NCBI GenBank assembly: GCA_025617745.1
Contig: CM046869.1
Location: forward strand, 5,852,244-5,916,243
Direction: 5' to 3'
From: Heliocidaris erythrogramma
Taxonomy: Eukaryota; Echinodermata; Echinoidea; Camarodonta; Echinometridae
Length of the DNA: 64,000 bases
Shown here: positions 1-64,000 of the stretch, piece by piece
Position numbering within the stretch: position 1 is the stretch's first letter
Layout of the letters: the number at the start of each line of letters is the position of its first letter
The notes under the pieces: model-generated
Databases searched by the model: none
The model's input: only the letters and a program-made list of their open reading frames with translations
What the model was told of the DNA's origin: nothing
Made by a program: the position numbers and the translations under genes

Positions 1-712
1 ATGTTAGTCTGTTGCCTCACTCTTAACTTCGTGTATGGTATTATTTTGATGAAAAATGCAGCGTTAAAAAAATAAAGGAATCAGTCACTTGTAAACAAAA
101 TAAGACGCCATTGTATTTTCAGCTGCTTGCACCGGGGCATGTTCGGCGTTTCAAGAGGGAACGAATACCATCCTGCTATTATTCGGAGGGCTTTTCAATT
201 TGAAAGTGGGGTTTATTTCATTGATCATTGACCCTTCTCCTATGTATTTACAATCAAAAGGTTTTAGCTATCAGAATCAGTTTCACTTTCCCTTTATAAT
301 GGTGTGAAATAAGGTCATGTTTAAATACACCAAACTCTTTATAATTTGATAAATAATTGCATTGCAATTACGTTCATTCATTATAGGACGTCGTCTGCTT
401 AAGCAGGATCGATCCCGAGTGTGACGACATCAAAACATCGCTATATTTCTGGCGAATCCTCGGATATTCCAGATGCTGAGAAGAGCTTTTTATTTGTGTT
501 GTTTTTATAACCACTAGATACGCAGTTGACATAAAACTTATACGATTGCCATCTGTAAGCTTCCCAGTTTCTAGTGATACATTAATTGCCATATTTGTGA
601 TTTTCTTTGAATATCTACTTTAAGAGTGTTTGGTCCAGGGCAGAGTTCAAAGGAATTTGGTTGGTGTAGGATAGATTGGCCAGAGAGCATGATGTGTGCA
701 CCCAAACACCCG

Positions 713-740
713 CCCCCCCCCCCCCCCCCCCCCCCCCCCC
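713..740. repeat. poly(C) run
   Basis: 28 consecutive C. It is one of many long G/C homopolymers in the window and could be a sequencing or assembly weak point. Confidence 0.95.
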
Positions 741-1839
741 AACCCCTTATAGTATCATTGGCATGGTGCAACATGTTCTCCTCACTGTCTTTACGCCTAA
801 GCTAATCTGTGTATTAGCATTATGTTTGGTACTCCTAAGCTACTCTGTGACATAGAGGGAACATGTAAAGTCTTTATGTTAGCAATTATGTTTGGTAATT
901 GAGTTGTAATTACAAACCTTTGTCAAGACATTAAAAAAATTACAATTGATTTGACAACATTCATACAATAAATGGACACCATTATCACTGTGTTCAGTGC
1001 ATTCTACTTTTATTCCAAAGATCTTGGTTTTAAAAATATTTACAAGGTTTAGAAACATACATAAACAAGGTACCTATGTGACCAAAAGACATGAAATTTA
1101 CTCTTACTGTAAGGGTAACTAGGTTTAACTAAATTGATTGCACAGTGAATAATACACTGCTTTTCATATTTTTTTAAATTACACATCTGTGTAAAAAGAT
1201 GATACTTTTATATCACTATTTGTGCAAATATAGGAAATTAATTTTAAAGGTGAATTATACCATACTGACTAAAAGGTGATAAACTACATCACATAGAACA
1301 GTCTCAATTCTGGATATTTCATGCAGCATTCATAGCAGTAAAATGAATGTTGTGCCATTGTAATAAAACAGTTATTTGTTGGCGATTGGTTCAGAGTTCT
1401 GGAAAAGAAAATGCAGTTCAAAAGAAATTGACTTATGTTTATTTGTATATCATGTAGTAGATGGACTATGTTTTTAACCAGCCAGAAAGAAATAAACTAA
1501 CAAAAAACTTCTAGAAATCTGATCAATCATCTCATCTATTTTCATACTTAATGAAATACATTTCATTAAGTCTATTAAAAGCCTGAAACATCTCGATCAA
1601 AATCCATCTACATGTATTTCTAAATATACCTCTAAAATAAATACCCATATTAATCCAGCTTCACCACAGTGACAATATCAATTAAAATTCCCAATAATAT
1701 GCAATAAACTACACATGTAATCTATTATACAAAAACAAACAGAGATATATATACCTATACACACACCATTCATAAGATCCATTCATACCATACAGTGCAA
1801 TGATGAAATGGGTTGGCACTTAGATGTGGAAGATGTGAA

Positions 1840-1973
1840 TATCAAACTAAGAACATTTACAGTGAATTCTATTATACTATCAGAAATCACTACATTCTAT
1901 AATCAAACAAAGAACATTTACAGTGAATTCTATTATACTATCAGAAATCGCTACATTCCATAATCAAACAAAA
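1840..1973. repeat. two-copy tandem duplication, 61-bp unit
   Basis: The segment containing GAACATTTACAGTGAATTCT recurs with a 61-bp period (starts near 1851 and 1912), followed by the same TATTATACTATCAGAAATC text in both copies. Only a few bases differ, so the duplication looks recent. Confidence 0.9.
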
Positions 1974-3630
1974 GCACAGCCTGATGAAACATACATTATT
2001 TCATACACAATATAACAACCTGGAAATCCACATATAAGCACTGTACAATATACTTGTACATCACTATCAGACCTAAATGTTGGACTTTAACCCCCAAAGT
2101 TCTACAGGTCACAAAAAAATAATAAAATAAGACCTGCATTACGTACTACCTGTCTATTACAACCCACTTTTCAATTTGGTTTCCTTTGAACTGACTGTCT
2201 CATTACAACAATGCACTTATGTAATCTGTACATAATGAACACCTGCAAACAAAGACTACTTAATTTCTAATCTTCATGTATACAGGTTTGACTGTATGTT
2301 GTTTACAATGTTCCTTACCAGCCAACAGCTAATAATGCCAATACTTAACCCTTCCATGCCACCAGATTTTTGAGCAATTGTCCAAAATGAACTTTCACGA
2401 GTAGAATATTAACTTTCAATGAAATTTTTCTTGAGCAAACTGGGCAAAGATATATTGCATAGGAATAAGCATTATATTGAAGGCACAGGTTTCTGTATGA
2501 GGAAGAAAATTCAAGCCATTCGCAGCCTAAAAAAGCTGTTCAACACTCAAATTTTGGGGCAGGATTAGCCACCCACGGCATGGTAGGGGTTAAGGACCTT
2601 AGACATGAAGTCACATTGCAGACTATGCCACAGAGGATTTATGCCTCATCAAATAGCACATAGAATAGCGCACTAACTTATTTAAAACACTGGGTGTCTT
2701 GACTCCAATATCACCAAATTATCTACTAATTTATAACTTTTTTTTTCCAACTACAGACCATGATATTATCTTGCTTATATCAGGAATCTTGTTATACTGG
2801 AGCTCTTCATAACAAGCTTGGTAGTGCATAATATCTTAGGGCTCAAAATAGGTGTTTTAACATAAGTTTCTCCCTGAAACTAAATACAAATACATGTACA
2901 TGTATAAACAAACAAACGAGTAGTACAGCTTTTCTTATGTTCAACAAAAATGAGGACTGTCAACATGTTAAAGTGCTCTAGAAATCATCTTACCTTGTCA
3001 ATTTCATAATTTTTATCCAGTATAAATGCCCAGCTGCTACAGGAATGTATTAATTACTTACATTTTCTGAGTTACAAATTCTATATTTTGGATACATTGA
3101 ATTTCAAATAGTTTATACATTAAATGACTGAATGAGTCGAGAGTTTTGCAAATATCAACTAGTCAACTAAAAACAGAAAGGATTTTTAACTGAATCTATA
3201 AAATTCAAAGCTTAAAGGTTATATAACAACCATATGACATATATGAAAGTAATACCTGGGCTGATAAACATTTACAATGTATGTAGCTCAACAGAGTAAT
3301 GGGACCACACAAAAAGGAAATTTTATATATTTTATAAACTGTATCATGTCACAACAGCATGAATGCTAATGCTCCATAATCATATTGTTCTTTCCATGCT
3401 ATGCAAGCTGGCAATATCTGAAAAATATTCTGGAATAATCTGTAGATTCAAAGTAGGTACCTAGACAACCTGTGCATATCAATCCCAATTTCTTTAAATC
3501 CTCCTCCTGAATACATAATACTAGAAATCGATGGAAATCGATACTAAACATTTCCTTCCATTTCTATAAAACTTTCTCTAATTGGCTAAAATTAATATAA
3601 TTTCTGTTTGCAAACAAAGATAATTATATC

Positions 3631-3686
3631 TTTGAAGGTAGAGGTTTGCATGGTGGTACTGATAACGTGGAGAAGGTTTACGGTTC
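3631..3686 (+). repeat. dispersed repeat fragment shared with 60991-61046
   Basis: A 56-bp stretch starting TTTGAAGGTAGAGGTTTGCA and continuing through GATAACGTGGAGAAGG is repeated at 60991-61046 with about three mismatches. The related text GAAGG-GTTTGCATGGTG also occurs at the left end of the 8.6-kb insertion near 42588. I read these as ends of one retroelement family, possibly Penelope-like; the family name is inference. Confidence 0.7.
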
Positions 3687-5043
3687 AGATAATTATGTTG
3701 ATATTCCTAAATTAACCATCACAAAGTTAACCCTACAGCTATATACAAAAAGTGAAATTTGTGACCTTCACACTATATTATCATTGGTTTATTTTCATAT
3801 GTAAAGATGTACTATACAAATAACAACACATAATGCAGCAAAATTAACTTTTAATAACTTTGAGGAAATATATTCCTGTTTTTTTTATAATATTTCATAC
3901 CAAGAGCAATATTCCCTGAAAATCAATAAATTGCTGAAAAACTTATTTTTACTCTTTTGATGAAAACAGATATTCTGGCCACTATTCACCCTCAAGGTTC
4001 CCCCTATCTACATGTATGTATACACAAGTAACTTTACTTGAAATATTTCAGAAAAAATGAATCTTTAAATTACCATTTTAAAAAATTGCAAAGTCCAAGA
4101 GGACATAACAAACATTCATCAAATCTACGGTAAATCTATAACAATATTTACTCACATATTTGAAAAACTGCAACATCATATTAGAGATAGAGAAACAAGA
4201 TATTTGTGATAGCTTTAAATCTCTTTCTCAATACTATAACAGTTTTAACACATGAATCAACAGTATGACTCTGATTGGAACTAGCCATAGTAATAAGCAT
4301 TATAACACAACTGTAATGCATTTTGAAACTAAAAATTTTACACATTTTAATCCATAAATGTTTTAATGTAACATTAATTTATCACAAAGCATATCTATTT
4401 TTGCTAGATATTTTTTACCATAAAAATCTACTCACTGATTATCATCATAAACCCAAAAATATTCATATCAAATATGTCATCACTCTGGATATATTGTTCA
4501 GCATAACCCCTGAAAAAGACATACATGTAGTTTGACCTTACAAACACTTTAATTCATTTCCTGTTCTTCTCTTAGCAGATTTCCCCAAATTTTATTTGTT
4601 TTTTAATTGTAGAACAGTTATTTTGTTTCAGAAAAAAGTGTCAGTACTACACTTCAGTTGTGTTTTTGCAATGATAGACAACTTTAACCTTCTAGAGCTA
4701 GCTTTAATATTGTGTTGAATAATACACAATCCACATATATAACTGAACACTTGTAAAGACCTTCATGCTGTACATATATTATTCTTGGTAAACAAAGAAT
4801 GTCAGTATTAATATCAGTATTAACTTATCATACTAACATTATCATACAATGCCAGTTCTACACCCACCAAATCAGAATAAACAAGATTAAAAAAAAAATC
4901 ATGAAAACAAGTGAATGATAAAAAAATCACTCAAATTTTGCAACAAAATCATTTGGCAATTCACATGAGCTAATCAACCATCCAGCTTTGGGACAAAACA
5001 AACACTTGCTTCAAGTTGTAACTATTCTAAGAGACATGTACAC

Positions 5044-5148
5044 TTACACGACATGTATGGAATGGGTGACAAATTTGTTCATATACCTCTTCTTAAAACA
5101 CAATGGACGATGAGATTGCACTCTCCGGATATAAGGCTTCACACACTG
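5044..5148 (-). CDS. candidate terminal coding exon, unidentified
   Basis: On the minus strand a long CT-rich tract ends in CTCCTCAG, a good 3' splice site. It is followed by 34 open codons (beginning QCVKPYIRRV, ending THSIHVV) and a TAA. Codon third positions are varied, unlike the AT-rich surroundings. I do not recognise the peptide. No other exon of such a gene could be assigned between here and the ATF6 3' end, and the CT tract is a plain microsatellite, so a chance acceptor is possible. Confidence 0.2.
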   Translation of the reverse strand, partial: QCVKPYIRRVQSHRPLCFKKRYMNKFVTHSIHVV

Positions 5149-5150
5149 CT

Positions 5151-5153
5151 GAG

Positions 5154-5186
<33 letters not shown>

Positions 5187-5230
5187 AGATCAACAGAGAA
5201 AGAGAGAGAAAGAGGGAGAATGAGGGGGGG
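5151..5230. repeat. GA-rich microsatellite and poly(G) run
   Basis: GAGAGA repeats with interruptions, then a run of G near 5224-5232. The minus strand of this tract provides the polypyrimidine stretch in front of the candidate exon at 5044-5148. Confidence 0.9.
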
Positions 5231-5589
5231 GGGTTAAAGAAAAAAAAATATTTATTTATACACTTAAATATATTATAGAGAAAAACGATGCACTTTGATT
5301 CTACATCAACATAACGATTTGGGGGTGACAAAACCTTGTATCTCAAAAAAGTTAAATGTTCAGGAGAGTGAAAAAAACAAGGGTGCCATAACACTAAGAA
5401 ATGGGATTGTCTTCCCTTTGACATGCCACAGTGGCTTCATTTTTCGAGTGAGAAAGCTGGGATTTGGACAGGATATCACTTAACTGATTATCTGAAGATT
5501 AACACAAAACAGTAAGTTTTATCACCCCACCAATAATAAGCTATACAACATACTGATATGCATATCAAATTGGAGAGATATGGAAAGAA

Positions 5590-5800
5590 TAGAATAGTAA
5601 GTTAAAGAGACAGACACACAGAGACTACACTGTAAGAGACAGAGATGGAGAAACACAATAAGATAAGAAGGAAAGTGACAGAGAAAGAAGAAAAGACAGA
5701 GACGGAAGCGTATGGAAGAAAAACATTAAGAAAAAAGAGAAACAGAAATAGAGAGATGGCAACAGAGAGAAAGAGAGAGATCTATAAGAAATGCAACTTT
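5590..5800. repeat. purine-rich low-complexity DNA
   Basis: AGAGACAGA, GAAAG and AGAGAG type sequence over about 200 bp. The minus-strand open frame across it is only a Ser/Leu/Phe-rich translation of the repeat. Confidence 0.8.
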
Positions 5801-5992
5801 CATAGAACAAAACAATAATAATACAGCAATGTATACTGAAACTGGGACTCCTGCAACAAAAATCTTTCAAAAGTTGTTAACAGTCATTTTTGCAAAATGC
5901 AAACATTCAGTGTTGTGATTAAATGGATTTGTTGCATGGAACTGAACCACTTGCAAAATTTGCAAAAACTGCCATTTCTACAATACATGTAG

Positions 5993-8310
5993 ATATAGAT
6001 ATAGATATAGATATAGATAATTTATTGTCATGTCATATCAAAAATATAACATAAAATTTGTTTTCAGACTTTTCTTTCACATACAAAATATACAAAAGCA
6101 AGACATAGAGTATACATATTCATTTGCACAGAAGTAATAAATACATGTAAATACTATACACAAGGTTAACGCCTCCGATATCACAGCCCTAACCCTAACC
6201 CTATCGTTCTGGCCTTTTACCCCAAATTAATCATGTTCATAAACTTATATATAGTCCACAAAAAAGTTCAGTTTCAGCCTCCTTACTTAACCCTTGACCC
6301 CTGACTTTATGAAAATGTTAACATACCTCGGCGTCACTACATGGCGGGGCATAAAAGAAAAAAAAACATGATAAACATGAAATAAATAGTAAATAAATAG
6401 TATAGGAACTGGCATTAAATTAAAACTTAAAAACTATTTCTTAACACAACAAATTTAGATCACCTTCTAACCTGCTTATTATATGCCAACGATGCCCATA
6501 TCAAAAATGACTTCCTGTACCTCTCTGTTCTCAGTTTAGGTAGTATAATTCGTCCAGATCTGGCATTCAGAGCCATTTCTTCATGCAGAGGATGAGAAAC
6601 ATCCTTCAAAATACTATGCAGCTTATCCAACACAGCAGAGTGTACTATATCTTCGAGCTGAGGCAGGGGAGTTCCTATGATTTTGCTTGCTTGTTTCACC
6701 ACCCTTGTGACTTGGAGTTTACTCCTTTCTGTGAGTCCATTAAACCATACAATTGAACAAAAAGATATCACAGACTGTATGACACTCTGATAAAACAAAA
6801 CTAGAGTCTGACATTGTACATTAAAACGCTTAAGCTTCCGAAGGAAGAACAGGCGCTGATTTCCTTTAGTCTGAACTTTCCTCGCATTTTTTTCCCATTT
6901 CAGCTTATTATCTACAATCACTCCCAAGTACTTATATTCCTCCACTTGAGCAATGGCATCATCCTTGATAACTAGGGGTTGATGATCCACTGTAGAAACC
7001 CTACGAAAATCAATAATTAACTCTTGAGTTTTCTTAGTATTTAAAACTAATGAAGTTTTCTCACTCCAAGTCACAAAGTTGTTGACCCAGTCCCTATATT
7101 CTCTTTCATCATTGTTTCTAATCAAGCCAATAATACAAGAGTCATCAGCATATTTGATAATATGGCAGGATGAGGCAGATGTAGATCTAAAGTCACTAGT
7201 AAGCAATGTAAAAAGCACAGGAGACAACACACATCCCTGTGGTGCTCCTACACTGATGTTCCTAACCTGAGAGAACAGTTCACCAATTCGCACCTGTTGT
7301 TTCCTCTCAGTCATGAAGCTGCATACCCAAAGGGACAAATGAGGATTCACTTTCATGACCCTGTGCATCTTTTCAACCAAGTACTGAGGCACAATCGTAT
7401 TAAAGGCAGATGAAAAATCTACAAAGAGTACTCGGGCATAGGTTTTGGCCTGTTCTATGTGTTTAAAAACAGTATGTGTTAAATATATAATAGCATCCTC
7501 AACACTTCTTTTGTTTTTGTAGGCAAACTGAAGTGGGTCCTGAAATTCTTTTGTCTGACTAATCAGCATCTCCTTAACAATTTTCTCAAAACACTTCATA
7601 ATAATGGGAGTGAGGGAAACAGGTCTAAAATCATTTAAAACAGTTGGTTTTGTTATCTTTGGAATGGGAATAATTGTGGCAGATTTCCAAATGCTAGGAA
7701 CATAAGATATATCCAACGACCATTGAAAGAGTGTATGATACACTCCAGAAAGCTGTTGGGCACACACCTTCATAAGCTTCCCTGAAACATTATCAGGACC
7801 TGTGGATTTATGAACTTTAATCGATTCCAAAATGCTCCCGACTTTCTCTGGTTTTACAAATAACCTACAACTGTCAGAGAGAGCCTTTTGTATGTCACTC
7901 CGACATTGGGAAAAGCCCGCTTCATGATCTTGACTGTCAAACCTACTATAAAAGTCATTCAGGGCTTCTACAAAGTCAGATACATTATCTCCAAGAATAA
8001 CATTTTTCTTATTACTCATATCAAACCCTGTTATTAACTTTAAACCTTTCCATGCTTCTCTTGGGCTCCCTTCCTGAAATTTCTTATCTACTTTTTCTCC
8101 ATAACTGTGTTTCTTACTCTGCACATGTTTCTTAAAGGCTTTATCTATTTTCTTTACTAATTCAATGTCATTGTTCTGAAAAGCAGTCACTTTTTGTTTT
8201 ATGTAATCTCTGCAACTTTTATCCACCCAGGGTTTGTTATTTGCATACCGTTTAAACGTTTTCTCGTGAACAATCAAGTCCTCGCAGAATCTGATGTACC
8301 CTGTAACTAA
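5993..8310 (-). mobile_element. 5'-truncated CR1/L2/Rex-like LINE with hexamer tail
   Basis: A non-LTR retrotransposon on the minus strand. It contains an intact-looking reverse transcriptase frame (6460-8313), then about 450 bp of 3' UTR, and ends with ATGACAATAAATT followed by roughly five ATCTAT-type units at 5993-6026 instead of poly(A). Tandem-repeat tails are typical of CR1/L2-like LINEs. The endonuclease domain that should precede the reverse transcriptase is missing, so the copy is 5' truncated near 8300. A run of three CCCTAA units at about 6186-6203 lies inside the 3' UTR. Confidence 0.85.
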
Positions 8311-8313
8311 CAT
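6460..8313 (-). CDS. LINE reverse transcriptase (617-codon open frame)
   Basis: RNA-directed DNA polymerase of a non-LTR element, acting in target-primed reverse transcription. The frame begins in the linker that normally follows the endonuclease (NNKPWV at residues 25-30). RT motifs in order: STGPDNVSGK at 170-179, FRPVSLTP at 229-236, FVDFSSAFNT at 297-306 (catalytic Asp), GAPQGCVLSP at 356-365, and the YADD box at 388-391 (two catalytic Asp). No internal stop, so the copy is young or the frame has been kept by chance. The ATG at 8313 is probably not the native start, since the element is 5' truncated. Assignment to CR1/L2/Rex1 is by motif style only. Confidence 0.85.
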   Translation of the reverse strand: MLVTGYIRFCEDLIVHEKTFKRYANNKPWVDKSCRDYIKQKVTAFQNNDIELVKKIDKAFKKHVQSKKHSYGEKVDKKFQEGSPREAWKGLKLITGFDMSNKKNVILGDNVSDFVEALNDFYSRFDSQDHEAGFSQCRSDIQKALSDSCRLFVKPEKVGSILESIKVHKSTGPDNVSGKLMKVCAQQLSGVYHTLFQWSLDISYVPSIWKSATIIPIPKITKPTVLNDFRPVSLTPIIMKCFEKIVKEMLISQTKEFQDPLQFAYKNKRSVEDAIIYLTHTVFKHIEQAKTYARVLFVDFSSAFNTIVPQYLVEKMHRVMKVNPHLSLWVCSFMTERKQQVRIGELFSQVRNISVGAPQGCVLSPVLFTLLTSDFRSTSASSCHIIKYADDSCIIGLIRNNDEREYRDWVNNFVTWSEKTSLVLNTKKTQELIIDFRRVSTVDHQPLVIKDDAIAQVEEYKYLGVIVDNKLKWEKNARKVQTKGNQRLFFLRKLKRFNVQCQTLVLFYQSVIQSVISFCSIVWFNGLTERSKLQVTRVVKQASKIIGTPLPQLEDIVHSAVLDKLHSILKDVSHPLHEEMALNARSGRIILPKLRTERYRKSFLIWASLAYNKQVRR

Positions 8314-9357
8314 ATATGATAAACAAGGAAAAACAAAGAGAACTCAAAATACTTCATGGAATCCATACAAGTGATATCAAGGCAAATCTTTTTATATTGC
8401 ACAGCTGAAAACTTACAAGCAGTGCACTGACTGCAGTATTAAATGACCATTAATGATAAAGCTGTACAAAAAGTAAATTGTGTTTATGGCGACATACTGA
8501 AACCATTTTTAAAGCTGCATTAGACTGAGTTGCTTCCCTACTAATAATAATCAGGTGTGCTGTCTGTCATTTGCAACTGTTGAAATAGACAGCTACAGCC
8601 CACCAGACTGACATGTTGGTCAAGTGGGCCTTCTGAAAACTTTTTTGAGGGTTCACTACATCAAACATTGTTGGGCTGTCGATTTTGTGGGTTGCCAGTC
8701 TACTACGATGTCCCAAAATGGACAATAAAACAAAATCAGTCCATGGGTGGTATTCTGATAATTATTATATATTTTATTTTAAGGAAGAGTTATTTTAATT
8801 GTCCCAACAAATCTAAATGACAAATCATTGGCTAATGTGCAAAAAAAAAAAAAAAAAAAACATCTGCAAAGACTAATGAAAAGGCATGACAATCAAAATC
8901 AATTCACTTCACAAGAAAAGCCTGAAAATAAGCTATGGACAAAATAATTTTTGAAGAAAACTACATGTATGCGAGGAATTTATATCGGGCATTTTCAGGC
9001 TTTAGTGTTTAAGAGACACTGAACAGTGCTGTGCATTAATTGCAAATATTTTTGTCAATAATTTACAGAATGGAGCCTCGTCACGTATTAAAATTGCACA
9101 CACATTCCACATACATGTATGTGATAGAGAACCCATAATAATAGGGTAAATCATGAGCCACTGCAAAAAGCTGACAGTGTCATTAAAGTTGCCTTAAACT
9201 GGTAGAATATGATCAGCGCCATCTTATAGTCATTCCTAAGATTATAATTACAGATTAGTTGCATTATATTAACGACTGGCTTTAAATATAAGCACATTTT
9301 GTATTTCAAATTATTACTGTTGACTGGCAAATGTAGAAAATGGCCCAGAAGTACAGT
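8314..9357. other. AT-rich spacer, no gene seen
   Basis: About 1 kb with no recognised coding signal. It contains a poly(A) run at about 8840-8859. Confidence 0.5.
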
Positions 9358-10105
9358 TTAACCCTAATAGGACCGGGGGGGGCGGATTCCGCCCCCCCCC
9401 GACGTTTCGCGTAATATGTTCGCATCGCGAAAAGCAGTCACCACGCCGCTTCACTACTTTTTTCTTTCAAGTCTTGCGCAACTTTTGAGACCAAATTTGT
9501 GATGTCCGCGCATGCGGTTCCGGAGTTACGCAACATTTCGTAAGTGCATGTCAGACCCAAAATTGCTCAAAAACGTGATTTTGTGTACAAATCCAATGCA
9601 AATTGTGTTTCCAGCTAAAATTCATAAATGTTTCATTATTTTTACTTTTACTGTTTAAAAACAATTAATTTTATGTTGTTTATGATTAAAATAGTGTCGC
9701 CGACGAATTCCATCGAAAAAACAATAAAAAACAAAAAGTCGAAAAACAAAGAAATACATAAGAAATTAAAAAAACAATAAAATACATAAGAAAAAAAGGA
9801 TTTTACCCAATTTTTTTTTTGGTTTATTTGATCAGAATCTGACAAAGAGTCTCTATACAAAAAATTAGCAGTTTTGGGGCTTTATTTAATTAATTAGAGC
9901 AAACCATTAATTTTATGCATAAATTAGCATAATTAATTAGTTATGACATTTTTCGGAGAAATTGACTATACAGTTTTGTAGATTACGTGGTCGGCGACGT
10001 GTGTGCCGATTTTCGTTGCGAATGTGCGTTGGACGGCCGAGATCTTAGGGGGGGGCGGAATCAGCTGTGAGATGGGTCTAAATAACCCGGCTCTATTAGG
10101 GTTAA
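9358..10105. mobile_element. piggyBac-like MITE with TTAA target duplication
   Basis: A 740-bp element (9362-10101) flanked on both sides by TTAA (9358-9361 and 10102-10105). The ends are inverted repeats: CCCTAATAGGACCGGG on the left and CCCGGCTCTATTAGGG on the right. TTAA duplication plus CCC termini is the hallmark of piggyBac-type elements. G/C-rich blocks (GGGGGGGCGGA) sit just inside both ends and the interior is AT-rich. No transposase frame is present, so it is non-autonomous. Confidence 0.75.
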
Positions 10106-10366
10106 GCTTCTACAAGGGAAACTGGTGCATAATGGGAAAATGATGCAAAGACATTTTCCAAATTCTGTTTAAAGGAGATTCAGTTTAAGGCATAAAACCA
10201 TAGAGCTGTGAATCTATACATCTTCTTTCAACCTTCATCTGTGAAGCTCCAAATGATGCACAGGATAGCGGTACAACTTCCCCACTGACATAAATGTAGG
10301 TCACTAAATAGACATGCAAAGTGCATGTATGTAAACCAACACTGCTCACAGCTTTCCACATGCATG

Positions 10367-11682
10367 TACAGTCAAACCTGTCTATAGCGGCCACCGAAGG
10401 GAAACGGAAAAAGTGGCCGCTATAGACAGGTGGCCGCTATAGACAGGTCGGCGGCCATTTTTATTTTTTTGCACATACACTGTTACACGCAACAAAGTTA
10501 GTGTACATGCATCCATATATATATCACTTAGGAAAACAAGCTATAGATCAACAGATTTGACGTATAACATGTCATATGATATATAAATGCTAAAATAATA
10601 TGCTTTGTTGTCAATAAATGAGAAAAACAATAGATATACGAGCAATCTGTGTAAAATGAATTTTCCCTCAAATTACCACGTACGTACCACCCGCGGTAGA
10701 CTGCTTTTCTTGACTTTTATAGTCTAAAAACGATGTCTAATCATGCTTTTGCTTCCTGTCAAAAAATTACAATAATAAGTTTATCTTTTGAATAAAATCG
10801 TGCAATCAATTTTCATTCAATAAATATTTGCCTTTTGAATGGTTTAAAAGAAGTTTTAACTGTTTTTGAGAACAGGCGATAGAAGGTGCTCGCTTGCATT
10901 CGTCGAAAGTGCGAACGTCGACAATGGCCTGGATCGCCGGTGGACGATCCGAGTCGAGTTTTCACGCCGTTTTTCAGCAGGACAATCTCTCGTACATGAA
11001 ATTGTTATTATTGATCTTTAAAAAAAATAATACTTGGGTAGTATTTTATTATTTTCACTTTCTAAAAAAAATCACTCCTTTATTATTTTTTTCAAAAGTT
11101 TTAACGCTTTAAAAATTTTTTTTTATAAATCTTTTAAAAATAAAAAAATTATATTGAAGTGTACGAGCCTGCGCTATTGCGCAATGGCGATCAATATCAA
11201 TGCAATGCCGACCGCTATAGCTTAGGAGAACAATACAACTAAAGTGTAGGGGATTGCAGCTGGATGGTGCGAAGATTACGTAAACGAACAATACTAGTGC
11301 TTAATTCTTACTAAAAAAGACTTTTAATCTCTAATTAGTCGGCAATGTGGTGAAACTATTAGATCTTCATGGCCATTGTAGAATCTATTCACGACGTTTG
11401 TGTGAGAGTGTGACTGAGCTAGGACTCGGTAAACACATCGCACCTATGGCAAAAACTACTTTTTTGTGCACGAAGCTACGGCTCGACTCGATAATAGTGG
11501 CCGCTATACGCGGTCAGATATTGTCCGAGGGATACATAATGGGTGGCCGCTGGCCGCGTTAGGCAGGTGACCGCTATATGCAGGGTCTACAACACAGTAA
11601 TTTCCTGCGGGGGATTTTTTGGTGGCCGCTATAAGCAGGTGGCCGCTATAGACAGGTGGCCGCTAAGACAGGTTTGACTGTA
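10367..11682. mobile_element. pogo/Tigger-like non-autonomous DNA transposon
   Basis: A 1312-bp element (10369-11680) between TA dinucleotides. Both ends read inward CAGTCAAACCTGTCT followed by an AGCGGCCACC block, the left and right versions differing by one base. The CAGT..AACC start and the TA target are typical of pogo/Tigger members of the Tc1/mariner group. Subterminal copies of GTGGCCGCTATAGACAG occur two or three times at each end. The interior has no transposase motif that I can see; the open frame at 10894-11112 is unrecognised. Confidence 0.75.
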
Positions 11683-12058
11683 TTAAACCAAACCACTGGT
11701 TCGACACTTGCTCTGTAGTGCAATCAAATATTTATAAGCTAGAGAAAGAGTGAAAGTCTTGCCTGATTTATTTTCTTTTTCACATTATTTGTAAGCAGTC
11801 AGGAAGACGGTGACTACAGATATAAGGTGCATAAATACAAAATGAGAAACATTTTGTTTGTAATTTATTGTAAATCTAGGCCACCAAACCGGTGTACTAG
11901 CCATCAGAAAGCAAAATCAATCAAATCTGGTTGCCCTTTTGGGCATCGTCAATTTTCAGTTAGTGTCAAGCAATGACTAAACCTGCCTTGATAATGATTC
12001 CATCATTTTCTATTTTTACAGTACCCTAAAATAAACAAAGTAAAATAACTTACATTGA
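11683..12058 (-). other. ATF6 3' UTR and polyadenylation region
   Basis: Downstream of the ATF6 stop codon. Minus-strand AATAAA signals occur at 11864-11869 and 11767-11772 (read as TTTATT on the plus strand), which would give a 3' UTR of roughly 200-300 nt. A GTAAGT directly after the stop could act as a donor, but the nearest acceptor would leave an intron of only about 26 nt, so I treat it as unused. Confidence 0.5.
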
Positions 12059-12342
12059 CTAGGGTGTATTGACGGCTGTGAGATTCCTTGGGTGATACCC
12101 AAGCTCATCAGTAGCGACGTAAGTAGGAGGAGCTCTGGCCAAGGGCTGTGTTGTTGCTGCTGCTGCATCCCTATGCTGCGGGGCGGCGGGGACGGGTGTG
12201 TGATGGTGATAGGTGGTCTTGTTGTTGTCGACTGGGTGAGGGGTAGAGGTATGCTCTTTGACATGTACTACCTTGGTATCTACCACCTCACAATCAATCT
12301 GCATCATGGAGATGTGATGCTTAGGTGTGTTCCACATCGATT
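12059..12342 (-). CDS. ATF6: ATF6 last coding exon (residues 616-709)
   Basis: Contains [18 protein letters not shown], the conserved terminal luminal block, with Cys633 matching the second luminal Cys of the family. It then has a His/Pro/Ala-rich tail ending …NLTAVNTP before TAG at 12059-12061. The tail is longer than in human ATF6 and includes two sequons (NKT, NLT). Confidence 0.93.
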
Positions 12343-15300
12343 CTACAAACAAACACAACCAGTACAGTAAGAACAATGATATATGTGTTTTTTTTGTATT
12401 TCCATAATTACATGACTCTGTCACCTCCAACCTCTTACTTCTGGAACCAATTAGTTTACATATCCACATACCCACACGACAATGATTGACTCAATGACAG
12501 TCATTTCAAGCAATAATAACCACAGTGATCCGACAAAGCTACTTAACTACTAAACTACTTTTAAGTGCTACATAAAAGAGAGAAAAAGAGAGAAAGAGAA
12601 AGGAGAGAGAAATGCGAGAGAAAGATACAGAGAAAAGGGGAGAGCGAGAAAAGAGAAAGATAGAAAATATATGAAGAGTCAATTTGATTCAGGATCAAAT
12701 CATATAAATAATAGCATATATATATGAACAAAATATGCTATCACTTCCAGAGATAACATGTTTTTGTGTATTAAATTATAGCTTCATGTATTTCACTTGC
12801 ATTCTCTTTTCAAACCCTCAAGCAAGAGCAACAGAAAAAAATTTCTATTCTGCTTCATAATGCGATTGTTTACCTATAAATGCATTCACTATTAGAGGGC
12901 CTACTATTCACATCTTTGAACTACCACAATAATTTTGAAAACTGTATTTATTGCTTTATAACAGGAGAAAGAGCTTACCATTAGCTGTGACCGTTGGCAT
13001 GACAAGGGACATCTTCGGTCTGTGAGTGTTGTTATGAGCTGTGGCAGGCAACAGTAAATGATCCTAAAAATAAATGGCATTAATATTCAGGAAAATATGA
13101 TAATTGATAGAGATGAATAATATTTGTCAATGACAAATGCAAAGATGTCATTTGCAAGCTACTCTCAATCACGTTTCATGTTTACATATTTCTCCACACA
13201 AAATATGTCATAATATCTGTGCCCAAGGTACATGATTAGAAATATGCTCTGATATGTATGAGGAGGAAAGAGGGAAGTGAGACAGAAAGGGAGGCCGGGG
13301 GAGGGGGAAATGAAGGGAAGGGGGAAGTGAGGGGAGGGAAGGGGACGGGATGGAGGGGGAAGGGAGGGGAGGGGGAAGGGAGGGGAGGGGAGGGGGAAGG
13401 GAGGGGAGGGGGAAGGGAGGGGAGGGGGAAGGGAGGAGGGAGGGGAGGGGGAAGGGAGGAGGAAAGGGTGGGGAAGGGGAAAAGGAAGGGGGAAGGGGAA
13501 AAGGAAGGGGGAAGGGGAAAAGGAAGGGGGAAGGGGAAAAGGAAGGGGGAGGGTAGGGATAGGAGAGGACAGGACAGGAGGGGACGGAGAGGGGCGGGAG
13601 GGGATGAGAAGGGAGGGGGATAGGGATGGGAGGGGGAAGGGTGGGGGATGGGAGGGGGAAGGGTGGGGGAAGGGAGGGGGAAGGGTGGGGGAAGGGAGGG
13701 GGAAGGGTGGGGGAAGGGAGGGGGAAGGGTGGGGGAAGGGAGGGGGAATTGGGGTAGGGAGGGGGAATGGGGGAATGGAAGGGGAGGGGGCTAGAAGGGA
13801 AGACAATTTTGTGTACAACACAAATGAACAGTAGTTCATAGGATAAATGCTAGGGCAATTTGTGTAGTGATCTTGAAAATTGTTGCTTGTGAAACAAACA
13901 TTTTCTCAAGGTAATCTAGAAGTAATTGCTCCATAAATAGTATGTACATGTACATATCATTATTGACTGTAACATGTGGTATAAACACATTGTTTTCTCC
14001 GAATTGTTATTATCAATCTCCATAAGATAAACATCTTCTGGAAAATTTTTTTTTTTTTCAAAACACTTCAAAACATGAATCTTGCACTCTCATTTAATTA
14101 AATTCATATTGTTTTCCATATAGCAGCTGTACAAGAAGCAACCCTATGCACAGACAGAAGAAAAATCAAATTGTAGAGTCAACATTAGAGTTCTGCTCTT
14201 AATTTTTTTTTTCTTCAAATAACCATTCTACTATATCTCATTATGCTATAATTAGAAAGGTTGTTCTGACTAGATAAAATAGTGATATATTTACAAAACT
14301 TGTTTAAATTACAGGAAAATTAGTGAAAATTACCCACGCACTGAAAAGAATCAGCACAGACAAATCAAATATGGGGACATGTATTTTATTTGCAGCAACA
14401 TTAACCTGATTTCCAAGACTTTCTTTACTCCATACTTTAAATAAGTACAAATTTCATATTAAAATGCAGAAGTCATTAGTCTAACATTCAGGGTATAATT
14501 TCAAAGAATTCTGTAATATTTTCTTTTATTATTACTAGAACTATACATGTAAGGAACTAAGATTAATGTGGAATATATATCTCCAGTACAAACTCTGTAA
14601 CTCTTGAGTTTACAAAGTACACAAATATGAAAAAAGACCTGTTCCTCATTTACAGATTGATCATACAGCCAAACTCACACACTAGGAGTTACAGCAAAAT
14701 TCTCTCTTACAAAATTATCACAACTAGAGATTACATTTAAAAGGGAAAGAGTGAATATCCTCAACAAAATTAGTTTGAAACAAATCAAAAAGGCAATAAT
14801 TACATTTCTGAAAGACACCACATAGAAGGTATCATCTCTCCTGTTTAGAGCCTCAAGCAGATTGTCGTACGTCCTCTGAAAAAAATGATCGTAAAGCTGC
14901 AGCGCCCTCTCTTCTGACTCCACATGGAGTGGTGGCCCAGAGCGGAAGCGCCTGTACTGAGACTGACGTATCTTTTTTTTCTTCTAGAAAGGAAGAGATA
15001 TTAAAAACAGAAAAGGCAATAAAAAGTTGAGTTATGGAATGTTAACAATAGCATGACAAACATTGGAAAAAAGATATTGACCATTAAAAGTGTGATCCAA
15101 AAATCAGAATTAAAAGTAATCGAGTTCTCGTAATGAATGACAATTAATTCTAACAGAGTCAAATTAAAGCTTACACTGACATTTGAAGAAGTCCCATAAG
15201 ACTTACACTGTATGCCCAATAATTTTGGTGGATAATGTATAGTTAGCTGAAAAATTTAAGCCAGTCCCTCCTAAAATTGTTTAAATTTTGGCATCATTTT

Positions 15301-18300
15301 TCATTCAGTTTTACTGTAAATTAACAAGAAAACAAGCAAAAGATGCGACTGCGTCTTCAATATGCCTCCGCTTGTATTCAGATAATTCCTGATCACCTAC
15401 AAGTATAATATAGTTGATGCGCATTCATCAAATGGTTATTGCGAAATTGTGATTAAAAACACTAAAATCCTATATTACTAATTGACTTCTGCCTATAAAG
15501 CAATATAATCAGTTGTTCTTGAGATATCGTGGAAATGTAGCCAAAAACTGTATTAATATCATGTAAATTGGCCGCTGAGACCTGCAACCTGTGACCTTTG
15601 ACCTACTTACCCCCAAATTCTAATCAGCTCCTCTTTCTATGGGGATACATACTGGTACCAAGTTTGAAGTTCTTACCTCAAACAGTTCTTCAGAAATCGC
15701 GGTAACGGTGCTAAAAACCAAGAATTTCATGTAAATTGACCTCTGTGACCTCTGACCTTTGACCTACCTACCCCAAAATCTAATCAGTTCCTCTTTCTAT
15801 GGGGATACATACTGGTACCAAGTTTGAAGTTCTTACCTCAACCAGTTCTTCAGATATCGCGGTAACGAGAAGTGGGACGGACGCACGCACGGACGGACGA
15901 CGGACGGACAACCCGAAAACATGCTGCCTCCGGCACCCAACTTTGGTGGGCGGAGGCATAATAAAATCAATACAATCTACTATGCCACCGAATTCCAGCT
16001 TATTGTATATTTACAGCCATACACATGGACAAGTCCATGATATTTTGTTCCATAAAGTAACCATTACTGTACATCTCAGATTTTTAGTGTACTTGATGAT
16101 CATATTTTCATGATAGCCGTACTAAAGCTCAGATCAGAACAAATATCCAGTAAAACTAGAAATATCACTGAAGATGATGATTAATACCCCCGCCCCGTGA
16201 CAACAGCCTTTCAAGACTTTTGGTCGAAAACTGAGGTAGTAGTTCGATCCGCAAGATTTTTCCCTGATTTACTGCCATAGATATGCCGTTTCCATGGCAA
16301 CGCAACTTCTGACACATCAAAAAAATATGTCTTGCACAGGGGAAACTCCATATAACGAGGCCGTTATAGCCTTTATCCTGTTATATCAGAACATACATAA
16401 CAACAATATATCACTGAAGGTGATTAATATGCTGATCCCTATATACCCCCTTCAAACTTCATTTGGCGGGGGGGGATAAAAAGGCACATAGGGGACTAGA
16501 TTCTACATGTACACTGATAATGAATGTACCAAGTTCTGCTGCCGCTACTTATATACTCATTTTATAGCTATGAAGGCATAAATATATTAGTCCTCTGAAT
16601 TAGCTGGTAAAAATATCGGATCATTTCTTGACTTTTGGTCGAAAACTGAGGAAGTTGTTCGATCCGCAAGATTTTTCCCTAATTTACTGCCATAGATATG
16701 CCGTTTCCATGGCAACGCAGCTTCCGACACATCAAAAAAATATGTCTTGCACATCTTCCCACCAAGACCAATGTGTGTACCAAATTTGTTGACTTTTGGT
16801 CGAAAACTGAGGAAGTAGTTCGATCCGCAAGGTGTTTCCTTGATTTTCTGCCATAAATATGCCATTACCATAGCAACGCACATTCCGACTCATCCGAAAA
16901 ATATGTCTTGCACATCTTCCCACCAAGACCAATGTGTGTACCAAGTTTCATGACTTTCGGTCAAAAACTGAGGAAGTAGTTCGATCCGCAATCCTTGATT
17001 TTCTGCCATAAATATGCCATTACCATAGCAACGCACATTCCGACTCATCCGAAAAATATGTCTTGCACATCTTCCCACCAAGACCAATGTGTGTACCAAA
17101 TTTCATGAGCTTTGGTCGAAAACTGAGAAAGTAGTTCGATTCGCAAGATTTGCAACAGACCGACCGACCGCCCAACCGTTGACTGATTCCTATATACCCC
17201 CTTCAAACTTCGTTTGGCGGGGGTACAATGACATTGCAATATTCCTTACATTCATCACCCATCACACATGGTACAATATGGGACATAACATGTACCCTGG
17301 TATATGGGGCAGGGCAGGGCTAATCTAGTATACTTCAATGCACAGAATTACTACGAACACTGCAAATTATTGTATAATGCTCCACCAGTTACTCGCTGAT
17401 TTTTAGAACTGTTTAGAAAAAGAGAGTTTGTATTCAGGCAAAAGACAGCAGCCCCCTTGGAAACTTGTAAAATACAACTGTGATCTCGGACTTCCAAAAT
17501 ACCTTCTTTTGTAGTTCCTCCTCTTTCTTAGACTTCTTTTGCTCTCTAGTTTGTTTTTTAGCCCAGAACTGAAGGACATCAGTCAACCTGTCAATCAAAC
17601 ATAAAACAGGATTGCTAGATTAGATCTGCATTTAGCTGCATATTATGCTGTTAAACAGCAAATCATATAAGTGAAATTTATAAACATATTTAACTTATAT
17701 ATCACTATAAGAGATATCCAGATGCATATTTTGAAATACCTTAATACTTTGTCCTAAAATCATTGAGTACAACAACAACAACTGCAGATTGAGACATGCC
17801 TTCTGTCATACAATGCTTAAGACCAATTTGTGGAAAGCGGACCATCTGTTGTGAGTTTACACATTTTAAAGTAGCATGTCAGGCCAAAGTTGGACAAAAA
17901 TCAACATTTTGCATACGTTAGTGTACAGTACAAACACATGGGAAATACAAATTTCACAAATTGCTCAAGACACCGCCAAAACTAAAAGAAGAATACATAC
18001 GAAATACAAATAATCCAATACATAAGAAAGTAATGGAACAGTATAATATAAAATAATCGATTTAAATTAGAAAGTTTGTCAGCATTATTATTTTATTATT
18101 GACAATGATACTCAGAACTTTTTTTGGAGCTGTACACCCGAGCTTAACTCCATCACATTTATGGCTTGAATATGACATCATTTGTAACTTCAGACAATAA
18201 ACACTTTAGTGAATTAAGCAAGGGATTAATCGTGTCCAGATGACTCCTATTGCTACCTCACCAATATACAGTTTCTTATATTTCTCATTTGGTAAGAATA

Positions 18301-21300
18301 GAATTAATATAATGGGTTAAGTATGGTTCCTCCATTTAATGATAGATTGTCTCTTATATACATATGATGGGGCAAGACTTTTTCACCTCAATTTAATTAA
18401 ATTCAATTTCATTAATCCAAATTGAATTGAATTCAAATTGCATTCAATCTAATCCAGTTATATTCTACTACCAGACAGTGTCAGTTATATTCATTTAATG
18501 GGGGTAAGACTTGTTGCCCTGAAACATAGATTATTCTATGCAATCCCATTTAATCCCATTCATTTCATTTCATTTCAATTCAATCTACCTAATAGTGTCT
18601 GTAATGTTCATCTGATGGGGGCAAGACTTGTTGCCCTGAGGCAGTAGATAACGGATCTCTTTCATGGTTGCTATGGCAACATCTGAAGCTGACTGATTGG
18701 CTATGCTCTCCCAGAGATGTACATCTTCCATGATGTCATGAATGGAGGCATGTCTGGGAATGGCTTGATTGGACTGGCTGTAGAGCTGAGATGCATTCTC
18801 ATTAGATGTCCCAGAGAAACCGAGAAGTGCTCGACCTGCATGGTTACTCGTTTGATAGTCCGAGGGCACACCACCATTTTGATTGAAAAGGCTAGATGAG
18901 AAGAATAAATACATCTTTAATCACATACATGATGCATGTGAAGAAAAAAAGCATTAGGTAGCTGAGCAAAATGTAGTTGCTCATAAAACTGCAGCTTTTG
19001 AACAAAAGATTGCATCTGGCTAATCATCTATCACCTAGTTGGGATGCAGTTACATGTAATTAGGCATTTATCAAATATCATGATTTAGAATCAAATACAT
19101 GCCTGACCTTGTTAGGGAGCTTAGCAAATCACAATGGCGTACAAAGACGCGGGAAAGATGCAAAGAGGAAAACTGCCCATTTTGTTGTGCTTCTAAAATT
19201 AGAATGAGACATATCTGAATAAAAGTTTTCATATTATTTTACTTTAAATTCTTCAAAGATTTAAGGACTTATTCTCCATTCTCATATTTTGGTTCTGCAT
19301 CTATAGAATGAAATTATGATTTTGAATAATTTTGTCAAATGTGTCTTTCCCGCGTTCTTACATGCCACGACATTTCACTAATCTACCTTAGGAAGTATAA
19401 GAAATGGGAAAGACAAATGTTGATGAGGAGATGCAGTTTTATGTGGAACATTATTTAGCTAAGCTACCTAACTCAACATTAAAATTCATAATACTACACA
19501 ATACAAATATCATCAAATATAGATAAAATACTAATTTTTATCAAAACTTACAACAAAAATACAATGGCTGAAAGCTATACTGAAAAAGAAATCTTTAACA
19601 ACTGTAAAATTGCCAAAATTCATCAACCAATGATTTGAAAGTATACCACTCAAAATGCTGTTGATTAATGATCGCACCAATGATTACCTTCTTCACTATT
19701 TCATTTAAAATTACCTTAATGGAGAAAGGTTAAATCCAATAATGAGCACTATTCCTAGCAGATACGTAGCTGTTCTGCCAGGTGATGAAAAAACAGAAGA
19801 ATGCATTTTCTTTAGAGTTGTGTTCTGTGGAAAAAGGAAAAAAGGAAAGTGAAGGAAATCATGATGCAGGGCTTGTAAATACCCCCATACCCCTTTAAAA
19901 ATACATAATCATATACATGTAGGTTCACATGGGGAATTCCACATCATTTGGGTGTTTACCTGATAACCAGTGTTATAATTGACTGAGAGAGGACTTCACT
20001 TTTATGACCGACAGGTCTTACGTAATGCCTGCAGCCTCAACAACTTCAGAAGCAGCACCTAATAAGAAAAGCTCATCATCATAACTTTCCCTCACCCAAA
20101 CACTCTCCAAGATTCAAAAGCAAGCTTGAGTAATTTTCAGTTAAATTTTCAGTTAAACAATTTAAATCTCAAGATTGTATGAAGCCATCAATAAATATCA
20201 GCTTCATGAAATTCAACTGCTGAAATCATCTTGTCTGTTTTCAACGATTCAAAGATGAAAAAATAAAGAGGCAAACATTGTGACAAGTGTCCTTAGATTC
20301 CACTTGCATCCACTAACCATTCTAGTGTTTTATCTACATGTACATGTATATAACATGTACATGTAGTTGAAGTTGGTTAGCCTATTTTTCTTTGAATTCT
20401 TACAAGAAGCTATATAGCTTGATTAATTATGTTAATACCATCTTTCCTGTTTATAAAAGATAAAAGATGTTGAGTACAGTTTCAGGGTGTATTTCTACGT
20501 CAACTGTGAAGTACGCTCCTAAAAAATAATAGAGCATGGAACAGACAACTTGAAGGTGAAGCATTATCAACCACATCCAGAAATAAACAATAATGAAGAA
20601 CTCCAAGAAAATGTGTTTTGTTTGTCTTCATTCCTTCAAAAATATTTACAGAACTGGCCAATAAACACCAATTTAAATCACTGTTTAAACATATACTGGG
20701 GGAGAACAAAAACTGGTGACTTCAATGATTTTTTTTCTAATAAAGCACTGATTCATAATCACAATTAAAAAATAATGTAGAAACTTTCAAACCCTGATAA
20801 TTTGCATGTTTCAATAAAAAGTTAAATGAAACAGCCTCACTAGTCACCAAGACTTTAAGATAAACTGTGGGAGTGGACCTGCCATATGCGTAACAAGGTT
20901 GGGGATGATAATGCACCAAGCATCCTTAGAGAAAGTGGATACCACTTGGTATCTCCAATTAGCCTGAATGTAGGAGCCCAGTACATTCTGTACAATATGG
21001 ATTCTGAAAAAATACTACAAACAGCGAAGTGATATGGCCGAAAATCAGCTGAAAACCCGAAAACTAGCATCCTTACCTTCCCCACTATAAACCACACGGA
21101 ATCTGGAAAGCTGCCCTAGAAAATGAATAATGCATGATATTTGTGTATTAAACAAAGGATTGAAAATGTCGAATGTAGTAGCTTACCTCCTTTACCAAAG
21201 TTTCCATCTTACTTCTGAGAGAAAGGTTTTCTGATCTTAATCTCTGGATTTCTTTCTCCATACTCTGTGCTTTGCATTCTAACTCTTGTACATACTAAAA

Positions 21301-24300
21301 CAGGAGATAAGTAGGAAAATAGGATAGAGAGCAGGAATAAGAGAGAGAGACAGGAGACAGAGAGACAGAGTTACGGAAAAAGAGAGAATGGGTATTTGTA
21401 AGAGAAAAACAAGAGAGAAAGAGAAAGAGAAAAACGAGAGAGAGAGAGAGAGAACAAGAATATTTTGAAAGACAAGAGAGAAAGATGGAGAGAAGTCAGT
21501 GGTGAACAAGGGAGAGAGATACAGGACAGTGAAATATGAAAAAAAAAACAATGTACATACATTTTAATGTTTATATATGTGGGTACAGATTTTCAAGAGA
21601 AGCAAAAATGAAATTGAGAGACAAAGAATGAGAATCAACAGGAGAGGATATACTGTACATGTAGAGAAAATATAGATTTAAAGACAATTGAGATAATTTT
21701 CAATGTAATAATCCCAGATAAAAACAACAGCAATTTAACATTTCCACATTGGATAATCCAATGAGACTAATGAGACTACATGTAAGACATGTATCTTTGC
21801 CAGTGTATGATTCCAACCACTGAGGTCTACAGGCATCATAAGTGGTGGGTATCAAGGGAAATATTAACTGGATTATATTAAAGAATGAAGATGCCATACA
21901 GGCAGAGATGGGTGTAGACATCCTTTTTACATTGCTTTTCCGCTCATACTTTCTTTCTTTCTTTTTTCTTCTACTTTTTTTCACCATTCAATCGGGAGGG
22001 GGCACATGCCTCCCTGTAGCTATATGTATGCCATTGATCTTTGCCCAACTCTCACAGTGGACCATGGTTCTATTTTAAATGTAACTAGAAAGGCCGTCAA
22101 AGGCGGCAGACCCACGCCTTAGCGGCGCTACAGAGTAGTTGCGTTCTTTCCCTAATCGATTCTTTCCTGTCACTATATTTTATATTTTATATTTTTCTCC
22201 TTTTTTTATCGCAATAAAGACTTCCAGATTTGGCATAATCTATTAAATACATGCATGTAAAATATTATGGTTACTTATTGTTATTATTATGTAATTTGGC
22301 ACAATGATACTGCGTGTGAATATATTTGTGTATTTTACCTTGATTATTGTGAAAAATTTTATTTTGAAAAGTAATAAAATATAAAAAAAAAAACTATCCG
22401 AACTGAAGTTCCTATAACCGATCATCACCAAAATCTAATCGATTCTTTCCTGTCACTATCCGAACTGAAGTTGGGTTCAAAACTTCAAGGTCACACAGAA
22501 TTTGCAGGGGTAAACCGATCATCACCAAAATCTAATCGTTTCTTTCCTGTCACTATCCGAACATTCCCTGAAAATTTGGTGCAAATCCACTCACCCATTC
22601 TCTAGTTATCTTGTACACAAACAAACAAAAAAAAACAAACAAACAAAAAAAAAGAAAAACAAACATACGGAGCCCTTTACATACATGTTGCCGATTTGAT
22701 CGGCGTGGGTGGGTAATAAAATTCTCTGTGAAAGTCACATATGAATGATGGTTATTCTTACCTCTTTTTTCTTCTTCCTAGATAAACATGCAGACTCTCT
22801 ATTCTTTATCATTCTTTGCTGCCTCTTCCAAGCTTTCACCTATAAAATAAAACAGTTAAGTTCAACGGTAATATGGGTCCAGATCTTATAAATATCACGT
22901 TTCACAGTACTCTTAATAGAAGGATTACAATTCATGTTTCTATCTATGCCAAAGGCAACTGATACTAGTACATGTAAGTCAACTTCTTTTGTTACCAACT
23001 TTATACAATAGCACCTAAATTGCTATCAACATCATCATGGTCATTTAGCAATCAGTATAACCCTGAACATTACAATCAAAACAATGATAACCATCTCCAT
23101 CAGCATCAGCATCATCAACATCAACAATACCCTCTTCCTCCTCATTATCACAACCAGTATATCAGCAGCATGATAAGCAGTAACACCAATATCCTCATCA
23201 TCGTCATCATCATCATCCTCATTATCATCATCCTCATTATCATCATCCTCATTATCATCATTAACAACATCAATACTTTCTTCTTCATTATCACAACCAG
23301 CATCATCAGCAGCATGATCAGCATTAACACCAATATCATCGTCATCATCATCATCCTCATTATCATCATTAACATCATTATCAATACTTTCTTCCTCATT
23401 ATCACAACCAGCATCATCAGCATCATTATCAGCATAAACACCAATATCATCATCATCATCATCATCATCATCCTCATCCTCGTCATCGCCCAAACTTGGT
23501 CGTCATGATCGCCACCATCGCCACCAAACTCAATATCATTACAATCATCATAGCAATGACTTACATCTACATCAGGAGGGCAAGGCTGAGTAATTACTGC
23601 TACATGTTGTTGTGATGGTTGAATGTTGTTATGATTGGATACTGGTATAATCTTGGCTTGTTTAGCTGGGGGAGGGGTACAGGAACCATGCCCTGATGGA
23701 GAACTCTGCTTGACTACAATGGCTGGTCTCACAGCAGCTTTACGAGAATAAACCACACATGGAATGGACAAGAAAGATGAACGTTACAAAAAAATCATCT
23801 GGAATATAACAATGATGACACATTTGGAGACTGCTAATCCCATATCATTCAAATGAAATGTTTTTCAAATTATAGATGCATCATACTCACAACACAACAA
23901 TAAAAAGCTCAGCATTGAGATATGCATGAACCTGCCAATATTGAATAAACTAAAAGAACAATCAATTTCTCAGATTTATTCATTTTAATAAAAAATTAAA
24001 AGTTAAAAGAAAAATAGATGAGAAGAGGAGAGAGAAAAAGAGAGTAACTATGTGATAATGTGTGAGAGAGAGAGAGAGAGACATATATGGGTCATTTCAC
24101 CAGGTTGGGACACATAATAGTGTGACATAAGAAAGATCACTAAAATTGTGATTTTAGGCTAGTACTTGTATTGTTATTGCATTGAACTGTCTTTAACTTG
24201 AAGACAATGCACAATTTAACACATAGAACAATACATGATACATGTACAAGGCCATTAACATTTTTCAATTTTTTAAATGTGGAGGCTTCCATAGACATTT

Positions 24301-27300
24301 TCTGACGTAACATTGACACCACATAAATTTCACCTATTGTGTCAAGTGGACTTTAAAACATTTTAACATTTTAACTATTGTTTTCCAACTTTGTACATTT
24401 TACTCTAACATGACATGGTGAATGTTTCTGACGTAATTTAAAATTCATAAATGAGGGATATAAGAAATTATGTTTGAACAGACAGGTATGACGCAACATT
24501 GACGCCATGAATGTACATGGTCATATTTCACACATCAAGCAGCAAATGTCCAAACTTTTAATATTTTTGTATTTATGGTGTCATCAATTTAGTAAATATG
24601 TACTTTGACACCTTTAGCTTAGCTTACATAGATGTTATAAAAGAAATTGTCTAAAATGTGTGCATGACGTAACACTGACACGTCTCAAATAACCATAATA
24701 TTTGTTACTTTTACAACAAAACTATTATTTTGTCACTGTAAATGTTATTTTGCTTTAGAATAGGTCACATGCAATAATTACAAGCCAATTTTGTAACACT
24801 TTAAGGTTAGTAAGATATATGTTGTACACATTTAAAATTATAGGCAAGTCTGACACCATTGTTACGTCCTACACTTCAATTTTGGATAAGGTGAATTGTG
24901 TATTTCAAAGTAATAAATAAGAGGGAAAATGAATCTACCTGAAAGTTTGGTACTTACGGTGATCTGATTTAAAAGTATGAATGGATTAAACTTAATCATC
25001 ATACTTTTTCTAGACTTCACCATTTACTAATTTTTCATGTCACAAATTTCTTGCTTTTTCCACTATAAATTTGCTGGAAAAATATGAAATATGAAAAGAA
25101 AATCAATTCAAGTGAAATCATATTTAGTATCATTTCAAAGATTTGTATATGACGTGCAAACTCCATCAAACCAATTGTGAAAAAATATTTAAGACATATG
25201 ATAAAATTCCAATTAAATTTTGTAAGTATGAAAATTGTAAGTGTGTCCCAACCTGGTGAACTGACCCATATACAGAGACACAGAAACAGACATACATGTA
25301 GGGACAGAGACAGAGAGAAGGGCAGAGAGAGAAGGGAGAACAGCGAGAACAGGGAGAGACTAATGATATACATGTACGTTCATCTACCTGGTATCTGTTT
25401 AATAGTAACTGTTGGCTTTGTAGATGAGTGCTGTATGGATGTCTTTGTGACCACTGGTTCCAGCTTGGGAGCAAGGGGCAACTTGATGGCACCATTAGTA
25501 GGCTTGGGGGCGATGGCTACACCCTTCTTGGTACCATTTATCAACCCACTCGCGAGGGACTTGGTGACCTTATTTGGCAAGTTTCCGTTGGCGATAGTGA
25601 AGAAGGTTTGCTGACCAACGATGGGAGGAGATGGGGAGTCTGTGCTGGAATCGCGGGGTGGTGTGAGGGGTGGGGACTCTAGCTTGATGTGCACATGAGC
25701 TAGATGACCATTCTGCAAAGTCTAATTTTAAATAGGGAATTAATCTAATGCAGTCAGATTTGCCATCAATACAAATTGGATGTAGGTGGAACAAGTGCTA
25801 CTGGGTGTCAAGTTAAAAAATTAGCAATAATGATTCAAATGATATTACATTTTGTCACAAACAACTTGAAATAAATCTTGTAACACAATTGCAAAGACAT
25901 ATATGCAAAAAAAAATGTGATTAAGACATGACCTCACGTCTTCTTCATTCATCTGTTTTTGGTATGTGACTATATGACTGACACTATGTTTACCAAATAA
26001 AATGTTTTGTAAGAGGGTTTTTACCTGTGAAGCTTGGCTAGATTCACTGGAGGAATCTGATGAATCTGAAGATGGAGGGGGTGACAAGGGCTCATTCTTG
26101 ATGGAAAAAACAGTAGCTGTAAGAAGGAAAAAAGAGAAGAATGGTACAGAATTACTGCAATACATGTACATGTTTCCCATCAACTTGCAGTGTTATCCTG
26201 AAAACTATTCAATCTTTTATTTTTTTGATAGATATTTCAATCTGAATTAAGACATGTCATTAGTTAATGAATGTTATAAAACGGGTTCAAGAATGTAGCC
26301 ATCCGGATTGGTCAAATAACACCACGTGACTGTGCAAAAAAAAGTGATAACATACGGCAAAGGGGACTGTTGCACATGTAAACATGTAAACATGTAAATA
26401 TGTAAACATAAACATGTACACATTTATGCAGCGCAGACGATACGACTCGATTTTGCTATATGTTTTTACACGCTGTACCGTATACGCTATCGCGATATCG
26501 ATCGTCGCGCTAATGTCAACAAATCAACAAAATTACTGCTGTAGCACTACCACGGTCGGATCGGTGCAGTTCAGTACCGAAAATGAAAGTTTAAGTTTAA
26601 TTTTTGATGACAGAAGCGTGTAAAAAGTGGTTGTATCTTCGAATCTCAGTTTTGCACTTCTCACGGAGGAAGAACTCGACGATCTACTGAATGGGAAGGA
26701 TTCCAACAGTGCGAAAAGTGCAGTGAAATTTGGATTTTCAAAGCTTGAAAGTTTCGCTAAACTCAGTCGCACAGAACTATCCACCATCACGCAACGTGAG
26801 TTACATGTAGATACGCTGTAGAGCCATTTCTATGCAGGCATCAGAAAAGCGGCCGGATGGAATGGACTACATAAAAAACACAACTGTGCCAAGTGATTCC
26901 TACTCCGAGTCCTACTCCTACTACTAGTGCTAGTACTAGTCCTGTTACTACTACGAGTGCTAGTACTGGTACTAGTCCTACTCCTAGTGTCATTGATGGT
27001 ACCTTGTCTTCATCTTCAAGCTTCAATATAAGCTCAAATTCGAACATGCTCAGCCAAGCTCAAGGAAGTGAAACCAGATTCAATAGCACTTCCATATTGT
27101 CAGGTTCACATTACTAACAAATAGGTCTAAGACAAGGCCTAAACATTGTAAATAAACATTGTATATATATACGTTCGCAACCGTCTAGACTAGGCCTAAA
27201 CATTGTACGTTTGCAACAGTCTACTACATGTACATGTTTTGCTGAGCAGGATTCATGCATGGGACATGCCATGACAGTTTGAGGTAAGTGAAAGCACTAA

Positions 27301-30300
27301 GATTGTAGACCCGTTAGTGCGATCCGGCAACACGCAAAACCTTTGTGTTGCCGGATCGCACTAACACACTCCCAACCACGTACTAACAGTATACTTGTAT
27401 GTTGCTGCATACACTGACATTTCGGAAAACATACATTTAGATATCAATTTGCAAATCAGATTCGCTATGACCCTTTACTAACATTAAAGAAAATTGATTT
27501 TAGAATACCATCCCTGTTTGCAGTTTAAGTAATAAAGCAATGTTGAGGCTTGGGGGAAAAATACACCTAGTGAAAGAACAAAACAATCAGGGCAGTTCCA
27601 GCATTACGGACATTACATTTCAGATCATTTTTGCAACTTCAAAAGGTCATTTAGATAACACAGGTTTTTTATTCTGAACTCATGAAATGGAATCGCAAAC
27701 AAATGACCCTAAATTATAAAAAGTTTCAATTCACTTTAGCACATCGTGTTGTAGTTACTGCATATAATGTTTGCCGTTACGGACATTACATTTTTTGGAC
27801 ATGACTTTCTGCATGGACTATACATTCATTGAAAAGTCTGTGAGTTTAAGCACACAGAACAATTTACCCATAAATTGAAAGGTAAGGAAATGTTAAATTA
27901 GAATAAAATTTAATTTAGTGAAATAGATCAAGCATGTACCCTCTAGAGCCATGACTGTGGCATTACAGACATTACAGATTTGTCCACTTTCATTAAGTAT
28001 TAGGGGTCACATGGTTGTATTGATAATTTTTATTCTTTTCACCTGGATGGCAATATACATGTATGTACACATTTCAAAATGCTGTCGTAGTACATGTACT
28101 TTCATGAGATCTTTTATTTTACGAGTTGCCAATTTGAGGACTATTTGTTAGGTATAGACCCCTACTTCATTAGTTTATTTACTTTTCTATTATATTGGAA
28201 TTTAAAACTTATTTTGTCTACAATAGAATGGTGATCTACATGTATAAATGACATGTAGATCAGCCTTTTGACATTCTATAACGATATTCAAACTCAGAAC
28301 AAATAAAAATGTGATGTCAAAGAAATGTTACGGACATTACACTTGTCATTCACATCTACATGTATGCCCATGGCTGAGCACAACTCTACACTAATAAACA
28401 ACTTTTATTCTCATTAAATTTAAGCAGTTGCTGTTACACACAGTTTGCAGCCATGCCCGAGAGAGTCTTATCTTAATCAGAGAGTGATTGGCAGGGTAGT
28501 ATAGCAAGGGGTCATAAAGCTAGGTGTTCAATGCTCCAAACTTTTGATGTGACTGTGCAACGAGATTATGATTTACGTTTGTCAAACAGAAAGAATAAAT
28601 TTCCTTTATTCTTGTGACATTATCACTATTTGAAAATCAGGGTGAAATTCACATCAGTAAGCTGTGAAATTCACATCAGTAAGCTTCAAAATCAAGATTT
28701 GTATTCATTTTTACGTGTGCACAGCTTTAGGACCCTTTCATTTTGTCGGCCAAATTTGACATGGGTATCGACATCAACTTGAAAATTAATGTTATTGATA
28801 CATGTACGTCGTAATTTTCTCAGGGATTTAATTTCAGAGTCTGTAGAACCAAGATATAAAAGAAAATTCACATTTATAATTGAAAAAAAATGACTTTTTA
28901 GCCACTGGAAACAAAGTGCGTAGCTTTAGGTCCTCCATCATACTAGTAGATAACAAGATTGTAGAGGATTAGTCAAAACCTTTATTAGTGAAATTTGTTG
29001 CTGAGGAAATGTCCCAAATTAATGTTAATGTAATGACCAGGGCATCCATTTACGTGTATGACAGATATCAACATTGCAGTGTAGATGTAGATGTTTTACT
29101 GCAATCATATGCAGCTATACTTGTGCTTTTTTATGAATTATGCAAATTCTTGAAAAATTCTCTACATATGTTGTGTGATGTCACATTTTAGCTTTGCATT
29201 TAAATTTAGAACAAAATTGGACCAAACACAATGTGCTATAAAAACTTTTACATCTAAAACGTTACGGACATTACACTTTGAGCGAGATGGAAATGAACAA
29301 ATTTGTAATGGCCAATTTTCAGAAAAGAATTATTTTCTTCTGGTATCCAGCAGGATGGTGTTAAAATGAGTCCTCAGCTTAATCATAGCATAAGAATAAT
29401 TTCCTGAAAGTCATTTTGTGGTGACAATTTTTATTTTAGAAGAAATGCATGCAAATCACATTGAATTTTTCTGCAATCTCTGTGAACAAACACTTTATTC
29501 CAATAGCTAAAAAAAAAGGTTTTTTCCAAACTGGGCCACATTTTTTTTTATTACATACATGTACATGTATGTATATCATTTTGATATGACCCTTCCTGAA
29601 TACTTTCCAGGGTAAAACAAAGTTGTTCCTTGATTTTCATTTTTTTCTCCCTTCCATTTTTCATGGCATTGCCCAATCACCAGTGTATTTCCTTCATAAA
29701 TAATTTCCACACCAAAGGTATTGTTTAAAATTGTCTTGGTCATGAAAAGAATTGGATTGTTTATTAATTTGTCGAAACATGTAAGAAAAAACAATTGATA
29801 TGTCTAAATGATATGCATACTTTTATTGAAAATATACATTGCTCTTAGTTAGCTTTAGTCAATGTATATTTTCAGTAAAAGTATGTAAATTCTATTCATG
29901 AACAACCCTAAAATAAGAGGGTTATCATAAGGAAAGGAGTAAATTGTTGACTTCTCAAGATATGTTTTCCAAAGTTAAAAAGTGCCATTAAAAGGAAACA
30001 ATAAGGTATAAAATTAGTAATTTACCACAATGTATATATTTACATTAACAAAAAATTGATTTGTGATTTTTCTCTGTCAAGCCAGGATCATTATGTTTCC
30101 TAACCACCATGTCAGTGTAAACAGTACAGTGTACAGTAGCTCTTTGTTTACAATAGAGTATCACATGTATGTGAAGGCCCATTGTAATTCTAGTGTACAT
30201 GTAGTTGAAGCAGTACACATCAGTGGTGTACAAATTTGCTGTAAAAATCTCAAAAAGAACTGCAGAAAGAGCTGTGTTTAAGAGAGAGAGAGAAATATTT

Positions 30301-33300
30301 TTGCAAATTCAATTCAGTGCTACTACTAAAAATCTGCAATAAGCTCCTGTGAACAATAAGGTACTATATTTCACTGATGGCAGGCCTTGGAAAAAAAAGA
30401 AAAGATTTATCACCAACTGAGCACTACAATGAATAGGCAAATGGTTCCATCATGTTTCAATTTATAAAACTCTGCAATTTTTTCAACACTTACCACTTAG
30501 TACAAGAGCACTAATGTATGGTCACCATAGCGACCAATAGCATGTCTCATATTTTGTTTTCGTAAGTGGCAATAAATTTTCTGTGCATGCAGAAAGCAGA
30601 TCAATATTAAAGGGGAATTCTACCCTCACAACAAGTTACATGTATCTTTCTTAACTCTATATAGCCGGGGGGGGGGGGGGGGGGGCCTGAGATCTCAGCC
30701 ATTTATAGACCGATTGAGACCAAACTTGGCGTGTTTGTGACTCATCATGTATTGTGCAAGATACATTGTTTTTCTTATTTAATTATGCAAATATGCAATT
30801 TTTTTAGATTGATGATTTTCTTTTTGCACTTTGTTGACCAATTCTTACGTATTTCTTTTTTTTTTAATTCTTATGTATTTCTTTGTTATGTTGTGTTTGA
30901 CCAATAATATCTTTTATACATAATGATTAGACATTTATCTATTCTTTATCAGATTTACCTTAATATTTTTGCTGATCTTTTCTTCTTATTATTTCTTTTA
31001 TCAAAGTCTAATATATACCAGAGTGGACTTCCCCTTAACTTTTAAGTAGACATATACATGTAAATAAATGCACAATGAGGAAAGTGAAAAGAACCTGATA
31101 ACATGTACAGTTCAACATAACATGTAATTAAATGTATGTAGAGTAGTCATGTTACTTTTTTCATTTTTGGTTGAAGTATACATGTATATTATAATACAAT
31201 GAGAGTCAAATTTCTCAGGTTCGTAATGTTTCCGTATGGATTTTTTTTGTTTTTTTTTTCTTCAAATAAATCTTTTGTCCAGCTTTGTTCATTACACAAA
31301 TTAACAGCTGAGTGTAAAAATGTGAACATGCATAATATCATCTTCAATTTGGCAACACACAACTAAATGAACTAGTATTACTAAAGTACAATTATTTTTC
31401 CATATTTTTTTTCTCTTTTGCAGCATTGTTTTTATATCGGTCTGTCCATGTAGTTGAGTTGAATGTGTGACATGAGAGCCGAATTTTCAAAATTGCACGA
31501 CGACATGTACTTTAGTTTTATCTTTTTTAAGGTTACAGTGTGTCATAGTTTTATATGTTCTCCTATTGTGGAGCTACATCCTTGGGATGGTGTCACAGTG
31601 GAACAAAACCAGATGTTTCATTTCCAAATAATATTAATATTAATGCAATAAAATATTTTAAAGTTTGTCACTCGACAAAGAGATTTCAATCTTTGCACTA
31701 TTAAACGGTGCTAAACCAGCTACTATGTACTTCAACCGCTGTGACTTATCAAGATTTTGCTGGACCAATCTATTATGATAAAGGTGGGATTTTTAATGGG
31801 ATTGTTTTGATTTTACCAACCCTTCATTCAACCACATGGACACTGCCTGGGTGATACCTACATGTAAGAATGCATGATCATATTCTGATTATATTTATCA
31901 AATATTACTGGCAAGATAATTACCTCATATTATGGAGAGTAAGATTTATGATTATAACTATCCCATAAATAAAACATTGGCTGAAATTACCTATGCTTCC
32001 TATTCAACATTAGTGGACACCGTCCTGCTGAGTCAGTGATGCCAACTTTGCGAAGTCTGCTATAAAATATTACACGAATCCATCCTGTTTCGATTTTGAT
32101 TACATGTACAAGTACAATTGATGTTAAAGAGTATATTGCTTATCGTTATTGCAATCAATTTTTTATTTCATTCCTGGAAATAAGTAGGCCAAAAATATTT
32201 ATATGTGCATGTCACATTTTTTCATCATGAAAAAATTGATGATGGACACCAAAACTTAATACTTATTTTTTCTTACAAGGAATCAGCATGTTTGTTTGGA
32301 TAGTGTGTTTTTACCTCCAATATTGCAAAGTGTCTGCTTTACACAGACTAATACATGTACATGTACCTGTTTGTAGGCCTACAATTAGCAGTGAATTTCT
32401 ATGAAGATAGCAACTTTGTGGACAAACCCATTAATGCATGCTGTAATACATTGTACATATTTTACATCTCAAAGGTGGTAAGTTATTAATAGCAAAAGAT
32501 ATTCTTAAGCCCACTGCACAATATACGATTGGTCTACGATCAGAGTTTGAAAGAAAATGTTATAGCACTATATACATGTATATTCTATGTTTAATAGACC
32601 TGTTTACTAATGTATTTCAATTTATGCATGTTTCTCTCCAGAATCCTTAGTTACCAACTATTTGGTGCACCTGCTACGCATAATGGTGTCTCTATAGATG
32701 GAATCCATTTTGCATACATTAGCAGGCATGTGAGTGAGGTAAAAAAAAAAAAAAAAGAGGAAAGTAAACAATGCGAGCGGAGCGACCGAGCAGGGGTAGG
32801 GTATAGGGCGGTGGGCACGCCCCTCCCACGGTAGGGAGCTCTTGCATTTTATAATTGGAAATTATTTAATATGGTGCATACCAAGAGAGGAAATTCAGGC
32901 ATAGGAATTAGGAAAAACTGTTTCTGGATAGGTGTGTTATGATAGACCACAAATTTCTATAGTAATTGAGACACTGACAAATATGCACCCTAGAACGCAA
33001 ACATACACAGATATTACTTATTCACATATGTTATTTCACGCTCACAATTCTAGATTACATGTAATTCATTGTACAGTTTATTTTGATACTCACAGACTAC
33101 ACAATTTTTCTCTTTCCTAGTCTCTTTAACACCTTCTTCTTGTGGCTCTGTTTCATTTTTGTGAAGTTAACATCAGTAAAAAAAGTTACAGAAAAGCAGA
33201 AAAAATATATCCAAACGAAGTCCCACTTGCACTCGAAAACGAAGACACATCCAGCAGCGGATCCATGCAACGCAATACACGCACGAATCCCCACATGCTT

Positions 33301-36300
33301 AACCAACTCGGCGATCTCCCCGGCCCGGTCGCCCGGCCAGAGTTTTCCCGCGCAAAGCGATCACTCGCCCAGTGCAGTCTCGCCCAGTGCATGCTGGGTG
33401 ATTTTGATAGTCTCTATTACCAGGTGTTTTATACAAATTGCTCACGTAGCATGATACGTGAATCTATGGTTTTTCATTGCCTCCGAAATTTACGAAAGCG
33501 CAGAAAGAGAGAATAAAAACGTGAGAAAATGATTGTAAAACGCAGAAATTCAGGTAAACGCGGAAATTTCACATGCCTGATTAGTTGTTGCTATGTCGGG
33601 GAAAGCCTCTGGCAAGCTTTCAGGTCATCAAGAGAAACTTTTGTTCAAAAAGTATGCATAAAATTAGTAAACAGGTCTAATGACGTTCAAAATAGTTACA
33701 TGTTTGTAGAGAAAAAAATGAAATTACAGCCCTAAATTATGAGCCTTCTAGTCGCAGGAAAGGCCAAATCGGCTCTGAATCGTAGAGACATCAGAGCAGT
33801 CCTGCAATTGCCTACGATTTGAAACTGATTTGGCCCTTATCACACCAAATTCTTATGTTGAGTATTCATTTTTATTGTTCAGAACCTGAATCGGATAGCT
33901 TTCACTTGTTAAAATGCCTATATTCAGAGATGCTACATGTAGTTGAACTTGCAAGAATTTCCTGAACTTCATCATTAACACACAAAGTTTCTTGGTAAGC
34001 CCACCTTAAGCTGTTTAAATGAATCAAATATCACATTAAGAAAGTCAAAAGCTTTGTTGCCTTCTTCTCAAGCATATTGTGCTTTTTCCCCCTGAAATAC
34101 TGCTTTTCTTTTCAAAATTTCCTGCAAACTAGCCACTCTGTATATAATGCTTTGCAATTAATTTCCAAAATTGGATCGTAGTCGATGGTATAGTGTGCAG
34201 TGGGCTCAATGCGAGAAGCTAAGGCTGATGAACCCATTGATTACTACATTCTCAGATTTCCATGTAGACTTTATATAGCAGGTAATAGGTTTATTCAGAA
34301 CACTGTTTAAAATCATCTTTCTTGATTGATCATTGAACTTACCATCTGAGTGGTGTTCCTCATCGGTTATGCCAAGCCAGGTTTTAGTCAAGTCAATATT
34401 AAGGTCACCGCAGGTCAAGCCCCCTGTAAAGGAGCTATTGGATAAAAAGTCACTTGATCGAGACAGAGCATCCTGCAAAAAAAATATAAAATAAAATGAA
34501 AGAAAATCATTAAAAAAATTTACAATATTACTTTTATCCTCATTCACTTTCAACTGAGATAAATGTAATCACAACAGTGAGCTAGGGTTAGCTCAAAAAG
34601 AGCAGTTGCCCTGGCGCCACTGACCTATTCAAATCCTCTTGGGCAACCAGAAAGTCCTGCCTTTGTTGTCTACATACATGTATACAGCAATTGTAAAATA
34701 TCACAAATATTATATATATCAAACATCTTGGGCTTTTTTATTTCCATTCAACCATTGCTAAAAAATGGGCAGTTAACATTGATCAGACCAAAACTAAAAA
34801 GAAGTTACCCACCCCATCTTTAAAAAAAAAAAAAAAGAATTTTACATGAAATCCAGGAAGAGCTGATTTGGAAGAAAAAAAAATCATATTTACATACAGT
34901 GTTACTTACCTCCTCATCCAGTCCAGTATTAAAAGCTATTTCTTCAGCAACACTTAAATCTTCTGATAAATCTTGTACATGATTTCCATTGTAGAACCCT
35001 GGATCACCTGCAAAAATATTTATTTTAAGTTGAATTTTGGTCAACAACCTACATGTATATCATTGGTCTTACTTTATTTTAGGATCTGGCCACAAACTTC
35101 AGACAATATGCAAAGTTTTCTGAATGCATCATAAGTTAATTGGATTGTACACATGATGTGAAACATTTTACTAATTTGTTGTCTCGTTTGATGGTGGTTG
35201 TCATCTGTTCAATATTAAAAATAATCTGATCTAAGAACTGTTTCTATTTGTCAACCTGGAATCAAGTAGAAGTTAGCAAAAGAAGAATAATGAGATAGAA
35301 ATCACCAAGACTGGGAAGAAAATCTGATAGAGAAATAAATTTATTCAGGATTAAATTTGTAAATTTGAGTCAAGAGCTGGGATCTGGCAATCAGTGCCTT
35401 GCCTAGGTGAGGTGCTAGAATTAGGGGAGAATAGTGATGAAGAAGATGGGAGTTGATCCAGAACATTCCATAGAGAGAGTGTACATGTAGCTTTGGTACA
35501 TATGGCCTCAGAAACCTCACTGAGCACTACTTGGTGGACAAGCTTCTTAACCAGTGATTTCCATTTGGGGTAGGGGATAGGTAATTCCATTAGGTTTGGG
35601 AGATCAGGTACATGTAACTCGTACTTCCAGAGGATTTTGTCCCAAGCCTTAATGAGGGGTACCTGTGAGATGATTGCATGGAGAAGGGTCCTCTTCTCAA
35701 ATTGATTTGGAAGAAGATTGGAGAGTTGATCTACTAGCGGGAGGCTGTTTAGCTCCATTTGGGAGTGGAGAGGGATGGAGAAGGGTCCTCTTCTAGAATT
35801 GATTTGGGGGGATCAGGGTTGATCTAATAGAAGGAAGCTGTTTAGCTCCATTTGGGAGTAGAGAGGGATCAGGCAGGGATCAGGCAGGGATCAGGCAGGT
35901 AGACAGATTCATTTGCTACACTTTGGGGGATTCCTAGGATCTTACATGGTGGTGCAGTAGTGGAGCAGTAGTGGATAGCTCTGACATAATCTCCAATGGT
36001 GCTACATGTAAATGCAGAGGTCTCGAAGAAGAGATCTGATCATACACTGTATGCCCTCCGAAGGTGGGCTAGAGAAACGTCACTACGAATTAAGAAGGTA
36101 AGCTCTTTCTACCAAATAGGTCTACTAGCACTCCTTGGACCGAGTACTAGCCCATGTTGGATAACTCAGATGTAAACTCACGTGCCCTAACTTAGGTCCC
36201 ATGGTTTTTATTATGTCCTTTTTCAGTTCCAGTGCGTTGCGATTAGACACCGGATTTTGAGATCGCGATATCTCTGAATTAAATTCTTGGTCGATTAATT

Positions 36301-39300
36301 TTCTTGTTGGAACCACTTTTATTCCAGAATTTTGCTTTCCAATCAGTACGAGTCTACGTAAAAAAATTATTGTAGAATATGAGAAATCAAGAATCGACAT
36401 GATCAAATATCACATTCCTGAAAGTTGTTTAAATGTGTGCGAAATATGGTCACCTCACCATCATGCCCATCAATATTTATTTTAGCATCTGCAAACTTTG
36501 TTTGTCACATGCAAAATTTAAAAATTTAACTGAAAGTATTAATGTTAGATCTAGACCAGACCAGACCAAACAGAAATAACCGTCTGTTATGGGGAAATCT
36601 TTAATATTACTGACATTTTTCAGCTTTTCCTGGAGGTCAGTGGAGCGAGACATAGTCTCAGCATGCTCAGCATGGTCAGAGCGATTGAAGCATTTGGTCT
36701 ACAACTAGCCCGACCAGACCCCATGCTTCTGTGTCACTAGACTTTCAATGTCGCTAAAAACAATGTACAAAATTAATTGAAAATATATGTTAAGCCTCAA
36801 ATTTTACATCAGCATTATACGAAAGAGAAGGTACTCCTGTCAGTAGGGTGTCCAGGGTAAAATGTTATCTTCTGAATAGAGTAGAATTGGACTAAATATT
36901 TAGATTCATTTAAAAGGAAAAACATAAATGACCCGGGATTTCAAATTTCAAAGAGTAATTTCATTTTAATGCTGAATTATAGGAGAGCTACGTTTTTCTC
37001 ACGCATCGGGACCCGGCAGGGGAAAAAAAAAAGTAGCATTATTTGCCAGACTACGCACTGGCCGACCGCCTTCGCACGAGCCATCTAGCCTGGCACGTGC
37101 GACGAATCGAGAGCGCACTGCAGCAAATGAATGTACATACCAGCTACTACGTACACGGTACGTACATGATATACTGTATTAGTACGATGAACTGCGCGTG
37201 CGCATCGCATGGTTCTTGTACGTAGGCCTACTAATGGCCATGGATCGTGCGTCGATACGGCGCGCGCTGAGTCATGAAAATCTCACGCATAAAATTTAGT
37301 TGAACTTGGCATCTCTGTTATAGCCAAACACAGTTTGGTCATTTTTCTGCCAAACATTGTCAAAATATGGTCACTGTTCGCTTGTCAACATTAAATAATG
37401 GGAGTGTTGAAGGCTAGCGTTTATCTTCCCTCAGTATGCGCGTGTTGCTAAGAATCCTGTAGCGTGTGATATGCTAATCAAATTCTTGTGACCCCATGGA
37501 CCCCTCCGTGTACGCTTTTGGGGTCACAGATTCTCAATTTTTGTTCCTCGGAGAGAGCCGGAGAGAGCGCCCAACTATGATGAAATTGCGTGCCTTGTCT
37601 ATGGCAGACCTCGCTGGGCACCAGCTCTGCGGAAAGCCCCACATTCTTGATGGGCCAAGGCTGGGTACCCGTGTGCTGCTTCATGTGAGCTCAGTGCTAG
37701 CCAGCTGCACTTGGTGATGCTGCAGAAGTTGCAGCGGCTGCGCTTTTGTCCACAAGGTGAAATGGAAAAATTAAACTTACCTGAATATGTCCGACTGAAT
37801 GGATTATCCTATAAATAATATTTTGTCCGTATATGAGATTGTCTAACCCTCAGCTGTACGCTCTCACTCACAGAAGCACACAGGCCAGAGTCATTCAATC
37901 GGTCATTTATTTGAGAACACACAAATACACAGGCACGATCTTGTCACATGCATGATGAACGTACATGTATGTAGCTGCTTGTTTCGTTGACCAGTCAGAT
38001 TGGGGGGGGGGTTGCATTTCCGGACATTTAACAAAAATTAGCCTGTCAATTTTGCCGTCAGATTTTACGAAAAACATGCACCAAGTAACACTCAAACCAG
38101 TTAATATTTGCAATTCACATGATTTTCAGCCTATCCTGTAAAAGATTGGTGACAATTTGCATGAAAAGTTGTTCGATTTACTGTTAAAAAATCACCTGTC
38201 CAGATTAACAACCTGTCCGGAATTACAACGTCTGGGTATACCGGTAGTAAAAAAAATTTAATGATCGTATCATTACTAGATTTCAACAAGATTTCAACAA
38301 GATTGCATCCCCAAAGAGTTTTAGGAATAACAGACCCACCTAAAGGCATGTCAGTTTTTGTGGAGCTAGTTTTTTGTACGCGAGTGCAAAAGGCAGAACT
38401 TTGCGTGGCGCATTCGTACACCCTACTGTTAGTCTTCCGGTCACTTCTTCTTAGGGGTTAACAGACACAACTACTTTAAGGGCACGCTAGAGAGAGTTGG
38501 ATCACGTGCCAAATACTTTAGTTTGGACCAATGATTGTCCAGTCATCTTTTGAATGTATTCAAATTAGGTGCAGTGACCACTGACTGGGGAAGATTGTTC
38601 CAATCATTATTAACTCTTTGACTAAAGAAGTGCCCTCTTAGGTTGAGCCTGTATCGTTGCTTGAAGATTCTCAAACGATTGACCTCCAGTTCCGCGGGTT
38701 GAGTGCACTGTGAAGAAGTGGTCTGGCTGGCATGGCTGGCAAAAGTCAATATTCATGATATTGTGATTGCTTTGTTGGATGTACATGTATTGAAATCCAA
38801 TCCCGAGCGACTGCGCGCGCTGTTGGCAACGTATAGTTTCAATAATCGCACGCAGCTGCCATTTTAAATCTGCATGACAAGTGGAGGCATGGACACAAAC
38901 ACTTGTGAGTTCTCTGAAATTTTTATGTTTTTTTTTTGTATTCTTTTGTAAAATATGTATAATCATAAACAAATAATCATTCCAAAAGTTTCCCTAGGAG
39001 ATGCTGTGATGAAGCCTGAAGGACCTCTCGGTCGCAGGAGTTATCAGGAGTGTTACATGTATTTCAGGGCATTTTCCATGTCCTGTTAACCCGTGCGCAA
39101 TTAGATTGGCGGAAAAAACACCTAGCTTTGTGATGTAAAAGGCGTATAGCCAAATTTTTTTTCTTTTACACTCACAAAGCTAGTCGGAGTCCTGGCTAAC
39201 TGTGGGCAGACGCAATAAACATGATAAATCATTGTTTTGGCATGTTTGGAAATTTGGGTAAGTTGTAGGTTGGTTAACCAAATTTAACTTAAGTAATGCA

Positions 39301-41351
39301 ATCAATCCATAGTTGAAGTTTTAGTTTACTTCTTCAATTTAAAATATATGTAGTTTCAGCGAAAAGCAAGCCAGGCATCACCATGTACATCTTGTCACAC
39401 TTTGTACTTTTTGTAATTTGTAATTGTACTAACGTCCGTGCACATGGACTCGCCACCGTTGTTAACTCGCCACTCACCTGTCACTTACTCCCCAAAATCG
39501 TCCTCTAAACATTATCTGCATCGCTTCAGACTTTGTTGTGGCTACAGTGAATAGGTCAAAAAATATTCTTCCGCCGTTGGAAGTCTCTTGTAAGATCCGG
39601 CGCATGAATAAGAGTGGGGTGCGATCAAAGTTTAACTAGCACACACACTCCTGCAATAGCCGGTGGATGGAGCTCGGGCGACAAAGACGAGACTTCCCTA
39701 CTCAACAATAGTTGTAGCCCAATATGATGACGGAAGTTGACAAAATTTGCTATCGAGATGAAGATTAAAATATACTGATCAAGCTGGTACCATTTAAAAA
39801 GAGGGGGTGGTGTGATCTAAAAAAATAGAAGGGGGTGGCGCTTTAACGTAGAACTCTCTACAAGAAGGTGGCGAGTCCACGTAGATCTGGCACACGTGTT
39901 GTGTGTATGTATGACGTGCCTGTGTGGTGTGCGCATGCGCGCAGTATTGGATTTGTAACTACAGGTAGAGATCGATGGGCGCGACTCAACAGCAGCCACC
40001 TATTGTGTCGCCTTCCCGGAAGTACGTATATAGTGACGTCATTCTCTTTAAAATGGAGCATTTTCATGAATCATGCTTTTGAGATATTTTAGGGGATACA
40101 TTGATGTTTTCATATTAAATCAAGATTTTGGCAAGAATAAAGTTTAATTTAGCAGTATAGGAAGTTTAAGGCCGTCGGGTGGCGACTCAATGCGCATGGA
40201 CGTTACTCGTTAGGCCTAGTCACACTCACACTTCACAGTTCGCAACACTACTCGCTAGCCTAACACCTAACGCGGCTTGTATGATGGGGTGTCCAAACTT
40301 CGCAGACATTTTGGCCTTTTATGACGTTACAACACAATTTGATAGATATACATTAAAAATGTAATATCAAATGAAGCAGAATATACCGTAAAATAATGCC
40401 ATACAAAAATGTTTGAAAATTTTATCTTATAAACTCTCATTTTAAGGCCAAATCCAATCGCTCACCATCAGCTTTTGCCCACCACAGACGAGTCCATACT
40501 TCGTGGATTATGTTTGGTGCCCTCTTTTGGCCCTATTTGTGCAGATTAATTACGATAAATAATAAATAAGACGTCAGAATACACTCGTCTACGGAACCCG
40601 ACGGCGTAGAGCCGACGCTAATTTATTGGGGGTAAGAATTTGATAATTTAGGGGAATTTTAAATGCGGTACAAAATTATAATTTTAAGCTTGATTTTACT
40701 AAAATTGACAAGATTCTCATCAATATATTGACTAAATTATACATTTACTTACATTTTTTCGTCGCATTTTGCCTCTTTTGGGTTTTTTCCGTATTGTAGA
40801 ACGATTTTCCGCAGTCCCACATACAGTAGCGCGTACAATGTACTTTTTATCGCGTATTTAGTAGTGATACGCGAAGTATGGACATCCGCGAAGTTTGGAC
40901 ACGCTGCCATACATCGCGGTGTATAGCCAGGCCTAGTTAGTTTACAACCAGACCAACTTAAGAGAATGACTGTGACTATCTAATAAGTTTGAAATGATAG
41001 TTCTTTTCTAATTCGATAATTACTCATCGACTCAAACATGTCAAAGGCTTCAAATTACACTAGGCCTAGGCCTACACTACAGGTCGCAGCTCCAGTGCAG
41101 TCGTCAACGAGCGCGTGCGGTGGCAGTGCAACGTGCCCAAGCGCGAAGGCTGTCACTGCTGTTAATGTAGCCCCGAGGCTCGGGGAGTAACTCACGGAGC
41201 TATCGAATAAGGAAATAACCTTTTTATTTACATTCACAAACATTCTGTCATTAAATCATACTCCATTCTCACCCCAGTCTTCGGAGGATAGAAGATTGTC
41301 TTCAAGAAATTTATCATCTGTATGAGTATCAGGCATGAATTGCAAAGCCAT
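12059..41351 (-). CDS. ATF6: ATF6 membrane-bound bZIP transcription factor (complete gene, 14 coding exons)
   Basis: Sensor of the unfolded protein response. The family protein sits in the endoplasmic reticulum membrane, moves to the Golgi on stress, and is cut by site-1 and site-2 proteases to release a cytosolic bZIP factor. CDS exons: 41351-41273, 35007-34910, 34472-34343, 26116-26025, 25712-25388, 23737-23565, 22839-22762, 21294-21187, 19824-19715, 18891-18589, 17587-17503, 14983-14804, 13063-12979, 12342-12059. All junctions are GT-AG and phases agree, giving 2130 nt or 709 aa (human ATF6 670, ATF6B about 703). Layout: activation region 1-299, basic region 300-325, zipper 326-365, transmembrane about 380-392, luminal domain onward. 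Both luminal Cys of the family are present (488, 633). ATF6 versus ATF6B cannot be decided; many invertebrates have one gene. Confidence 0.95.
12560..12670. repeat. GA-rich microsatellite in ATF6 intron
   Basis: GAGAGAAA-type purine repeat in intron 13-14, about 220 bp upstream (in the gene's direction) of the last exon. Confidence 0.8.
12979..13063 (-). CDS. ATF6: ATF6 coding exon 13 (residues 588-616)
   Basis: Begins [20 protein letters not shown], almost the same as the vertebrate luminal block [11 protein letters not shown]. It includes a sequon (NNT). Acceptor TTTTTAG, donor GTAAGC, phase 1 out. Confidence 0.93.
13258..13803. repeat. 540-bp purine minisatellite (GGGGAA family)
   Basis: Almost pure A/G on the plus strand, built from nested units such as GGGAGGGGGAAGGGTGGGG and AAGGAAGGGGGAAGGGGAAA. 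It lies in the ATF6 intron between exons 12 and 13, so the pre-mRNA carries it as a long C/T tract starting about 195 nt before the exon 13 acceptor. It could form G-quadruplex or triplex DNA. Open frames across it (Pro/Ser-rich or Gly/Arg/Glu-rich) are repeat translations. Confidence 0.95.
14804..14983 (-). CDS. ATF6: ATF6 coding exon 12 (residues 528-587)
   Basis: Carries [16 protein letters not shown], the conserved luminal block that reads [15 protein letters not shown] in human. Acceptor CTTTCTAG; donor AAT-GTAATT, which joins to DHLLLP in the next exon. 60 codons, phase 0 at both ends. Confidence 0.92.
15361..15960. repeat. MITE-like repeat with TATGCCTCCGC inverted ends
   Basis: Perfect 11-bp inverted ends: TATGCCTCCGC at 15361-15371 and GCGGAGGCATA at 15950-15960. 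The interior holds two diverged direct copies (around 15590-15710 and 15755-15870) of a unit with TGACCTTTGACCTAC and CTTTCTATGGGGATACATAC, then a GGACGGAC tract. No coding capacity. In ATF6 intron 11. Confidence 0.75.
16185..17225. repeat. repeat with TACCCCCGCC inverted ends and about 160-bp internal units
   Basis: TACCCCCGCC at 16185-16194 and GGCGGGGGTA at 17216-17225 are inverted. Between them the text TTTTGGTCGAAAACTGAGG recurs near 16216, 16630, 16794, 16955 and 17111, with spacings of about 155-165 bp after the first gap. A copy of the TATACCCCCTTCAAACTTC end also sits inside, near 16440. It is built like the element at 15361-15960 but with different sequence. Confidence 0.75.
17503..17587 (-). 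CDS. ATF6: ATF6 coding exon 11 (residues 499-527)
   Basis: Lys/Glu-rich luminal helix ([16 protein letters not shown], then a [12 protein letters not shown] stretch), matching the LRLNHELRGWV-type region of vertebrate ATF6 in position. Acceptor GATTGACAG, donor GTATTT. Confidence 0.8.
17588..18588. other. ATF6 intron 10, no feature
   Basis: AT-rich intron. Near 18395-18470 and 18535-18585 it has short runs of ATTTAATT/ATTCAATT-type sequence. Nothing else was recognised. Confidence 0.5.
18589..18891 (-). CDS. ATF6: ATF6 coding exon 10: luminal region with site-1 protease motif (residues 398-499)
   Basis: Contains GRALLGFS, where R418-A-L-L421 matches the RxxL site-1 protease cleavage motif (human RHLL, 416-419). 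Sequons NAS, NQS, NKS and NIT are potential N-glycosylation sites. Cys488 corresponds to the first of the two luminal cysteines involved in redox control. Phases 2 in, 2 out. Confidence 0.9.
18955..19470. repeat. inverted-repeat element in ATF6 intron 9
   Basis: TTAGGTAGCT at about 18955 faces AGCTACCTAA at about 19461. Internally GGCGTACAAAGACGCGGGAA (about 19135) faces TTCCCGCGTTCTTACATGCC (about 19347), again inverted with mismatches. It looks like a decayed foldback MITE, perhaps two nested copies. No target duplication was identified. Confidence 0.45.
19715..19824 (-). CDS. ATF6: ATF6 coding exon 9: transmembrane anchor and site-2 protease motif (residues 362-398)
   Basis: Encodes the last zipper Leu, a short Lys/Ser stretch, then [17 protein letters not shown], a hydrophobic span. 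N393 and P396 (NLSP) occupy the place of the human N391/P394 pair required for site-2 protease cleavage. Acceptor TTTCCACAG; donor after AG, phase 2. Confidence 0.9.
19825..21186. other. ATF6 intron 8
   Basis: AT-rich intron with an ACATGTACATGTATATAACA block near 20336 and a candidate 39-nt exon at 21077-21115, described in the findings. No other gene was seen. Confidence 0.5.
21187..21294 (-). CDS. ATF6: ATF6 coding exon 8: leucine zipper (residues 326-361)
   Basis: 36 codons starting [10 protein letters not shown]. Heptad positions L330, M337, L344, L351 and L358 are spaced exactly seven apart, and the next exon supplies L365, so the two exons form one continuous zipper. Acceptor CTGTTTTAG, donor GTAAGC. 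Confidence 0.95.
21310..21510. repeat. GA-rich microsatellite in ATF6 intron 7
   Basis: GAGAGA/AGACAG repeat starting about 15 bp upstream (in the gene's direction) of the exon 8 acceptor. As RNA it extends the polypyrimidine tract of that acceptor. Confidence 0.8.
22093..22725. repeat. dispersed repeat ending in GGCGTGGGT, next to the bZIP exon
   Basis: Three copies of CTAATCGATTCTTTCCTGTC (near 22152, 22436, and 22532 with one change) with ACTATCCGAAC after them. The end is GATCGGCGTGGGTGGGTAAT and the start carries the inverted GACCCACGCC. It stops about 35 bp short of the donor of the bZIP exon. Confidence 0.6.
22762..22839 (-). CDS. ATF6: ATF6 coding exon 7: basic DNA-binding region (residues 300-325)
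   Basis: 26 codons reading [20 protein letters not shown], the near-invariant ATF6 basic region with the bZIP signature N-x7-R (N312 to R320). Acceptor TTTTATAG, donor GAG-GTAAGA. This exon alone fixes the gene identity. Confidence 0.97.
23030..23500. repeat. CAT/ATC microsatellite with about 120-bp higher-order repeats
   Basis: ATCATCATC runs arranged in about three larger units that share ATTATCACAACCAGCATCAT. It lies in the ATF6 intron directly downstream of exon 6. Long open frames on both strands (poly-Asp/Glu, poly-Met, poly-Ile) are translations of the repeat. Confidence 0.9.
23565..23737 (-). CDS. ATF6: ATF6 coding exon 6 (residues 242-299)
   Basis: Linker exon ending directly before the basic region (…QPCPPDVD). 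The acceptor CGTAAAG has a weak pyrimidine tract; the donor GTAAGT is strong. The reading frame stays open into the following intron for about 139 more codons across an ATC microsatellite, but splicing at the donor joins precisely to the bZIP exon in phase 0. Confidence 0.8.
24086..25270. mobile_element. 1.18-kb MITE with TGGGTCAKTTCACCAGG ends and TA target
   Basis: Inverted ends: TGGGTCATTTCACCAGGT at 24088 and, on the other strand, TGGGTCAGTTCACCAGGT ending at 25268; both continue with TGGGACACA. TA flanks each side. Inside, versions of TGACGTAACATTGACAC recur near 24303, 24489, 24665 and, inverted, 24850. No transposase. In ATF6 intron 5. Confidence 0.8.
25280..25360. repeat. GA/CAGA-rich microsatellite
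   Basis: AGAGACAGAG-type repeat between the MITE end and ATF6 exon 5, just downstream of that exon's donor. Confidence 0.75.
25388..25712 (-). CDS. ATF6: ATF6 coding exon 5 (residues 134-242)
   Basis: Pro/Thr/Lys-rich linker (begins [10 protein letters not shown], contains [18 protein letters not shown]). Such Ser/Pro-rich stretches lie between the activation region and the bZIP in ATF6. Acceptor CTTTGCAG, donor G-GTAGAT. Phase 0 in, phase 1 out. Confidence 0.85.
26025..26116 (-). CDS. ATF6: ATF6 coding exon 4 (residues 103-133)
   Basis: Encodes [13 protein letters not shown] followed by a Ser/Asp/Glu run. This matches the IKxEPxPLSP motif seen in the N-terminal half of ATF6 proteins. Acceptor CTTCTTACAG, donor CAG-GTAAAA. 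The preceding intron (26117-34342) is 8.2 kb and the richest in unusual sequence. Confidence 0.85.
26627..26789 (+). pseudogene. Crypton/KCTD1-like N-terminal domain fragment
   Basis: A plus-strand open stretch within ATF6 intron 3 that contains [20 protein letters not shown] followed by a helix-rich [13 protein letters not shown] segment. The pattern (acidic L-T-E-E-E, then a K-D-S/N-x-x-x-K-x-x-V block) resembles the N-terminus of Crypton-type tyrosine-recombinase proteins and their domesticated relatives. It ends at AAC-GTGAGT, a good donor, so it could be a first exon. No ATG was found in frame and no tyrosine-recombinase core was seen downstream. The family call rests on pattern memory only. 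Confidence 0.35.
27313..27365. repeat. perfect 21-bp stem hairpin
   Basis: GTTAGTGCGATCCGGCAACA plus C at 27313-27333 is exactly inverted at 27345-27365, with an 11-nt loop. It is GC-richer than its surroundings. In ATF6 intron 3. Confidence 0.95.
27600..29278 (+). repeat. five copies of TTACGGACATTACA
   Basis: The word TTACGGACATTACA or a one-base variant occurs at about 27604, 27778, 27963 (TTACAGACATTACA), 28328 and 29262, all on the plus strand, with AT-rich unrelated sequence between. No ends of a transposon were found around it. Confidence 0.8.
28620..28690. repeat. short tandem duplication
   Basis: GTGAAATTCACATCAGTAAG occurs twice in tandem, near 28643 and 28666. Confidence 0.85.
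29816..29885. repeat. 26-bp stem hairpin with 18-nt loop
   Basis: CATACTTTTATTGAAAATAT.. at 29816-29841 pairs with 29860-29885 with one mismatch (G:T-type). It could be a small foldback element or a pre-miRNA-like hairpin. Confidence 0.9.
30607..31038. repeat. TTAA-flanked MITE
   Basis: TTAA followed by AGGGGAATTCTACCCTC at 30607 faces GAGTGGACTTCCCC-TTAA ending at 31038. The ends are imperfect inverted repeats. The interior has a 20-base poly(G) at about 30667-30686 and an AT-rich core. The TTAA target suggests piggyBac-type mobilisation; the TIR match is short. Confidence 0.5.
31039..33090. other. ATF6 intron 3, AT-rich part
   Basis: Mostly AT-rich with ACATGTA words. A poly(A) run at about 32740-32756 is followed by GCGAGCGGAGCGACCGAGCA, a word found inverted near 57505-57525. 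No gene was recognised. Confidence 0.5.
33225..33420. promoter_or_regulatory. GC-rich island with ZNF143/Staf-like site inside an ATF6 intron
   Basis: A CpG-containing stretch in otherwise AT-rich intron. It has GGCCCGGTCGCCCGGCC near 33325 and, on the minus strand near 33385-33405, CACCCAGCATGCACTGGGC, which resembles the CCCAGCATGC core of ZNF143/Staf sites common at animal promoters. Open frames run across it on both strands without recognisable homology. An alternative ATF6 promoter or an unrelated start site is possible; inference only. Confidence 0.3.
34343..34472 (-). CDS. ATF6: ATF6 coding exon 3 (residues 60-103)
   Basis: Acceptor TTTTTTGCAG, donor GTAAGT. Encodes a Ser/Asp-rich activation segment ([22 protein letters not shown]) with alternating hydrophobic and acidic residues. 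Phase 0 at the start, phase 1 at the end. Confidence 0.8.
34910..35007 (-). CDS. ATF6: ATF6 coding exon 2 (residues 27-59)
   Basis: Acceptor TTTTTGCAG, donor GTAAGT. Encodes an acidic segment rich in D/E ([16 protein letters not shown]), suited to the transactivation region. The phase fits exon 1 (completes a Gly codon) and exon 3. Intron 1, upstream of it, is about 6.3 kb and carries two MITEs and LINE debris. Confidence 0.8.
35008..36420 (-). pseudogene. decayed LINE C-terminal fragment and local duplication
   Basis: A minus-strand open frame at 35351-35758 contains [19 protein letters not shown] and [15 protein letters not shown]. This resembles the region after the reverse transcriptase in some aquatic LINEs, with a P-P/Y-x-K-W-K block and a K-x-S/T-L-x-x-L block. 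The segment GCTGTTTAGCTCCATTTGGG occurs twice (about 35742 and 35847) in a 105-bp duplication, followed by GGATCAGGCA repeats. LINE origin is a weak inference. Confidence 0.35.
36421..38490. other. ATF6 intron 1, no clear gene
   Basis: Mixed sequence. A GC-richer part at about 37040-37290 and another at 37480-37760 carry short open frames on both strands that I do not recognise. A poly(G) run lies near 38000. Nothing could be assigned. Confidence 0.4.
38495..38745 (-). pseudogene. LINE 3' fragment (end of reverse-transcriptase ORF)
   Basis: On the minus strand the frame reads [13 protein letters not shown], then after a frameshift [20 protein letters not shown] and [13 protein letters not shown]. 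This is the characteristic C-terminal block of CR1-like LINE ORF2 proteins (R-x-x-FF-x-x-R-V, W-N-x-L-P-x-x-V-V). At least one frameshift and a stop make it a dead copy. It sits in ATF6 intron 1. Confidence 0.75.
39430..40205. mobile_element. MITE with ACGTCCRTGCRCAT ends, TA target
   Basis: ACGTCCGTGCACATGGACTC at 39432 faces GAGT-type inverted sequence (GCGACTCAATGCGCATGGACGT) ending at 40203, with TA on both sides. The ends share about 22 of 27 positions and both run into a GGTGGCGA/TCGCCACC block. A further GGTGGCGAGTCCA copy lies inside near 39868. No transposase. Confidence 0.7.
40280..40911. mobile_element. MITE with GGTGTCCAAACTTCGC ends, TA target
   Basis: GTGTCCAAACTTCGC at about 40289 is inverted as GCGAAGTTTGGACAC at about 40888-40902. 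TA flanks are at 40280-40281 and 40910-40911 (element 40282-40909). Sub-copies related to CATACTTCG occur near 40495 and 40875. It lies only 80 bp from the previous MITE. No coding capacity. Confidence 0.7.
41040..41260. other. GC-richer segment beside ATF6 exon 1
   Basis: The intronic side of the first coding exon is comparatively CpG-rich (GAGCGCGTGCGGTGGC near 41108), as expected near an animal promoter. No specific element could be assigned. Confidence 0.35.
41273..41351 (-). CDS. ATF6: ATF6 coding exon 1 (residues 1-27)
   Basis: Starts at the ATG at 41351 in a good context (A at -3, G at +4) and runs 26 codons, beginning MALQFMPD and ending in an acidic stretch with EDW, as in the acidic N-terminus of the family. 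It ends in phase 1 at GTGAGA. The alternative upstream ATG at 41391 opens only a 10-codon frame. Confidence 0.8.
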
Positions 41352-41358
41352 GTTTTCG

Positions 41359-41391
41359 CTATTCTTTTGGAGGAGTTTCAGCCGTAGACAT
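41359..41391 (-). promoter_or_regulatory. upstream ORF in the ATF6 leader
   Basis: ATG at 41391 followed by nine sense codons (MSTAETPPKE) and TAG, ending 7 nt before the ATF6 start. The ATG has the context CTACCATGT. If the transcript starts upstream of it, ribosomes would have to reinitiate or leak past. Transcript start not known. Confidence 0.5.
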
Positions 41392-42085
41392 GGTAGACGT
41401 AGTTAGTTACATGTGAGATTAATTGACTAATTGTGGGTGTAATACACGTGAGGTGACTTTATGAAATGAATCAAATGTGTCACAGATTTATTATGAAATA
41501 TTACAGCCATGTGAAGAGGAAATAAATAAAACATTCAAATATTATTTATTACGAAACATTGGGTAGCTAACTATTTTTTTTTAATTTTGATAAAATATTA
41601 CCCCCTTTCCCAAGTAGTCGTTCCCAAAGAAACGCTTTAAATCATGTATTACCACATGAGGGCGGCAAACTCGGCTCAAAATTCGGCTCAAAACTATATG
41701 TAGCAATTTTCATTAGAAAAAAAATAAATTGATGGTCATGACTAGATGGTATACGTTAGTCAGGTGGATTGGTGAAATAATTGTGCACTTTTTCATAAAA
41801 GCATGACATTTTGCATGTAAGTTGCGTTTTTCATGCCGAATAATTCTGGATATGGGGCCAGCTAAAATTTGGGCCCTGGCTCTCTCATGCTGCTATTTTC
41901 CTTCATAATTGAGTTAACCAAATCTAGTATTAATAGGCCTATATTCAGTATAATTATGAAGTAAGATTTCCGGGCATCTAAATTCGGAAAAGTGCTTTAG
42001 GTGCCCATTCTTTAAAACAAAGGGTCATTTCATATATCTAAATATAACTTCCCTGATTTGTTGAATGTAAGTAAATGTTTCTAAT
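41392..42085. other. ATF6 5' flank, no gene
   Basis: AT-rich upstream region presumed to hold the ATF6 promoter. No TATA box or known binding site could be defended. Confidence 0.4.
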
Positions 42086-42089
42086 TGTT

Positions 42090-42400
42090 ATCAGCTGGGT
42101 ATGTTGGTTTCCCATCAGGGTGGATAAGGAAGCTTCTAGACCTGAGATGATATAACATGTCGGTTTCCTGGAGGACAATAGAAGCTACCAATGAAGAGGG
42201 GCGTGGCATTAAGCATCTCCAATTTGATCCACTGGATTTCGCAGTCAGTATAAAGACGTGAACATTCACTAACAATCACCAAACTTTTGGTTGCAACAAA
42301 CACTCGAAGCGTCATGGAATCCCTATCTACAGAGCAAAATATTTTTAATGATTGGTTATGTACGGCCATCACACTCATTACAATTCGAATATCGGACTTT
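42090..42400 (-). pseudogene. LINE endonuclease fragment
   Basis: A minus-strand frame with GVFVATKSL-like start, then IQWIKLEMLNATPLFIGSFY and CPPGNR. This is the W-x-K-L-E … P-x-x-I-G-x-F-Y-x-P-P block of APE-type LINE endonucleases. The copy is cut off and carries stops just downstream. Confidence 0.7.
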
Positions 42401-42611
42401 GAAGCAAAAAATGATAAATCCGATTAGATGTATTGGCTCTTGACCGTCATATCGAGGAAGAGCATAATATATTGTCATATTGTAATAATAATAAAACTGC
42501 GAACAAAGCAATAACAACAAGGTCACAGAAAATCGCCGGGACAGTTATATACAAACTGCACACAACAATCTGAGCTTTATAGGATTTGAAGGTTTGCATG
42601 GTGAATTTGTA

Positions 42612-42793
42612 ATTCAGAAAAAAGGTTTGCGGTACAACCATGTGAGTTGGAATAACTCCACGTTCCGGTCAGAATGCTCTGGCCGTCGTCAGGAGAATGA
42701 GAAGAGCGAATAAATCAGCAGAATTTTATATAATGAAGTAGCAATTCACTTTATTAAAACGGAATTAGTAATGAAAGAAATAGTAACAGTAAC
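42612..42793 (-). repeat. left arm of inverted repeat, with hammerhead-like segment
   Basis: Near-identical inverted copy of 51008-51187. On the minus strand it contains CTGACGACGGCCAGAGCATT at about 42693 down to 42661, then CTGACCGGAACG. The pattern CUGANGA, a 7-of-8 bp stem, then G(G)AAC resembles a hammerhead ribozyme core with an A-to-G change. Confidence 0.7.
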
Positions 42794-42794
42794 A

Positions 42795-43433
42795 TCAAAG
42801 TACCTACATTGAAAGGATAAATAACATCAAGGTGCCTGCATTGAAAGGATAAGTAACATCAAACGAGTCCTGCGTTGAAAAGAAACATTGAAAACAAGTG
42901 AACAATAGGACTAAGAAACCAATAACCTTCTGGATAAGCTGGAATTGCTTTCTTCAACAGAATTTTGTGTTCTTTACTCTTTCCGATTTTGTCTTCACCC
43001 CCTTTTTCCCACAGGTTATACAGGTTTACCATTGTTCATCACCTCTCCCCCCCCCCCCCCCCCCCCCCACAGGCAACTCCTGATGTCTTCTTTTTTATCA
43101 ATCGTTTTTTCCACATGTATTTTAACCAAATTGCTTCCCTCAACAGGATTTCATGTTTCTCAACTTGTTCATTACCTTTGTTTTGTTGTTTTATATTCAT
43201 CATTAGGATGTCATTATTTCACCCCTTTTTTCCACATGTAGGAGTTAGAGCTTCGCCAGCAACAGTTAAGACTTTCTCTAGCAACAAAGCTAAGGGTGGC
43301 CGAAAGTCTATAATGAGTACCTAGAAGGGAAATCTCAGCCAGGAACTGGTCAGGTTCAGCAGGATCAGTCACCTGCTAAGCTTAGTCTTGTTGACGAAAC
43401 TGTAGCCTACCCTATAGCATCTCCTATACTCCC
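42795..43433 (+). other. BEL element leader with acceptor-like pyrimidine repeats
   Basis: Starts with two or three copies of CATTGAAAGGATAARTAACA, followed by a series of pyrimidine tracts ending in CAG or TAG near 42960, 43016, 43072, 43147 and 43239. A 22-base poly(C) lies at about 43048-43069. From about 43243 the frame ELRQQQLRLSLATKLRVAES, a typical BEL gag coiled-coil segment, is followed by stop codons, so the gag N-terminus is decayed. Confidence 0.55.
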
Positions 43434-46127
43434 ATGAGCGTTGTGTCAGAAGAGCCTGAGGTTGTTAAGTTTCTGCAGTCACCTGCTAAGCCAAATCCAG
43501 CAGAAGAAACTCTTACGTATCCTGCGAGATCTACAGAGACCTCCACTAAGGCAACACCATCAGAGACTGAGGTTGTCAAGTTTCTACACCAGGGTCAACA
43601 ACAGCAGCAGCGTATGTTGGAGTCAATGCTTCTGCCCCGTGTAGAACTTATGACATACGATGGTAATCCCCTCACGTTCTGGGAGTTCTGGCAAGCGTTC
43701 AAGAACAGCGTTGAAGGGACATCGATAGACGATGCAGCTAAGCTCCACCAGTTATATCACCATTCGTTCAAGATTACCAATGCTTGGATGAGGAAGGTAA
43801 CACAGGGTGAAAAGGTCAAAGACAAGCTTGGCCTCCGCAGAATGGCCGATGAACTGCAAGCTTGTTTTTATACACTTCAAGCTATGGGCCATAGAGAAGA
43901 ATTATCATCGCAGCACTCCATCCTGAAAGTGGTAGAGAGGTTGCCAGGTCATCTTCGAGGAAGGTGGCTGAAGGTTGTAAGTGTAATACGGAAACAGTAT
44001 AGGCAACCAAACTTTGATGATCTTATGGCTTTTGTTCAAGATGCTGCAGACGAGGAAAATGATCCTGTGTATGGTCAACTTATGGACAGGACACAGATAT
44101 CTCAGTCACCGAAGAAGATGGAGAAGGTGTATGCTGCAACCAGTGCACCTCCAAAGTTCACAAAGGTCTGTCTTTTGTGTGACCAGCAGCATACTCTGTT
44201 CAGATGTGACCAGTTCAGAGAGATGAAACCGGAGGAACGATTTAAGTTTGCTCAGACTAAGAAGCTGTGTTTTAACTGTTTAATTCCGGGTCACATGTCA
44301 GGAAAGTGCACAGTGAACAGGACATGTGCGGTACCTGGTTGCAGGAGAAAGCACACCAAATTTCTCCACATTGTAGACCCATCCACTTCAACCGAAGCAC
44401 AGTCTGTGAGCAGCAATATAACAGGGGCTGGAGGACGGGTAGCTTTACCTATTGTACCCCTTCGAGTGAGAGCTGCAGGTGGCGACACTTGCATCGAGAC
44501 TTGTGCTTTACTTGATAGCGGATCTACGAGCACATTCTGCTCCGAGGAACTAGCTCATAGACTCAGAGTAAGTGGTGTACAGCAGAACTTGTCACTCTCA
44601 ACCTTGGAAAGAGCCAACAGTCCAACTAGTTGTATGGTAGTGTCTCTACAAGTGGAAGGTACATCTACATCCTGTAACCAGACCATCAAGCTTCCAAGGG
44701 TCTTCACAAAGAGGCAGATAAACATCCATCCGTCAAATATGGCCAAGAGGGAAGATGTCAGATGCTTTTCTCATTTAGATGGGATAACTTTTCCCAAGGT
44801 GAATTCGAAGAACATTGGTTTGTTGATTGGCCAGGATGTACCTGAAGCTCTACTACCATTAGAAGTCCGATCTGGCAGGCCTGGAGAAGTGTATGCCACT
44901 AGAACCTCTCTTGGGTGGACACTCAATGGACCATTACACAACACAGAGGAAGGAAGAGCCCACTCTAGTTTCATCTCCAGAGATGATAGACTTGAAGAAC
45001 AAGTAAAGAGGTTCTGGTCCATGGAAGGTACAGAGTATTTGCAGGGAAGAGAGAAAGAAATTTCCATGAATGACAAGAAAGTGATCAGGACATGGGAAGA
45101 CAACATCAGCCTACAAGATGGTCACTACTATCTACCTGTGCCTTTCAGAGAAGATCCACCTGACCTACCTAACAATTACTTCATGGCAGAGAAAAGGCTT
45201 CAGTCCCTGAAGAAGAGGTTATCTCGTGATACATCACTACATGACAAGTACTGTGAAGGCATAGCAGAGCTTCTCATTGAAGGATATGCAGAGGAGGTAC
45301 CTGCTTCACAAGTAAATTCAGAGGGGCCGGTGTGGTATCTACCACATCATCCAGTGATGAACCCCAACAAACCAGGGAAAACTAGAATAGTGTTTGACTG
45401 TGCTGCTACTGTTAAAGGGAAGTCTCTGAACACTGAAGTGATGCAAGGACCTGACTTGACCAATGCTCTGGTGGGGGTACTGTTGAGGTTTAGGCAGTAT
45501 CCGGTTGCAGTTATGGCAGATATCAAAGCCATGTTCCATCAGGTACGTGTGCCACAAGAAGATCGAGATCTCTTACGATTTCTCTTGTGGGAAGATGGCA
45601 ACATGGAAAGAGAGCCTAAAGTTTACAGGATGTGCGTCCACTTATTTGGAGGCACTTGGAGCCCCAGTGCCTGCAGCTTTGCTTTGAAACGAACTAGTGA
45701 TGACAACAAGGATAGTTACAGTACTGAAGCAGTAGAGGCAGTACAACATAGCTTCTATGTAGATGATTGCCTCATATCTACCGAGACTGAAGTAGAGGCA
45801 ATGAAGCTGGCTGCAGAGCTGAGATGTCTCGTTCAAAGTGGTGGATTCCAGCTCACGAAATGGGTTAGCAACAGTCCAAGTGTCATTGATTCGATTCCTA
45901 TGGAAGAGAGAGCCAAGGAAGTTAAGGGACTCGATTTTAGCCACGAAGTGATGCCAGTAGAGCGAGCATTAGGTGTGAGCTGGAACCTTGAGCTAGATAG
46001 TATTGGGTATAAGATAACACCCAAGGTCAAACCACTGACCAGACGAGGAATATTGAGCATTGTATCGTCAGTCTACGATCCCTATGTCCGTTCGTGTTAC
46101 AGGCCAAGCTCATACTTCAGGAACTGA
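43434..46127 (+). pseudogene. BEL/Pao gag-protease-RT, frame-broken at the 3' end
   Basis: 897 open codons. Gag part: LMTYDGNPLTFWEFWQAF at about 72-89 (DUF1759-type), then a zinc-knuckle region with CLLC…C near 245-257 and CFNCLIPGHMSGKC near 279-292. Aspartic protease: ALLDSGSTSTFC near 358-369 (DSG active site). Reverse transcriptase: MADIKAMFHQVRV near 693 and the FYVDD box near 773-777. The domain order gag-PR-RT-RH-IN and the YVDD box are those of BEL/Pao. The frame leaves the family consensus near nt 46085, where a small deletion after SSVYDP shifts to another frame and a stop. The first ATG is not native, since gag homology begins upstream. Confidence 0.9.
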
Positions 46128-48355
46128 CTTCGTTTAAGTTAGGTTGGGATGAGCCAGTACCAACCCTGCAGTGCCAGAGATGGCAAAGATGGCTAGCAGA
46201 CCTACCCCAGATGGAGAGCTTTCAGGTCAACCGATGTTATAAGCCTCATGAATTTGGGAGGGTAACTGAGTACCAGCTACATCACTTTTCAGATGCCTCT
46301 GAAAAGGCATATGGTACAGCATCTTATCTACGGATGATGAATGATGAAGGAAGAGTACACACAAGTTTAGTGTTTGCGAAATCTCGTGTCGCACCACTCA
46401 AGAAGATGACTCTCCCTAGACTGGAATTGATGGCAGCGACACTCTCCACCCATGTAGATCAGATGCTTAGAAGAGAATTAGATCTCCCAATTAGTAAATC
46501 TGTGTTCTGGACAGACAGTACTATCGTCCTTCAGTATGTGACGAATGATGACAAGAGATTTCATACCTTTGTCGCTAACAGGGTAGCAGCTATTCGCAGA
46601 AGTTCAGAACCACAACAGTGGCATCATGTTGAGTCCCATGCTAATCCTGCAGATGACATCTCCAGAGGACTAACAGCAGATGAACTACAGTCCAGTCAGA
46701 GATGGGTAGAGGGACCAGATTTTCTAGATCTTGGTGAAGAATATTGGCCTACTGGACCAGAGTTAGGTGGATCCAGCCTTGAAATGGATAAGGAAGTCAA
46801 ACGAGACGTCAAGCCAAGAGTGCATGCAACATCCAGTGCACATGGTGGTGATGTAATGGACAAGCTGATAGCTAGTCGATCCTCATGGTACAAGTTAAAG
46901 AGAACAGTGGCATGGCTTCTACGAGTCATTAGGTACCTGAGAGGAGAGAAGTCGATCATGAAACAATTTCTAACTGTCAAAGAGTTGGAGAATGCAGAAA
47001 TAAAGATTCTACAGCATGAACAAGAAAGATGCTTCCCTGCTGAGATGGAAGCATTGAGGCGCAAGAATGCGGAGAGGGGTGCACAGGCGAAGTACACAGG
47101 AGTGAGGAAAACCAGTCCTATCTACAAGTTAGATGCCAAGCTAGAAGGAGGACTGCTTCGAGTAGGTGGAAGAATTCACAGATCCTCACTTCCAGCAGAA
47201 GCTAAGCATCCTCTCATCCTCCCTAAGAACAGTCCAGTTTCACTCCTAGTTCTGAGACATATTCATGAAATGACAGGACATAGTGGGAGAAATCATATGC
47301 TCTCACTTCTTCACCAGAAGTACTGGGTGCTAGGTGCCGGTGCAGCAGTCAGGAGGATGACTACCAAGTGTGTTGTGTGCCGCAAGCAAAGAGCAAAGCT
47401 GATGAAGCAGAAGATGGCAGCTCTACCTGAGGACCGACTTCGACCAGATGAACCACCATTCACCAGAGTAGGGGTCGACTATTTTGGGCCTTTTGAAGTA
47501 AAGAGGGGTCGTAGTCTGGTGAAACGATACGGAGTGATGTTCAGCTGCTTGGCTATACGAGCTATACATTTGGAAGTGGCTCACTCCCTTGACACAGATT
47601 CCTGCATTGCTGCAATAAGGAGATTTGCAGCTCGTCGAGGCAATGTGAGGGAGATTCGGTCAGATAACGGCACTAATTTAGTAGGAGCGGAGAAGGAAAT
47701 AAAAAGAGAAATAGAAGCTTGGAACAAAGCTCAGCTGAATGACACCATGCTCCAGAAGAATATTCAATGGACATTCAATCCACCCGGTGCCTCTCACCAT
47801 GGTGGAGTATGGGAGCGGCAAATTAGAACTGTGAGAAAACTGTTATATTCCCTAGCCAGTCAACAGCTGCTATCTGATGAGAGTTTACAGACTCTCTTTT
47901 GCGAGATCAAGAACATTGTGAACAGCAGACCGATCACCAAGATTGCTAGTGGTGTTGATGACTTTGAAGCACTATCACCGAACCACCTGCTTCATCTACA
48001 CTCCAAGCCACAACTTCCTCCGACATTGACGAAGGAGGGTGACATGTATGCTAGGCGTCGATGGCGACAGGCCCAATACTTAGCTGATGTGTTTTGGAGA
48101 AGGTGGGTTAAACAGTACCTACCACAGCTACAAGGCAGGCAGAAGTGGGTTGACCCTGAGCGAAACCTGAAAGTGGGCGATCTAGTGCTTGTAGCCGATG
48201 TCAATCTTCCACGTAATTCGTGGCAGCTAGCGAAAGTCCTTCGTACTAGGCCGGACCGTGAGGGATTTGTTCGCAGTGTAGAAGTCCAGACGAAATCTAG
48301 CGTCCTTGTGAGACCCATCACCAAATTGTGTTTGATTTTAGAAGCAGGGGAATAG
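46094..48355 (+). pseudogene. BEL/Pao RNase H-integrase part of pol
   Basis: 753 open codons in the -1 frame relative to the previous ORF. RNase H: HHFSDASEKAYG near 63-75 and FWTDSTIVLQYV near 137-148. Integrase zinc finger: HIHEMTGHSG … CVVC near 388-432. Integrase core: VGVDYFGPFEV (Asp near 460), IRSDNGTNLVG (Asp near 520), GVWERQIR (Glu near 573). The C-terminal DUF5641-like region is RRWRQAQYLADVFWRRWV near 655-672. Catalytic residues are all present, so apart from the deletion at about 46085 the pol region is well preserved. It ends 16 bp before a G-rich stretch; about 2.6 kb of non-coding element DNA follows. Confidence 0.9.
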
Positions 48356-51007
48356 TTTAATTTGTGATTACATGTATTAGAGATGGAGGTGCGAGCCTAG
48401 CGCCGCCTCATTTTACTTTTCCTTGATGGAAAATTTAATGATAAAGTCAGGAAGGGAGTCTAGGTAGGCATATTCGGGACGCGTTTCCGCAAAGTCCAGT
48501 TGATAGTGATTAAACGTTTTCGTAAATAGCTTTATATGCATTTTCACGAGGTACGTGTAAGATGATAGCCCAGTTTAGCGTCTTCGCGGGATCTAGAAAA
48601 CAACTTGAGATTCTTCACGAAGTCTAGAGAACAGTCTGCATGTCACAATTAATTAATTTAAAGAAGCAAGATTATGATTGCTTCTTAAAAGTTTATATTT
48701 GTAAACAAAACCAAAGATTCATAGCACAGTATTAATATTCAGACAATGAGAACAGCCAAACTGAGAAACTGATAACTCTACTTGTGAGCAGAGACTTAGA
48801 TGTTTCAAGTGGAAACACAAACTGTGTATTTTTCATATTTATACACATATATATATTTATATATTGTCTGTTAAAACGAAAAAAAGCTGTTTTCATGTGT
48901 ATACATGTATGTGTAGGGTGAGCAGAAATATTAATTTGTGTTATCACTCTTGTGAAAACGAAATTTATTACACCTATAGTGTTAACTTTTACTGGAATAC
49001 CAATACCTGTTGGTTGAATATTTGATACATGTACAAACATAAAGTGTACTAATTATAGTTTCCAAAGGAAAGGGTAGAAATTCTTTCAGTGCAGTTTGGG
49101 ACTTTTAAGTACCCGGTGTACATTGATATTATCAGGTACAAAATTGATCATTTTGCCAAGTGGCAGGGACTTAATTTTTGGACTATACTTTGCAGTTGAA
49201 AGGAATATAGATTGCTTTATTTGTTCAGTGAAAGCTGTAATTGACCAATTAACAGTGAAAATTTGGTTATATGTAATGTTTTCACTTCTCAGCATAAGAG
49301 AAATGGATAGAATAGCAATGCTGTCTGTCTTTAAATAAGTTTTGATTACATGTTGTATGTGTGTATAGCTTGAAGGTGATATATGCAAAAAAAGCTGAGC
49401 AATACTTTTCCTTTGTATTATATTACGTATGTACATTTCATAATTCTTGATAACCAGGAGTTCATGTTAAAGCGAAAGAATCATGAAGATAGTTTTGTAC
49501 AGTACTTTAAATTTGTGCAAATTCATGAAGTATTCTGCATATAGATGCATGTGTTGATAAATTAGTGTATTCCAAACTGAATGTATTATTTCAGTTCAGC
49601 TCAGTTCAGCTTTATTAAATTTGAACAGAAGTTGTTTATATGATGGAATAGAATTCCATACAGAAGGAGCTTATGTCTGAAAGAGTAATTCATATTGTTT
49701 GGTAATAGATATTATATTTCATTCTATTTCTAGTATTATATCTATAAACTGAACAATTTAATGTCAACATGTTGCATAAAATTTTTGGGTAATAGCCCAA
49801 GCCTGTGTTTAAATAGTATTCCATGACATTAATTATTCAATTTATAAATATTCAGTATGAATAACTTCTGGGTTATTTCAAATTTTTATGAGCAAAGATT
49901 TCTAAGAACAATTTGCAGATTTAGCTGTTATTGAAGATGCCAGAACAAGCATGTATTTCTGTAACCTTTAGTTATGCATTTTGCTTGCTATGTCACAGTT
50001 TACAAGGAAAATGATTTAAAGGGAGAAGTAAGATACATGTATTTAAAGGAAAGCTTATTATACTGTACGTAATCCAAACTTAAAGGATTAATATTTGTAT
50101 ACAGTTTTATAGGTTCAGTAGAATGGAAAATATTTGTAAATGTTCATATGTAGGCTTCTCATTTAAGGGGCCGGGATTTAAGCTACAGGATTTACTGTGA
50201 TAACAGTCTGGTTCGTATTGTGACGTCAGAAGCGGGGACTGTAATGATTTAGATGTGTGAGGGCGTTTTTGGTTTGCCAGCCTAATTTCACGTTTTTGGT
50301 GATGGATGTTTCTAGGAGTTGTCGTTAGAAATCCAGTTAATTCAGCATAAGCCCAAAGTTGTAAGTAACATTTCTTGAATATTATTGTGGTTTAATCATT
50401 CAAAATGATGTTGTGTGACAGAATTTTATGATTATGATGTATTTGGTGAAATATAAGACACTTTTTGTTGGTGTGATAAATGAATGGGGTTTGGGTATAA
50501 GCTGTATATGTATACACAATACAGCATGTAGAAATTGGTCGTACAAAGTGAACGTAGGAAATAATGGTTGGCAAGATGCATCACTAAAATGATAAAAAGG
50601 TACAATTATGATGATGATTATGAAACATTCTAAAGATGTATTTTATGAGTTTGCATATGATAAATAAGTAATTTAGAAACAATTACATAGATAAAAGACA
50701 GTGCATGAATTTGCATAAAGGGCATTAATTACATAGGTAATTCAAATTAGATAGTATGCATTTTGCTGTTTTATTTTATATTTATAAAGTATAATGCATC
50801 AGGTCATAACATTTGAGATACAATGTATCATTATACAGTACTGAGATTCAGACTTCTTTTGATATGAATATGCAGTTATGTGCAAATATTCATATTGGCT
50901 TTATTCTTTTGTATTTTACAGATTGAACGGCTCAGAATAAAGACTAGAGTCTGTCTCGTAACTGGTGCTTTTCAAGTGTAATCTGTCAACTCGTAGTAAA
51001 CATTTCA
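48356..51007 (+). other. BEL element 3' region, possible LTR remnant
   Basis: About 2.6 kb, AT-rich, non-coding. At about 50219-50246 TGTGACGTCAGAAGCGGGGA contains a perfect CRE (TGACGTCA) and a purine-rich tract like a polypurine primer, followed by CTGTAATGATTT as a possible LTR start. A donor-like GTAAGT near 50361 and an acceptor TTTGTATTTTACAG near 50908-50921 bracket an intron-like stretch. AATAAA lies at about 50936. I could not find the matching 5' LTR. Confidence 0.4.
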
Positions 51008-51187
51008 GTTACTGTTACTATTTCTTTCTATACTAATTCCGTTTTAATAAGTGAATTGCTACTTCATATATAAAATTCTGCTGATTTATTCGCTCTTCTC
51101 ATTCTTATGACGACGGCCAGAGCATTCTGACCGGAACGTGGAGTTATTCCAACTCACATGGTTGTACCGCAAACCTTTTTTCTGAAT
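51008..51187 (+). repeat. right arm of inverted repeat
   Basis: Inverted partner of 42612-42793, differing by a few small indels and by TTATGACGA where the left arm has CCTGACGA. Its outer end abuts the 14-bp target duplication directly. Confidence 0.85.
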
Positions 51188-51450
51188 CTGAGCTTTGTAA
51201 AAGAAAAAGAAAAGGGGGGGGGGGGTCCTGATTATATTCTGAGATTGCAGACATGGATAAGAACATGGTGGCCAGAATTTTAAATGGGAGTCATCAAAAC
51301 CTTAAACCTACCCACCCCCTCCCCTGCGTGGAAGGATGGAAAACAACATGAAGATATAAGAACGAATGATCGTAACATATAGCTTAGTTTAGTTCCTAAG
51401 GTTTCAACAACTTACGTCGAAGAAAGCACAAACAACACAATGCAGTGGCC
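51185..51450. repeat. right flank of the insertion; duplicate of 57956-58300
   Basis: Shares GACATGGATAAGAACATGGT, then CCAGAATT..AAATGGGAGTCAT, GTGGAAGGATG, and ACTTACGTCGAAGAAAGCAC with the copy at about 58095-58290. The left half of the same repeat is at 42497-42580. Confidence 0.85.
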
Positions 51451-51599
51451 GCGGAGCATTTTTGAAAGGGGGGGGGGGGCTGATTGGATGTCATTCATTA
51501 ATGACAATTTTAACACTTTTTCCGAGGTTTTATAAAACGTGTCTACTCAGAAATGTGCGGGCTGCAGTCTCAGCCCCCCCCCCCCCCCCTCAATTCACT

Positions 51600-51860
51600 T
51601 ATATTGGAATACCTAAGGACAGTATCAAAACTTAAGAAGAAGAAACATACATTCTGCGAACCCTGCACATTCGGTTATTCACGTTACATTATTAAAAAAC
51701 ATAAAATCTGAGTAACAGTGGAATTGCCATTTTTCATCTCAGAAAATAACAGCACATATATTTCCATGAAGGGGTAAAATGAGAGCACATCATTATAATT
51801 TTTAAAACAGAACAATTCTCCCATAGAAGGGGTACTGATACTATCACATGAATACATTGA
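51600..51860. repeat. duplicate of cholinesterase intron segment 60065-60270
   Basis: Shares GACAGTATYAAAACTT, CATTCGGTTA, CATGAAGGGGTAAA and GTACTGATAC-type blocks in the same order with 60065-60270. In the other copy this block and the 57956-58300 block are separated by the last cholinesterase exon; here they are only about 150 bp apart. Confidence 0.75.
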
Positions 51861-52400
51861 GTCTACATTAAATGAAATTGGTATGTCAGATGTATGGACC
51901 GGTCATAAATTATTTAGCAATGTGGGGGACAGGGGGGACACGTCCCCCCCCCCCCCCGATTTTGTTTGAGGGGACATCATATCAAATGTCCCCCATGTTT
52001 TGTCAGAAAAGAAGAGGTACCACCGCGAACAATGACTTTTTATACCTTGCCAAAGAGATGCGAGTTAAATTCCCATTTTAAAAAAATCACCATGTCATTG
52101 TACTAAACTTTTCAATGCATTCTCACTCATTTAGACGGGGTTGAGCATTACAATATTGCCAAAGTGCATGCCTGCATGGTCATAGAGCTAGAGCGGGGGT
52201 TTTGCATCACTCATACCTCTATAGCTGTTCCCAGTGGGGGATTTAGGGAGGCAATCACGGCCCGTGCCCCCCCCCCCCCCTTGAAAGAAAAGTATGCATT
52301 GTGCCCCCACCCCCCTTTAGAACCGAAAACTTTTTTTGTTTGCTTGTCAGAGAATTATGGTGGGAGACTGGACCCCATAATCCCCCTGTGAATTAACACG
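51861..52400. other. spacer with several poly(G)/poly(C) runs
   Basis: Runs of 12-16 G or C near 51943 and 52267, and others just upstream near 51214, 51467 and 51573. No gene. Confidence 0.7.
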
Positions 52401-52419
52401 TACTTATAATGCAAAGGAT

Positions 52420-53045
52420 GTGTTGACATTACTTCATTTTAATTGCCGTAGCCTTAAACGTAATTTTGATAATTTTTCACAGTGTATTGGGAATCTTGGG
52501 CAATCCATATCATTCTTAGAGGTTTCTGAAACGTGGCTTCGACACAACGAGGAAGTATATTTTAACATACCTGATTTTTCCTTTATTGCCAATAACCGGG
52601 ATAGTAAAAGAGGGGGAGGAGTTGGCATGTATGTAAGTAAATGTTTGAAGTTTGTAAGGAGACTTGATCTAGATATTTTAATAATTACATTGAGTGTTTA
52701 TTTATTGAAGTGTACTGTGGATCAAAAAGTTTTGTTATTGGTGTCATTTACAGACCTCCGAGTCAACCATTGAAAGATTTTAATGATATTTTACAATTAC
52801 CTTTAAGCAAGATTTCTAACGAGAAAAAAGAGTGTATTGTCATGGATGATTTTAATGTTGATTTGATGCACATAGATTCTACCTCTCACACATACGACTT
52901 TTTCAATACCTTTGTTACCTTTTCGTATACTATAAACTATAAACCCACAAGGATAACCAGTCATTCCGCAACCATATTGGATAATATATTTTATAATCAT
53001 TCCGAAAAAGTCTTAAAATCTGGTGTAGTTACAACAGATGTTTAA
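52420..53045 (+). pseudogene. LINE endonuclease domain
   Basis: Frame 1: LTLLHFNCRSLKRNFDNF, SETWLRHNEE, RGGGVGMYVS (52420-52773). Frame 2: VIGVIYRPPSQPLKDFNDIL, CIVMDDFNVDLM, TRITSHSATILDNIF (52710-53045). These are the N-x-R-S, E-T-W, G-G-G-V, Y-R-P-P and D-D/G-F-N blocks of APE-type endonucleases. A frameshift lies near 52720 and a stop near 53043. Confidence 0.85.
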
Positions 53046-53847
53046 TAGTGACCATTTAACTCCCTTCATAGTAATTAAATGAAATTTATTTCCTAACGGC
53101 TTAAATGTACATTACACCAGAAGAGAATTTAATGATGAAAGCATGAAAGACCTTTGTATAAATTTACAGTTTATTGACTGGGAATTATTGAATTACATAG
53201 ATAGTGTTCATGAAAGATACGACAAATTTTTGGAAGTATATACCCAATTATACGATGAGAGCTTCCCAACTATTAATGTGAGAAGCAAAGGGAGTGTTAT
53301 AGATTAGCTTTGCCTTCATATGAAGTAAAAAAGATGTGTAAACGTAAATATATTTTGTATAAGAATTTTTTAAAGAATCCTACTTCTTATAGAGAAAGTG
53401 TTTATAAAAGATATAGAAATGTTGTTCATAATTTTATCCGTCAGAAGAAGCGTGAATTCTATGACCATAAATTTGATAATGTAAAATACAATGCTAAAGC
53501 AACATGGAAAATAATTTATAATATTTTAACAAAAAATAACAATATAACAGATGATTATAAAATTGAAAATAATGGAGAGGTAATTGAAAATAAGCACGAA
53601 ATTGTCAATATTTTTAATACGCTTTTTAGTACCATTGGGTCTCATATTCATGGAGCTAGTAGTAACCGCTCAGGAAAAGAAGATTTCAAGAAATACTTGA
53701 GGAACTCCGTTTGCCAGTCAATGAATTTTACACCAGTATCAAAGGCATTGATTTATGATATTGTTTCTAAATTGGATGTAGATAAAAGTGCAGGTCACGA
53801 TGACATTAGTGTTAAAACGGTTAAATATTCCATCAATGCAATAGTAA

Positions 53848-55545
53848 TACACTGTTGGTCATAATGGTAGCATAATTTTTTTTTTTACCTTTCGTACACA
53901 ATTGACAACAATGCGAGTCATTTTTTTGCAAAATAAAGCTTATATCTTCACCGATTTTTATTGATAAATCTGTTCTCAACATATGAAATAAAAAATATTA
54001 GACAAAAATTAATTCATACAAACTTTATACACTGGTTTAAACCACTTTTGACAAACACAATCATCCAGACCTTGGATTCCTAGATAAAATGTATCGTTTT
54101 TGGTAAATGTTTAACCATGATAAGTTTATCGTGAAAAATAAAATCTTAGGATCTTTTGATGATTGAAGGGAAGTGTTCCTCTTTTTAATCTTGTTGGGTC
54201 ACTTAGTACCTGGTATGGCCACCTCTGGCACGCACCAGTGCCTCCACACGCCGTGGCATACTGTCCACAAGGTTGTTGATGGTGTTCAAGGGCAGTGCAT
54301 CCCACTCTTCGGTCAGTGCCTGGGCTAACTCCTGCACATTTTGAGGATGATTGTTTCTCTCACTGATGGCACGGCCCAATGCATCCCAGGCGTGCTCAAT
54401 GGGGGTTCATGTCGGGGGAACTGGCAGGCCAAGGCATCTGCTGCACGTCCTCTGCGTCAAGGAATTCCCTCACCAGACGTGCCCTATGTGATCGAGCGTT
54501 GTCGTCTTGGAGCTGAAAGTTATTGCCATATACTCTTCTCGCGTATGGAAGACAATGTCGTTCCAGGATATCGCGGTACACGACGGCGTTGACGTTTCCT
54601 TCAGGTGCAGCCAATGGCGTTTTTCCGCCATAATGTATTCCGGCCCATACCATCACTGAGCCTCCACCTGCTTGATTGGTTTCCTGGACACAGTCATTAC
54701 GGAGGTTCTCGCCCCTCAATCGTCGAACCCTCTGCCTCCCATCGGTGCGGTCAAGGATGTACTGGCTTTCATCAGTGAAGATTACATGGCTCCAGTGACC
54801 AAACTGCCATTTCCTGTGCCTCCTAGCCCACAGGAGTCGAGCAACCCGGTGGCGAACAGTGAGACGTGGAACCTTGGTCATTCGCCGAGCTCTGTAGCCA
54901 TATTTGACAAGTCTCCTGTTTACGGTTTACCGTGAAACGTTCACTCCGAAGTGCCTCCTGCACAAGTGGCAAGACGACTCGCTGGCATTCTCCGGTTCCT
55001 ACGGCACATGTTCAGCAGTTGACGGTCATCCCGTGCGCATGTTCTTCGTGGTCGACCTGTAGATCTCTCTGGACTCAAAGTACCCGCCTCTCGATGTCTT
55101 CTGAGTATGCGGCACACACAACTCTGCGATAGTCCAAGATTATCTGCAATCTGGGCCTGTGTCCGTCCATTCCGTCGGAGTGCAAGTACCCTCTGACGAA
55201 TTGCAAGTGCCGTTGGGCGAGGCATAGTGTAAGGAATCAGTGTACCAAATTTGGTAGGAATTGATCAAGCTAACTCTGAAAACGGGTTGTTAACACACGC
55301 AGGCTTTCTGCACGAAACGGACAGCAAAACAACACAGAAAGGAGGCTCTGCCTTTCATACCACCAAACAATAAGATAGGCCACGTTATGGAATGTTCCAC
55401 TTGACCGACTTTTACCTCAACAATACAAAATCATTATGTAATCAATGAACCTGGTCAATATTATCTATTTAGGCTTTTAAATATGATTAAATCAACGGAT
55501 GACTATGAAAATACCAATTATGCTAACATTATGACCAACAGTGTA
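53848..55545. mobile_element. Tc1/mariner transposon inserted in the LINE
   Basis: 1694 bp (53850-55543) between TA dinucleotides at 53848-53849 and 55544-55545. The ends read inward CACTGTTGGTCATAATGGTA and CACTGTTGGTCATAATGTTA, and both continue GCATAAT. Length, TA target and transposase type fit Tc1/mariner. Flanking LINE reading frames continue on each side, which dates the insertion after the LINE. Confidence 0.95.
54396..55225 (-). pseudogene. Tc1-type transposase, frameshifted
   Basis: DDE transposase that would cut and paste the element by its terminal repeats. N-terminal part (55225-54941): MPRPTALAIRQRVLALRRNG then TQAQIADNLGLSQSCVCRIL, a paired-like helix-turn-helix, and GRPRR. 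C-terminal part (54881-54396): HVIFTDESQYILDR (first catalytic Asp), GGGSVMVWAGI, LQDDNARSHRARLV (second Asp), SSPDMNPH. A frameshift lies near 54940, and an extra C in a C-run near 54397-54401 shifts the frame just before the catalytic Glu region, so the copy is dead. Confidence 0.92.
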
Positions 55546-55988
55546 TTATTAATTTGTCCCTTGAAAGGGGTGTTTTTCCAAACTCATTAAAAATTGCAAA
55601 AGAAATTCCTGTTTTTAAAGGTGGTAATAAAGCATTAGTGACGAATTATAGGCCAATATCAATATTATCAGTATTCACTAAAATATTTGAAAAAATTGTA
55701 TATGATAAACTAATATCTTTTATATCTAAATATAACATATTATACGGTAAGCAATTTGGTTTTAGACAGGGATACAGTATACTGTTCATGCTTTGATTGA
55801 TTTTACAGAAAAAATTGCTAAAGCATTTGAAGATAAAAACATAACAGTAGGGATATTTTTAGATTTTTCAAAGGCGTTCGATTGTATTAATCATGATATC
55901 TTAGTAGATAAGTTATCTTCGTATGGAATCAGAGGAACAGTATTAAAATGGATAATTGGTTATTGAAGCAACCGAAAACAGTATGTTT

Positions 55989-56194
55989 CACTCTAAAAAC
56001 TCAAATGTTAAATCTACATTTAAAAGGTTGGAGGAGTGACAACATTTTCAAAATGGTAAATGAACACTTTTAACATGCTGCATCCAACCTTTAAACTATT
56101 AGATCCAGCATGTTAAAAGTGTTAATTTACCATTTTCAAAATGTCACTCCTCCAACCTTTTACATGTAGATTTAACATTTGAGTTTTTAGAGTG
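55989..56194. mobile_element. 206-bp palindromic MITE in the LINE RT
   Basis: Arms of about 90 bp: CACTCTAAAAACTCAAATGT at 55989 and its inverted copy ending at 56194, matching almost throughout. The flanking LINE codons rejoin in frame if the insert and one TT are removed, so the target duplication appears to be TT (2 bp). No coding capacity. Confidence 0.9.
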
Positions 56195-57475
56195 TTGTAT
56201 TAATAAAATTTATTCACCGTCTGAGAATATTACAGTAGGAGTACCTCAAGGGTGCAATTAAGGGCCTCTGCTTTTTTATTGCATATCAACGACCTTCAGT
56301 ATGTCAGTGGTGTTTTATCTACCACATTATTCGCCGATGATACAAGTCTATTTTTATCTGGGAAGGATCCCATCCAATTAAATGATAATTTAAATAATAA
56401 AATGTATAAAATAAATCAATGGTTTCTCGCTAATAGGCTTCAAATAAACGTCAATAAAACTTCTTTAATGATTTTTAAATCCAAAAATAAGAAAGTCGAA
56501 TACAACACAATAAAATTGTACATTAATGATACTGAAATTAAAAAGGTGCCGTTTACGAAATTTTTAGGTGTAATTATTGATGAAAATCTGAGTTGGAAAG
56601 AACATGTAAATCACATCACAAATAATATTTCTAAGTTTATTGGAATTCTGAACAGACTGAAAAATGATTTACCTTTGCGCATTCTTGTCAAATTATATAA
56701 TACTATGATATTACCACACCTACGTTATTGCAATATTATATGGGGTAACTGTGCAATTACTTAATGCAATAACTTTTTCGGTTACAAATCGGGTACTACG
56801 AGTTAAAACTAATTCGTCATGCTTGGCTCATAAAAACAGATGATTCCTAAAGCTGAAGATTCTGAAGATTTATGATTTATACACTTTTCAAATTGCATCA
56901 TTTATATTTTCTTATCATAGAAATATTTTGCCTGATATATTCAATAATTATTTTATTTATAATAGTAATATAAGCAAATATTCAACAAGAAACGCCAATA
57001 ACTTATACATCCCCTTCTACCGTTACAGTTTCTCAAGAACAGTTGTAAGTTATAATGGACCGACTGTGTGGAACAATATGACATCAGTATTTAAACAATG
57101 TTCTTCGCTGCAATCTTTTAAAAGAAAATACAAAACTTACCTTCTGAACTATCAATCCACTTAAATACCAAACTTGCCTGCTATTTTGTGTAATCCTATG
57201 TTATTTGTTTGTTATTTTTTCGTTCTTGTATTGTTACTTATGTTTTATGCCAGTGTTTATGTCAATACGGGGGTAGCCTTGACAGGTCAATGGCCTTTGC
57301 TACCCCCTCACATCCACATCTGGACGTTATATTAATTTCTCTCGTATCATTTATTTTTGATATTATATTCTTGCATTGTTGTTAATTCCCTTTAATATGT
57401 TGTTTATTTCTGATTTTATGCATGTGTTGTTATAAACTTTTTAAAGAGATGTGAAATAAAATGAATTGAATTGAA

Positions 57476-57889
57476 TTGTTAAAGAATAGTTAAAAATATC
57501 TGCTCGGTCGCTTTGCTCCCTCGCTACACTAATAACAGCAAAATAACGTGGGAATGACACTTCCGGTAGGCATGGAGCCATCAATGGTATAAAGATAAGA
57601 TAGAAGGAAAAACGAATAAAAAACGAATAATTAAATATCATAATTGATAGGATTGAAGTAAATTGAATATATCATAAAGAAAGTAAATGTGAGAAAATTA
57701 CAATGTGAGAAAATTAGCAGAAACCATGGAAACAAATGCGCATAGCAGATGCTCTTCTGTCTTGCTGATGTAACATGGATGTTATCAGGTCTGGAAGCGG
57801 ATCTATTGACAGCGATTAAGCCGGACTAAGCCCACTTTGGTAGTAGGTAAATGTGAAAACGGTATTACTTAAATCTGAGAGCAGAAAAT
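57476..57889. other. spacer, no gene
   Basis: Contains CTGCTCGGTCGCTTTGCTCC near 57502, the inverse of a word at about 32771-32790. Nothing else was recognised. Confidence 0.45.
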
Positions 57890-58300
57890 GAGAACAAAGC
57901 AAAAACAGCAAGGTCAGAGAAAATCACTAGGACAGTTGGAGATAAACTGAACAACAATCTGAGCTTTATAAAAGAAACAAATATAATAAACAGGGGCTTT
58001 GCTAGATCAATCCGTCCAAACTGATAAAGGTTTGCCAACAATTTTTAGAATACGCAAAATGAAAAAAAAAGGAGTCCTTACATTTTGACATTGCGGACAT
58101 GGATAAGAACATGGTGGCCAGAATTGTAAATGGGAGTCATGGAAACCTTAACCCCCTCCCCGGCGTGGAAGGATGAAAAACAACATGAAGATTAGAACAA
58201 ATGATCGTGATAGCTAACTTACCAAGGTTTCAATAACTTCCGTCGAAGAAATAAGCACAAACAACAACTTACGTCGAAGAAAGCACAAACAACAAAATGA
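57890..58300. repeat. empty-site copy of the sequence that flanks the 8.6-kb insertion
   Basis: Left part matches 42497-42580 (AACAAAGCAAAAACAGCAAG.., GAGAAAATC, GGACAGTT, ACAACAATCTGAGCTTTAT). Right part matches 51185-51450. The target word AATCTGAGCTTTAT occurs once, at 57956-57969. Confidence 0.85.
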
Positions 58301-58339
58301 GAAAACGATTTTTATTTTTTAAGCAACGACTTATTTTAA

Positions 58340-58500
58340 TTTCCGTCCACTATTTCTAAAAACAAGTATGCTTTCGTCAAACTCGATCAAATTAAATGGT
58401 TCAAAACTGTGGAACAATACACCGTCCTATTTAAAGAATTCACCCTCACTGCAGGCCTCTAGGCATTTTTATGTGTGCCCGCAAACCATTTTTACCTTGA
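58340..58500 (+). pseudogene. LINE ORF2 C-terminal scrap
   Basis: Frame reads NSIKLNGSKLWNNTPSYLKN then SPSLQASRHFYV, the G-x-x-x-W-N-x-x-P … S-x-x-x-F block at the end of CR1/L2-like ORF2 proteins. Only about 50 codons remain. It overlaps the presumed 3' UTR side of the cholinesterase gene on the opposite strand. Confidence 0.6.
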
Positions 58501-58899
58501 ACACAATTTACGTTTATTTTACTTACGCAATATATTTCCTTTATATATTCATATTTATTCACCTATTTTATGTATTGCTAATTTATATGTATTTTTTTTT
58601 TTAATATGAATTTGCATTTTCAATATTTACAATGTATCACACTTATTATATATGCTATGTTTTGTACGCTTTTTATCATGGTTTGCAAAATAAAGATGAA
58701 ATGGTGTGTGGGTGCGTGTGTGTGTGCAGCATCATTAACACGAAAACTATTCAAATCAGGCATTATGACACTGACAAAGCATCACGACTGTCCCCAATTC
58801 ATATTTGCACCCGTGTGCCTTTCAAAGATTTCAGTATAATTTGGTAAATGATCATTCTCTGATTGTAAATTTGCTGCCTGTTTTAGAAGATTAAGTTGA

Positions 58900-59030
58900 T
58901 TATGGTGAGGCCGTAGGGCAGGTATTTTCGTCTTTGTACTTCTCGAATTCGTAGGTCCAGCTAGGCATGTCTGTATCCCGCCATAGTTCATAGTTCTTCA
59001 CCCAGTCTTCATATACTTCTTCCATTGGAG
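58900..59030 (-). CDS. cholinesterase last exon: T (WAT) peptide
   Basis: Starts APMEEVYEDWVKNYELW and ends ENTCPTASP before TAA (58900-58902). Aromatic residues recur about every seven positions (W9, W16, W24, Y31 counted from the first Pro) and a Cys follows at 37. This is the arrangement of the tryptophan amphiphilic tetramerization peptide of AChE-T, which binds the proline-rich segments of ColQ or PRiMA. In vertebrates it is likewise coded by its own last exon. Confidence 0.88.
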
Positions 59031-62000
59031 CTGTGAGGACAATAATACATGAAAATAAGTTACCAGGGACTAAGGGATCATATACTTAAAATAGAATACT
59101 AAAAAAAGGAATAAATATGTGTCAAGAAGTTACTATACGATATGAACTAAAAATAAACAAGGATATAATTTTGATTAATGCGCTATATTACAGCAATGGC
59201 GGTGATACATTTACTTTTGAAAGCAGAGGAGCATCGATCAAAGAGGATTTTTTTTAGAAAATGGGGCATCTATACAGAAACTCGTTTGAAAAGATTTTAA
59301 ATTCCATCACACATTGGTATTTGATTCCCCCCCCCCCCCCCCCTCTGGATTAAAATGAATTAACAGTTATATTTTAATTTGATCATGAATAAATCAATAT
59401 TTTCCTACACAATAGTAGCCGATAGCAAATCTTGATCTAATTTCGACCGAGCAAAGCGAACAAGCAAGAGAGAAAGGTTATTTTTTTCTTCATCCCCTTG
59501 GAGAAATATCTCTGATCTGGGATCACTACACAACATCTCGTCATTAGAGTTTTCATGAGTTCTAGGTCTATTGCTTGGTACATATATACTCAAATAAGTC
59601 ATGCAAGGCCACCATCCAACAAAAGGGGAAATATTTACAATAACTGACCATTTTTAAGGACAATCTGTGCTCCTGCGATGAAGAAAATATGCCACTCCTA
59701 AAGTACAAAAAACAGCTCTTTCTTTTCTCTGATTTCTTCCTTCACTATATAACAACACTAACAAAATATCTTCTTTAAAGGGCATATTTCCTGGCATCTC
59801 AAATTTGAAAGGTGCATTGACTAAAAAGAATGCTTATTAGATAACTCTAGCATCGTCTAAAGCCATTTTAGACTTACTTGGTATGGCGTTTTCTGTTGAG
59901 AAAAAATGTTCTAAAAGTGCTATGCAACATACTACACAAAACACATTTGCGCAATTCCACGGTTACTCACGTAACATTTTGAGAGGTTCTCATTTTCTTT
60001 AACTACAGGTGTTAGGTAAATGAGTTTTAGTTACAACAATGCGCATATACATATGTACGTGAGTACGTAAAGACAGTATTAAAACTTCAGAAGAAGAAAA
60101 AGCTAATATTCGGTTACTCTCGTTACGTTATTAAGAAAGAAAAATGTGAGTTACCGTGGAACTGCCCATTTTCATTTCATAAATTAACAGCATATAGATG
60201 TCCATGAAGGGGTAAACTGAGGGTACATCAGTATAATAAACATAACAGGACAATTCTCCATTAGAAGTGGCACTGATACCGTCACGGAAGCCCGTCACGA
60301 AAGTGGAACATTATTATACTCATCTGGAAGGATCATTTTTCATCGCAGGAAGGGCACCTTCTTTCCATTGACCACTGCCCCCCCCCCCCCCCCCCGTGTG
60401 AAAAATATCAAGATAATTGAATGAACTAGCCAGGCTACTGTCATAGACTACAGAAATACATCACAGTGTTCCCCGGCCTTACACTGTATGGGAGCGCGTG
60501 TGTATTATTAATATATGCCAATTCGACCACAGGGTTGAATCAGAACACCTGTTTTGACTTTATGAGGGGAAAATAGTGTTCACACTGATGATGATTCTAT
60601 ATCTGCGTTTAATTACAGTCAATCTGCGGTTCACAGTGTTCTTCCTGGTACACTCTAGGAAAATTATGTCCTGAAGAGGTGCCCAAACTTGAAATAACAG
60701 TGGTTGGTAAGCTCCCTTTTCAATGGTAAAGGTGCTTACAAGAAGCCGCTTTTTCAGAGTGTAGCTCCTTAATTACCTGTTTGGAGGTGTAATCCCGACA
60801 TGTAGTTCAACCAGAAAGAACACGATGCCGCCCTCATCGCTCGACCATTGGTCATATTTAGGGACAGCTTCTTGTATTCCTGTTCAGGTATGGTGTATCT
60901 TGGCCACTCGGGGTAGACATCGCTCGTCATCGGTTCATTCGGATTTCTAAATTGAAAGTAATGATACTTTAAACAGTTAGTCAGATGATCTTTGAAGGTA
61001 GAGGTTTACATGGTGGTACTGATAACGTGGAGAAGGCTTACGATTCACCATGTGGTTAGTCCTGAAAAAGGACTGTTGAGGAAGAAGAAGAAAGTGGATA
61101 AAAAGTTGAGAGGAGAAGAAAAGGAAAGGCAAGATAGAAATTCAGAGAATGTAGAAGTAATCTTTCTTGAAAGTGTGAAATCCTGAAAAGGACTGTAAAC
61201 CAGATGAGTAGGCTGAGAGTGGAGAAAACTCGGCGTTTCGAACAGGTTGACTGTCTGTCATCAAGAGTCTCCTGATGATACAGCCAGAGCCAATATCAAT
61301 TCTTGTCAAGGCTGGATTGTGCCCCCAATTAACAAAAGCTATCAAGAGCTATCCACAGGATTGAAAATGTCAAACAATATTTTGAAACATTTGTTTGGGG
61401 AGACTTTTTCCAACTGTGCTCTCAAAATGCGACTTTCGCACATGGATAATTGAAAAATTCTTTACCAATTTCGAATTCCTGGATCCGCCACTGAGCAGAA
61501 TAGGTAATGTGACTGTGAGGGAGTTGCGGACAACTCCCCATTCGCTCCAACACTCAAAATGACTAAAATGTCATTTTTTCCCCAAGTGTATTACTCAGTA
61601 GGATCTTTTTCTTTCATGAGGACCTATAAAAAATATACTAGCTTAAATATATTTTGAGTACTGCCCCGAGGGTAAAAGTGCTTCGGAGGTAACCGCAAAT
61701 TAATGATATTTTTGTGTATGACAAACGGGAGAGTTGTCCGGAAGTACGTCATAATCGACTGACCAAATTGACAGTTTGAGATTCGCATAGTTGTAGTGAT
61801 CTCATTATTCGAACATCCATAAATTTCTTATTTCCTTGTCCGATTACTTTCAAACTTCCACCATCCCTTTTTTCCCTCATTTTTCTGCTTTTACACAAAC
61901 TTATTACCAAGGTTGGAATGCACTTTAACTTGTTAGTCATATTTATGGTTTACCGAATCTTACTAATTGAGCCACATTCATTTTGTAACGTTCATGACAT

Positions 62001-63117
62001 TGTATTTATGACTGAAAGCAAAATAAGATCAAACAGGTGCCCTATGTTGCCTTGAATGGTCGTGTCATTCATCACTTACAAGCTTAATTTATGCATGCAA
62101 TTGTGCCCGTTCTTTTGCGCTTCATTGTAGGCTTTATTAGTGCAGATAGAGTTTTTCCAGTAGCACATTAAAAGTAATATAAGGTGACACAAGTTGTCTT
62201 ATCCGTGTCATCGAATTCATATTTTAAAAAAATAATTATTATAAGAAAAGGTGAACAGGTTGCGTGAGTAATTTCAGCTTCGGTCAAGATGCATTTCATA
62301 GCTAAAGATAATGTTCTGCGTTGTTCACTGAAAGAATAATCACTATGTCCGTTCAAACCTCGCCTTCCCATATGGTACCAAGTGAAAAGATAATGTTACG
62401 TACATGTACATCATTTCATTCGGTCTAGGAGGATGTGGGGGCACTTTTGTGAGGTTATTCATAATAGATACTGAAACAACGTAACTCATACTCGTTTTTA
62501 TCTTACCCTGATTTCACAAAGTTCGTCCAGTAACGCATGAATTCAATAGACATTAACTTCTCTTCATCTGTCTGTCCAACCACGCCATTAATGGTTGGGT
62601 TCAACCCCCACGCAAAGACGTACTGTAGATCTTCTGCATGGGAAGCTCCTGTCCATTCTGGAACACCTGCGTAAACCGACCATGTCGGGTCATGGGTCAT
62701 CTCGTACCTGTACACTTCTGCTCCTCCCGCTTCCAGAGCGCGTGCGTAGTATTCAGTAGGACACGCGAAAGTTTGATCGGTCGTCAGTCGTATCAGGCTA
62801 TCCAACTGAGTGGCCGAGGCGTCGTCAGCAAGACTCCAATCAATGTAGTGCTGTTCCACTGCAGCTATCTCAACATCTGACGTGGCGTAGTAAACGAGTC
62901 TTGGTAGATAAGATCTGAATAGGGAGATGTTCACGATGGGAGGTTCAAACAAGGAGCTTGGAACATCAATAAACGCGTAATTGATAGCAGACTCGTCCTC
63001 GTTGCTTCCAAGCAAGGTAGGTAGGACCTTGAACTGCCGTCGTTTGACCATTTCGACCGGATCTTCAGGCAGAAAGTGTCCATCGACAACAGGAGCAGAG
63101 AGAGCGCCGTTCCCTTC
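58900..63117 (-). CDS. cholinesterase (acetylcholinesterase-like), last three exons
   Basis: Serine esterase of the acetylcholinesterase family, a secreted or membrane-anchored enzyme that hydrolyses acetylcholine. Exons: 63117-62507, 60946-60777, 59030-58900. Junctions are GT-AG and phases agree, giving about 303 residues of the C-terminal half. Seen: VVDGHFLPEDPVE; the catalytic Glu in SNEDESAINY; the catalytic His in TGASHAEDLQYVF; FMRYWTNFVKSG-NPNEP; the Cys pair of the C-terminal loop (CPTEYYARAL and AASCSFW); and a separate last exon coding a T peptide. The exons with the oxyanion hole and catalytic Ser (GESAG) lie beyond 64000. A plain carboxylesterase or neuroligin is less likely because of the triad residues and the T peptide. 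Last-exon 3' UTR: AATAAA on the minus strand at 58554-58559. Confidence 0.93.
59031..60776. other. cholinesterase last intron
   Basis: Holds the copy (60065-60270) of the 51.6-kb segment and poly(C) runs near 59327-59342 and 60378-60394. No exon of an alternative (H- or R-type) C-terminus was recognised. Confidence 0.55.
60777..60946 (-). CDS. cholinesterase exon: NPNEP to conserved Cys
   Basis: 56 full codons: NPNEPMTSDVYPEWPRYT, LSLNMTNGRAMRA, SCSFWLNYMSG. DPNEP/NPNEP and C-x-F-W are family blocks; Cys42 of the exon is the partner of the disulfide Cys in the previous exon. Sequon NMT. Acceptor TTTAG, donor CAG-GTAATT, phase 1 out. Confidence 0.92.
60991..61340 (-). repeat. retroelement end, Penelope-like, with hammerhead-like text
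   Basis: Begins with the block shared with 3631-3686. On the minus strand, at 61266-61231, CTTGATGACAGACAGTCAAC is followed by CTGTTCGAAACGCC: a UGAUGA box, a short possible stem (ACAG/CUGU), then CGAAAC, as in hammerhead cores. Located in a cholinesterase intron. Confidence 0.5.
61341..62506. other. cholinesterase intron, no feature
   Basis: No repeat or exon was recognised in this part of the intron. Confidence 0.45.
62507..63117 (-). CDS. cholinesterase exon with catalytic Glu and His
   Basis: 203 codons from an acceptor CTTGTTAG to a donor GG-GTAAGA. Exon residue 42 (Glu in NEDES) aligns with the triad Glu, and residue 160 (His in ASHAEDL) with the triad His. Cys119 (FACPTEYYA) aligns with the first Cys of the third conserved disulfide. 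Human acetylcholinesterase has the same order: PVVDGDFL, VVKDEGSYF, VVCPVAQL, PHGYEIEF, RYWANFARTG. Phase 2 out, completing a Gly codon before NPNEP. Confidence 0.93.
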
Positions 63118-64000
63118 CTAACAAGGATAATGAATATAAAGACGAAAGAAGTTTCGGAGGATTAAGATCTTTCCACCAAGCTAACCAGTTTTTTGAAAAC
63201 GCCGGACTAAGTTGGCTTCACTTTGTCCATATATCATTATATATGGACAGCCCAGTATCAACATGTCCATTCCGCTACTGAATGACCTTTGTTAAGGTAA
63301 AGACCGGTTAATAGGCCCACAATGGCCTCTTGTGACCATCAAAAACCCTATAAGTCAATGGTATCAGAAAATCATTACAGAGGAGATTTGAGAAGTATTC
63401 ATAATTCTGTTATCCTTTGACTTCTTTTCCCTATATCACAAGTTTGTTTTTGTGGCTTTTCTTGTGGCGATTCACACCGTATAGCCGTTACTCTTTTATC
63501 TCAATAACGGTATTTGTGATAACAAGACATTTCAAAACATCAATATATTTTTTTAAAAGTTTACACTTAGAATGTTCCTAATCATTTTAAAACTTATAGG
63601 TTTGAATGAAAAATTATTAAACATGTTTTGAAAAAAAGTATCTTATCCTGAGTCATTTGATATCATTTTTATGTGGTATATGTTCACTCTTGGATGTATA
63701 GGAGGCATTGTTTGCGTGAGTGTAAAAATCGACTTGCGCCAAAGTATTCAGTGGGGGATGAAATTTATTTCATTTATTTCACGAGGGGCATTTTATGTGA
63801 CTTCCCAGAAGAAAAGACACACACAAACACACACCTCCACAGACACAGACAATGTATCAAACGAGATGCATTACATGTGACTTCCCAGAAGCAAAGACAC
63901 GCATGATTAAAAAATAAGAGAGTTTGACAAAGTAAATTGAATCAGAATATTGTTTCTTTCTCTATGTTTATATGGGAGATTAACCCCTTAGGTTTAATTC
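63118..64000. other. start of upstream cholinesterase intron
   Basis: AT-rich. Near 63797 and 63869 TGTGACTTCCCAGAAG occurs twice, 72 bp apart, with ACACAC-type repeats between. No further exon before the window edge. Confidence 0.5.

Follow-up and report, generated by a model that had tools for sequence, protein, structure and literature searches.

A BEL/Pao retrotransposon that very probably sits inside a Penelope-like insertion with inverted pseudo-LTRs

Within the window, the stretch of 64,000 nucleotides analysed here, a BEL/Pao gag-pol is enclosed by two inverted arms. As the first-pass annotation had it, these arms are near-identical: they pair in a block of 121 nt (42612-42732 with 51067-51187, 98% complementary) and a block of 43 nt (42751-42793 with 51008-51050, 95% complementary), and arm-against-arm identity is 96.7% over 182 bp (BLAST, L010). 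Outside the arms lies a target duplication, AATCTGAGCTTT, exact over 12 nt at 42567-42578 and 51185-51196 and reaching 15 nt if one mismatch is allowed. The 14-bp duplication proposed earlier is therefore real, but its exact part is 12 nt long and its coordinates were one or two bases off. The uninterrupted paralogous copy of the target, also noticed then, is indeed present at 57956-57969 and has related flanks on both sides (about 82-85% in aligned blocks, broken by indels). The features of the locus are listed below (PLE, Penelope-like element; pLTR, pseudo-LTR).

42567-42580, no strand: left target site duplication, AATCTGAGCTTTAT, first 12 nt exact
42582-42944, minus strand (the sense of this unit): PLE unit 1, comprising the tail (about 42582-42611) and a pLTR with a 32-bp internal tandem repeat
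42945-43240, plus strand: 3'-UTR repeat unit of the 5'-truncated inverted partner PLE unit, stopping at the putative deletion junction
43240/43241, no strand: PLE/BEL junction of the putative deletion, where the two sides share no more than 1 nt, as judged by eye
43241-48355, plus strand: BEL/Pao leader remnant and gag-pol (RVT_1, Peptidase_A17, integrase H2C2, DUF5641)
48356-50176, plus strand: BEL 3' non-coding region
50177-51007, plus strand: complete BEL 3' LTR of 831 bp, starting with TT, not TG, and ending in ACATTTCA
51008-51012, plus strand: GTTAC, the right-hand copy of the 5-bp target duplication expected for BEL, within the pLTR
51008-51184, plus strand (PLE sense): outer pLTR part of the inverted partner PLE unit, without tail
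51185-51198, no strand: right target site duplication, AATCTGAGCTTTGT
57956-57969, no strand: empty paralogous site, AATCTGAGCTTTAT, uninterrupted

The BEL/Pao identity first given to the gag-pol is confirmed by its matches to Peptidase_A17 (4.4e-40), DUF5641 (4e-29), integrase H2C2 (1.7e-9) and RVT_1 (4.7e-10); its aspartyl-protease matches are below cut-off. The coding sequence is broken and split over two frames, 43395-46127 and 46013-48355. No direct LTR pair was found within 42795-51007: the element retains its 3' LTR only, and the 5' LTR is missing, as one of the two earlier readings supposed. The AATAAA of the 3' LTR lies at 50936 and is followed by 60-odd LTR bases, up to the terminal CA at 51007; the very next base belongs to the pLTR. 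On the right side of the element GTTAC alone survives from the BEL target duplication, the left side having apparently been deleted.

Other copies of this BEL family have direct LTRs (TGTAAGC...ACATTTCA), with both ends seen, for example, in C6 and C11, and since the siblings are built in this way, the family is LTR-bearing and the window copy is a damaged member. LTR sequence lies upstream of gag in five of the seven other gag-bearing copies, and 3' LTRs are also present; no 5' LTR was seen in the remaining two within the stretch fetched. All seven sibling copies that could be scored (ten were examined, three being unscorable) show exact 5-bp duplications. Of 27 BEL-derived loci, only L033 and L034 contain arm sequence, and these two are the window locus and its duplicate (the count of 27 omits L029, the gag locus of the window itself).

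What are the arms themselves? They are the pLTRs of a multicopy PLE with reverse transcriptase (RT) and GIY-YIG. The arm search gave 1106 first-look candidates, 40 of which were scored, and the sequence has at least 42 matches among the matches listed. ORFs linked to the arms match GIY-YIG in L009 (E 3.8e-6) and L018 (6.6e-6); the ORF of L067 joins RT and endonuclease (RVT_1 5.3e-12, GIY-YIG 4.5e-5), and L068 has RVT_1 at 5.1e-12 and GIY-YIG at 0.0021, under its cut-off. The pLTR identity of these two RT-bearing loci is 91% and 97%, respectively. The PLE ORF is gone from the window copy, where unit 1 lacks both ORF pieces and 3' UTR (~1.6 kb); L009 retains these, including thumb/EN pieces of the ORF (ORF pieces at 7032-7924). 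The left PLE portion extends to 43240, beyond the 42793 of the earlier reading, and the tail of the window copy (about 42582-42611) is on the left arm and absent from the right one.

We mapped 11 inverted pLTR pairs, the window among them, and all ten of the others have inverted pLTRs; of the 18 loci L011-L028, 9 showed a single arm. As read from BLAST ends, a tail of ~31-34 nt is present on exactly one of the two ends in 11/11 pairs, the tail-free end carrying no more than 8 nt of tail sequence and L012 having a partial tail. One tail per inverted pair, in 11 pairs, is a constraint on models of PLE insertion and possibly of specialist interest. The long and the short PLE unit bear the tail about equally often in these 11 pairs. 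Exact target duplications of 12-14 nt flank ten of the 11 pairs, window included, while 110 mismatched flank combinations taken as controls gave no match longer than 7 nt. The remaining pair, L021, has no target duplication (its 7 nt equal the control maximum), and the duplicated word of L011 is of low complexity. LTR integrases make target duplications of 4-6 bp, a range exceeded in 10 of the 11 PLE pairs. PLE arms occur without BEL in 23 of the 24 PLE loci searched, and BEL pieces match L009 alone.

L009, the sole other arm-BEL-arm locus found, lies on the same contig at a distance of ~300 kb, in inverted orientation. The flanking stretches 41707-42580 and 51198-52666 have counterparts in C17:5591729-5602662 (about 95-98% identity), and the empty site is duplicated as well (57870-58190 matches C17:5585390-5585708, 98%). 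Identity between the window and L009 varies by segment from 94 to 99%. Both junctions, 43240/43241 and 51007/51008, are present in L009, from which most of gag is missing. Because both flanks and the empty paralogue were copied with it, L009 is, judged from its sequence, an inverted segmental duplicate of the window block and not a second insertion; an independent composite transposition at L009 was rejected on the same grounds.

We regard the locus as, very probably, two known elements stacked on each other: a BEL/Pao element nested in a PLE insertion, with later loss of its 5' LTR. A 5'-truncated PLE would have entered AATCTGAGCTTT by the usual PLE mechanism, leaving two head-to-head inverted units with pLTRs outermost, one tail and a 12-15-nt duplication. 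The structure, the duplication, the empty site and the sibling copies all display this step; its biochemistry we infer. A BEL/Pao element would later have integrated, via its own integrase, at GTTAC, in the pLTR belonging to the shorter of the two inverted units. Its complete 3' LTR abuts the pLTR, and an LTR end exactly at 51007 is what integrase insertion into an inverted pLTR predicts. A deletion at 43240/43241 would then have removed ~1.1 kb of BEL (the 5' LTR and the first ~230-240 bp of leader), presumably with the left GTTAC copy, as well as PLE sequence estimated at 440 bp, joining PLE 3' UTR to BEL leader. Since this junction is identical in L009, the deletion is older than the segmental duplication, in which the block and the empty paralogue would have been copied together. 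Separate deletions would afterwards have taken the PLE ORF pieces from the window and most of gag from L009. That the PLE came before the BEL element is the parsimonious order; identical outer ends would result from a single move of a donor PLE that already carried BEL.

The first-pass annotation had offered two readings. The one in which a PLE was invaded by a BEL element whose 5' LTR was lost is supported by the BEL-free PLE siblings (the exception among the arm copies being the duplicate), by the LTR-bearing BEL siblings and by the 3' LTR/pLTR junction. The pattern it had named as speaking against an unusual unit is seen with one exception: BEL-free arms, ordinary LTRs and 5-bp duplications exist elsewhere, but the BEL duplication within the arms is one-sided. 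The other reading, in which target-primed reverse transcription carried a composite as one unit into AATCTGAGCTTT, either from a donor PLE already with BEL or through the trans action of PLE protein on DNA between pLTRs, is unsupported and appears very unlikely. The 12-15-nt duplication does surround the entire unit, and Adineta vaga provides a reported precedent, a foreign NRPS gene between PLE pLTRs for which both an empty site and a duplication of 8 bp are described (PMC3846280), so that calling such a unit new was too strong. However, no second unlinked composite was found, the second locus being a segmental duplicate with flanks and empty paralogue copied along, and PLE siblings have the same ends and duplications without BEL. 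The LTR end exactly at the junction points to an integrase acting on an existing pLTR, which fits a donor composite too, but not capture of unrelated DNA. There is a slim chance that a donor PLE first took in the BEL element and was then copied here, BEL included, by the PLE machinery; if true, an LTR retrotransposon would have moved as cargo between PLE pLTRs. We also rejected the idea that PLE reverse transcription picked up a BEL mRNA: the 3' LTR reaches its terminal CA intact and the junction lacks poly(A), and most of the 60-odd bases past AATAAA would be expected to be absent from a captured mRNA.

The short arm-only copies L011, L013 and L025 resemble foldback elements, as they would if the arms were terminal inverted repeats of a MITE-like DNA transposon invaded by BEL. 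We give this hardly any credence: in longer copies, often 5'-truncated, the arms flank RT/GIY-YIG ORFs, the ground on which such an identity was rejected, and the varying inner ends of the partner arm, the single tail per pair and the 12-14-nt duplications fit a PLE. In the copies where an ORF was found between or beside the arms, it was RT/GIY-YIG and not a transposase. An assembly artefact joining unrelated repeats might be suspected from the ~98% inverted copy on the same contig; it is extremely improbable, as both junctions recur in that copy and an insertion fits both the target duplication and the empty site.

The locus thus most likely consists of ordinary nested transposons and no new kind of mobile element, and it offers a worked example: set beside its sibling copies, a strange-looking arm-pol-arm unit with a long target duplication comes apart into two familiar elements. 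A title-level literature search turned up no paper title naming a BEL-in-PLE nest. The pLTR has no Rfam match to a hammerhead ribozyme at E up to 5 or 10; three weak matches are to unrelated families, below gathering scores, and its fold is not unusual (z 0.06). A CTGACGA...GAA stretch was seen by eye on the PLE sense strand; its stem I could not be closed.

The Penelope elements of Adineta vaga (for example, Pen2a_Av), as portrayed in the available part of their description (PMC3846280), resemble ours in having an RT plus GIY-YIG ORF, pLTRs of ~200 bp and an insert completed by an inverted pLTR. Their commonest arrangement is head-to-head inverted, and they host other transposons, such as a pogo element situated at a 3' pLTR end. 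Their target duplications measure 8-10 bp, compared with 12-14 nt here; our element also differs in that pLTR and tail together span ~365 bp, there are repeats within the 3' UTR and a BEL element interrupts one of the copies. Poseidon of Anolis (PAc), from the Penelope/Poseidon clade, is likewise an RT-GIY-YIG PLE with pLTRs, but, according to the available part of PMC11167929, is arranged in tandem repeats and carries a hammerhead ribozyme motif. The inner element shares Peptidase_A17, DUF5641, integrase H2C2 and RT with BEL/Pao retrotransposons, as well as sibling copies with direct LTRs and 5-bp duplications; the window copy departs from an ordinary BEL/Pao in its lost 5' LTR and broken frame, and is structurally nothing new.

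The first-pass annotation described near-identical inverted arms, a long target duplication outside them and an uninterrupted paralogue of the target, all of which the analysis confirmed. The empty site has related flanks on both sides, diverged to about 82-85% and interrupted by indels.

Features of the unit in the window
42567-42578 and 51185-51196: exact target duplication AATCTGAGCTTT (15 nt if one mismatch is allowed)
42612-42793 and 51008-51187: inverted arms, about 97% identical
42578-42944 and 42943-43240: homologous to other Penelope-like element (PLE) copies
50177-51007: BEL 3' LTR
57956-57969: uninterrupted paralogue of the target

The arms belong to a PLE, because truncated ORFs of two sibling copies (5'-truncated, L009 and L018) carry a GIY-YIG domain and longer copies (L067 and L068) have a reverse transcriptase as well. 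L067, with pseudo-LTRs (pLTRs) at 91% identity, carries its RT-GIY-YIG frame between 1127-bp inverted arms (335-1460 and 3422-4548; 99.5% identity); the pLTR figure for L068 is 97%. The arm search of the 1.06-Gb genome, in which the window is C17:5852244-5916243, with 1106 first-look candidates and 40 scored, lists at least 42 matches. Beyond 43240, no PLE homology was found in the copies compared, except in L009, which has the BEL junction in common.

Inverted pairs occur in nine of the 18 loci L011-L028, and a single arm in the other nine. We compared 11 pairs, a part of the genome's PLE copies: the window (with which L009 is counted), L011, L012, L013, L018, L021, L024, L025, L026, L027 and L067. 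Exact words of 12-14 nt are common to both flanks in ten (of low complexity in L011; 7 nt in the exception, L021), against a maximum of 7 in 110 mismatched flank combinations; the long duplication around the window unit was therefore made by the PLE itself. A tail of about 34 nt marks exactly one outer end in all 11 pairs (partial in L012), the opposite end having at most 8 nt of it. This tail may be a polarity mark of insertion, independent of element orientation. The tail-bearing unit is longer in four pairs, shorter in five and near-equal in two.

The enclosed gag-pol is BEL/Pao. Full-length matches to its gag piece occur at eight places in the genome, the window among them, and one more place gives two weak ones; a 906-base query from the 3' end gave 38 matches, many partial. 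Other copies have direct LTRs (TGTAAGC...ACATTTCA); inside the window's unit, where the annotation proposed to look for them, no such pair is present. BEL elements make target duplications of 4-6 bp, and the expected size was borne out in this family: ten copies were examined, three with one end missing or altered, and all seven scorable ones have exact 5-bp duplications.

Exact 5-bp duplications of sibling BEL copies
TTAAC
TTAAG
GGAGA
TATGA
GCACC
TGATG
ATATC

Of the seven other gag-bearing copies, five have LTR sequence upstream of gag. At C4:40.4M and C6:18.9M no 5' LTR was matched in the 3-4 kb compared, so the window is not alone in lacking one.

The 3' LTR stops at 51007, on its terminal CA, and pLTR sequence (GTTACTGTTAC) starts at 51008; in an intact pLTR that stretch reads on inward, unbroken. 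This junction forms the right-hand side of an insertion made at GTTAC by integrase. A captured BEL transcript was also considered; the LTR runs past its AATAAA at 50936, which argues against it. At the left junction PLE sequence gives way to BEL leader at 43241; by eye the two have no more than one base in common. In sibling BELs the LTR end lies 231 (L031) to 243 bp (L030) away from this point, so the 5' LTR, a leader piece of that length and, as estimated from the tailed unit 1 of L009 (8311 to 8754), about 440 bp of PLE are missing here. One deletion would have removed all three.

Did the composite instead move as one, as the annotation's second reading had it? Among 24 PLE loci, BEL pieces match L009 only; among 27 BEL loci (several overlapping, the window's own gag locus L029 left out), arm sequence occurs only at L033 and L034, the window locus and its duplicate. 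In L009 (C17:5592229-5602162) the arms and the two junctions recur in inverted orientation. Window segments 41707-42580 and 51198-52666 match its flanks, and a copy of the sequence surrounding the empty paralogue lies at C17:5585390 (98%). L009 is thus a segmental duplication, not a second transposition, and composite movement, left without a second copy in support, is not needed. The deletion at 43240 is older than the duplication; after it, about 1.6 kb of PLE disappeared from the window and the equivalent of 43260-45415 from L009. Ordinary nesting of BEL in a PLE, the annotation's first reading, is well supported by the PLE-type arms and duplication, the sibling BELs with LTRs and the 3' LTR abutting the pLTR.

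The duplication itself (C17:5585390-5602662 against window 41707-58190) is inverted on one contig, about 300 kb apart. Its length is 17 kb or more provided that the two compared blocks, 5585390-5585708 and 5591729-5602662, join up across 5585709-5591728. The inverted copy could be a misplaced haplotype.

Other features in the window
6460-8343 (-): 627-aa frame resembling, by eye, LINE-type reverse transcriptase
52381-53864: broken LINE-like frames (PF14529 at 1.6e-5, below the cut-off; one of three frames searched)
55989-56194: near-perfect 206-bp hairpin (53-nt and 46-nt inverted pairs), probably a foldback/MITE-like element
62503-63117 (-): 204-aa frame resembling, by eye, a carboxylesterase/cholinesterase exon

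The window's PLE agrees with the Penelope elements of Adineta vaga as described in PMC3846280: a pLTR next to an inverted one, a 31-bp tail that may be present on either of the two, reported duplications of 8-10 bp, head-to-head inverted units as the commonest arrangement and, in one case, an NRPS gene moved between pLTRs.
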